Source: Bacteroidota bacterium (GTDB lineage: Bacteria; Bacteroidota; Ignavibacteria; UBA10030; UBA8401). Taken from it: a stretch of 37,819 nt of DNA. The translations under genes and the position numbers were made by a program. Shown piece by piece: positions 1-37,819 of the stretch. Every line of letters begins with the position of its first letter. The stretch's first letter is position 1. The stretch is from the NCBI GenBank assembly GCA_019455105.1, contig JACFMZ010000016.1:1-37819 (forward strand). The letters run 5' to 3'. Below the pieces are notes generated by a model that saw nothing but the letters and a program-made list of their open reading frames with translations, did not search any database and was not told the origin of the DNA.

Positions 1-44
1 TTTGGTTAATGTATTTATTTTTTTAACCATTTACACAAATATTT

Positions 45-638
45 TTATACTCCCAGATTTTTTAATACGGTTAAAACTTTTTGAAGCGCCAGCGCGCGAT
101 GGCTGAGAGTATTTTTTTCTTCTAACGTCATTTCGGCATAGGTTTTTTTCTGTCCGTTCGGAACAAACACCGGATCGTAGCCGAAACCATTTGAGCCGCG
201 CGGTTCTTCTAACAGCGTTCCTTCAACTTTTCCTTCAACGGTGTGTTCAATTCCTTTTCCAACGAGTGCAATAATTGTGCGGAATTGCGCTCCTCTTCTC
301 CACTTCGGCACCGCCAGCATTTCCCGCAGAAGTTTTTTATTATTATCGGCATACGTTGCATTTTTTCCCGCATACCGGGCGGAAAGCACGCCGGGATCTA
401 ACCGTAAATAAAAAACTTCCAATCCCGTATCATCGGCTAACGAGAGAATTCCCGTCGCGTGAAATGCTTCGCGCGCTTTCTTCAGTGCGTTGCCTTCCAG
501 TGTCGGCTGGTCTTCAACCGTTTCCTGCAGCTGCGGAAAATCATTCAGTGACCGGACGTGAACTCCTAACGGCGCAAGCAGTGCCGAGAGTTCTTCAGCC
601 TTATACCGATTGTGAGTCGCTAATAAAATTTCTTTCAT
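45..638 (-). CDS. rdgB: Non-canonical purine NTP pyrophosphatase (RdgB/HAM1 family)
   Basis: This 197-residue protein is the usual length for the family. The family hydrolyses XTP, dITP and ITP to the monophosphate plus pyrophosphate in the cytoplasm, which keeps deaminated purines out of DNA and RNA. Visible motifs are the N-terminal nucleotide-binding ATHNRYKAEE (residues 7-16), the catalytic LADDTGLEV (67-75, with D69 matching the catalytic Asp of E. coli RdgB), GFGYDPVF near residue 153, and SHRALA near the C-terminus. The ATG overlaps the TGA of the upstream SemiSWEET-like gene by 4 bases (ATGA), so translation is probably coupled. The function call is from family motifs; nothing unusual is seen. 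Confidence 0.95.
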   Translation of the reverse strand: MKEILLATHNRYKAEELSALLAPLGVHVRSLNDFPQLQETVEDQPTLEGNALKKAREAFHATGILSLADDTGLEVFYLRLDPGVLSARYAGKNATYADNNKKLLREMLAVPKWRRGAQFRTIIALVGKGIEHTVEGKVEGTLLEEPRGSNGFGYDPVFVPNGQKKTYAEMTLEEKNTLSHRALALQKVLTVLKNLGV

Positions 639-898
639 ACGATTCTCTGTGTTCGTGGAAAATATCCATAATAAAGATTAATTAAACTTGCCGTTGCGGT
701 ATATCCATTTAATAAAATAAGAGGAAGATTATCTATTCCGATTGCCTGAAGTAAAAGCATTGTTGACCCGACGGCATACAGCAATAAAAATGATTTTTTA
801 ATTAAAACTTTTCCTTGTTTAATAGTATCAATCGTCTGCGGAATCCAGCATATTGCCAGCGATACAAACCCGATATAACCGAGAACATCAAAAATCAT
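635..898 (-). CDS. SemiSWEET-like PQ-loop small transporter
   Basis: This 87-residue hydrophobic protein has three predicted membrane segments (about residues 4-22, 36-54 and 58-79). A Pro-Gln pair in IPQTID (19-24) lies at the end of the first helix. That size and layout match bacterial SemiSWEETs, which dimerise to form a sugar transport path in the inner membrane. It is the first gene of a two-gene unit with rdgB, overlapping it by 4 bases. A functional link to rdgB is not evident. The substrate cannot be read from the sequence. The alternative is another PQ-loop family member of unknown substrate. Confidence 0.8.
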   Translation of the reverse strand: MIFDVLGYIGFVSLAICWIPQTIDTIKQGKVLIKKSFLLLYAVGSTMLLLQAIGIDNLPLILLNGYTATASLINLYYGYFPRTQRIV

Positions 899-968
899 AA
901 GGCCTTTCTTTTTGTAATTAGTTTAGAAAAAATTTACCAACAATGAAACTGCTTTTTATATTTTGTTT

Positions 969-1439
969 TTAATACTCTTTTTTTATTTCACTTTTCTGCC
1001 ATGCGTGAAATACCGCCAGTGCCTCGTCGCGCAGAAATTGTTCCGTCGGAATTTTTCGTTCATGAATTGCCCGCGGAAGTTCTTCGTAAATAAACAAATC
1101 ATCAAACCCAATCTTTGCCGCGTCTCCCCTGCCGTTGGCAAAATATATTTTTCCCGGTCGCGCCCAATAAATTGCTCCTAAACACATCGGACACGGTTCG
1201 CATGAAGTGTATAATTCGCAGCCATCCAGTTGAAACGAGCCGAGAACTTTACAGGCTTCACGTATTGCCACAATTTCTGCGTGCGCCGTCGGGTCGTTTG
1301 AAGTTGTTACGGTATTAACGCCTCGCGCAATTATATTTCCGTTTTTCACAATTACGCAGCCAAACGGACCGCCGTTACCGCTTGCAACATTTTCCATGGA
1401 GAGGCGAATTGCTTCGCACATAAATTCTTCTTTTGTCAT
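969..1439 (-). CDS. guaD: Guanine deaminase (CDA-fold, GuaD type)
   Basis: This 156-residue protein has the same length and a closely similar layout to Bacillus subtilis GuaD. GuaD converts guanine to xanthine in purine salvage and catabolism. The zinc site is visible as HAE (H53, E55) and PCPMC (C83 and C86). Also characteristic are GGPFGCVIV (23-31), VTTSNDPTAH (44-53), the CLGAIYWARP stretch (86-95) and the terminal KKEY-type tail that in GuaD reaches into the partner subunit. tRNA adenosine deaminase TadA is a relative, but the NDPTAH context and the tail favour GuaD. It starts only 3 bases after the stop of the upstream DNA methylase gene, so it is probably transcribed with the restriction-modification genes. 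Confidence 0.9.
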   Translation of the reverse strand: MTKEEFMCEAIRLSMENVASGNGGPFGCVIVKNGNIIARGVNTVTTSNDPTAHAEIVAIREACKVLGSFQLDGCELYTSCEPCPMCLGAIYWARPGKIYFANGRGDAAKIGFDDLFIYEELPRAIHERKIPTEQFLRDEALAVFHAWQKSEIKKEY

Positions 1440-1442
1440 AAG

Positions 1443-2219
1443 TTACGGTTGGAACATACTATAACGAATTCTTGATAAATCTTCATTCGGTTTGGGTTTA
1501 CGAAATACGAATAAATGTTCGTGCATTATCAAATAAAACTGATAACTTTTTGCTTTCCCTTTCCAACGATTTCCGTATTTAGTGTTATGTTGAGTTTTAA
1601 TGATTTCTTCTTTAAGAGCAAAGCCATTTTTAAGACACAAATTAAGAATAAAATATGATAACGGAATATAATGCTGTCCTTTTCGTGTATCGCCTATAAG
1701 TATTGCACAATATCGGTCTGGTTTAATGACGCGAAAAAGCTCTTTTATGCCAACTTCAAGTTGTTCAAGAAATTTTGGAATGCCTGCTAAACTAGAAAGG
1801 TCGTCTGGATTTTTACGATCAGAATATGTTACAATGTTTGCGTATGGTGGGTGAGTAATAATTAAATCAATGGAATTTTCTTTGAGTTTGGTAAGATTAC
1901 GAACATCTCCCAATTCAACTTTTTGTTTTGAAGAATTATCTACACTAAAATTTAATCGTTCTTTGGAAATATCAATTGCGTTTTGGTTTATATCATAACC
2001 AATCGCATTGCGATTTAAAAGTTTTGCTTCAATGAGGGTTGTTCCACTGCCAACCATTGGATCAAGAATAAATTCACCTTCTTGGGAATAATTTAGAATT
2101 AAATTTCGTGGAATTTGCGGTGCGAAATTTCCGCGATAATCAGATTTATGTGTTGCCCAATTTCCTCGAACTGGAAAGTCCCAAACGGTTGTAGATTCTT
2201 GAATAAAATCATTTAGCAT
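1443..2219 (-). CDS. DNA methyltransferase (N4-cytosine/N6-adenine type), second methylase of the R-M cassette
   Basis: This 258-residue amino-methyltransferase has its SAM-binding motif I, DPMVGSGTT, at residues 53-61. The catalytic motif IV, THPPY, follows at 122-126. In the DpnA-type second methylases of classical DpnII systems the catalytic motif comes first and the SAM motif last, so this protein has the other motif order and is not a simple DpnA equivalent. An N-terminal block (WDFPVRGNW, 13-21; DYRGNF, 27-32) and WKGKAKSYQF near the C-terminus may belong to target recognition. The gene is AT-rich like the other cassette members. It is separated from the 150-residue ORF by 124 bases and from guaD by 3. 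Target sequence and methylated base are unknown. Confidence 0.85.
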   Translation of the reverse strand: MLNDFIQESTTVWDFPVRGNWATHKSDYRGNFAPQIPRNLILNYSQEGEFILDPMVGSGTTLIEAKLLNRNAIGYDINQNAIDISKERLNFSVDNSSKQKVELGDVRNLTKLKENSIDLIITHPPYANIVTYSDRKNPDDLSSLAGIPKFLEQLEVGIKELFRVIKPDRYCAILIGDTRKGQHYIPLSYFILNLCLKNGFALKEEIIKTQHNTKYGNRWKGKAKSYQFYLIMHEHLFVFRKPKPNEDLSRIRYSMFQP

Positions 2220-2343
2220 AAATTAAACTTTTTTATCTTCTATTGTGAGTAGCAATGGAAACTATTTTGTAAATATCATTGTGTGCTTCTAATGATTTCA
2301 GCAAATTTTTAAACATATATGCAGTTGATAAATTGGTTTTTTC

Positions 2344-2796
2344 CTAAACCATTAATAATTTTGCAATTAAATAAAGGAATTTAATACTGTATTCTCCCTT
2401 GTTCGCTAGTTTAGGATATTTTTTTGCTTCAGCATTGGCTTCTTTTTTAAGATTTGAAACATTCAAAAGAAAATTTCTTTTCTTACCAGATTTTATTGGT
2501 TTAATTGTTTTCCATAAATCAATTAAAAAATGTAAGAACTTTTGAGTTTCTTTTTTGTTGTGATGCATTTTTATTATTACATCTACCGCCCAATGTATAT
2601 GTTTAGGGGTTCTAATTCTTGACCAACCTGATTTTGACGTACCATCTCTTTGTCTATATCTAAGCAATAAATCATAATGTGACAAGGAACCCTGATAAAC
2701 GCCTAAAAGATATGTGTCATTTATTTCTATGATAGCCAAAGGTTCAATTCCTTTAACTCTCATATGAGATTTTGTATATTTTTTATTTCTTACCAT
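2344..2796 (-). CDS. Hypothetical protein inside the DpnII-type R-M cassette
   Basis: This 150-residue basic protein is not a family I recognise. Its start codon lies within the last 7 bases of the DpnII-like endonuclease gene (2790-2796), and it shares that gene's AT-rich composition. It is therefore very likely co-translated with it. A striking motif is GWSRIRTPKHIHWAVD (about residues 57-72), rich in Arg, His and Trp and compatible with nucleic-acid contact. The C-terminal half is Lys-rich and probably helical. No signal peptide or membrane segment is seen. An accessory role for the endonuclease or methylase is inference from position only. Confidence 0.75.
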   Translation of the reverse strand: MVRNKKYTKSHMRVKGIEPLAIIEINDTYLLGVYQGSLSHYDLLLRYRQRDGTSKSGWSRIRTPKHIHWAVDVIIKMHHNKKETQKFLHFLIDLWKTIKPIKSGKKRNFLLNVSNLKKEANAEAKKYPKLANKGEYSIKFLYLIAKLLMV

Positions 2797-3632
2797 TCTT
2801 CAACAATTACTTCCACTTTAATTTTCTCAATGAATCTTTCAAGCGTTGTTAAATTATACAAACTTGGAATAATATTATATGCTTCTTCTAATTTATTCTT
2901 TGCTGAAAACCAACCTTGTCCGTCGGTTATCCAAACAAATTCATATTTATCATATTGATTTATTTTGGGTGCAATATCGGAATATGCTCTTGCTGTTTCA
3001 TTCAATTTAGAGCCACTGACATTGTAAAAATTAGTCTCGATCAAATATGTTTTCTTTTTAGTTTTAATAGCAAAATCAAAACGTTTTACGTCTTCACCTA
3101 AACTTTGTATTTCAGGAAAAACAGTATGGTTTACTTCTTTTTTGTAAAATATTTTTGCTTTGTCAAAAATCAGTGAAACCGTCCTTGACATATTTTCTCC
3201 ACCTCTGTTTTTCCGTGCATTCGTATCTAAACCAACTTCAATTCCAAAAACATAATCCACAAGGTTGGTAATATCCTTATTTTTGAAAATTTCTGCTAAA
3301 CCAGTTTCTATAATGTATTCATAAATCCTTTCAACCGAAGTGAAATAAGTTTCAAGTAATACAATTTGTCCTATATTGTTAAATGTCTTTGTGTTTTTGT
3401 TTTTACGAATCGCAATTAAAATATCTAATACTTCAAAAACATTCGGATTTTCTTCGTAAAGTTCTTTTATCGCTTGTTTCAAATTTTCTTTTCCAATCAA
3501 GTAATTCAATTGGTTTAACTTAATTGCAATTTTTCTAACATTACTTTTAATTTTTACGAAGTCCGTGAAATAATCAAGTGTTGCATTAGTTTCTGAAAGT
3601 TGTGATAAGAATATTTTAAACTGTTCTAACAT
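2790..3632 (-). CDS. DpnII/MboI-type restriction endonuclease (predicted GATC specificity)
   Basis: This 280-residue protein carries the conserved blocks of the DpnII/MboI family, which cleaves unmethylated GATC. The blocks are GLDTNARKNRGG (134-145), RFDF followed by YLIETNFYNVSGSKLNE (184-212, the probable PD-(D/E)xK-like catalytic region), and WITDGQGWFSAKNKLEEA (234-251). It starts 4 bases after the Dam-type methylase stop and overlaps the next small gene by 7 bases, so all three are one transcript. GATC sites exist in the window (for example 395-398), so host protection by methylation is required. GATC specificity follows from family membership, not from direct evidence. Confidence 0.92.
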   Translation of the reverse strand: MLEQFKIFLSQLSETNATLDYFTDFVKIKSNVRKIAIKLNQLNYLIGKENLKQAIKELYEENPNVFEVLDILIAIRKNKNTKTFNNIGQIVLLETYFTSVERIYEYIIETGLAEIFKNKDITNLVDYVFGIEVGLDTNARKNRGGENMSRTVSLIFDKAKIFYKKEVNHTVFPEIQSLGEDVKRFDFAIKTKKKTYLIETNFYNVSGSKLNETARAYSDIAPKINQYDKYEFVWITDGQGWFSAKNKLEEAYNIIPSLYNLTTLERFIEKIKVEVIVEEW

Positions 3633-3636
3633 AATT

Positions 3637-4545
3637 CTAATTGCTTATTTGGTTAGTAATTAGTAATTCTGTTAAAATACCTCTCTTATCAGCGTTTGAG
3701 TTTATGTTTCTTCTTGCTTCGACGCGCTGAATATAAAAAGATGAATATAATTCATCAAAAAAATTATTTGTTTTATTTTGTCCTTTTACGTCAGAATTAC
3801 TCAAAATCCAAGTATGGTTTAAAATATCCAGTTTCGAACAAAATTTTTGCAAACGAATTTGTTCATTGTCATTAAATTCATCTTTTGCGTAAGAATTAAA
3901 ATTTGAGGTTCCATTTAATGGCTTGTATGGTGGGTCAAGATAAAATAAAGAGTTTTTATCGGCATAAGATAGAGTTTGTTCAAAGTCGCCACATAAAATT
4001 TCAACTTTTTGAAGCAATTTACTTACAGCAAAAATATTTTCTTTATCACAAATTGTTGGTTTTTTATAACTTCCCATCGGAACATTGTATTCATTCTTAC
4101 GATTAACTCTATACAAACCATTGAAACAAGTACGATTAAGAAAAATAAATAAAGCGGATTGTCCAATCCGTTCCTCTTTTTTTGAATTATATAAATCTCT
4201 TTTTTGGTAATAGTAGAGTTTCTTTTTATCCTCTTTCCCTTCTAAATTGTGAAATTCATTTTGTAGAATATCGAGATTTGAAATTAATTCTTTTGGTTTA
4301 GAAGCAATTACTTTATAAGTGTTTATCAAATCTTTATTAATGTCGTTGATAACTGCTTTCTTTATATTTGGAAAGTTGTTTAGCATCCAAAAAAGAACTG
4401 CTCCGCTTCCAACAAAAGGTTCAATGTAGGTAAATTTCGTCGTAATAATATCTTTTGGTAAAATTCGTTCAATATCGGAAATAAGTTGAGTTTTACCGCC
4501 TGCCCATTTAAGAAATGGTTTGGCTTTTATATTCAAGCTTGGCAT
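3637..4545 (-). CDS. Dam-family DNA adenine-N6 methyltransferase (DpnM type, GATC)
   Basis: This 302-residue alpha-class N6-adenine methylase has motif X, KPFLKWAGGK (9-18), and the SAM motif IEPFVGSGAVLF (41-52). It also has the Dam-specific block FLNRTCFNGLYRVNRK with NEYNVPMG (135-158) and the catalytic YLDPPY (202-207). Together with the adjacent DpnII-type nuclease it forms a GATC restriction-modification pair and is the protecting enzyme. It is the first gene of the cassette on the minus strand. A 20-base palindrome lies 38-57 bases upstream of its start and may be a regulatory site. Base composition is clearly AT-rich: the line at 4141-4200 has 16 G/C of 60, against 31 of 60 for 6241-6300 in radA. 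This is consistent with acquisition by transfer. Confidence 0.95.
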   Translation of the reverse strand: MPSLNIKAKPFLKWAGGKTQLISDIERILPKDIITTKFTYIEPFVGSGAVLFWMLNNFPNIKKAVINDINKDLINTYKVIASKPKELISNLDILQNEFHNLEGKEDKKKLYYYQKRDLYNSKKEERIGQSALFIFLNRTCFNGLYRVNRKNEYNVPMGSYKKPTICDKENIFAVSKLLQKVEILCGDFEQTLSYADKNSLFYLDPPYKPLNGTSNFNSYAKDEFNDNEQIRLQKFCSKLDILNHTWILSNSDVKGQNKTNNFFDELYSSFYIQRVEARRNINSNADKRGILTELLITNQISN

Positions 4546-4582
4546 AAAAATATAGTTAAATATATAAAGACTGGTTTTATAA

Positions 4583-4602
4583 ATGTAAGGAAAATCTTAC
4601 AT
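4583..4602. repeat. Palindrome upstream of the Dam-type methylase
   Basis: ATGTAAG and CTTACAT are perfect 7-base inverted arms separated by 6 bases. They lie 38-57 bases before the methylase start codon in an otherwise gene-free AT-rich stretch. This is a plausible operator or promoter-proximal hairpin controlling the cassette. No C-protein gene is present, so any regulator would be a cassette protein or a host factor. Confidence 0.4.
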
Positions 4603-4626
4603 ACTGAAAACACGGAAACTTTGTAA

Positions 4627-4683
4627 TTAACCAATCAATTCTTTTATCGCTTCTTGTATCGTTTCCACACCAATAATTGCAAT
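4627..4683 (-). pseudogene. Remnant of a second radA 3' end (last 18 codons plus stop)
   Basis: Read on the minus strand this segment encodes IAIIGVETIQEAIKELIG followed by TAA. The intact RadA at 6070 ends IEILGVETIQEAIKELIG and TAA, so 16 of 18 residues match. The DNA matches at 47 of 57 bases, and seven of the ten differences are synonymous. That pattern shows the two copies diverged while both were coding, so the remnant is the end of a different radA allele rather than a decayed local copy. It sits just beyond the abiEii stop. With the real radA end it brackets the AbiE pair, leaving 1386 bases between the two copies. Confidence 0.85.
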
Positions 4684-4702
4684 TCCATTACGCAATTATT
4701 GG
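4670..4702. repeat. Perfect 11-base inverted repeat at the abiEii / radA-remnant junction
   Basis: CCAATAATTGC (4670-4680) and GCAATTATTGG (4692-4702) are perfect inverted arms with an 11-base loop. One arm lies inside the radA remnant and the other is the end of the abiEii coding region. The abiEii stop codon falls in the loop. There is no T-run after the stem on the minus strand, so it is a poor intrinsic terminator. It may be a recombination or junction structure instead. Confidence 0.6.
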
Positions 4703-5383
4703 AAATTCCTTATAAAAATTTAATAGCGTAATAGTTTCTTGCCGAAGTTTTGTGCGAACAAAATTTTTCATTTTTTCATCTACCAAATCACCAATTCCGC
4801 TCAGTAGTTTTTTATCTGAAATTGTATTCAACCGCTCGATACATTCTTGCACATACACTGCAAACGGTTTTTCCATTCTGTTTTCCACCAAATTTTTATT
4901 AATGGGCGTTCGCTTTTCCATAAAAAACCAGCAGTCAAAAATATCGCGGTTGGTCATCTCACTTCTATCCAACAGCGCACAAAGTTTATGGGCAAACATG
5001 TCGGCAATTGTCATTACACGAATGTTGATTCCCATATAATTGCGAATTTCATAATGATTATCAAACACTCGGTTCGATATTTCAATTTTTAATTTTCGCT
5101 CGCCAACACCATAATCCAAGACAATAATTGTTCCGAAAAATTTCTGTGCTTCATCATCTATTGTTCCATGTTTTAATAAAATAGCGCAGACTTTTTGATA
5201 CACTTCTTTCTCTTTTTCCAATTTCAAAAGATTAAAATCCAAATCAACGGAAAAACGCGGCAGATCATAAAAGAACATCAACGCTGTTCCTCCTTTAAAT
5301 CCCAAAGAGTTCGCTAGTTCAATATCTGAATAAATATCTTTAAGAATTTGAAGCAAAAAAAATTTGTGTTTATTGATGTCCAT
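4688..5383 (-). CDS. abiEii: AbiEii-family nucleotidyltransferase toxin
   Basis: This 231-residue protein is the toxin half of a type IV abortive-infection toxin-antitoxin system. The nucleotidyltransferase core is visible as GFKGGTALMFF (about 28-38) and RFSVDLDFNLL (43-53), the latter giving the paired metal-binding Asp residues. A later KLCALLDRSEMTNRDIFD block (133-150) is also diagnostic. Family members are transferases that act on tRNA or other targets when the antitoxin is outcompeted, and they block phage spread. The gene overlaps abiEi by 14 bases. It is shorter than many AbiEii proteins (often around 300 residues), and the C-terminus coincides with an inverted repeat next to the radA remnant, so a trimmed tail is possible. 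Confidence 0.88.
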   Translation of the reverse strand: MDINKHKFFLLQILKDIYSDIELANSLGFKGGTALMFFYDLPRFSVDLDFNLLKLEKEKEVYQKVCAILLKHGTIDDEAQKFFGTIIVLDYGVGERKLKIEISNRVFDNHYEIRNYMGINIRVMTIADMFAHKLCALLDRSEMTNRDIFDCWFFMEKRTPINKNLVENRMEKPFAVYVQECIERLNTISDKKLLSGIGDLVDEKMKNFVRTKLRQETITLLNFYKEFPIIA

Positions 5384-5933
5384 AAATTTTCTTTACTCTT
5401 TTTGCCAGCGCTTTTGATTGATAGAGAGACAACAGTTCTTCAATCTTTTCCCGCTTCAACGGGTTAAGATTATCAAAATGCGTTTCACCGTTCAGATACA
5501 GTATATCTAAAAAAGCGCGTTCCGGCGCGGCAATGTTCACGCCGTTTGTTTGCCGTTCAATACCCCGCGCATCAACAAGCAGATTATTTTTTATTTTGCG
5601 AAACGAAAAAATTTTATTTTCTATTTCTATGTTGCGGCTTACGTACGAAACAACCGTTACGCGGCTGTCATACTGAAACGTAACGCCCGCTTTTTGCAAA
5701 ACATATTCCAACGAAATATAGGCAGGCGCAAAAATTTTGCATGCCAACTCTTCCGTGCTGTAGGTTGGTTTGCAATAAATTCCCTTGCGCGGATTTTTCA
5801 ATTTGCCCGTGCGAACGTAGTAATTCAACTTTAAATTCAGTGAAACAAAATTTGTTTCGCCCGCCAGCATTGCCGCATCTTTCAGGCGAAAAACTGTCCG
5901 CTTGTCGTTATATAATGTATAAATCAAATTCAT
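5370..5933 (-). CDS. abiEi: AbiEi-family antitoxin / transcriptional regulator
   Basis: This 187-residue protein precedes and overlaps the toxin gene by 14 bases. Family features are the N-terminal winged-helix segment (VFRLKDAAMLAGET, about 14-27), the RTGKLKNPRKGIYCKP block (41-56), PAYISLEYVLQKAGV (70-84) and APERAFLDILYL (about 137-148). AbiEi proteins repress their own promoter through the N-terminal domain and neutralise the toxin through the C-terminal part. A perfect inverted repeat lies 2-46 bases upstream of this start and is the likely operator. The order antitoxin-then-toxin and the overlap are standard for AbiE. Confidence 0.87.
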   Translation of the reverse strand: MNLIYTLYNDKRTVFRLKDAAMLAGETNFVSLNLKLNYYVRTGKLKNPRKGIYCKPTYSTEELACKIFAPAYISLEYVLQKAGVTFQYDSRVTVVSYVSRNIEIENKIFSFRKIKNNLLVDARGIERQTNGVNIAAPERAFLDILYLNGETHFDNLNPLKREKIEELLSLYQSKALAKRVKKIYGHQ

Positions 5934-5934
5934 A

Positions 5935-5979
5935 TTTGAGAACTGAACATATTAAATAATCATATCTTTAGTTCTCAAA
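5935..5979 (-). promoter_or_regulatory. Candidate AbiEi operator
   Basis: TTTGAGAACT (5935-5944) and AGTTCTCAAA (5970-5979) are perfect 10-base inverted arms, 25 bases apart. They end 2 bases before the abiEi start codon, and the AT-rich interval between them could hold the promoter core. AbiEi antitoxins are known to repress their own operon by binding paired inverted repeats, so an autoregulatory operator is the natural reading. No binding is demonstrated here. Confidence 0.6.
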
Positions 5980-6069
5980 ATAACAAACGTTTATGATTTA
6001 TGCAATACTGTTCAAAATCTTGGCAATTTCCGTCTGCGTGTTGACGGCACTTCGGCGGGAAGGTGTGGC

Positions 6070-7428
6070 TTACCCAATCAATTCTTTAATCGCTTCCTGA
6101 ATTGTTTCGACGCCGAGAATTTCAATATCGTTAGAAGATTTTACTTTCTTCGCGTTTGATTTCGGTACAATAATTTTTTTGAAACCGAGTTTCGCCGCTT
6201 CCTGAATGCGTTTATCGCTGTGGGAAATCGTGCGAATTTCTCCCCCTAATCCTATTTCTCCGATTGCCACTGTTTGTGCATCCACCGGAACATCACGGAG
6301 CGACGAAACAATGGAAGACGCAATGCCGAGATCAACTGCCGGTTCATCAATGCGGATGCCGCCGGCAATATTTACAAAAACATCGTGCGCGCCGGTATTA
6401 ATGCCGACTCGTTTATCGAGAACTGCCAGCAGCATGGATAAACGGCGAAGGTCAAATCCTGTGGCGGTGCGCTGCGGCATGCCGTAATTACTGGAAGAAA
6501 CAAGCGCCTGCACTTCTATCAACAGCGGACGAGATCCTTCCAGCGTTGCAACAATTGTTGCGCCGGATGCACCGCAGCTTCGTTCGGAAAGAAACACTTC
6601 CGACGGATTTTTTACTTCGCGTAAACCGCTGTCGTGCATTTCAAAAATACCGATTTCATTGGTTGAACCAAAACGATTTTTTATTCCGCGTAAAATTCTG
6701 TACGCATAATGTTTTTCTCCTTCAAACTGCAGAACGGTATCAACAACATGTTCAATAACGCGGGGACCGGCAATGGTTCCTTCTTTTGTTACATGACCAA
6801 TGAGAATAATCGGAACATGTTTTGTTTTTGCAATGCGTGTCAGCAGCGACGTGCACTCGCGAACCTGCCCGACACTGCCGGGCGCGCTTTCTAAATTTGG
6901 GTGATACAATGTTTGAATTGAATCAACAACTACCAGGTCGGGTGCGGCGCGGTCAAGAATGTCGGAGATAATTTCAACATTTGTTTCGGGAAGTATCTGC
7001 ACACTGTCGGAGATTTTTCTCAAACGTTCCGCACGGAGTTTTACCTGCTTCGGCGATTCTTCGCCCGTAACGTAGAGAATAATTTTTTTTTCAAGTTTCA
7101 GCGCTACTTGAAGCATTAACGTAGATTTTCCGATTCCAGGATCTCCGCCGAGAAGAACAACGCTTCCGGAAACTATTCCGCCTCCGAGCACCCGGTCAAA
7201 TTCGGTAATGCCGGTGGAAAACCGAACATCATGAATTGCATCAACTTCGGAAAGAGGAATTGCATCGAGCTTTGAGCTGATTCCGCCGGACTTTCGCGCA
7301 AGAGCGGCAGGAACGGGGGCTTCTTCTACGAAGGTATTCCATTCATTGCAGTTCGGACATTTTCCTGTCCAGCGCGGCGAAACATAGCCGCAGGATTGAC
7401 AAACGTATTTTGAAATTTGTTTTGACAT
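6070..7428 (-). CDS. radA: DNA repair protein RadA/Sms
   Basis: This 452-residue protein is full length for RadA, a RecA-like ATPase that helps process recombination intermediates by extending D-loops. It shows the N-terminal zinc finger (C10, C13, C24, C27), Walker A GGDPGIGKST (94-103), TGEES (121-125), the RadA-specific KNRFG motif (250-254) and a C-terminal Lon-protease-like domain ending in VETIQEAIKELIG. The 4-base gap to the DUF4143 ATPase gene suggests co-transcription with it. Its last 19 codons are duplicated in diverged form at 4627-4683, on the far side of the AbiE genes. This makes the radA 3' end the probable entry point of the AbiE element. Confidence 0.97.
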   Translation of the reverse strand: MSKQISKYVCQSCGYVSPRWTGKCPNCNEWNTFVEEAPVPAALARKSGGISSKLDAIPLSEVDAIHDVRFSTGITEFDRVLGGGIVSGSVVLLGGDPGIGKSTLMLQVALKLEKKIILYVTGEESPKQVKLRAERLRKISDSVQILPETNVEIISDILDRAAPDLVVVDSIQTLYHPNLESAPGSVGQVRECTSLLTRIAKTKHVPIILIGHVTKEGTIAGPRVIEHVVDTVLQFEGEKHYAYRILRGIKNRFGSTNEIGIFEMHDSGLREVKNPSEVFLSERSCGASGATIVATLEGSRPLLIEVQALVSSSNYGMPQRTATGFDLRRLSMLLAVLDKRVGINTGAHDVFVNIAGGIRIDEPAVDLGIASSIVSSLRDVPVDAQTVAIGEIGLGGEIRTISHSDKRIQEAAKLGFKKIIVPKSNAKKVKSSNDIEILGVETIQEAIKELIG

Positions 7429-7432
7429 TGGT

Positions 7433-8581
7433 TTATGATGGGAGATTTAAAATTGAATGAACTTTATATTTCGTTCGAGTTTGATTTTCACTACCGCCGT
7501 ACACTACGTGCAAGCGACTCTTTTCATACAACGTCTTAAAGTAATCCAATCCCTTAAAAAAGTCCGGTTGAATTGTTTTACCCGATTTTATTTCAATCAC
7601 ATCAAGGTTCACATCGGTTTCTGCAATAACATCAACTTCATTTTGCGAAGAATCTCTCCAAAAATAAAATTTAGAGTGCGTATCAGCGTTAATGGAGTTT
7701 TTCAACATTTCGGAAATAACAAGATTTTCAAAAATACTTCCTTTGGCAAAATGCACATTCAATTCCTGAACAGTACGTATTCCCAATAAATAGCAAAGCA
7801 AGCCTGTATCATAAAAATATATTTTCGGTGTTTTAATGATTCGTTTATTCAAATTAGAATGATATGCCTGCAATCGGAATGCAATAAACGATGTCTCAAG
7901 CACTGTAAGCCAAGCATTAATTGTTTTATTGTCCGCGCCAAGTTCGTTGCCCAAACCACTTTGATTAAATAGCTGTCCTGTGCGTCCGGCAAGCAAACGA
8001 ATAAATTTTTGAAATGTATCAAGGTTAGAAATATTTTTTAACAGACGAACATCTCGCTCTACATACGTTTGAATATAGTTAGCATAATAATCGCTTGATG
8101 GAATGTCTTGAACGATTCTTCGCGGATACGAACCTGAAATTGCATACTGTTCCCATTCCGTTATTGTATACTCTGTTTTTTTCAATTCCCGAATTGAAAA
8201 CGGCAAGAGAGAAAACAACGCAATGCGCCCTGCCAGCGATTGTGTAATGCGTTCCATCATTAAAAAATTTTGAGAGCCGGTAATAATATATTCGCCGTTT
8301 ATTTTTCGTTTATCAGTAACAGTTTGCAAATACGAAAATAATTCCGGCACATTTTGAATCTCATCAATAATAACTCCGCCGCGATAGGTATTTAAAAATC
8401 CAAGCGGGTCGGTTACGGCAAATTCTCTTTCCGATAAATTTTCTAAATTGACATAGTTGTATTTTGGTTTAAGAAGTTGTGCCAACGTCGTTTTGCCCGA
8501 TTGCCGCGGTCCGGTAATGGCGACAATGGGAAATTTCTTTAATAACGCCCGTATTTTAGCGGTAAGCTCTCGTTTTACCAT
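7433..8581 (-). CDS. AAA-family ATPase with C-terminal DUF4143
   Basis: This 382-residue protein has Walker A GPRQSGKTT (24-32), Walker B GGVIIDEIQN (68-77) and a sensor-like YIITGSQNF. The C-terminal part has the DUF4143 pattern, including KIYFYDTGLLCYLLG and a nuclease-like end with NEVDVIAE and VIEIKSGK. The spacing of Asp and the E-x-K is reminiscent of PD-(D/E)xK folds. This family is abundant, multi-copy and patchily distributed in bacteria, and its function is not settled; a mobile or defence association is often suggested. The start codon sits next to a perfect 13-base palindrome. It lies 4 bases upstream of radA. Confidence 0.88.
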   Translation of the reverse strand: MVKRELTAKIRALLKKFPIVAITGPRQSGKTTLAQLLKPKYNYVNLENLSEREFAVTDPLGFLNTYRGGVIIDEIQNVPELFSYLQTVTDKRKINGEYIITGSQNFLMMERITQSLAGRIALFSLLPFSIRELKKTEYTITEWEQYAISGSYPRRIVQDIPSSDYYANYIQTYVERDVRLLKNISNLDTFQKFIRLLAGRTGQLFNQSGLGNELGADNKTINAWLTVLETSFIAFRLQAYHSNLNKRIIKTPKIYFYDTGLLCYLLGIRTVQELNVHFAKGSIFENLVISEMLKNSINADTHSKFYFWRDSSQNEVDVIAETDVNLDVIEIKSGKTIQPDFFKGLDYFKTLYEKSRLHVVYGGSENQTRTKYKVHSILNLPS

Positions 8582-8584
8582 AAT

Positions 8585-8613
8585 GCAAATTAGGAATCCA
8601 ATTCCTAATTTGC
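8585..8613. repeat. Perfect 13-base palindrome beside the DUF4143 ATPase start codon
   Basis: GCAAATTAGGAAT (8585-8597) and ATTCCTAATTTGC (8601-8613) are perfect inverted arms with a 3-base spacer. They begin 4 bases upstream of the start codon (8579-8581). Any ribosome-binding sequence would lie inside the stem. It could be a repressor operator or a translation-blocking hairpin. Lack of a T-run argues against a terminator. Confidence 0.65.
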
Positions 8614-9037
8614 AAGAACTTTTCTATGGACTTGCTTTATAATAACCCTCGCAATCTCTTCTTTGAAATCGCAGAAGAGCTTTACTCCATTATACCCAAG
8701 TTAAACTTAGCAGTTTGAAAAAATAGAAAAATAATTTTGTAAAATTTTTTGCATTGCCAAACGACTATCTGGTACCTAAGACCTGAGAATTTTTTGCATC
8801 TAAGATTGAAATCGGCCACGTCCAAAAGGGTGCGGGCTGATGTTATCTTTTGATATGGATACTCTCAGACACCTAATTACAGAGAAATACTGGTATGTAC
8901 TTTTTTATTTCAGATAAAAATCTTTTTTCTGCAAACAAAGCAAATGCTAATATTATCATTAAAGAAATAACAATGTTTTTATTTCAGGGGGTATAGAGAC
9001 TAACAGAACGGAAGGAAACTTTTTTTCTATTACCAGT
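8614..9037. other. Gene-poor spacer between the TRAP operon tail and the DUF4143 gene
   Basis: No gene is supported here. One minus-strand stretch of about 33 codons (ending near 8799, with NISPHPFGRGRFQS before a stop) is open but has no start codon. I do not recognise it as a protein tail. The rest is AT-rich. The spacer probably carries the promoter for the minus-strand ATPase-radA unit and the 3' end of the TRAP transcript. Confidence 0.5.
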
Positions 9038-9490
9038 TTAATGTTTCCGCTGTTTTGATTTTATATAACTGTACAGAAGAAAAACATCCAGTGCGCCTGC
9101 AACAACACCAAAGACAATTCTTCCTTCGGTTTCGGAAGTTTTGAATTTCATCGGTTTTGTAAAACTGGAACCGATCGTCCGCGAAAAGTTACGCTCTCCA
9201 GGAGCAAACGCAATCCAGTTAAAGGTAAGAAGAAAAAGAAGAAATGCCGCCGCACCGAATTTCATTGCCGAATTTTTTGCGTTGAAACTAAATAAAAACA
9301 GCGCCGCGCCGGCAATAATAAAAACAAATGCGCCGAGAAAAATCAAAATATGATCCGACAGCGTCAGCGCACGCGAATCCGGCAGAGCGGCAAACAAACT
9401 GAAAATGACAAGAATGCCCATTAAGAAAAATAAAAAGCCGATCAGCACAGCACCGATGCGAAGCAAAGAAGAATTTACCTGATGTTTCAT
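9038..9490 (-). CDS. Small integral membrane protein, unknown function
   Basis: This 150-residue protein has four predicted transmembrane segments at about residues 10-35, 47-68, 75-95 and 124-143. A soluble loop (about 97-123) containing FSRTIGSSFTKP and FKTSETEGRI lies between the third and fourth. I do not recognise the family. It starts 18 bases after the dctM stop on the same strand, so it is likely the last gene of the TRAP operon. Whether it assists the transporter is unknown. Confidence 0.7.
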   Translation of the reverse strand: MKHQVNSSLLRIGAVLIGFLFFLMGILVIFSLFAALPDSRALTLSDHILIFLGAFVFIIAGAALFLFSFNAKNSAMKFGAAAFLLFLLTFNWIAFAPGERNFSRTIGSSFTKPMKFKTSETEGRIVFGVVAGALDVFLLYSYIKSKQRKH

Positions 9491-9508
9491 AAAAATATTA
9501 ACTTCTTT

Positions 9509-10771
9509 TTACTGCACTAACCACAGGCTCAGGTGCGGAACATACGTGATAAGAATTAAAGCAACAATCAATACGGCAATAAACGGAAGCGTCGCAAAAG
9601 CAACTTCACCGATTGATTTATTAAAACGAAAACTCGCCATAAAAAGATTTAATCCGACCGGAGGCATAAGATAGGCAATTTCTAAATTGGCAAGAAAAAT
9701 AATACCGAGATGAATCGGGTCAACACCGTACTGCATGGCGACCGGAACAATAAGCGGAACAACAACAATGGCGGAAAATATTTCCATCATCATTCCGATT
9801 ACGATTAAGAAAAGATTCAGCAGAACTAAAAAAAGAACTTTGCTTTCTACAACCGCGCTGATATAGGCAAATAATTTTTGCGGAACCTGCTGGTCAATAA
9901 GATAACTTGTTAAACCCATCGCGCTGCCAAGAATCATTAAAATTGCGCCGACCAGCACCATGCTTTCTTTCATCACGCGCGGAACGTCCGTCGAAAATTT
10001 CAAATCTCTGTAGATAAACACTTCCACAACAAAAACATAGAACGCCGTAACTGCCGCCGCTTCGGTTGCAGTAAAATATCCGCCGTAAATTCCCCCGATA
10101 ATGAAAAACGGAAGCGGAATTTCCCACGCGGATGCACGCAGTGCGCTGAACATTTTTTTCCAATCAAACGGATGGCGCGGAACATGTGATTTTGTTCCCT
10201 GCTGAATTCCATACAGCGCAATAACCAGCACCAAAATAATTCCCGGAATAATTCCCGCCTTAAACAGCGCATCAACGGAAACGCCGGCGAATGTTCCGTA
10301 CAAAATAATCGGAAGCGAGGGCGGAAATAGAAGTCCCAAACTGCCGGACGTGGTAACAAGACCGAGAGAAAATTTTTCGGAATATTTTTCTGAAAGCAAA
10401 ATTGGAAAGACAAGTCCGCCGAGCGCAACGATTGTTACGCCGCTTCCGCCGGTAAAAGCGGTGAAAATTGCACAGGTAATAAGCACCACAATCGCAAGTC
10501 CGCCCGGCATCCAGCCGACAATTGACTGTGCCAGTGCAACCGTTCGTTGAGGAGATTTACTTTCCGCAAGAAAATATCCGGCGACGGTGAACAGCGGAAT
10601 TGCAAGAAGCACGGGCTGGTCGGCGAGGCGGTATAACTCCACCATAATTGCCGCGGTATCAATTCCTTCTTGAGAAAATCCGATGAGAGCAATTGATCCG
10701 ATGATTGTAAAAAGCGGTGTGCCGATGAGAACAAAAATAATGAGCGCAAGAACGACGAGAATTATTGGCAT
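9509..10771 (-). CDS. dctM: TRAP transporter large permease (DctM type)
   Basis: This 420-residue, highly hydrophobic protein is the usual size for the DctM subunit, which forms the transport path of sodium-driven TRAP carriers in the inner membrane. Recognisable stretches are IGTPLFTIIG near the N-terminus, LLAIPLFTVAGYFLAES (about 55-71), FTGGSGVTIVALGGLVFPIL (about 106-125) and LMPPVGLNLFMASFR near the end. It is preceded by dctQ, dctP and a TatT gene, so the transporter is complete. The substrate is unknown; such systems usually carry organic anions. The 196-base gap to dctQ holds interspersed palindromes. Confidence 0.95.
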   Translation of the reverse strand: MPIILVVLALIIFVLIGTPLFTIIGSIALIGFSQEGIDTAAIMVELYRLADQPVLLAIPLFTVAGYFLAESKSPQRTVALAQSIVGWMPGGLAIVVLITCAIFTAFTGGSGVTIVALGGLVFPILLSEKYSEKFSLGLVTTSGSLGLLFPPSLPIILYGTFAGVSVDALFKAGIIPGIILVLVIALYGIQQGTKSHVPRHPFDWKKMFSALRASAWEIPLPFFIIGGIYGGYFTATEAAAVTAFYVFVVEVFIYRDLKFSTDVPRVMKESMVLVGAILMILGSAMGLTSYLIDQQVPQKLFAYISAVVESKVLFLVLLNLFLIVIGMMMEIFSAIVVVPLIVPVAMQYGVDPIHLGIIFLANLEIAYLMPPVGLNLFMASFRFNKSIGEVAFATLPFIAVLIVALILITYVPHLSLWLVQ

Positions 10772-10807
10772 AATGCGCCCTCATCGTTTTTTAAAAAAAA
10801 GCGTGTG

Positions 10808-10852
10808 TCATCCTGAGCAAGCGAACGTTTTTTGTGAGCGCGTCGAAGGATC
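10808..10852. repeat. Interspersed palindromic repeat, copy A
   Basis: This element begins TCATCCTGAGCAAG and ends CGCGTCGAAGGATC. The same 14-base ends bound copy B at 12791-12839 around a different core. The outer ATCCT and AGGAT are inverted. It lies between dctQ and dctM. Similar TCATCCTGAGC...GAAGGATC elements are recalled as common intergenic repeats in this bacterial group. Confidence 0.7.
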
Positions 10853-10895
10853 GGGTTCGCGCGCTGACAAATAAAAAAACCAACGCCGCTGGTAG

Positions 10896-10937
10896 ATGCT
10901 TCGACTCCTTCGTAAAAAACACTCAGTCGCTCAGCAT
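10896..10937. repeat. Imperfect palindromic repeat in the dctQ-dctM gap
   Basis: ATGCT (10896-10900), followed by TCGACTC, is mirrored by AGTCGCTCAGCAT ending at 10937. The core is A-rich. It resembles the short hairpin repeats in the other TRAP operon gaps but is degenerate. Confidence 0.4.
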
Positions 10938-10967
10938 AATAATTCTTTTTTTGATTTATATTGTTCA

Positions 10968-11483
10968 TCAATGTGCGGCTCCTGATTCAGTTTCCCAGTT
11001 GCCGTGAAATATTTCAATAAGCCATTGAAGCGAATGCACGAGGAAGCGAAATGCCGCCATTGCATATCCGATAGGAATAATAGATATAAAATACCAGCGC
11101 GGGATATCGAGCAATAAAATACCGCCGTCTTCAAATTCAAGTTCAACAAACGAAATTGCCGCCTGCATTAAAAGATACACAACAATCGCAGCAAAAAGAT
11201 TGGTGATAATAAAAAATATTTTGCGGACTTTTTGCGGAACAATTTTACTCACAAATTCTATGCGAAGATGGCGGCGCTGTCCCGTTGCAATAACTGCACC
11301 GAGAAAGCCAACCCACAATACAAGATGACGAAGAAAAATATCGCCCCACTCTATGCTTGTGTGAAAAAAATTGCGCAACACCACTTGACCGAACGCCATT
11401 ACAATCATAATGCCGAGAAGTGTGATGAGAATCCAACCGGAAATTTTATCAAGAAATTTATCTATTGAGAGAATGATTTTCAT
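10968..11483 (-). CDS. dctQ: TRAP transporter small permease (DctQ type)
   Basis: This 171-residue protein has four transmembrane segments at about 12-35, 48-66, 89-112 and 130-152, as expected for DctQ, the small membrane partner of DctM. The stretch WGDIFLRHLVLWVGFLGA (about 41-58) followed by TGQRRHLRIEFV (61-72) is characteristic of the family. It sits in the standard P-Q-M order on the minus strand. Both flanking intercistronic gaps are long for a TRAP operon (300 and 196 bases) and repeat-filled. Confidence 0.92.
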   Translation of the reverse strand: MKIILSIDKFLDKISGWILITLLGIMIVMAFGQVVLRNFFHTSIEWGDIFLRHLVLWVGFLGAVIATGQRRHLRIEFVSKIVPQKVRKIFFIITNLFAAIVVYLLMQAAISFVELEFEDGGILLLDIPRWYFISIIPIGYAMAAFRFLVHSLQWLIEIFHGNWETESGAAH

Positions 11484-11783
11484 TTTTGTTTATGGTTTGT
11501 CTCACGCTAATCCCGAAGGGATGCCTTCGGCAGACGCAAAGATTTTTAAGCCACTGATGACACAGATTTTCACAGATTAAGTTTTTTTATCTCGCTTCCT
11601 AACTCCATTTAGGAGCGGGCATTGTTGAAACTCTGTTTCATTTTTGCGAAACGGAGTTTCGCTTACACTGCATCCTCAACGAAACGTTGGGAATGAGAGA
11701 GCAATTACGTCCGCACTGCGTTCGCAATTGGAAACAAGCGGTAAAATTGTCTATTAAACGCGGAAAATCTGCAAGAAATATTT
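11484..11783. repeat. Mosaic of short interspersed repeats between dctP and dctQ
   Basis: There is no gene here. The stretch holds several hairpin-forming units. CCGAAGG (11513-11519) pairs with CCTTCGG (11524-11530). GAAACTCTGTTTC (11627-11639) pairs with GAAACGGAGTTTC (11648-11660) with one G-U pair. A segment beginning AGCCACTGATGACACAG at 11549 resembles a repeat I recall as widespread in Bacteroidota-related genomes. Further phrases around 11601-11620 and 11671-11700 look like degenerate copies of similar units. Together they resemble repeated insertion of small non-coding elements into the operon. Confidence 0.55.
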
Positions 11784-12767
11784 TTACTTCTTCCCTCTAA
11801 ACTCCGCAAGAGATTTTTCCACGCGCTCCAGCAAATCCTGCGAAAATAATTTTCCCGTTAATGCGATGCGCGCTTTTTTTCCGATTTCATCGTAGGTTTT
11901 TACTTCGTTCGCATCGGGTTTAATAAATTTCATTCCGTTCTTTTTTAAGATTTCCAACGATGAGGTATTATCCTTCCGGCTTTGCAGCGTCAGCTTGCGC
12001 ATATATTCTTTTCCGTTCTTCAATAAAATTTGCTGAAGCTCAGCCGGCAATTTATCAAACTCCCGTTTTGCAATCACCACCGCTCCCGAGGCATTGGTAA
12101 TGGGATATTCCATAAGATAATTTGTTGCCGTATTCCACTGCAGCGTTAAAATAGCATACGGCGAAGCATACGCGCCGGTAATTAATCCGGTTTGAAGCGA
12201 AGTGATGACATCCTGCAATTTTAATTGTATCGGGCTGATACCGATGGCATCAAACATTGCGGAGGCAACGGGGTCCCCTTCCCACTGCCACATTTTTATA
12301 TTTTTCAAATCCGCAACTTTATTCACCGGCGTTTTTGAAATGATATAGACCTGTCCGACTTCCGCCCATCCGAGAAGGACAAAACCTCCTTTTTCAAATT
12401 CCTGGCGAAATTCCGAATCGAATTGTTCAAGAATATAATCAACTTCCGCCTGATTTTTGAAAAAGAACGGAAGATCAAGAATGCGAACCGGTTTGGCAAT
12501 TTCAGTAATGCCGTTGCCGGTAATTCCTTCACTGTGAAATTGTCCTAAACGGATTTTGCGAAGAACATCCTGCTCATCGCCGGCAACGCTTCCGCCGTAA
12601 ATGCGAAAGCCGAGTTTTCCGCCGCTTTCTTTCCGCACCGCCGCGTCGTATTCTTTCATAATGTTCATCCACGAACTGCCTTCGGGCGCAACGGTAGCGA
12701 ATTTAATTGCTTTTTCTTGGGAGAAAAGTAAGGAAGTGAAAAGTAAAGTGAGAAATATTTTTTTCAT
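11784..12767 (-). CDS. dctP: TRAP transporter substrate-binding protein (DctP type)
   Basis: This 327-residue exported protein has a signal peptide, MKKIFLTLLFTSLLFSQ. The DctP fold follows: IKFATVAPEGSSWMNIM (about 21-37), a GEQ-like GDEQDVLRKIRLGQ (63-76), LPFFFKNQAEVDYI and SLQTGLITGAYASPYAI (about 191-207). It captures the substrate in the periplasm and delivers it to DctQM. The preceding TatT gene makes this the TatP partner of a TPR-associated (TatPT) TRAP system, as described for Treponema. The conserved Arg that binds carboxylates was not pinned down with certainty, so the substrate stays open. Confidence 0.93.
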   Translation of the reverse strand: MKKIFLTLLFTSLLFSQEKAIKFATVAPEGSSWMNIMKEYDAAVRKESGGKLGFRIYGGSVAGDEQDVLRKIRLGQFHSEGITGNGITEIAKPVRILDLPFFFKNQAEVDYILEQFDSEFRQEFEKGGFVLLGWAEVGQVYIISKTPVNKVADLKNIKMWQWEGDPVASAMFDAIGISPIQLKLQDVITSLQTGLITGAYASPYAILTLQWNTATNYLMEYPITNASGAVVIAKREFDKLPAELQQILLKNGKEYMRKLTLQSRKDNTSSLEILKKNGMKFIKPDANEVKTYDEIGKKARIALTGKLFSQDLLERVEKSLAEFRGKK

Positions 12768-12790
12768 AGTGATTTTTGTTTATTTGTGTT

Positions 12791-12839
12791 TCATCCTGAG
12801 CAAGTCCCGACGTAGTTCGTCGGGACGCGTCGAAGGATC
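12791..12839. repeat. Interspersed palindromic repeat, copy B
   Basis: The element has the same 14-base ends as copy A (TCATCCTGAGCAAG and CGCGTCGAAGGATC). The core differs: here it is a perfect 9-base stem, GTCCCGACG (12804-12812) and CGTCGGGAC (12818-12826). It lies between the TatT and dctP genes. Shared ends with a variable core suggest a mobile or recombining miniature element family. Confidence 0.75.
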
Positions 12840-12892
12840 CGCTTGCAGCATTGGGTTTTTGTTTTCCCACGCACAACCAGATTCTTCGTCCC

Positions 12893-12920
12893 GTCATGGT
12901 TCGACTTCGCTCACCATGAC
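12893..12920. repeat. Perfect palindrome just after the TatT gene
   Basis: GTCATGGT (12893-12900) and ACCATGAC (12913-12920) are perfect 8-base inverted arms around a 12-base loop, TCGACTTCGCTC. It is a second hairpin in the TatT-dctP gap, of the same general style as the neighbouring interspersed repeats but a different sequence family. Confidence 0.6.
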
Positions 12921-12929
12921 AAACGGAAC

Positions 12930-13793
12930 TCAGAATAAATCATCAATTTTTTCTTGCAGCTGTTTTGCTTTTTTCTTTGCGATTGCATTTACAAGATTTT
13001 GTTCCGGCAAAATATCCGCAGGTGCGTCTTCAACGGTCTGCAAAAGTTTTTGGAATAACTCTCTGTCTTGAACTTGTGTGCAGTACGTTCGCGCCATATA
13101 GACGTACGGAAGAAGAAGTTTTCCTTTTCCGAGTTTAATGCATTTTTCAAAATGCGCTTTTGCGCTGTCCGGTTTTCCGCCGAGATTTTTCGGAATAGTA
13201 GCCAAAATAGTTCCGAAATATAAATGCGCTCCGCCGTAAAAATATGCTTCGTCGTGTTTCAACACAAATTCCATCATCGCATTTACTCTGGGAAGTCCCG
13301 CAACAATTTCCGGATCAGCCATTCCGGCGTTAATTAAATTTCCCCAGGCGTTTGCCGTCCAAAAAATAATTGGAACATCATCGTTTCCAAATGCTTCAAG
13401 ACTTTTTTTAAAGGCGTCGTTGCTTCCTTCCAGCGCCTCGGAAAATTGTTTCTGTTTCTTTAAAACATTCAATCCGTAATTACGGGCGCGTGTATATAAA
13501 ACTTTTGCGCGGTCTGCATCGGTATCTTCAACAAAACCAAGCGTGTAGCCGGTATATCCTTCCAGCAGCAACAACGCCAAATGATCATCATCCTTCTGTT
13601 TTGCGCGATAGAGCGCTTCCAGAAGCGTCAGATTTCCAGGAATTGCCTGCCCGGCAAGAGCGATATCGGATTCTTCAAAGATAGATTCGAGACCGTAATC
13701 AACAATATTGGTGGTGGCATTTACCGCAATGGTATTCACCATTCCGCAGGATGAAAGCAGCAGCGCAGAGGCAAGTAGTAAAAGATATTTCAT
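12930..13793 (-). CDS. TatT-type TPR lipoprotein associated with the TRAP transporter
   Basis: This 287-residue protein has a lipoprotein signal (LLLSSC, with C16 as the lipidated residue), so it is membrane-tethered and periplasmic. The rest is helical repeat sequence, with blocks such as ALYRAKQKDDDHLALLLLEG, FFWTANAWGNLINAG-like, YFYGGAHLYFGTILA and PYVYMARTYC. These match the TatT (TRAP-associated TPR) family known from Treponema pallidum, where a TatT trimer binds the DctP-like TatP. It is the first gene of the operon, followed by dctP, dctQ and dctM. TatT proteins are thought to help handle hydrophobic ligands such as lipids or fatty acids, so a hydrophobic substrate is plausible here. 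Confidence 0.85.
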   Translation of the reverse strand: MKYLLLLASALLLSSCGMVNTIAVNATTNIVDYGLESIFEESDIALAGQAIPGNLTLLEALYRAKQKDDDHLALLLLEGYTGYTLGFVEDTDADRAKVLYTRARNYGLNVLKKQKQFSEALEGSNDAFKKSLEAFGNDDVPIIFWTANAWGNLINAGMADPEIVAGLPRVNAMMEFVLKHDEAYFYGGAHLYFGTILATIPKNLGGKPDSAKAHFEKCIKLGKGKLLLPYVYMARTYCTQVQDRELFQKLLQTVEDAPADILPEQNLVNAIAKKKAKQLQEKIDDLF

Positions 13794-13928
13794 AATGCGT
13801 GTAATGTAGAAAAAACGGATTGAATATCCAAGATTACTACAGACACTGAACCTTATTCTCTTCTATTATTTTTTCAGAAAATGCATTACCTTTTAAAAAA
13901 TTAATTGTATGCAAGAAGCGGAGAAAAA
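13794..13928. promoter_or_regulatory. Divergent promoter region
   Basis: The 135 bases between the minus-strand TatT gene and the plus-strand DUF1573 gene must carry both promoters. A GGAG at 13919-13922 precedes the ATG at 13929 by 6-7 bases and decides that start. Clear sigma boxes could not be assigned. Confidence 0.45.
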
Positions 13929-14624
13929 ATGAATTATTTTAAAGCTGCAGCATTATGCTTTCTTTTCATTACCGGCTCACTGTTTTCTCAGCCGAAAATA
14001 TCATTTAACGTTACATCTATTCATTTGGGAGAAATTGTTCAGGGAAGTGTTCAGCATGCGCAGTATGTTATTTCCAATACCGGAGATTCGGCACTGATTA
14101 TTTATGGAATTAAGCCCGGATGCGGCTGCACATCCGCGCGAAATCCGAAAAGAACTTTACAGCCGAACGAATCGGATACGATTGAAGTGGATTTTAATTC
14201 TGCAAATTTTACCGGAGCGGTTTCAAAAGAAATATATGTTTCGTCATCTGATCCGAAATCGCCTTCAGCCGTACTGACCTTTACAGCAACAATTGTTACC
14301 GAATTAGCACCGATTGATAATCAATACAATCTTTGGCTCGGAAAAATTGCCACCGATTCTTCAGCTTCACGAACATTATATTTTAAGAATGCCGTTACCT
14401 ACCCTCTCACGATTCGGTCGGTCTCTTCCATTTTTACGGATATAAAAACCGAAGCTCCGTTAAAAATTTTACAGCCGGGCGATACGCTTTCCGTAGTGCT
14501 CACCGTTACGCCGGTGAAAGAAGGTTATACTCAGGGAATTTTTGAAATTGACGTATTGGGAAAAAACCGTTCGAGCGTTGATATGCGCATAAATTATCTC
14601 GGCGTTCGCCGCGAATCGAAATAA
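13929..14624 (+). CDS. DUF1573-domain exported protein
   Basis: This 231-residue protein starts at the ATG at 13929. A TTG 24 bases upstream is in frame but lacks a ribosome site and would extend the signal peptide unnaturally. The signal peptide runs to about residue 20 (LFITGSLFSQ). A DUF1573 domain follows, with LGEIVQGSVQHAQYVISNTG (33-52) and the hallmark PGCGCT (63-68). A second Ig-like (ASH-type) half covers about 115-225. DUF1573 proteins are common periplasmic or surface proteins in this phylum and have no assigned reaction. It may be an independent unit: the response-regulator gene starts 74 bases downstream without an obvious terminator. Confidence 0.85.
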   Translation: MNYFKAAALCFLFITGSLFSQPKISFNVTSIHLGEIVQGSVQHAQYVISNTGDSALIIYGIKPGCGCTSARNPKRTLQPNESDTIEVDFNSANFTGAVSKEIYVSSSDPKSPSAVLTFTATIVTELAPIDNQYNLWLGKIATDSSASRTLYFKNAVTYPLTIRSVSSIFTDIKTEAPLKILQPGDTLSVVLTVTPVKEGYTQGIFEIDVLGKNRSSVDMRINYLGVRRESK

Positions 14625-14698
14625 CGGATTTGATTCTTGCTTCCCGTGATTTCTTGCGCTACTTTTACGATAATATTTATTCTTGAGAAGATAACGCC

Positions 14699-15400
14699 AT
14701 GACAGAAAATCCTAAAAATCAGCTCGCCATTCTTGTTGTAGAAGACGAAAAAAAGATTGCTGCACTGATAAAAAAAAGTCTTGAAGGAGAAGAGTACGCC
14801 GTTGAGACCGCCTACGACGGCGACAAAGGCGAACAGCTCATTGCAACGAATCACTACGACCTTATTATTTTAGATATCATGCTGCCGAAAAAAGACGGAC
14901 TCGCCATTCTTTCATCAATACGAGGAGAGAAAATTTTTACTCCCGTATTAATGTTGACGGCAAAAGGTGCCGTTGAAGACCGCGTTACCGGTCTTGATAC
15001 CGGCGCGGATGATTATCTTGTAAAACCGTTTGCCATAGAAGAACTTCTTGCCCGCGTCCGTTCACTACTGCGAAGAAAATCGACTGATAAAGCGGTTGCC
15101 ACCACGCTTGCCATTGCAGATCTTTCGCTCGATCTTGTTTCCCGAAAAGCGATGCGGGGCGGAAGAAAAATTGAATTAACATCGCGTGAATTTTCGCTTC
15201 TCGAATATTTTATTCGCAACAAAAATAAAACACTCGACCGCACAATGATTTCGCAGCAAATCTGGAATTATAATTTTGATACCGGAACAAATATTATTGA
15301 TGTCTATATCAATCATCTGCGCGCGAAGATAGACGGCGAAAATGAAAAAAAATTATTTTATACAATCCGCGGCATCGGATATATGATGAAAGACGAATAA
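14699..15400 (+). CDS. OmpR/PhoB-family response regulator
   Basis: This 233-residue two-domain regulator has an N-terminal receiver with acidic VVEDEKK, the phosphoacceptor D59 in LDIMLPKKDG, the LTAKG Thr/Ser and the KPF lysine. A C-terminal winged-helix DNA-binding domain follows, with SREFSLLEYFIRNKNKTLDR, the recognition region, and YTIRGIGYMMK at the end. It is immediately followed by its sensor kinase gene (1 base between stop and GTG), so this is a classical two-component pair. The target genes and stimulus are not visible; CusR/CopR-like metal regulators share this layout but so do many others. Confidence 0.95.
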   Translation: MTENPKNQLAILVVEDEKKIAALIKKSLEGEEYAVETAYDGDKGEQLIATNHYDLIILDIMLPKKDGLAILSSIRGEKIFTPVLMLTAKGAVEDRVTGLDTGADDYLVKPFAIEELLARVRSLLRRKSTDKAVATTLAIADLSLDLVSRKAMRGGRKIELTSREFSLLEYFIRNKNKTLDRTMISQQIWNYNFDTGTNIIDVYINHLRAKIDGENEKKLFYTIRGIGYMMKDE

Positions 15401-15401
15401 C

Positions 15402-16916
15402 GTGAAATTTCTACGTTCCATACGCGTTCGGTTAACGCTCTACTACTCCCTTATTGTTGCCGCTATCTTAATTTCCTTTGCCGTTGCTTCCTATTTTATT
15501 ACACAGGAAAATCTTATGTCGAGTTTGGATCGCTCTCTGTATAATGAAGTGGTATGGCTGAAAAATTTTATTGAGCCGCAGGCAAAACGCATACGAGTAA
15601 AAAAGCAAAGGATAAAACCCAAAGCACAGGCTCCGAACGAAATACAATCATCAACACAAGAAATTAGAAAATCCGATGAAGTGATTGTCGAGGCAGGCGA
15701 TTCCACAGAGTTCGACAGAATCTGGAATCAGATTTACGAACACACGCTGCTCAGTCCTAAAAAACAAATTATTCAAATACGGGATAAAAATAATGATATT
15801 CTCTACAAATCCGGATTAGGAAAAGAAGAATTGGTGTTTGATAATATTCCGTTTAACAGCACCCGCGTTGCCACTATTTGGAACTCATCGGGACAACAGC
15901 TTCGTCTTGCCGTCAGCCAGGATCAGCACATGAAAGTTTATGTTGCCTATCCGCTTTCGGAAATTTGGGATTTACTCGGAAATTTATTTTCCATCTTTTT
16001 ATATCTCATTCCCGTTGCGCTTCTCGCATCCATTGTCGGCGGATATTTTCTGGCGGTCCGTTCGCTGAAACCGGTAGATGCCATTACCGCCGCAGCGCGC
16101 GCCATCACCGCCCATAACTTAGATCAGCGGATTCAACATTCCGGCGTGGATGATGAGCTCGGCAGGCTTGTTTCAACCTTTAATGAAATGATTACGCGCT
16201 TAAAATACTCCTTCGAACAGATTCAACAATTCTCGCAGGATGTTTCCCACGAATTGCGCACGCCGTTAACTATTATGCGGGGCGAAATTGAACTCGGACT
16301 TCGCACCGAGCAAACATCAGACAGTTATAAAGAGATTCTTACCAGCTCGCATGAAGAAATTCTCCGCATGATTACGATTATTGAAAACCTTCTCACCATT
16401 GCTAAAGGAGACCGCGGAACTCTGTATCACGAATTTCACGATGTGTGGCTCCGTCCGATAATGCGAGAACTTTTTGAAGACAGTAAATTTCTTGCCGAAC
16501 AAAAACAGATTTCTATTTCGTTAATACAGATGGATGATGCGCTTATTTGGGGAGATTCCGGTCAAATCCGTCAGTTACTTTTAAATCTTGTTGAAAATGC
16601 GATAAAATATACTCCGGAACGCGGAACGGTGGAACTTTCATTAATTCGTGAACAGGAAACTGCCGTAATAAAAGTAAAAGATTCAGGAATTGGAATTCCC
16701 AAAGAAGACCAGCAAAAAATCTTCGACCGGTTTTATCGGGTGGATAAAGCACGCACGCGCGAGCGGGGAGGAACCGGTTTGGGGCTTTCCATGGTAAAAT
16801 GGGGAGTGGAATTACATCGTGGAACAATCTCCGTTGAAAGCGAAATTCACCAAGGAAGCACATTTATTATCACTCTTCCGCTTAAGCATGAAAAACAACT
16901 GCAATTGTTTCAATAA
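15402..16916 (+). CDS. Two-component sensor histidine kinase
   Basis: This 504-residue membrane kinase starts at GTG 1 base after the regulator stop. Transmembrane helix 1 is at about 11-31 and helix 2 at about 193-215, enclosing a periplasmic sensor region with a basic linker. A HAMP domain (about 216-270) follows. The HisKA motif VSHELRTPLT has H283 as the phosphorylated residue. The HATPase boxes are N (LLNLVENAIKYT), G1 (VKDSGIGIP), F (FDRFYR) and G2 (GGTGLGLSMVKW). It phosphorylates the adjacent regulator. The periplasmic domain shows no family I recognise, so the signal is unknown. Confidence 0.95.
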   Translation: MKFLRSIRVRLTLYYSLIVAAILISFAVASYFITQENLMSSLDRSLYNEVVWLKNFIEPQAKRIRVKKQRIKPKAQAPNEIQSSTQEIRKSDEVIVEAGDSTEFDRIWNQIYEHTLLSPKKQIIQIRDKNNDILYKSGLGKEELVFDNIPFNSTRVATIWNSSGQQLRLAVSQDQHMKVYVAYPLSEIWDLLGNLFSIFLYLIPVALLASIVGGYFLAVRSLKPVDAITAAARAITAHNLDQRIQHSGVDDELGRLVSTFNEMITRLKYSFEQIQQFSQDVSHELRTPLTIMRGEIELGLRTEQTSDSYKEILTSSHEEILRMITIIENLLTIAKGDRGTLYHEFHDVWLRPIMRELFEDSKFLAEQKQISISLIQMDDALIWGDSGQIRQLLLNLVENAIKYTPERGTVELSLIREQETAVIKVKDSGIGIPKEDQQKIFDRFYRVDKARTRERGGTGLGLSMVKWGVELHRGTISVESEIHQGSTFIITLPLKHEKQLQLFQ

Positions 16917-17212
16917 TTTCATTCGACCCGTTTACACTTCTTCATTGCATCTGCATATCTGAATTCGTATAATCACAAGAATAGAATTTCAACGACCGTT
17001 GAAAACTATTTTCCTTTTCAATCCGCCCGGCAACAACGGGGAAAACGCATCGCTGCTGTGAAAATGAAAAAAAATATACCGGCATAAACCGTAACGTCTT
17101 TTACAGAGACATTATCGTCCGCCGGTAAAAAGCATATTTATAAGCATGAACGAAATGAGTATGCGCGTACATTAATATTAACTCACAGAAATATTCTTTA
17201 AGGAGGAGATGC
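16917..17212. other. Intergenic region with the permease leader and ribosome site
   Basis: There is no gene in these 296 bases. A perfect 7-base palindrome, TTCAACG (16988-16994) and CGTTGAA (16997-17003), is a possible regulator site. AGGAGGAG (17201-17208) is an unusually strong ribosome-binding site for this window and fixes the permease start at 17213. No terminator for the kinase gene is clear, and no riboswitch was recognised. Confidence 0.5.
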
Positions 17213-18619
17213 ATGACGCAAATGCACAACGAAGCAACACTTGCGCGGCGTTTAAGTTTAACATCGGCAATCATGGTCGTTATCGGTTCGGTTATCGGTT
17301 CGGGAATTTTTCTGACGCCTCAAAATGTAGCGGCAACGGTAGAAATTCCGGGAATCATGATTGGTGTTTGGGTGCTTACCGGCTTGTTAACTCTTGCCGG
17401 CGCACTTACGAATGCCGAAGTCGCCAGTATCATTCCCGAAGCAGGCGGACAATATGTTTTCTTTCGCGTTACGTTCGGTAAGCTGACGGCATTTTTATAT
17501 GGATGGACAACCTTTATTGTGTACCAAACCGGATCAATTGCGGCAATTGCGGTTGCTTTTGCAAAATATTTCGGTTACTTCGTTGCGCTTCCCCATCTCT
17601 CCCCCGAGCTGGAAGCATGGAAACTTCCGCTGATTGGAAATATTTATCCGCTGAAAGATATCGGCGTAACGATGATGGCAATTGCCGCCATTATCACCGT
17701 TACTACCATTAATTATTTCGGCGTGCAGTTTGGAAGTTTAATACAAAATGTATTTACCACATTAAAAGTTCTTGCCATTGGAAGCATTATTGTTCTGGCA
17801 TTTACAGTCGGCAACGGAAATACCGATCATTTCTTTCCTCTATGGGGAACGCCGACTTCGCGCGGCTTAACGGCAGCAGTCGGCGTGGCGATGATTGCCA
17901 CACTTTGGTCGTATGACGGCTGGAACAGTTTAACGTATCTCGCGGGTGAAGTAAAAAATCCGCAGAAAAATATTCCGCTGGCATTAATCTTCGGAACACT
18001 CGCCATCATCGTTATTTACGTTCTGACAAACATGGCGTATCTCTACATTTTACCGATAGACCAAATAGCACATTCAAAACTTGTTGCCGCCGATACAATG
18101 GAGACAATGTTTCACGGATACGGGGGAGCAATTATTTCCGCAATGGTCATGATTTCTACATTCGGTACCGTGAACGCCACTTCCATGACTACAGCGCGCG
18201 TATTTTTCGCCATGGCAAAAGATAAACTCTTCTTCAAAAATATGTCGTATGTTCATCCGAAATTCCGCACGCCCTCTAAATCGCTGATGACTCAGTGCGC
18301 CTGGGCATGTATTTTATGTTTAACCGGAACGTATGACCAGATTTTCACCTACGTAATTTTTGCCGGCTGGATTTTTTATGCGCTCGGTGCGGCGGCAGTT
18401 TTTATTTTACGAAAGAAGCAGCCCGATACTCCCCGTTCGTATAAAGTGCCGGGCTATCCGTTTATTCCCGTACTGTTTATTATTGTGGCAACGTGGTTTG
18501 TCTGGAATACCATTGTAGAACAACCGAACGAATCTCTTGTCGGATTTTTACTTCTCGTTGCGGGAATTCCGTTTTATCTCTACTGGCAGAAAAAAATTAT
18601 TGCAGAAAAAGCGTGGTAA
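17213..18619 (+). CDS. APC-family amino acid permease
   Basis: This 468-residue protein has about 12 transmembrane segments. The APC signature GSVIGSGIFLTP (25-36) lies in the first helix, and a second conserved stretch, LWSYDGWNSLTYLAGEVKNPQKNIP, covers about 226-250. The overall pattern resembles the LAT/serine-threonine exchanger branch (YfnA/SteT-like), including FGTVNAT in the middle. It moves amino acids across the inner membrane. The substrate is not determinable. It has its own strong ribosome site and a downstream intrinsic terminator, so it is probably monocistronic. Confidence 0.92.
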   Translation: MTQMHNEATLARRLSLTSAIMVVIGSVIGSGIFLTPQNVAATVEIPGIMIGVWVLTGLLTLAGALTNAEVASIIPEAGGQYVFFRVTFGKLTAFLYGWTTFIVYQTGSIAAIAVAFAKYFGYFVALPHLSPELEAWKLPLIGNIYPLKDIGVTMMAIAAIITVTTINYFGVQFGSLIQNVFTTLKVLAIGSIIVLAFTVGNGNTDHFFPLWGTPTSRGLTAAVGVAMIATLWSYDGWNSLTYLAGEVKNPQKNIPLALIFGTLAIIVIYVLTNMAYLYILPIDQIAHSKLVAADTMETMFHGYGGAIISAMVMISTFGTVNATSMTTARVFFAMAKDKLFFKNMSYVHPKFRTPSKSLMTQCAWACILCLTGTYDQIFTYVIFAGWIFYALGAAAVFILRKKQPDTPRSYKVPGYPFIPVLFIIVATWFVWNTIVEQPNESLVGFLLLVAGIPFYLYWQKKIIAEKAW

Positions 18620-18650
18620 CAAGCATCTGCTTGCAGAAACAATAAATTCA

Positions 18651-18691
18651 AAAATCCGCCCCAGAGTTATTCGGCGGATTTTTTATTTTTT
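18651..18691 (+). terminator. Intrinsic terminator after the APC permease
   Basis: AAAATCCGCC (18651-18660) and GGCGGATTTT (18673-18682) form a perfect 10-base stem with a 12-base loop. A T-rich tract to about 18691 follows. It lies 31 bases after the permease stop and separates it from the phosphatase gene. Confidence 0.85.
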
Positions 18692-18724
18692 CTCTTTTGA
18701 ATTTCTCTTTATATTAATTGCACC

Positions 18725-19210
18725 ATGAAATCACACGCGAACACAAAAGTATTATTTGTCTGTCTCGGCAATATCTGCCGCTCTCCCGCCGCGGAAGGCA
18801 TTATGAAGAAAAAAGCCGAAGGACTGCCGATTGAAATTGATTCCGCCGGAACCGCGGGATATCACATCGGCGAACTGCCGGATTCCCGCATGCGCTCTCA
18901 CGCATCAAAACGGGGATACCATTTAACCAGCCGCGCGCGCCAATTTGATGCAGCCGTTGATTTTGAAAAATTCGATTATATTGTTGTCATGGACGAAAAC
19001 AATAAGCGAAGTATCGAGTATCTTGACCGCAGGAAACACTATCATCAGAAAATTTCGCTGATGACCGAGTACTGTCAAACAATGCAGGCAGATGAAGTCC
19101 CCGATCCGTATTACGGCGGACCGGACGGTTTTGAACACGTTCTGGATATTCTGGAAGATGCCTGCAGCGGTTTATTAAAAAAAATTATGAATGAATCTTC
19201 CGCACCTTGA
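18725..19210 (+). CDS. Low-molecular-weight phosphatase (LMW-PTP family), probable deglycation partner
   Basis: This 161-residue enzyme has the active-site P-loop CLGNICRS (C13-S20, with R19) and the general acid D127 in VPDPYYGG. The layout is standard for LMW protein-tyrosine phosphatases. Its gene overlaps the fructosamine-kinase-family gene by 20 bases. In mammals, LMW-PTP-A has been shown to dephosphorylate protein-bound ribulosamine 5-phosphate. Bacterial fructosamine-kinase homologues are often encoded next to an LMW-PTP. A role in removing phosphate from glycated amines before the kinase acts is therefore a good inference, though a tyrosine-phosphatase role cannot be excluded. Confidence 0.92.
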   Translation: MKSHANTKVLFVCLGNICRSPAAEGIMKKKAEGLPIEIDSAGTAGYHIGELPDSRMRSHASKRGYHLTSRARQFDAAVDFEKFDYIVVMDENNKRSIEYLDRRKHYHQKISLMTEYCQTMQADEVPDPYYGGPDGFEHVLDILEDACSGLLKKIMNESSAP

Positions 19211-20054
19211 TACAATTGTAAAAGAAAAAACCGGAATAGAGGTTGCTTCGTACGTTCCTCTTTCCGGCGGTTCAATTTCATCGGCATATAAAGCAGTACT
19301 CTCCGATTCAACAGCGCTTTTTGTAAAAACCAATCCGCAATTCTCCGATATGTTTTTGAAAGAAGTAAACGGACTTCGAGAACTTGAAAAAAGCGGATCA
19401 CTAAAAACACCGGCAATTCTTTATGCGGATTCCGAACTGCTGCTTTTGGAATTTCTTCAGGCTGCACAAATAACAAACAGGAAAATATTTTTTGAACATT
19501 TCGGCAGAGCTTTTGCTTCGTTACACCGTACTACTTCCGATATGTTCGGTTTTTATGAGGATAATTATATCGGTTCAACGCCGCAGAAAAATACCAACCG
19601 AACAACGTCGTGGAAAGAATTTTATTTTTCGGAGCGGCTGCATTTTCAATTTTTGCTTGCCGAACAAAACGGCTATGCGGATAAACGACTGCGCTCGGTA
19701 TTTCATCAACTCGAACAACAAATTGAAAATCTTATTCCTGAACATCACGAATCGCCGTCGCTGCTTCACGGCGATTTATGGAGCGGAAATTTTCTTTCGA
19801 TGGAACAAAATAACGCAGCAATTTTTGATCCTGCCGTGTATTATGGCAATCGTGAAGCGGATCTTGCCATGACGCTGCTCTTCGGAGGATTCGATTCTGT
19901 CTTTTATGATGCCTACAACGAAGAGTTTCCGCTTCAGCAAGGATGGAAGCAACGAATGGATTTATATATGCTCTATCACCTGCTGAATCATTTAAATTTA
20001 TTTGGGAAAGGATATTACCGGCAGGTGTTGGAAACAATGCAGGGTTTGCTCTAA
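19191..20054 (+). CDS. Fructosamine/ribulosamine 3-kinase family protein
   Basis: This 287-residue kinase-like protein has the usual length of the family. N-terminal features are PLSGGSISSAYKA (23-35) and FVKTNP (43-48, probable ATP-binding Lys). The catalytic loop is LLHGDLWSGN (191-200, D195), followed by the metal-binding DPAVYYGNREADLAM. Family members phosphorylate the 3-position of ketoamines on glycated proteins, which makes the adduct unstable and repairs the lysine. Bacterial members prefer ribulosamines and erythrulosamines. The 20-base overlap with the phosphatase gene points to translational coupling and a joint pathway in the cytoplasm. Confidence 0.9.
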   Translation: MNLPHLDTIVKEKTGIEVASYVPLSGGSISSAYKAVLSDSTALFVKTNPQFSDMFLKEVNGLRELEKSGSLKTPAILYADSELLLLEFLQAAQITNRKIFFEHFGRAFASLHRTTSDMFGFYEDNYIGSTPQKNTNRTTSWKEFYFSERLHFQFLLAEQNGYADKRLRSVFHQLEQQIENLIPEHHESPSLLHGDLWSGNFLSMEQNNAAIFDPAVYYGNREADLAMTLLFGGFDSVFYDAYNEEFPLQQGWKQRMDLYMLYHLLNHLNLFGKGYYRQVLETMQGLL

Positions 20055-20121
20055 AAAATATTGCTTCTTATAGAAATGTCGTAAGCATTGTGAGAGAACG
20101 TTCGTGAACGGATAAAAACAA

Positions 20122-23100
20122 TTACCGCATAAGAAGCATTTTTTTCGTTTCAACAAACTGTGTTTCTTCATTAAAAGCAGAATGAATTCTGTAAAAATAG
20201 AGGCCGCTTGCAACCGGCAAACCGGCATCATTTTTTGCATCCCATACTGTTTCGTATGTGCCTATTGACTGGTTGGAAGAAACCAGCGTTCGAATTTTTT
20301 GTCCGAGAAGATTATAAATTCCTACCGTAACATATCCGCTGTGCCCGAGTGTATAACGGATTGTCGTTGATGGATTGAACGGATTCGGATAATTTTGCTG
20401 TAAAGAAAATGTTTGCGGCGTTAAAGGAATTCCTGAAGAATTCTTTTCGGCAAATTCTTTTCTTCCGACAATAATTCTAAAATTGCGGTACGTTTCATTG
20501 CCGGACATTGCAAAATCATACGCACTGTTGAATGGAAGCTTCTGCACTCGTTCCGTGCGCCGGTCAACAAGATAGATGTCAAAATCAGCAGGAAGATTTC
20601 CGAATGATTCCGTAGTAAGATGAACGGTTTTTCCTTTTTCTGCGCATGCAACGGAAAAATCCCAAAAATCTCCTTCATTAGTAATCGGACGCATATCAAC
20701 CGCATACATTCCGGGATTTTTTTCCCATCCCGAACGGTTAAACGAAAGCGTTACATATCCGGACGGCGTTGTCGGCGGTTCGGAAATATCCATCTCATCC
20801 CATTCTTTCTTTGCAAAACGGGAAACACCGATTACGTTATCCTCATCAACCGCTGATGGTGTTTTTACTGCCAGTTGAATTATCCATTCTTTTTCGGCAA
20901 ACGAGTTTTGCAGCTTGTTAAGTTTAGAATGAAAATTTTCTTGTTCAACTGAAACCGAAAGCGGATTGATAAAAATTGTAACGCTGTCTTTGGCTAAATT
21001 TTTTACAAAGTATCCGGTAAACGGCTCCAGTACAAGCGATTGGGATTTAAATCCTTTTCCGTCATATTCCCATAAAATATTTTCCAGCGAATCATGTTTC
21101 GACTGCTGCCAGCTGACAGTATATGGAAACGGATTGCCGATCATGGAAAATCCCGGCGGCACTTTAATCGGATAAAATTCCTGCGAAGGAACAACGGTTG
21201 CGCTTCCGTACGTTACCGCGTGCGATGATTTTGTAATCAGCCAATACGCTTCGCCTCGTTGAAATGTTGAAAAATCCTGCGACGGATATTCTGCATACGC
21301 TCCCTTTTTTGAATTCCATTTGCCGAACAACCGCCATGAAAACGGTCCCGGTTCGCCTAAATCTTTCAACACCGATTTTATTTCCGTGGAAGCAAGATCA
21401 AACGGAATGCTGATCATGCGGTATTGCTCCAGCGGCGTTTTATCCGGCATGGCAACATGATAATTTTCCGTAACGCTGAAAATATTCATTGCAAATAATA
21501 AATTATCTTCGGCAGAAATATTTTGCGCGAACTCTCCGTTTCTCCACATATCGGCATCGCCGAAGACGAGAATTTTTCCCTTGCCGAGAGAGCGCATTGC
21601 CGCAACAACCGGTTGATTGGTTTGATTGGTATCATTTAAGACATGAAATTTATTGTTATCGAAAGTGTGCGCCGCCATTGTTGGTTGATTTGTTTCATCG
21701 GCATATCCTCCGGGCGAAGTCTTCATCAGCGGAACGGCGCCTGATGTTGTTGTAATGCCTGCCGAACCAAACATTACCAGCGAATCAATTCCTTTAAAGA
21801 ACGGATTTCGTGCATCAGCAAATTGTGTTAATAATATATTTAACGGCTCGGCTTGATAATTTCTTTCGGAATCATAAACAGCAGTGCTATTAAGAGAAAT
21901 ACCAACTGCGCTGCCGTCAATGGCGTTCCATGCGGTATCCGAAAGCAGGAGATTGATAATGCTGTTTTCATTCCAGTTGAACGCATTTCCCATTGCAATC
22001 AGCGTGCCGCCGGATTGTACAAATTTTATAAGAGAAGAAATTTCATCTGACGAAAATATTTTTTCAGGAGAAATAAGCAGCACCGCATCAAGTTCCGCAG
22101 GAGAAAAAGCAGAGTCGCCGAAGCGTACCGTGAAACCGCTGCTCTGTAACGATGAAAATAATTTCGTAAATCCAAACAGAGAATCATTTAACGGTACGGA
22201 AGAATGAAAGCGGTCAATAAGAATTTTCTTTTGAATCGGCGCGCTGCTTACCGCACTTCCTTCAACAACAAACGTTACAAGAGGAAATCGCTTGTCGTTT
22301 GTTGAAAAATGTAAAACTGCGGATTGTGTTCCAGCTATCTGAGGCGTAAAGGAAACCTGAATAACGGAATCTTTTCCGGCTTGAATAACAACAAGCGAAT
22401 TCTCCACAGTAAAAGCGCCGAAGAAATTCATTGGCATTTGATATTCTAATACCAGCGGAAGGTATCCTTCGTTGCGGATAATAATATTTACCGATTTTTT
22501 AGAACCAAGCGGAATTGTTCCGAAAGGAATATGAGATGAAGGTGCGCTGAATTTCGGATAGCCAATAACCGAAATCATCACTGTATCGGTAACAGAGCCG
22601 TTACCGTCGGAAACGGCAACAATAATACGATGGTCTCCAATCTCAGAGGCGGAAGGCCTCCATGATAATTTTCCATCGGACGTTAAGAGAGCCGAAGATG
22701 GAGCGCTTATGAATGAAAATGAAACCCGATCGCCGTCAACATCAAATGCTTCATATTGAAAAGTAAAAATACTGTCCACAAGAATTGTTGTATCGGCAGG
22801 AACGTGCGAAAATTCGGGAAGCGAATTAGTCGCCTGCACAACCGTAATGGTAACCTGCTTCTGTGCAAGCCCTCCTTTTCCGTCACTTACCAAAATTAAA
22901 AACGGATGAATTCCGGTTTGTGCTTTCGTCGGAGTCCAGCTTATAACTCCGGAAGCATGATCAATATTCATTCCGGAAGGAGAATTTTGAATTGAATAAA
23001 TCAACGGATCATTATCAGGGTCGGCAGCCGTAACCGTAAAGGAATACGATGTCCCTGCTGTAATTGTGGTATCGTGCGGAACAGAAATAAAATAAGGAAA

Positions 23101-24189
23101 ATTATTGGAGACCGGTTGTTGGATAATAATATTAGCATCTTTCGGCGCAATGGAAAGAACGTCCGGTTCATTTTCATTTACGGTGTATTCTGTTACATTT
23201 AAAGCAGAATTGCCCGAAGCAACCAGCGGCTTAAATTTTAATCGAAATAAAACGCCCGGTCCGGAAATTTCCGCTGCGGAGGCAATTGCAAGGCGTATTG
23301 TTTCATAAGAATCATGAACTTCAAACAGCGCGTTTTGGCTCAGTGTTCCCTGCTGCTGCACTCCAAGAAATTGAATAACGGAGGAATTATAGCGAATTGT
23401 AAGCTGATGAGATAGAATTCCGCTTCCGCTTAAATTTGGAATGAGAAACGGAATCGACAGCGTATCATTCGGAGTAATGGTTGTATCATTAAATCCGGTG
23501 CGAATGTTCCGGACACTTACGGTTATTATTCCGTCGAAATTTTCAAAATCAACTGCTCGTATATCCGTGCTGCCTTTTGAAAGAGCTGAAAATTTTCCTG
23601 TGAGAGAATCTATCGCAGCGACAGCCGGATTAGACGATCTCCATCGATACGGAGGCGTTCCGCCGCTTGCCGCAGCGGTAAATGATTCTCCAATAGCGGC
23701 AAACTGCGGAAGGTTGAAAATTGTAATTGACGGAGGAATAATTGGCGTTATGACGCAGCTCTGTGGAGCAACGGAAATTGTATCGTTTAAATAAATATTA
23801 ACAAGCTCAATCGAAGAAGGATCAACTGCATCCGAAGAAACTTTAACTTGCAAATACATTAAAATTCCGGAATTATGTATCCATTCTGTTCCGTCTGCCA
23901 TTACAACTGGATATTCTCCTTCCGTTATCACTTCCGGTGAGGGCCAGGTTTGCGTCAGCGTTTCATCGGTAAGAACATCAACAAATGTCAGTTGAGAATT
24001 TTCTAAGCGAACGGAGAATTGAACAGAGGAAATTTCATCATCGGAAGTATTAAAAAGATATATCGGCAGTTTAAAAATCTGATTTTGGCGAATTGAAGTA
24101 TCGCGCAGTGCAATTGAAATGTTCTGCTGGGCAAACAGAGACAAAGAAACAATAACCGTAAAAACACTGTACACAAGAAATTTTTTCAT
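20122..24189 (-). CDS. Giant T9SS-exported multidomain surface protein with cohesin-like and GATase-like domains
   Basis: This 1355-residue protein has a signal peptide, MKKFLVYSVFTVIVSLSLFA. Domains in order are approximate. A cohesin-like beta-sandwich spans 23-150 (QNQIFKLPIYLFNTSDDEIS). A BIG2-like Ig domain spans 155-227. A second cohesin-like domain spans 232-355. Two cadherin/Ig-like domains cover 362-450 and 457-543 (both with DGxGxxxxxxxxIxV endings). An ASH-type domain covers 547-648. A DUF4350/class I GATase-like domain covers 654-920 (IKFVQSGGTLIAMGNAF; GKGKILVFGDADMW). A linker region follows. A type A T9SS sorting domain runs from about 1258 to 1355 (LQQNYPNPFNPSTTIRY; ending KKMLLMR). 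It is probably secreted and attached to the outer membrane. It starts 23 bases after the beta-helix gene and is likely co-transcribed. Its exact role is unknown. Confidence 0.88.
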   Translation of the reverse strand: MKKFLVYSVFTVIVSLSLFAQQNISIALRDTSIRQNQIFKLPIYLFNTSDDEISSVQFSVRLENSQLTFVDVLTDETLTQTWPSPEVITEGEYPVVMADGTEWIHNSGILMYLQVKVSSDAVDPSSIELVNIYLNDTISVAPQSCVITPIIPPSITIFNLPQFAAIGESFTAAASGGTPPYRWRSSNPAVAAIDSLTGKFSALSKGSTDIRAVDFENFDGIITVSVRNIRTGFNDTTITPNDTLSIPFLIPNLSGSGILSHQLTIRYNSSVIQFLGVQQQGTLSQNALFEVHDSYETIRLAIASAAEISGPGVLFRLKFKPLVASGNSALNVTEYTVNENEPDVLSIAPKDANIIIQQPVSNNFPYFISVPHDTTITAGTSYSFTVTAADPDNDPLIYSIQNSPSGMNIDHASGVISWTPTKAQTGIHPFLILVSDGKGGLAQKQVTITVVQATNSLPEFSHVPADTTILVDSIFTFQYEAFDVDGDRVSFSFISAPSSALLTSDGKLSWRPSASEIGDHRIIVAVSDGNGSVTDTVMISVIGYPKFSAPSSHIPFGTIPLGSKKSVNIIIRNEGYLPLVLEYQMPMNFFGAFTVENSLVVIQAGKDSVIQVSFTPQIAGTQSAVLHFSTNDKRFPLVTFVVEGSAVSSAPIQKKILIDRFHSSVPLNDSLFGFTKLFSSLQSSGFTVRFGDSAFSPAELDAVLLISPEKIFSSDEISSLIKFVQSGGTLIAMGNAFNWNENSIINLLLSDTAWNAIDGSAVGISLNSTAVYDSERNYQAEPLNILLTQFADARNPFFKGIDSLVMFGSAGITTTSGAVPLMKTSPGGYADETNQPTMAAHTFDNNKFHVLNDTNQTNQPVVAAMRSLGKGKILVFGDADMWRNGEFAQNISAEDNLLFAMNIFSVTENYHVAMPDKTPLEQYRMISIPFDLASTEIKSVLKDLGEPGPFSWRLFGKWNSKKGAYAEYPSQDFSTFQRGEAYWLITKSSHAVTYGSATVVPSQEFYPIKVPPGFSMIGNPFPYTVSWQQSKHDSLENILWEYDGKGFKSQSLVLEPFTGYFVKNLAKDSVTIFINPLSVSVEQENFHSKLNKLQNSFAEKEWIIQLAVKTPSAVDEDNVIGVSRFAKKEWDEMDISEPPTTPSGYVTLSFNRSGWEKNPGMYAVDMRPITNEGDFWDFSVACAEKGKTVHLTTESFGNLPADFDIYLVDRRTERVQKLPFNSAYDFAMSGNETYRNFRIIVGRKEFAEKNSSGIPLTPQTFSLQQNYPNPFNPSTTIRYTLGHSGYVTVGIYNLLGQKIRTLVSSNQSIGTYETVWDAKNDAGLPVASGLYFYRIHSAFNEETQFVETKKMLLMR

Positions 24190-24212
24190 CGACGTTTTAT
24201 AGTAAGAACGTT

Positions 24213-27200
24213 TTATTTTAAGAAAAGCATTTTTTTCACTTTGACAAACGGCTCATTGCCGCTGCTTTCCGCTTGAATGCGGTACAGATACATTCCGCTT
24301 GCCGCGCGGCTGCTGCTTTCATCCATTCCGTTCCACGTTACCGAATAAAATCCCGGCGTCTGCACTTCATGCACAAGGCGTTTTATTTCCTGCCCTAAAA
24401 TATTATACACAGTAATGGTAACGGCAGAAGTTTTCGGCAGTTGATATTGTATTGTTGTTGCCGGATTAAACGGATTGGGGAAATTTTGTTCCAATGCAAA
24501 TGTTGCCGGAACAGGAAAAACATTTCTTACATTTAAAATTATTTTCGGCGTTTCGTCGGTAACATCGGTTTCATTTAAAATAAATTTATTCACCGTAAAC
24601 GGAATGGTTTCCTTCCCTTTGGCGGCATCTTTAAGAACAAAGCTGAATTTTGCAATCTCGCCTTCGTTATTCAACGGAGCAGTGCCGGCAAGAGCAACGT
24701 TGGCTTCGCCTTTTGGAAAATAATACGCCAGCACCATGCTGTCTGTATTGGCTCCCTTAGCCACAGAAATCGGCGAAATGTATGTTGTATCGTAACTGAG
24801 TTTAAAACCAATTCCATAAATTGAAGAGGGTTTATTTAAACGAATCGTAAGCTCAAATTCTCCGGCTTTCGTTCCGGGAACAAGTGAAAAATCAAACGCC
24901 GATGCCGATTGAGTTTCCATGGAAAGTTTTCCTAGCGCAGGAAACTCGTTAATGATTCCGACCACATAACGGAGAATATACGAAGCATCGAGCGGGCTTA
25001 TGGTGGAATCGCCGGTAACATCCGCAACGATAGATTGTATTGGTGTAAATGACCGCTCGCCGATAAAGTTTTGCAGAACCAACGATGCATCGTAGGCGGT
25101 AATCAATCCGTTTCCGCTGACATCTCCGTAAAGATAAGAACTGCTTGATGATAAAAACGGCTCATACAAAACAACTCCGCTGCCGGTAATGTTAATTTCA
25201 TCTCCTTTTCCTTGAGGATTGAGAATGTCTCCGGTAAGAACCAACGGACCTGAGGGATCGCCCCAGTAATTATTTCGCGCATCAAGAGTATCCATAGAGT
25301 AAATATCAAATTCTAAACCGTATAAAGAATTTTGAAAAATATTACAATAGGCAATTTGTGAAGGGTAATCATTGATACTCAGAGAACGGGACGCGCCATA
25401 CTGTATGATTGTGGCAGCAATATTTTTTTTCGCCGCCAAGCTTTCATCTGGATATTGAAAAAAACTGATTCCGTTTTTATTATGGTGAATATCGGAAGAA
25501 GTAATGGAGACGGAAGAATTAAAAATTAATATTCCGCTATTGTTGCTGTAGGAAACAACGCTTGAATCTACGGTTACACTCGATGAACTAATAATTAATT
25601 CGCCGGTATTCTCATAACTCCCGTATTTGATAATCACATTTCGCAAAATGGAATACCTGGAATACACAAATGAAATGGCATCCCAATCTCCCGGTGCCGG
25701 AGCCGTGCCAGACGAATCATTATTTGAATCGCCGCCGTAATCATCATCGTGGAAAGAGGTAAAGATAATCTTTTTATTTTTTTCTCCATTGGCAATGAGC
25801 GTTCCTACAACATAAATTCCGGATACAGCTTCATTATCGGCAGTACGAATTTTTACAATTGTTCCGGGAACAATTTCTACCTCCTTATCGCTGTCTATAT
25901 AGAGATCATTCACAACAAAAAGAACGGGCGAAATCATTGTGGCAGGAAAGGAAGAACCAAGCTTTCCTTCTATAAACCCTTGTGCGGCAATAACATTATC
26001 ATACATGTTGCCGGAAATTACATTGCCGAAATAGACATTGCCGAGCGCATTTCCTGTTCCTTCTAAACTTACCTGCCCGGTCAGTAAAATAGGAATTCTA
26101 TTTCCATAAAGAGAATCATTTAAAATATACGCGCGTGAAGAAATAAGCCCGACGTTCGTATTATTTGAAATAACATTGTTGGCAAACAAAATAAGCGTAT
26201 CAATATTATCATTGAGTGCGGTAAAATAGATACCGTTATTGCTGTTTGAGCAAATTGTATTATTCGTTATCAATGCAGGGGCGGAATTTTGATCAACAAA
26301 AATGCCGTTCATTCCATTTTCGGAAATTGCGGAATAAGAAATTTCATATAATTTAACGCCGCCCGGAACCTTCACGCCGTTGCCGGCATTGTGAGTTATT
26401 GTGCATCGGCGCAAGCGAAGAGAATTTTCATTTCCGCCGTATGAATAGACACCATCGTTATTATTATATGAGAACTCAGAACTATCCATCGTAAGATTTG
26501 AATAACTAATTTCTATACCGTATGTATTGGAATACTGCGATTTTATATTTGAAAAAAGAACGGGAGCAGTAGGAAGCGAACAATAAATTTGGCCGCCGTA
26601 ATTTCCTCCGCCGTATCGAAATTCACAATAGCGGATACGCGACTTTTCAGCCGAATAATTAAAATAAATATTTCCCCAATCGCCCGGTTGGGAGGCAAGG
26701 GAATCGGTTCCGTTAGTATGCCCGCCGGCAGAATTATCTCTCCAAGATGTAAAAACAATCGGCGCTGTCTTTGTTCCTTCTGCAATGAGCGTTCCGTCAA
26801 TAGTAAAGCTCAGCGCAACTCCGGCAGGTGATTTCCAAAACTTCATTGTGCTGCCGGGATGAATGGTTAGCGTATCCCCGCCAAAAAGAAAAATATTTTC
26901 AATAACGAGATAGGCATGAAGAGATCCCATTGCACGAGGAAAGGAATTCGTGAGAACTCCTTTTAATGATTTATTGCGGAGAGCAATAACATTGTTAACA
27001 ATATTTTGTTCAATAATATTCCCGTCGTTATACGTGCTGTCTAGATAAGAATTTCCCAGCCTGCCCCAAACGCCAAGCGGATAGGTATTCCATTTTATCA
27101 CATTATCCACCAATCGGGCGGCTGAGGATAAAATTCCGATCCCTCCCTGATACTGCACACGATTTTCGATAAATTGAATAGTGTTTGTATCAAGCGTTGA

Positions 27201-28070
27201 ACTATTTATTTGAAATCCGTCGAGAGAATTATATTCAACAATATTATTCCGGTAGGTCTGCGGCAGCGAGCCGTTTTCTACGACAACACCGTTTCTGCCG
27301 TTATTACTTATTATGGAATTAGTAATCTCCCGAAACATCGAATTATCCACCGCGCTGAGACCGTCAAAAGTATTCCAACGAAAAGTGCTGTTCCGAATGG
27401 TGACATCAGCAACAGGCGTATAGCCGGAAATGTATATTCCGTACGATAAATTACTATCTGCGCGGATGCTGTCGAATATTGCCGTGAAACCGTAACCGCG
27501 AATTCCCATTGAACCGGAATATTTAAAGGTGAGGTTTTTTTGCGGCAGCTTCATTGTTTGCGCATTAATAGACAACATTCCATTGCCGCCGAGACCGCCG
27601 TAAAAGAATTGACAAAACTCAAACCGGCTGGAATCCGCGCTCCCTTGCAGTTGAATATTCTGCCAGTCACCGGGTAAGGGATATGACAGATCGGAATCTC
27701 CGTTTGAATCGCCTCCGTAGCTGTCATCCTTTTCCGATGTGAAAATAATCAGTGAATCCGTCGTTCCGACAGCGCGCAAGGTTCCGTTAACGGTCAGCGA
27801 AGTATTGGGAGTAAATTTAAGAATTGTTCCGGGTAAAATCGTAAGAACTCCGGGGGGTGAAACGGTAATATTTGACGTAATTCGATACACCGTATCGGGA
27901 AAAAGAATTCCTGTTACAGCACCGGAAATATTTTTTACCGGTTTGTTTGGTGCGTAACGTGCCCGTGAAACAATCTTACCATTGCTGCCGGCGGTTTGAG
28001 AGACAGACGTTGTTACAACGCTTACCATAGAGATAAACATTACCGCACAAATTTGTACACAACGTTTCAT
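24213..28070 (-). CDS. T9SS-exported beta-helix protein with dockerin and cohesin-like domains
   Basis: This 1285-residue protein has an N-terminal signal (about 1-25). The bulk (about 55-970) is right-handed parallel beta-helix with NNGI/NSNNG-type rungs. It is interrupted by three copies of a module containing a PGTxxKF-like turn, an IxFTS strand and PGDWxxI (around residues 60-160, 385-500 and 720-830). A dockerin-like pair follows at about 980-1045: GDVSGNGLITAYDAS and ADVTGDSTISPLDAS, each with Ca-loop Asp/Asn spacing. A cohesin-like domain lies at about 1055-1180, and the T9SS sorting domain (EQNFPNPFNPATTIQYQLP) is at 1193-1285. Beta-helices of this type occur in polysaccharide-active or adhesive surface proteins. 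No catalytic residues could be assigned. Confidence 0.88.
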   Translation of the reverse strand: MKRCVQICAVMFISMVSVVTTSVSQTAGSNGKIVSRARYAPNKPVKNISGAVTGILFPDTVYRITSNITVSPPGVLTILPGTILKFTPNTSLTVNGTLRAVGTTDSLIIFTSEKDDSYGGDSNGDSDLSYPLPGDWQNIQLQGSADSSRFEFCQFFYGGLGGNGMLSINAQTMKLPQKNLTFKYSGSMGIRGYGFTAIFDSIRADSNLSYGIYISGYTPVADVTIRNSTFRWNTFDGLSAVDNSMFREITNSIISNNGRNGVVVENGSLPQTYRNNIVEYNSLDGFQINSSTLDTNTIQFIENRVQYQGGIGILSSAARLVDNVIKWNTYPLGVWGRLGNSYLDSTYNDGNIIEQNIVNNVIALRNKSLKGVLTNSFPRAMGSLHAYLVIENIFLFGGDTLTIHPGSTMKFWKSPAGVALSFTIDGTLIAEGTKTAPIVFTSWRDNSAGGHTNGTDSLASQPGDWGNIYFNYSAEKSRIRYCEFRYGGGNYGGQIYCSLPTAPVLFSNIKSQYSNTYGIEISYSNLTMDSSEFSYNNNDGVYSYGGNENSLRLRRCTITHNAGNGVKVPGGVKLYEISYSAISENGMNGIFVDQNSAPALITNNTICSNSNNGIYFTALNDNIDTLILFANNVISNNTNVGLISSRAYILNDSLYGNRIPILLTGQVSLEGTGNALGNVYFGNVISGNMYDNVIAAQGFIEGKLGSSFPATMISPVLFVVNDLYIDSDKEVEIVPGTIVKIRTADNEAVSGIYVVGTLIANGEKNKKIIFTSFHDDDYGGDSNNDSSGTAPAPGDWDAISFVYSRYSILRNVIIKYGSYENTGELIISSSSVTVDSSVVSYSNNSGILIFNSSVSITSSDIHHNKNGISFFQYPDESLAAKKNIAATIIQYGASRSLSINDYPSQIAYCNIFQNSLYGLEFDIYSMDTLDARNNYWGDPSGPLVLTGDILNPQGKGDEINITGSGVVLYEPFLSSSSSYLYGDVSGNGLITAYDASLVLQNFIGERSFTPIQSIVADVTGDSTISPLDASYILRYVVGIINEFPALGKLSMETQSASAFDFSLVPGTKAGEFELTIRLNKPSSIYGIGFKLSYDTTYISPISVAKGANTDSMVLAYYFPKGEANVALAGTAPLNNEGEIAKFSFVLKDAAKGKETIPFTVNKFILNETDVTDETPKIILNVRNVFPVPATFALEQNFPNPFNPATTIQYQLPKTSAVTITVYNILGQEIKRLVHEVQTPGFYSVTWNGMDESSSRAASGMYLYRIQAESSGNEPFVKVKKMLFLK

Positions 28071-28281
28071 AAGAAGCTGACCTTTCTAGAGAAGTCTGTT
28101 CACAGCATTCAGCGGAATACTTGAGCCGATACAATGTAAGAGTACTACCGTAAAGAATATATATTCAAGGTCACAATTTCGCCGGATGTGATTTCTCTAC
28201 TTAAATACAGAACAGGCCATAACCGAAACCGAGATTCTCCGGAATGATACCGCGTTTTCTTTTTACATCATAGAAAATATT
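28071..28281. promoter_or_regulatory. Upstream region of the T9SS gene pair
   Basis: The 211 bases between the rmlC stop and the start of the beta-helix gene are the only place for a promoter of the two giant minus-strand genes. No convincing sigma boxes, no ribosome site of note and no strong rmlC terminator hairpin were found. Confidence 0.35.
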
Positions 28282-28839
28282 TTATGCTCCTGCAAAAACA
28301 AAATCCCGGTCAATGGAGTTAAACTCTTTTCCTTGAAGATCTTTTGGAGATACAATCGGCTCGGAAACACGCCAATCAATCTGTAATGCTGCGTCATTAA
28401 AAAGTATTGAGCGTTCGTGTTCTTTACTGTAATAGGCAGTACATTTATACGAAAACAGCACATCATCCGAAAGAACAGAAAACCCGTGCGCAAAGCCGGG
28501 AGGAATCCATAGTTGAATATGATTTTCATCAGAAAGTTCAACGGAAAAATATTTTCCAAATGTCGGCGAACCGAAACGGATATCTACCGCCACATCTAAA
28601 ACTGCGCCGCGAAGAACCTGACAGAGTTTTCCTTGTGCGCAGGCGCCGACCTGATAATGCAGCCCGCGGATAGTATTTTTTACGGAACGGGAAATATTAT
28701 CCTGAACAAATTCAACGGCTCCGGCCTGCGCCGTGAAAAGATCTTTTCGAAACGCTTCAAAAAAATATCCCCGCTCATCCCGAAATATTTTCGGTTCAAC
28801 AATAAGCAGTCCTTGAATCGGCGTGGTGGTGATTTTCAT
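28282..28839 (-). CDS. rmlC: dTDP-4-dehydrorhamnose 3,5-epimerase
   Basis: This 185-residue cupin enzyme converts dTDP-4-keto-6-deoxyglucose to dTDP-4-keto-rhamnose on the way to dTDP-L-rhamnose for surface polysaccharide. Conserved blocks are FRDERGYFFEAF (19-30), RGLHYQ (58-63, with catalytic H61), GSPTFGKYFSVELSDEN (90-106), LWIPPGFAHGF (110-120) and the YKCT tyrosine at about 131. Its start is 6 bases after the rmlA stop, so it is in the same transcript. rmlB and rmlD are not in this window and must lie elsewhere. Confidence 0.96.
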   Translation of the reverse strand: MKITTTPIQGLLIVEPKIFRDERGYFFEAFRKDLFTAQAGAVEFVQDNISRSVKNTIRGLHYQVGACAQGKLCQVLRGAVLDVAVDIRFGSPTFGKYFSVELSDENHIQLWIPPGFAHGFSVLSDDVLFSYKCTAYYSKEHERSILFNDAALQIDWRVSEPIVSPKDLQGKEFNSIDRDFVFAGA

Positions 28840-28845
28840 TGAAGG

Positions 28846-29709
28846 CTAGTCCTCTTGAAAAATTTTTTCAAGATATTCCCGATACATTGATTTCGGCAGC
28901 GAGCCGACCAATGCCGTAAAACTCTCTTTTGAAATAAACTTTTTCAGATAGGCAATTTCTTCCAAGCAGGCAACTTTCAATCCCTGGCGGTCTTCAATAA
29001 CACCGAAAAAGTTTGATGCCTGCAGCAACGCTTCAGGCGTACCGGTATCCAGCCACGCGACGCCTCGTCCAACCTTTTCCACGCGCAATTTTTTCTGTTT
29101 GAGATACACATTATTTACATCGGTAATTTCCAATTCGCCCCGAGGCGACGGCGTAATAGATTTGGCGATGGGGACAACGTTATTATCATAAACGTATAAA
29201 CCCGGAACGGCATAATTCGATTTCGGCTGTTTCGGTTTTTCTTCAATAGAAAGCGCATTTCCTTCCTTATCAAAATCCACCACGCCGTACCGCTCGGGAT
29301 CATTAACACGATAGCCGAAAATTGTTGCGCCCTTTTTTTGCTGCAGCGCGCGGTAAAAGAAATCCAGATTACCGTAAAAAATATTATCGCCGAGAATCAG
29401 CGTTACGCCGTCGCTGCCGATAAAGTTTTCGCCGAGAATAAATGCTTCGGCAATTCCGTTCGGCGCATCCTGCACAACATATTCAAAACGAACGCCGAGA
29501 TGAGAGCCGTCTCCGAGTAACTGCCGGTACAATGGAATGGTTTCTTTGTTTGAAATAATTAAAATTTCTTTTATGCCGCCGAGCATTAAGACCGAAATGG
29601 GATAATAAATTAACGGCTTATCATAAATAACAACTAATTGTTTGCTGTACACTTTTGTTATGGGATACAACCGCGAACCCGAACCGCCGGCTAAGACTAT
29701 TCCTTTCAT
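28846..29709 (-). CDS. rmlA: Glucose-1-phosphate thymidylyltransferase
   Basis: This 287-residue enzyme makes dTDP-glucose from dTTP and glucose-1-phosphate, the first step of dTDP-rhamnose synthesis. The nucleotide-binding loop is LAGGSGSRLYPITK (6-19). YDKPLIYYP (29-37), QDAPNGIAEAFILGE (79-93) and LGDNIFYG (105-112) are also conserved. The usual SKQLLPVYDKP block reads SKQLVVIYDKP here, a small departure from the commonest sequence. It lies 9 bases after the REC-HPt gene and 6 before rmlC. Confidence 0.95.
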   Translation of the reverse strand: MKGIVLAGGSGSRLYPITKVYSKQLVVIYDKPLIYYPISVLMLGGIKEILIISNKETIPLYRQLLGDGSHLGVRFEYVVQDAPNGIAEAFILGENFIGSDGVTLILGDNIFYGNLDFFYRALQQKKGATIFGYRVNDPERYGVVDFDKEGNALSIEEKPKQPKSNYAVPGLYVYDNNVVPIAKSITPSPRGELEITDVNNVYLKQKKLRVEKVGRGVAWLDTGTPEALLQASNFFGVIEDRQGLKVACLEEIAYLKKFISKESFTALVGSLPKSMYREYLEKIFQED

Positions 29710-29718
29710 GCAATTCCT

Positions 29719-30477
29719 TTATTCTGATAAATATGTTTTCGTAAATGCTTTCTTTGCTTCTGCCATTGCCGATTGAAGTTTTTGAAATATTTCTTCAATT
29801 CCCTGCAACTCTGCAGAAATTCCTTTTTGTTCAATCTGCACGCTCAGCGCCGTAACTTTTTTTGCTCCGATACTGCCGGCGCCTCCTTTTAATTTATGCG
29901 CAGCATGATGAACTCCTTCAGCATCACGGCAGGCAATTGCCTTTTCAATTTCTTGAGCAGACTGTTCAGATTCCTGAAAATAAATTCTTATCAATTCTTT
30001 CAGCAGTTCAGAATCTTCTAATTCCATTAATTCGTCAATTCTTCGCTGATCGATAATTTCACCCGAAGTATTCATAGTCTCCACCTTTGGAATTGTTTTT
30101 AAAGCAAGAAACCGATGCAGCGCCGCTTGAATAAATTCTTTTCGTACTGGTTTTTCAAGATACTCATTCATTCCTGCTTCATAACATTGCTGTTGAATTC
30201 CCGCCGTGGTGTTTGCCGTAACGGCAATAATGAACGGACTTTTTTTACTGCCGTTCATTTTACGAATTTCCTGCGCCGCTTCAATGCCTCCCATTTCCGG
30301 CATCTGAAGATCCATAAACACCACATCATATTCATTTCGGCGAAGTTCTTCCACAGCTTCTTTTCCGTTCTGTACGCATAACGAATTTAGGCTGAGCGAA
30401 GAAAGCATTTTTTCCAATACTTTCTGATTAATCGGATTATCATCGGCAATTAAAATCCGCAGCGATGGATCAATCAT
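29719..30477 (-). CDS. Orphan receiver-HPt phosphorelay protein
   Basis: This 252-residue protein has an N-terminal receiver (about 5-125: IADDNPINQKV, phosphoacceptor D56 in FMDLQMPEMGG, LEKPVRKE) and a C-terminal HPt domain (about 145-245) with AHKLKGGAGSIGA, H194 being the phosphotransfer histidine. This is the usual tail of a hybrid histidine kinase, but here it stands alone with no kinase or DNA-binding domain. The ATG overlaps the DUF4175 gene stop by 4 bases (30474-30477), so the two are translationally coupled. It probably relays phosphate between a kinase and a regulator encoded elsewhere. Confidence 0.9.
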   Translation of the reverse strand: MIDPSLRILIADDNPINQKVLEKMLSSLSLNSLCVQNGKEAVEELRRNEYDVVFMDLQMPEMGGIEAAQEIRKMNGSKKSPFIIAVTANTTAGIQQQCYEAGMNEYLEKPVRKEFIQAALHRFLALKTIPKVETMNTSGEIIDQRRIDELMELEDSELLKELIRIYFQESEQSAQEIEKAIACRDAEGVHHAAHKLKGGAGSIGAKKVTALSVQIEQKGISAELQGIEEIFQKLQSAMAEAKKAFTKTYLSE

Positions 30478-33400
30478 TCTTTCACACTGTTTGTTTTTTG
30501 AAGAGCTTCATAATATTTACGAATATATTCAAGATAATCTTTTGAATATCCAGCTTCAACTGCTCTCTGTAAATCGTACGACCGGTCATTTCCTTTTTCG
30601 CTCTGTTCTAATTCGGCAGGGCTTTTCCGCGCCGGCGTCGTTCCGCTGAGCGCCTTTCGTTTCTGTTCAAAATCTCTTTCCCGTACGGAATTCTGCGCTT
30701 GCAGCATGCGGGAAAGAATCCGTTCCTGCTGCCGGACGGTGTTCGCATCAATATTATTCTGCTCAAGTTTTTCAACAACTTCTTTCATTTCATCGGAAAT
30801 CTTTTTCAAATCGCCGAGCACATTCTCTTTGTTCCGGCTTTGTTCCGCTTCGCGTTGTAATTGCTCCATAGATTTTCGCACGGCATCCTGCTGCTTTGCC
30901 AGCCGCCCCATTTCCTGAAGCTGCTGCTGTGTCATCCCTTCCTGATTTCCCATTTGCTGCGTCTGCATATTTATCTGCATTTGCTGCTGCGCCATATTGC
31001 GAAGCTGCTGCAGCAACGAACCGCCTCCCTGCCCTCCCTGCTGCTGCATTTGCTGCATGGCACCCTGCATTAAGGCAGCCGCTTTGTTCAACGACGCCAT
31101 TGCTTCTCCCTGAAAAGAACTGGCATAATTTCCATTCCGGCTTTCTATTCCCTGCATGGATTGCTGCATTGTTCCCATCGCTTTGCCGATTTGCTTTCCC
31201 ATTTCCGGCGACACTGCAAATGATTTCTGCGAAAGCTCCATCAGTTGATTGGCAATATTCGCCAGGTCACCATGAATATTCTGCTGCTGAACGGCAATAT
31301 CCTTAAATTGCTGTGAAGAATAATCAAGCTGCTGCGTTTGGTTTTTTAACTGCTCTTCTTTCTGTGAAAGACGCAGCAGATCCTTCATCGCTTTCTGCAG
31401 TCCGCTCATCGTTTCCTGCATTTGATTGCTTAAGAGCTGCTCTTGAAGCGCGGACATTTCATTCGCCATCTGCTGAAGCCCCTGCATTGACTGCTGCTGC
31501 GACTGCATTGCCTGTTGCGGCTGCGTGGAACGAAGCTGCTGTGAGCTTTGCTTCATTGATTGTTCCATAGATTTATTTTCCGCCGCTTCTTCGGTTTTTT
31601 GCAGCTGATCCATCGGCATTTCTTTGGGAAACTCTTCCATCTTTTCACGAAGCGATTTCATTTCTTCCTGCACGTTGTTCAGCTCTTTCGAAATATCTTC
31701 CTGCTTCCGCGCAAGGTCATTTCCTTTTTGCGCATCGTTTTCTTTTAAATTTTTTGTTTCCTTCTGAAGCTCTTCCTGTTTCTTCATCAGCTCTTCAGCG
31801 CGTTTTTTCATCTCGTCCACTTTTTGTTCAATCTGAATGCGCTTCAATAAATTTAAGGTCCGCTCAATGCTGGAACGGAACTGCTCTTCGGAAAACTGCG
31901 CCTGCTCCATTGCCTGCCGCAGCTGTTCGGAATTCATCTGCTGCATTGCCTGCTGCATTCTTTTCATTGCTTCACGAAACTCCGGCGTATTCATTTCCTG
32001 CAATGTTTTTTGCAGTTCCAAATATTTTTCCAGTGTTTCGGAAGAGAGCGTATTATTTTTATTTAACTGTTCCGTCATTTCATTAACGGTTTTGTTCACC
32101 TCATCAATCTTTTTCTGAATGTCATCGTATTTTTTTGCAATCTCTTCCGCTTTTTTCTGCTTCTGCCAGTCCAATTGCTTGTTTCGTTTCATATCGCGGT
32201 GTAATTCTTCTAAATCTTTTTTCAAATCTTCCGCCGCCTTAAGCGATTCTTCCAGCGTTTTTAATGAATTGTCGTGGCTCTTTTCCGCATCGGCAAAAAC
32301 TTCTTCCAGCGAAGGAAGACGAAGAAGATACGAAGCGCTTTTGCCTGCTTTGGGTCCGTTTACATTGTCGTTGTCATAAACAGCCGCGTAGTATTCAACA
32401 ATATCTTCCGGCGCCAAATGAAGCGAAGAAAGGTTCCATTCGTACGAAATAATCTGCTGAAGCGAAGTTTTATCCTGCAGCGGAATTTCCAAGCGCTGCT
32501 CTTTTTCTTCCTGAGAATATTTTGACTGAACAAGTTTGTAAAAAAGCGCCAGACCGCTGAAGCCGAAATCATCTTCAATTTTTATCTGCAGCGGAAGCGA
32601 TGAATTATCGGTAACATCAATATTTTTTCCCGGAAACAAAATTGACACGCTCGGCTCCGCATCCGGAAGAATGGTAATTTTATATTCAATAAGATTGGAA
32701 TTCATTAATCCCTGCGCATCTTCCAATTCTATGTAATATGATGTCGGCGAGTCTGCCGTAAACGATGCCTGCAGATGCGTTCCGTTTTTTTTCAGCGCTG
32801 TTTCGCTTCCATCTTTAAAAACAATTGCCGCAGAAGAAATTTCTTTGCTGGGAAGAATATTCCATATAATTCGCGAGCCGGCAAGAGCCGAAACATCGCC
32901 GGTGTTTTCATCCAGCGTCTGCGGTGCAAGACGGGAATATTTCGGCGGCGTAACGGTAACGGATAAAGTTCGAACAAACGGCCGCTCGGTAACGGCAAGC
33001 TGATATTCATTCGACTGAACATCTTCCGCCGAGGCGCTGTACCGAAGCGAAGAATTGAGTGAAGTAAAATGATAGCGGAATATTCCTGAAGAATCTTTTT
33101 GTAATTTTATTTTTTCGTTTTTTTCAATTCCTTCTTCTCGGTAGTAAAGAAATACTTCCGAAGGAAGTTTCTTTTGCCCCGCTGCGGATGTAAGAGGAAC
33201 AATGCGGACGGAAATTTCCGCAGATTCTCCCTTCACAATTTCTTTGTTGCCGGGAAAAACTTGCAGCATAAACGGAAGCGGCGGATGAAATTCCTGCATA
33301 AAATGAAACACTCTGTACGAGGCGTTTGCCAGCGGAGAATTGGGAACAAGCATCCCGATAACAAGAGCAAGAGAGAGCACCGCTCCCTGCCGGAATAATA

Positions 33401-33887
33401 TCGTTGCCGGCTTAAAAGATACCACCTCCGTAAAATGCAATGCGGATGCCGATTCGGAAAAGCGCTCAACGGCGACTTCGATAAATTCTTTTGAAACGGA
33501 ATAGCGTTCCTCTTTTCCGTAGATTTTTCCTAAATCCATAATATTCTGCAGTTGGTCGTGAACTTCAGGAAAATGTCTGCCGATTATTGCATTTATCTCC
33601 CGCTCGGAGATGCCGGTGAGAAGATGAAATTTTCTTGCCGCCGGAATTCCCGCATTCCACAAAACGGTAAGAAGACTGACGCCGATGAAAATAAAAAAGA
33701 GAACCGTCCGCACGGCGGCAGAAAATAAAAAGAGCGTTTCACTGAGCAGAAAAATTGAAAAAAGAAGAAGAACAAACAATATAGAAACCAATATCCCCCG
33801 CACAATCTGTTCACGATAATAACGCGAACGAACTTCTTCAATGCGATGCGCAAGAGTATTAATGATATGGGTTGTTGATTCCGACAT
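30474..33887 (-). CDS. DUF4175-family membrane protein with long Gln/Met-rich coiled coil
   Basis: This 1137-residue protein has two N-terminal transmembrane segments (about 29-50 and 55-76) and a third at about 166-185. A beta-rich periplasmic part (about 200-520) with Ig-like stretches follows. From about 530 the protein is an extended coiled coil, then a very Gln/Met/Asn-rich stretch (about 750-1040) with GGQGGGS. DUF4175 proteins are large envelope proteins common in Bacteroidota and relatives, with no assigned reaction. The gene sits 12 bases after DUF4159 and overlaps the REC-HPt gene by 4 bases. A structural or signalling envelope role is inference. Confidence 0.88.
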   Translation of the reverse strand: MSESTTHIINTLAHRIEEVRSRYYREQIVRGILVSILFVLLLFSIFLLSETLFLFSAAVRTVLFFIFIGVSLLTVLWNAGIPAARKFHLLTGISEREINAIIGRHFPEVHDQLQNIMDLGKIYGKEERYSVSKEFIEVAVERFSESASALHFTEVVSFKPATILFRQGAVLSLALVIGMLVPNSPLANASYRVFHFMQEFHPPLPFMLQVFPGNKEIVKGESAEISVRIVPLTSAAGQKKLPSEVFLYYREEGIEKNEKIKLQKDSSGIFRYHFTSLNSSLRYSASAEDVQSNEYQLAVTERPFVRTLSVTVTPPKYSRLAPQTLDENTGDVSALAGSRIIWNILPSKEISSAAIVFKDGSETALKKNGTHLQASFTADSPTSYYIELEDAQGLMNSNLIEYKITILPDAEPSVSILFPGKNIDVTDNSSLPLQIKIEDDFGFSGLALFYKLVQSKYSQEEKEQRLEIPLQDKTSLQQIISYEWNLSSLHLAPEDIVEYYAAVYDNDNVNGPKAGKSASYLLRLPSLEEVFADAEKSHDNSLKTLEESLKAAEDLKKDLEELHRDMKRNKQLDWQKQKKAEEIAKKYDDIQKKIDEVNKTVNEMTEQLNKNNTLSSETLEKYLELQKTLQEMNTPEFREAMKRMQQAMQQMNSEQLRQAMEQAQFSEEQFRSSIERTLNLLKRIQIEQKVDEMKKRAEELMKKQEELQKETKNLKENDAQKGNDLARKQEDISKELNNVQEEMKSLREKMEEFPKEMPMDQLQKTEEAAENKSMEQSMKQSSQQLRSTQPQQAMQSQQQSMQGLQQMANEMSALQEQLLSNQMQETMSGLQKAMKDLLRLSQKEEQLKNQTQQLDYSSQQFKDIAVQQQNIHGDLANIANQLMELSQKSFAVSPEMGKQIGKAMGTMQQSMQGIESRNGNYASSFQGEAMASLNKAAALMQGAMQQMQQQGGQGGGSLLQQLRNMAQQQMQINMQTQQMGNQEGMTQQQLQEMGRLAKQQDAVRKSMEQLQREAEQSRNKENVLGDLKKISDEMKEVVEKLEQNNIDANTVRQQERILSRMLQAQNSVRERDFEQKRKALSGTTPARKSPAELEQSEKGNDRSYDLQRAVEAGYSKDYLEYIRKYYEALQKTNSVKE

Positions 33888-33899
33888 GAAAATTTTTTG

Positions 33900-34574
33900 C
33901 TATTGGCTGAGCGCCCAGATAATAATATTGGTTCCGAATCGGAGCGCTTCTTCCCGTTTCTCCGGCGGATCTTTATGCACTTCAGGATCTGCCCAGCCGT
34001 CGCTCGGATTGGATTCGTACGTATAATAAACAACCAATCTTCCCTTATAAAAAATACCGAATCCCTGCGGCGGCTTTCCGTCGTGCTCATGAGTTTTCGG
34101 AACGCCGTTTGGAAAATTATAAAAACATGAATATAAGCCGTAACTAAACGGCAGCTCAACAAGTTCAGTTTCGGGAAAAACTTTTTTTATCTCGCGCCGG
34201 AACGACTTATCCATTCCGTAATCATCATCCGCATACAGAAAGCCGCCGTTTTCAAGATAGGTGCGAAGTCGGTTGACCTCATAATCCGAAAAGGAAATAT
34301 TACCGTGCCCCGTCATAAAAATCATCGGATAAGAAAAAAAATTGTCGCTGGAAATTTCTACAAATTCATACTTCGGATCAGTATCAATACCTGCATTTTG
34401 CTTTGCAAATTTTAACAGATTGACTTCTGCCGAAGGATCGTTATACCAATCGCCGCCGCCGGAATATTTTAGACGAGCAATGCGAAACTGCGAATCAATC
34501 CTTTTAGTTTGAGCAACAAGCAGGAATTGAGAAGTACATACAAAAAATATGTAAAGCGAAAAAATAAATTTCAT
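33900..34574 (-). CDS. DUF4159-domain exported protein
   Basis: This 224-residue protein is read from the ATG at 34572-34574. It then begins with a normal signal peptide, MKFIFSLYIFFVCTSQFLLVAQ. A longer reading from a TTG at 34664 adds 30 odd hydrophobic residues and is rejected. The mature part matches DUF4159: FRIARLKYSGGGDWYNDP, MIFMTGHGNISFSDYEVNRL, GGFLYADDDYGMDKSFRREI and an FGTNIIIWAL end. The fold resembles GATase-like domains, without known activity. DUF4159 and DUF4175 genes are often neighbours in this phylum. It heads the five-gene minus-strand run ending at rmlC. Confidence 0.85.
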   Translation of the reverse strand: MKFIFSLYIFFVCTSQFLLVAQTKRIDSQFRIARLKYSGGGDWYNDPSAEVNLLKFAKQNAGIDTDPKYEFVEISSDNFFSYPMIFMTGHGNISFSDYEVNRLRTYLENGGFLYADDDYGMDKSFRREIKKVFPETELVELPFSYGLYSCFYNFPNGVPKTHEHDGKPPQGFGIFYKGRLVVYYTYESNPSDGWADPEVHKDPPEKREEALRFGTNIIIWALSQ

Positions 34575-34693
34575 AGAAGAAATTAGCGAAAAAGTGAGGA
34601 AAAACAAAAAGGTATATTGCGCATTGAACGAACAAAAGCATAACCGGAAGAAAAGAAGACGCAAATATTAATAATTTCTAAAATTTTTTTTCT

Positions 34694-34721
34694 TTGAGTT
34701 AGAGAATTAACCTGCTAATTT
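34694..34721 (+). promoter_or_regulatory. Possible promoter of the LamG-T9SS gene
   Basis: TTGAGT (34694-34699) and TAATTT (34716-34721) with a 16-base spacer lie about 90 bases before the ATG at 34813. They could be sigma-70-like boxes. A GGAGG at 34802-34806 serves as the ribosome site. The match is only fair, and other promoter types are used in this phylum. Confidence 0.3.
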
Positions 34722-34812
34722 AGCATAGATTTATCTGAATAAGAATAATAATCTTCAATCACTACATCATTCTACAAACAATCACCTAAAAAAATCTAAA
34801 CGGAGGTCGTTT

Positions 34813-36117
34813 ATGAAATATCGTGTTGTACTGTTTTCTTCTATCTTCTTACTTCCAATTCTTACCTTGAGTCAATCAAACAATGCATTGAAATTTAAAA
34901 GCGTAAATTTCGATTACGTTGAAATTAATTATTCTTCCGATATAAATCCTTCCGGTAATTTTACTGTAGAATTTTGGGCAAAAACAAACGGCATTCCGCT
35001 GGAGAATCCAGGCTCACCTTATTCATCACGATTTTCAACAGAAGGATTGAAAGGATTTGTCATTTATGTCGATAATACCAGCCACTGGTTATTTCAATTT
35101 GGAAATGGAGTCGGCTGGGAGTCGGGTATAATCGGCGATGTTACGGACTTAACGTGGACACATATTGCTGTTGTTCTAAACAATGGTACATTTGAATATT
35201 ATGTGAACGGCACCTACACCAATCTTACCGACGGAAGAAATTTTGTTGCAAACCCAAGTAATGTCGCTAGAATTGGTGCTGGTGATTACGACGGATCTCC
35301 GGAATATTATTTTAACGGTGAAATAGATGATGTTCGTTTTTGGAATGTTGCACGAACAGCACAACAAATAAGCGACAACAAAGATAATCCTCTCTCCTTA
35401 CCCCAATCGGGGCTTGTTTCATATTGGAAGTTAGACGAAAGTGGTTCATCAATAACTGCTTCCGATGCCGCCGGAAGTAACGACGGAATGCTTTATAATT
35501 TCGCCTTCGACGGAGGGGACGGCTGGGTTGCCAGCAATGCGCTGCTTCCGGTAGAGCTGACTTCGTTTTCGGCACAGAGAAACGGCAACAGCGTAAATCT
35601 TGTTTGGAACACCGCTACCGAAACTAATAATTTTGGTTTTGAAATTGAGAAAAAACAACTTTTACCTTCGGCAGCAAACAGAGAATTTACAAAAATCGGT
35701 TTTGTAAAAGGAACGGGAACCAGCGCTGTGCCTCAGTCGTACTCTTTTGTAGATGCCGATGCGGAAGGAACGGTTCTTTACCGGTTAAAACAAATTGACC
35801 GCGACGGAAAATTTTCTTACTCCGGCACGATAGAAGTAAACGGAGCGGCACCGGCTAAATTTTCTCTTGAGCAAAATTATCCGAACCCGTTTAATCCTTC
35901 TACGGTTTTCACTTTCCAAATTCCGCAGGATGGAAATGTTTCATTAAAAGTGTATGACAATCTCGGACGTGAAGCCGCCATAGTAATGAATGAATTTAAA
36001 ACCGCCGGTCAATACAGCGTTGCGTTTAACGCCTCGCAGTTCGCCAGTGGTATGTATTACTATATGCTGAAATCCGGCAGTTTTCAATCGGTAAAAAAGA
36101 TGTTGTTAATGAAGTAA
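34813..36117 (+). CDS. LamG-domain T9SS-exported protein
   Basis: This 434-residue protein has a signal peptide, MKYRVVLFSSIFLLPILTLS. A LamG/concanavalin-like domain spans about 25-215 (FTVEFWAKTNG, WTHIAVVLNNGTFEYYVNG, YFNGEIDDVRFWNVARTAQQI). A linker domain typical of this group begins LLPVELTSFSAQRNG (about 244-258) and contains NLVWNTATETNNFGFEIEK. The type A T9SS sorting domain (EQNYPNPFNPSTVFTF; ending KKMLLMK) is at about 352-434. It is probably displayed on the cell surface, binding carbohydrate or protein. The start is supported by GGAGG 6 bases upstream. It is monocistronic, with a terminator after it. Confidence 0.9.
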   Translation: MKYRVVLFSSIFLLPILTLSQSNNALKFKSVNFDYVEINYSSDINPSGNFTVEFWAKTNGIPLENPGSPYSSRFSTEGLKGFVIYVDNTSHWLFQFGNGVGWESGIIGDVTDLTWTHIAVVLNNGTFEYYVNGTYTNLTDGRNFVANPSNVARIGAGDYDGSPEYYFNGEIDDVRFWNVARTAQQISDNKDNPLSLPQSGLVSYWKLDESGSSITASDAAGSNDGMLYNFAFDGGDGWVASNALLPVELTSFSAQRNGNSVNLVWNTATETNNFGFEIEKKQLLPSAANREFTKIGFVKGTGTSAVPQSYSFVDADAEGTVLYRLKQIDRDGKFSYSGTIEVNGAAPAKFSLEQNYPNPFNPSTVFTFQIPQDGNVSLKVYDNLGREAAIVMNEFKTAGQYSVAFNASQFASGMYYYMLKSGSFQSVKKMLLMK

Positions 36118-36141
36118 AACGGTAAGCTCTTTTCAAACTTC

Positions 36142-36186
36142 AAGCCGTCGGGAGATGAACAGTCTGCCTGACGGCTTTTTTATTTT
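36142..36186 (+). terminator. Intrinsic terminator after the LamG gene
   Basis: AAGCCGTCGGG (36142-36152) pairs with CCTGACGGCTT (36167-36177), one G-U pair in 11, with a 14-base loop. A T-rich tract follows to about 36186. It is 24 bases after the stop. Confidence 0.85.
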
Positions 36187-36489
36187 TAAATGATACCGAG
36201 ATGCAGTACGATGTTATTTCTCAGCCGTTCATTAAGTTTTCACCGCTGTTGATTTTTAACCAAACTCTTCTATCTTACAGTGTAATTATGTTTTACAATA
36301 TGAATCTTCTTTTCACAACACAAAATATTTTCTCACGTATTCGTTTCGAACAGCCGATCTGCTCTTCCCCGCTGCCGCGTCCGTAAGCGGACCATATACA
36401 GACATAACTCCCGACTGTCGGAAACTTCAGACTAAAAGTTTCAACTTCCAATTCTTCTTACACGTTAATTTTTTACTAAGGAAAATTTT
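36187..36489. other. Gene-free upstream region of rocD
   Basis: These 303 bases hold no supported gene. The one 61-codon plus-strand reading (36201-36386) has no ribosome site or recognisable content. A 7-base inverted pair, GAAACTT (36421-36427) and AAGTTTC (36436-36442), lies 48-69 bases before the start and could be an operator. AAGGAAA (36479-36485) precedes the ATG at 36490. Confidence 0.45.
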
Positions 36490-37677
36490 ATGAATGCGAA
36501 CGATTGTATTTCACTCGAAGAGCGTTACGGCGCTCATAATTATCATCCGTTAAATGTGGTAATTACCAACGCCGAAGGGGCGTGGGTAACGGATGTTGAA
36601 GAAAAAAAATATTTAGACTGTCTTGCCGCCTATTCCGCCGTCAACCAGGGGCACTGCCATCCGAAAATTCTTGCGGCGTTTATTGAGCAGTCAAAAAATG
36701 TAACGCTCACCAGCCGCGCCTTTCGGAACGATAAACTCGGGCTGCTTTATAAAAAACTACACGATCTGACCGGTTATGAAATGATTCTGCCGATGAATTC
36801 CGGCGCCGAAGCCGTTGAAACCGCAATAAAAGCGGCGCGCAAATGGGGCTATACAAAAAAAGGAATTGAGCCCAATAAAGCGGAAATTATCGCCGCCACG
36901 CAGAATTTTCACGGACGAACAACAACCATTATCAGCTTTTCAACGGATGAAGATTACCGGAACGGTTTCGGTCCCTTTACGCCGGGATTTTCCATTGTTG
37001 AATTCGGCAATATTGAATCGCTGAAAAAGGCAATCAATAAAAACAGCGCGGCGTTTCTCGTTGAACCCATTCAGGGGGAAGCAGGAATTATTATTCCGCC
37101 GGAAGGATATTTACGGGAAGCAGAAAAACTATGTAGGGAAAATAATATGCTCTTTATCGTTGATGAAATTCAATCCGGTCTCGGCAGAAGCGGAAAACTT
37201 TTTGCTTATCAATATGAACAGGTGCATCCCGATGCGGTCATAATCGGCAAAGCGCTAAGCGGCGGATTTTATCCTGTGTCGGCGGTTCTTTCAACCAAAG
37301 AAGTGCTCGGCGTTTTCAACCCCGGAGAACACGGTTCAACCTTCGGCGGAAATCCGCTGGCGGCGGCGGTTGCCGTGGCGGCGCTGGATGTTTTGATTGA
37401 AGAGAATCTTATTCAAAAATCTTTTGAACTCGGAACATATTTTTCCAATCGGTTACGTGCGATAAAAAATCCGCTCATAAAAGAAATACGCTCGCGCGGA
37501 TTATGGATCGGCGTAGAACTGAACACGAAAGCCCGTCCGTTCTGCGAAGCATTAATGAAGGAAGGCATTCTCTGTAAAGAAACACACGATACGGTAATTC
37601 GTTTTGCCCCGCCTCTTATCATTACCAAAGATGAAATTGACTGGGCGGTGGAAAAAATAAAAAACGTTCTGGTATAA
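36490..37677 (+). CDS. rocD: Ornithine aminotransferase
   Basis: This 395-residue class III PLP aminotransferase has a GAHNYHPLNVVI start (14-25), the ornithine-aminotransferase-type LDCLAAYSAVNQGHCHPKI (about 42-60), the SGAEAVE phosphate site (104-110), FHGRTT, the cofactor-contacting VDEIQSGLGR, and the PLP lysine K254 in IIGKALSGG. STFGGNPLAAAVA completes the signature. It transfers the delta-amino group of ornithine to 2-oxoglutarate, linking arginine and ornithine to proline and glutamate. It is monocistronic, with an intrinsic terminator 6 bases after the stop. Other class III aminotransferases are possible but match less well at the N-terminus. Confidence 0.93.
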   Translation: MNANDCISLEERYGAHNYHPLNVVITNAEGAWVTDVEEKKYLDCLAAYSAVNQGHCHPKILAAFIEQSKNVTLTSRAFRNDKLGLLYKKLHDLTGYEMILPMNSGAEAVETAIKAARKWGYTKKGIEPNKAEIIAATQNFHGRTTTIISFSTDEDYRNGFGPFTPGFSIVEFGNIESLKKAINKNSAAFLVEPIQGEAGIIIPPEGYLREAEKLCRENNMLFIVDEIQSGLGRSGKLFAYQYEQVHPDAVIIGKALSGGFYPVSAVLSTKEVLGVFNPGEHGSTFGGNPLAAAVAVAALDVLIEENLIQKSFELGTYFSNRLRAIKNPLIKEIRSRGLWIGVELNTKARPFCEALMKEGILCKETHDTVIRFAPPLIITKDEIDWAVEKIKNVLV

Positions 37678-37682
37678 AAATA

Positions 37683-37715
37683 AAAATCCGCGCTCATCAC
37701 GCGGATTTTTTTTCT
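37683..37715. terminator. Bidirectional intrinsic terminator between rocD and the minus-strand gene
   Basis: AAAATCCGCG (37683-37692) and CGCGGATTTT (37700-37709) form a perfect 10-base stem with a 7-base loop. A T-run follows on the plus strand, and the A-rich sequence before the stem gives a T-run on the minus strand. It serves rocD and the convergent gene. Confidence 0.88.
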
Positions 37716-37731
37716 AAAAAAGAAATGAACG

Positions 37732-37819
37732 TTAATCCATAATCTTCCGTAAAAAAGCCGGACGATCGGAATCTTCGATATTAGGATTTTTATACTGCTG
37801 GTCAGACGGTTCCTGCGTG
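37732..37819 (-). CDS. C-terminal end of a minus-strand gene, FtsZ-like tail (partial)
   Basis: Only the last 28 codons and the stop are in the window; the gene runs off the right edge. The tail reads EDSDRPAFLRKIMD and then stop. DxPAFLRK is the pattern of the conserved C-terminal peptide of FtsZ, which binds FtsA and other division proteins. The preceding polar Gln/Asn-rich linker (SDQQYKNPN) also fits the FtsZ spacer. Identification rests on this short motif alone. The terminator at 37683-37715 serves its end. Confidence 0.55.
   Translation of the reverse strand, partial: TQEPSDQQYKNPNIEDSDRPAFLRKIMD

Follow-up and report, generated by a model that had tools for sequence, protein, structure and literature searches.

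A recurrent gene pair of T9SS-tailed beta-helix/dockerin and multi-cohesin proteins in Bacteroidota and other bacteria, and its possible surface assembly

Two adjacent genes in a 37,819-nucleotide stretch of DNA from a Bacteroidota bacterium (contig JACFMZ010000016.1 of assembly GCA_019455105.1, hereafter the window) encode a beta-helix protein with a dockerin and a cohesin (P1) and a protein with two cohesins (P2), both with the C-terminal tails of type IX secretion system (T9SS) cargo. The pair recurs in adjacent position in many related bacteria, and we therefore presume that P1 and P2 probably lock together outside the cell, probably for a purpose other than the digestion of cellulose. We put at about 0.6 the probability that the P1 dockerin binds the cohesins of P2 and that the two proteins thereby form an assembly of their own, dependent on calcium and exported by the T9SS.

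Results

P1 (1285 aa; 24213..28070, reverse strand, as are all the P1, P2 and Rml features below; defined by its open reading frame (ORF), Pfam and NCBIfam) consists, from the N- to the C-terminus, of a right-handed beta-helix region, a type I dockerin, a cohesin and a T9SS tail. The beta-helix takes up about residues 40-945 (25236..27953; PF13229, 81.4 bits in five stretches), the dockerin residues 981-1036 (24963..25130; PF00404, 35.2 bits), with conserved ligand positions in calcium loop 1 (residues 983-994, 25089..25124) and loop 2 (residues 1017-1028, 24987..25022), the cohesin residues 1068-1176 (24543..24869; PF00963, 31.2 bits), and the sorting domain residues 1191-1285 (24216..24500; TIGR04183 over its cut-off, 120 bits with our own profile). 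P1 is shorter than most of its relatives (1285 aa vs about 1750-2000 aa), and its beta-helix region is shorter as well. An enzyme role of the beta-helix gained no support: Pfam found no lyase family and residues 1-957 had no PDB sequence match at E <= 0.001; a self-BLAST for helix blocks listed the identity match and nothing further.

RmlC and RmlA type genes for a dTDP-sugar epimerase and a nucleotidyltransferase (28282..29709; Pfam and synteny) lie upstream of P1, and the same synteny was present in seven other distinct contigs (13 loci listed, six of them duplicate contigs). This synteny hints at a link of P1-P2 with a surface polysaccharide; in studied species, such a polysaccharide anchors T9SS cargo. 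Elsewhere in the window, genes for tandem DUF4175 and DUF4159 proteins (30474-34664) lie upstream of those for the response regulator-Hpt protein and RmlA/RmlC, 34813-36117 encodes a T9SS-tailed protein of 434 aa that has a laminin-G-like domain, and a DNA methylase and a DpnII restriction endonuclease at 1443-3632 make up a DpnII-type restriction-modification system.

P2 (1355 aa; 20122..24189; ORF, Pfam and NCBIfam), located 23 nt downstream of P1, carries cohesin A at residues 28-137 (23779..24108; Pfam; Z 14.9 to 5nrk_A over model 1-131) and cohesin B at residues 234-340 (23170..23490; Pfam; Z 14.7 to 6kge_A over model 209-327), the two being separated by a Big_2 domain (residues 181-217, 23539..23649; PF02368, 28.6 bits). 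Behind these lie a cadherin-like/putative Ig pair (about residues 360-541, 22567..23112; PF05345 and PF17963), a HYDIN/ASH-type Ig domain (residues 548-643, 22261..22548; PF22544, 42.2 bits), a DUF4350 domain (residues 668-901, 21487..22188; PF14258, 46.6 bits) and the T9SS sorting domain (residues 1261-1355, 20125..20409; TIGR04183 over its cut-off, 125 bits with our own profile). The cohesins together scored 51.9 bits with PF00963 over two stretches, each place alone also exceeding the cut-off, and a carbohydrate-binding module (CBM) was absent from the P2 matches that Pfam gave at E values up to 1. The P2 proteins of relatives range from about 660 to 2400 aa, and the two long ones that were scanned have different numbers of cadherin-like/He_PIG repeats after their cohesins. 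A beta-helix protein with a dockerin pair and then a cohesin-like domain at 24530-25140, next to a 1355-residue protein with two cohesin-like domains, had been proposed in a sequence-only reading of the window, and both the domain content and the coordinates were right.

That reading had also ended both proteins in T9SS sorting signals. Indeed, both tails exceeded the TIGR04183 cut-off of 23 bits in NCBIfam (P1 31.6 bits, P2 30.4 bits); with Pfam PF18962 they scored 22.6 and 23.7 bits, short of its cut-off of 27. The genome from which the window comes has 92 type A tail matches, P1 and P2 among these, and a PorU sortase on its contig C55 (954.7 bits, cut-off 420); a second, partial PorU-like match (G000:C143:236-2455) scored 204 bits, below that cut-off. 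The N-termini of P1 and P2 are hydrophobic as judged by eye. Taken together, the C-terminal tails and the PorU in the genome support the predicted T9SS export of both proteins. Our own tail profile failed to detect a T9SS tail that Pfam finds in the P2 of one relative (L069), so that the absence of a tail among relatives by our own profile is not evidence.

All cohesin and dockerin matches of P1 and P2 exceeded the curated Pfam cut-offs (Dockerin_1, PF00404, 22.9 bits; Cohesin, PF00963, 24.1 bits). An AlphaFold2 model of P1 residues 965-1189, made from an alignment with 37 relatives, had a mean pLDDT of 88 and a pTM of 0.84, with dockerin pLDDT mostly above 90. By VIA-align its dockerin matched dockerin 4uyp_B (Z 14.4, 1.2 Å over 71 residues) and its cohesin matched cohesin 4uyq_A (Z 14.5, 2.2 Å over 125 residues), and Foldseek ranks 1-40 were every one a cohesin or a cohesin-containing chain (top 2xdh, E 5.1e-8). 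The P2 model (AlphaFold2, residues 20-346, three domains; pLDDT 92.8, pTM 0.69) gave a mixed Foldseek list of cohesins together with intimin, S-layer, integrin and other Ig-type proteins; in VIA-align its top 30 rows were cohesins, covering cohesins A and B with Z 13-15, and by sequence the P2 profile matched 2xdh (E 2.8e-9, the best cohesin match) and several cellulosomal cohesins. The models confirm real cohesin and dockerin folds in the modules of P1 and P2, which bears out the cohesin-like domains of the earlier reading.

The calcium loops of the dockerin were compared across 38 aligned P1 dockerins, window sequence included, and their ligands are kept. Thus neither of the two outcomes that the earlier reading had named as contradicting it, a missing cohesin fold or dockerin loops devoid of calcium-binding residues, was observed. 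Loop 1 has Asp1, Ser/Thr3, Asn/Asp5 and Asp12 each in 38/38, and loop 2 has Asp/Asn1 in 37/38, Asp/Asn5 in 28/38 (the weakest position) and Asp12 in 38/38. At positions 10-11, the recognition residues in clostridial dockerins, repeat 1 has Ala in 36/38 and Tyr/Phe in 38/38, and repeat 2 has Ala in 29/38 and Tyr/Phe in 27/38; unlike most relatives, the window dockerin has Pro-Leu there in repeat 2. The two repeats share the same residue at position 10 in 31/38 and at position 11 in 21/38. Near-symmetric repeats are a property of dual-binding dockerins.

In the genome of the window, the five cohesin and two dockerin matches over the cut-offs all fall within two gene pairs, P1-P2 and a pair on contig C180, so the arrangement is more than chance. 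The paralogous C180 pair (L031:6177-12605) encodes a 967-aa dockerin-cohesin protein and a 1150-aa cohesin protein, both T9SS-tailed, and pairs similar to it occur at two further loci (L048 and L018). A locus scan with the P1 dockerin-cohesin segment only (12-row alignment), and hence blind to P2, returned 80 loci, 52 of which had a dockerin ORF followed by a cohesin ORF within 700 nt (57 ORF pairs); the 28 loci with no pair hold mostly more distant dockerin proteins, many from Cloacimonadota. Consecutive dockerin-ended ORFs, with no cohesin match within the fetched stretch, were seen at five loci from Cloacimonadota MAGs (L091, L098, L116, L120 and L122). Among the best-scoring 39 of the 80 loci (L051-L089), 38 had the dockerin ORF and then the cohesin ORF, the exception (L070) being a contig that stops 306 nt past P1. 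The next ORF carried exactly three cohesins in 34 of these 38, usually near residues 30, 240 and 450; the remaining four comprised a one-cohesin ORF followed by a three-cohesin ORF (L058), an ORF with two cohesins (L060), and one plus two cohesins spread over two ORFs (L074 and L082). The gap between P1 and P2 had a median of 27 nt in 39 three-cohesin pairs. According to the records, the pair occurs in Ignavibacteriae/Ignavibacteria, Balneolaceae, Paludibacter and other Bacteroidales, Kryptoniota, Chlorobiota, Neomarinimicrobiota and others, and looser versions occur in Acidobacteriota (L101 and L123), that of L123 having three cohesins and coming from the cultured Sulfidibacter corallicola M133.

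Some P2-like proteins differ in their layout. In a MAG named Deferribacteres (L092:10926-17645), a 2239-aa protein with eight cohesin matches lies beside a P1-like protein. In an FCB-group MAG (L083:1596-3572), the T9SS tail of other P2 proteins is replaced by a Dockerin_1 match (23.1 bits, cut-off 22.9), an arrangement like that of a primary scaffoldin. By eye, dockerin-like P2 ends were noted at six loci (L083, L084, L077, L078, L101 and L123); of the five that were scanned, Pfam confirmed L083 but not L084, L077, L101 and L123, so that dockerin-ended P2 proteins are only a lead for some lineages.

To assess co-occurrence, the phylum was sampled evenly with 198 genomes of at least 90% completeness. 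Fifteen genes scored 195 bits or more with the P1 profile (next score 138), and 14 genes scored 224 bits or more with the P2 profile; other proteins reached at most 87 bits with the latter, the intermediate rows being second matches within a P2 already counted. Both families share the same 12 of the 198 genomes and all 14 P2 genes adjoin a P1, with one P1 gene (G002:C43) lacking a P2. The hypergeometric probability of this coincidence is 1.9e-19 if genomes are taken as independent, a value that overstates the significance because the genomes are related. With weaker members included (E <= 1e-12), the P1 profile reached 39 genomes and the P2 profile 30, and the overlap was less neat.

A survey of the window's genome plus 40 relatives found dockerins in 32 of the 41 genomes and cohesins in 32. 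For 145 cohesins, a dockerin was present only in the same ORF (53), only in another same-strand ORF within 10 kb (71), in both (1) or in neither (20), so that 125/145 had one at one or both of these places, where about 1% is expected at random by a rough estimate. Conversely, of 81 dockerins, 47 had a cohesin in the same ORF and 34 a cohesin ORF nearby, 27 of them having both, and another 27 had neither. The 20 cohesins and 27 dockerins that lack a partner module speak against the proposed assembly. Twenty genomes had a dockerin ORF next to an ORF with at least two cohesins, and in three of these (G003, G008 and G011) the P1 dockerin was the only dockerin at E <= 1e-3; several relatives had 2 to 6 dockerin matches per genome. 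The single detected dockerin of some genomes narrows the question of its partner to one or two binding tests.

A cohesin tree (159 rows, 124 columns, many forks unresolved) split the P1 cohesins from those of P2, and the first, second and third cohesins of P2 were largely apart (6 label changes vs 86 when shuffled). Cohesin A of the window sits among the second cohesins of relatives (97/92 support), and the rows nearest to cohesin B are third cohesins; judging from these placements, the P2 of the window has probably lost the first cohesin. Cohesins A and B of the window both have long branches (1.56 and 1.40 vs a median end branch of 0.24), which could reflect loss of function or a changed partner. 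The idea that the window dockerin and P2 cohesins diverged jointly and the P1 cohesin did not was dropped, as the helix and the Big_2 spacer diverged too.

Over nine segments, the dockerin was the most conserved (mean distance 0.61; others 1.07-2.31) and the P1 cohesin the least (2.31). Co-evolution was assessed by distance correlation on 44 pairs, kept from 54 once near-identical ones were removed. With the background removed, the partial r with dockerin distances was 0.22-0.24 for the P2 cohesins, 0.30 for the P1 cohesin, 0.37 for the control Ig spacer Big1 and -0.13 for the tail. Every segment but the tail outperformed 999 permutations, and the test therefore picks out no partner, the P2 cohesins doing no better than the P1 cohesin or the Ig spacer. 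The sequence-only reading had held a non-cellulosomal, surface-anchored cohesin-dockerin assembly to be possible: the exported pair itself is well supported by domains, folds, tails, PorU and, most of all, the conserved adjacency of P1 and P2, which that reading could not have seen, and the partner of the dockerin was not singled out by distance correlation in these 44 pairs.

Discussion

We propose that P1 and P2 would be exported by Sec and then by the type IX system, and that their C-terminal tails would leave both at the surface. There the P1 dockerin would plug into the cohesins of P2, and with two cohesins in the window and three in most relatives, a single P2 could gather two or three long P1 beta-helix rods. 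The P1 cohesin, next to the dockerin, may either steady it or take another dockerin, and a second dockerin bound there would lengthen or cross-link the array. From these data we infer the binding, its calcium dependence, the cohesin used, the stoichiometry and an adhesive or structural role in a surface layer; the dockerin is placed on the P2 cohesins because the genes are paired, because it is the sole detected dockerin in G003, G008 and G011, and because it is the most conserved segment.

The dockerin might instead act on P1's own cohesin, as an intramolecular clasp or in head-to-tail polymers, with P2 co-expressed but separate, which we consider unlikely. At 37 of the 39 best-scoring loci P1 has the two domains side by side, and the higher pTM of the two-domain P1 model (0.84 vs 0.69 for the three-domain P2 model) suggests a fixed placement of dockerin and cohesin, hence a possible intramolecular contact; in type II X-dockerins, an X module steadies the dockerin. 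However, the P1 cohesin is the least conserved segment and the dockerin the most conserved one, this reading leaves the co-occurrence of P1 and P2 unexplained, and at three loci (L081, L093 and L107) the dockerin and a three-cohesin P2 are kept with no P1 cohesin match by our own profile. Retention of the calcium loops and of the Ala-Tyr/Phe recognition positions, similar in both repeats, speaks against cohesin-type domains as mere Ig-like spacers and the dockerin as a calcium-stabilised linker, with no binding between them, and so do the concentration of dockerins beside cohesins in the 41 genomes and the finding that 34 of 38 P2 proteins carry exactly three cohesins; we regard these roles as quite improbable, although cohesin-type modules have been reported, according to part of a source, in dockerin-free proteins (TMEM132).

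It is very improbable that P2 is a general cellulosome-like scaffold for many dockerin proteins, P1 being one among these: in the window's genome no more than two dockerin proteins exceed the cut-off, Pfam assigns an enzyme domain to neither of them, and three pair-bearing relatives have the P1 dockerin alone, even though several relatives have more dockerin matches and the excerpts of a report on Ca. Stygibacter describe dockerin enzymes with a T9SS-anchored scaffoldin (PMC8542988). Membership in a cellulosome was likewise rejected, given the two dockerin proteins with no enzyme domain and the P2 with no CBM by Pfam; one cellulosomal feature is present, namely several cohesins on one protein.

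The dedicated assembly of the P1 dockerin with the P2 cohesins thus remains our preferred reading. An extension of it, in which P1 rods are joined end to end by plug and socket, and a tri-cohesin P2 gathers three of them into a calcium-clamped extracellular lattice, is doubtful; if true, it would mean that members of the FCB group build a protein matrix or fibre layer by cohesin-dockerin chemistry unrelated to the digestion of polysaccharide.

Comparison with known systems

Where cohesins and dockerins occur outside cellulosomes, the usual description is of scattered modules whose use is unclear, and such non-cellulosomal modules were reportedly found in all domains of life by Peer et al. in 2009. 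In P1-P2 they form a recurrent gene pair with a mostly constant cohesin number across several lineages, which also offers new modules for protein engineering. The best cohesin match of both the P1 cohesin (Foldseek) and the P2 profile (sequence) is the 2xdh cohesin of Archaeoglobus fulgidus, and both systems are non-cellulosomal. In A. fulgidus, neighbouring genes are involved, one product having both cohesin and dockerin modules; that system is archaeal, unlike the bacterial P1-P2, and to our knowledge has no beta-helix, T9SS tail or three-cohesin scaffold. Non-cellulosomal folds from glycoside hydrolases of Clostridium perfringens (2vo8, 2jh2 and 2w1n) were also among the top structural matches. 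These cohesins are modules of secreted enzymes, and we know of no scaffold pair for them.

The clostridial cellulosome has the same folds as P1-P2 (Z about 12-15 against modules of CipA and ScaB/ScaC) and likewise combines multi-cohesin and dockerin proteins; P1-P2 differ in having no glycoside hydrolase or CBM and in T9SS export, not SLH or sortase anchoring. According to excerpts of one source, earlier archaeal cases came without multi-cohesin scaffoldins and ANME archaea have multi-cohesin proteins (PMC9012536), and excerpts of another report the cellulases of Melioribacter roseus as dockerin-free (PMC3534657). Earlier publications already describe non-cellulosomal cohesin-dockerin pairs and a T9SS-anchored scaffoldin; our searches of the open-licence PMC literature found no description of a conserved beta-helix/tri-cohesin pair. 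Like P1-P2, Ca. Stygibacter (Cloacimonadota) has a scaffoldin-like cohesin protein with a T9SS-type C-terminus for surface attachment, together with dockerin proteins, and T9SS-anchored scaffolding was proposed for its putative cellulosome-like complex, as described in the excerpted parts of the report (PMC8542988). Unlike P1-P2, its scaffoldin has 3,755 aa with CBMs and its dockerins are on GH18, GH57 and peptidases; as far as these excerpts go, P1-P2 are set apart by having no CBM or enzyme, by a dedicated beta-helix partner and by their organization as a conserved two-gene unit.
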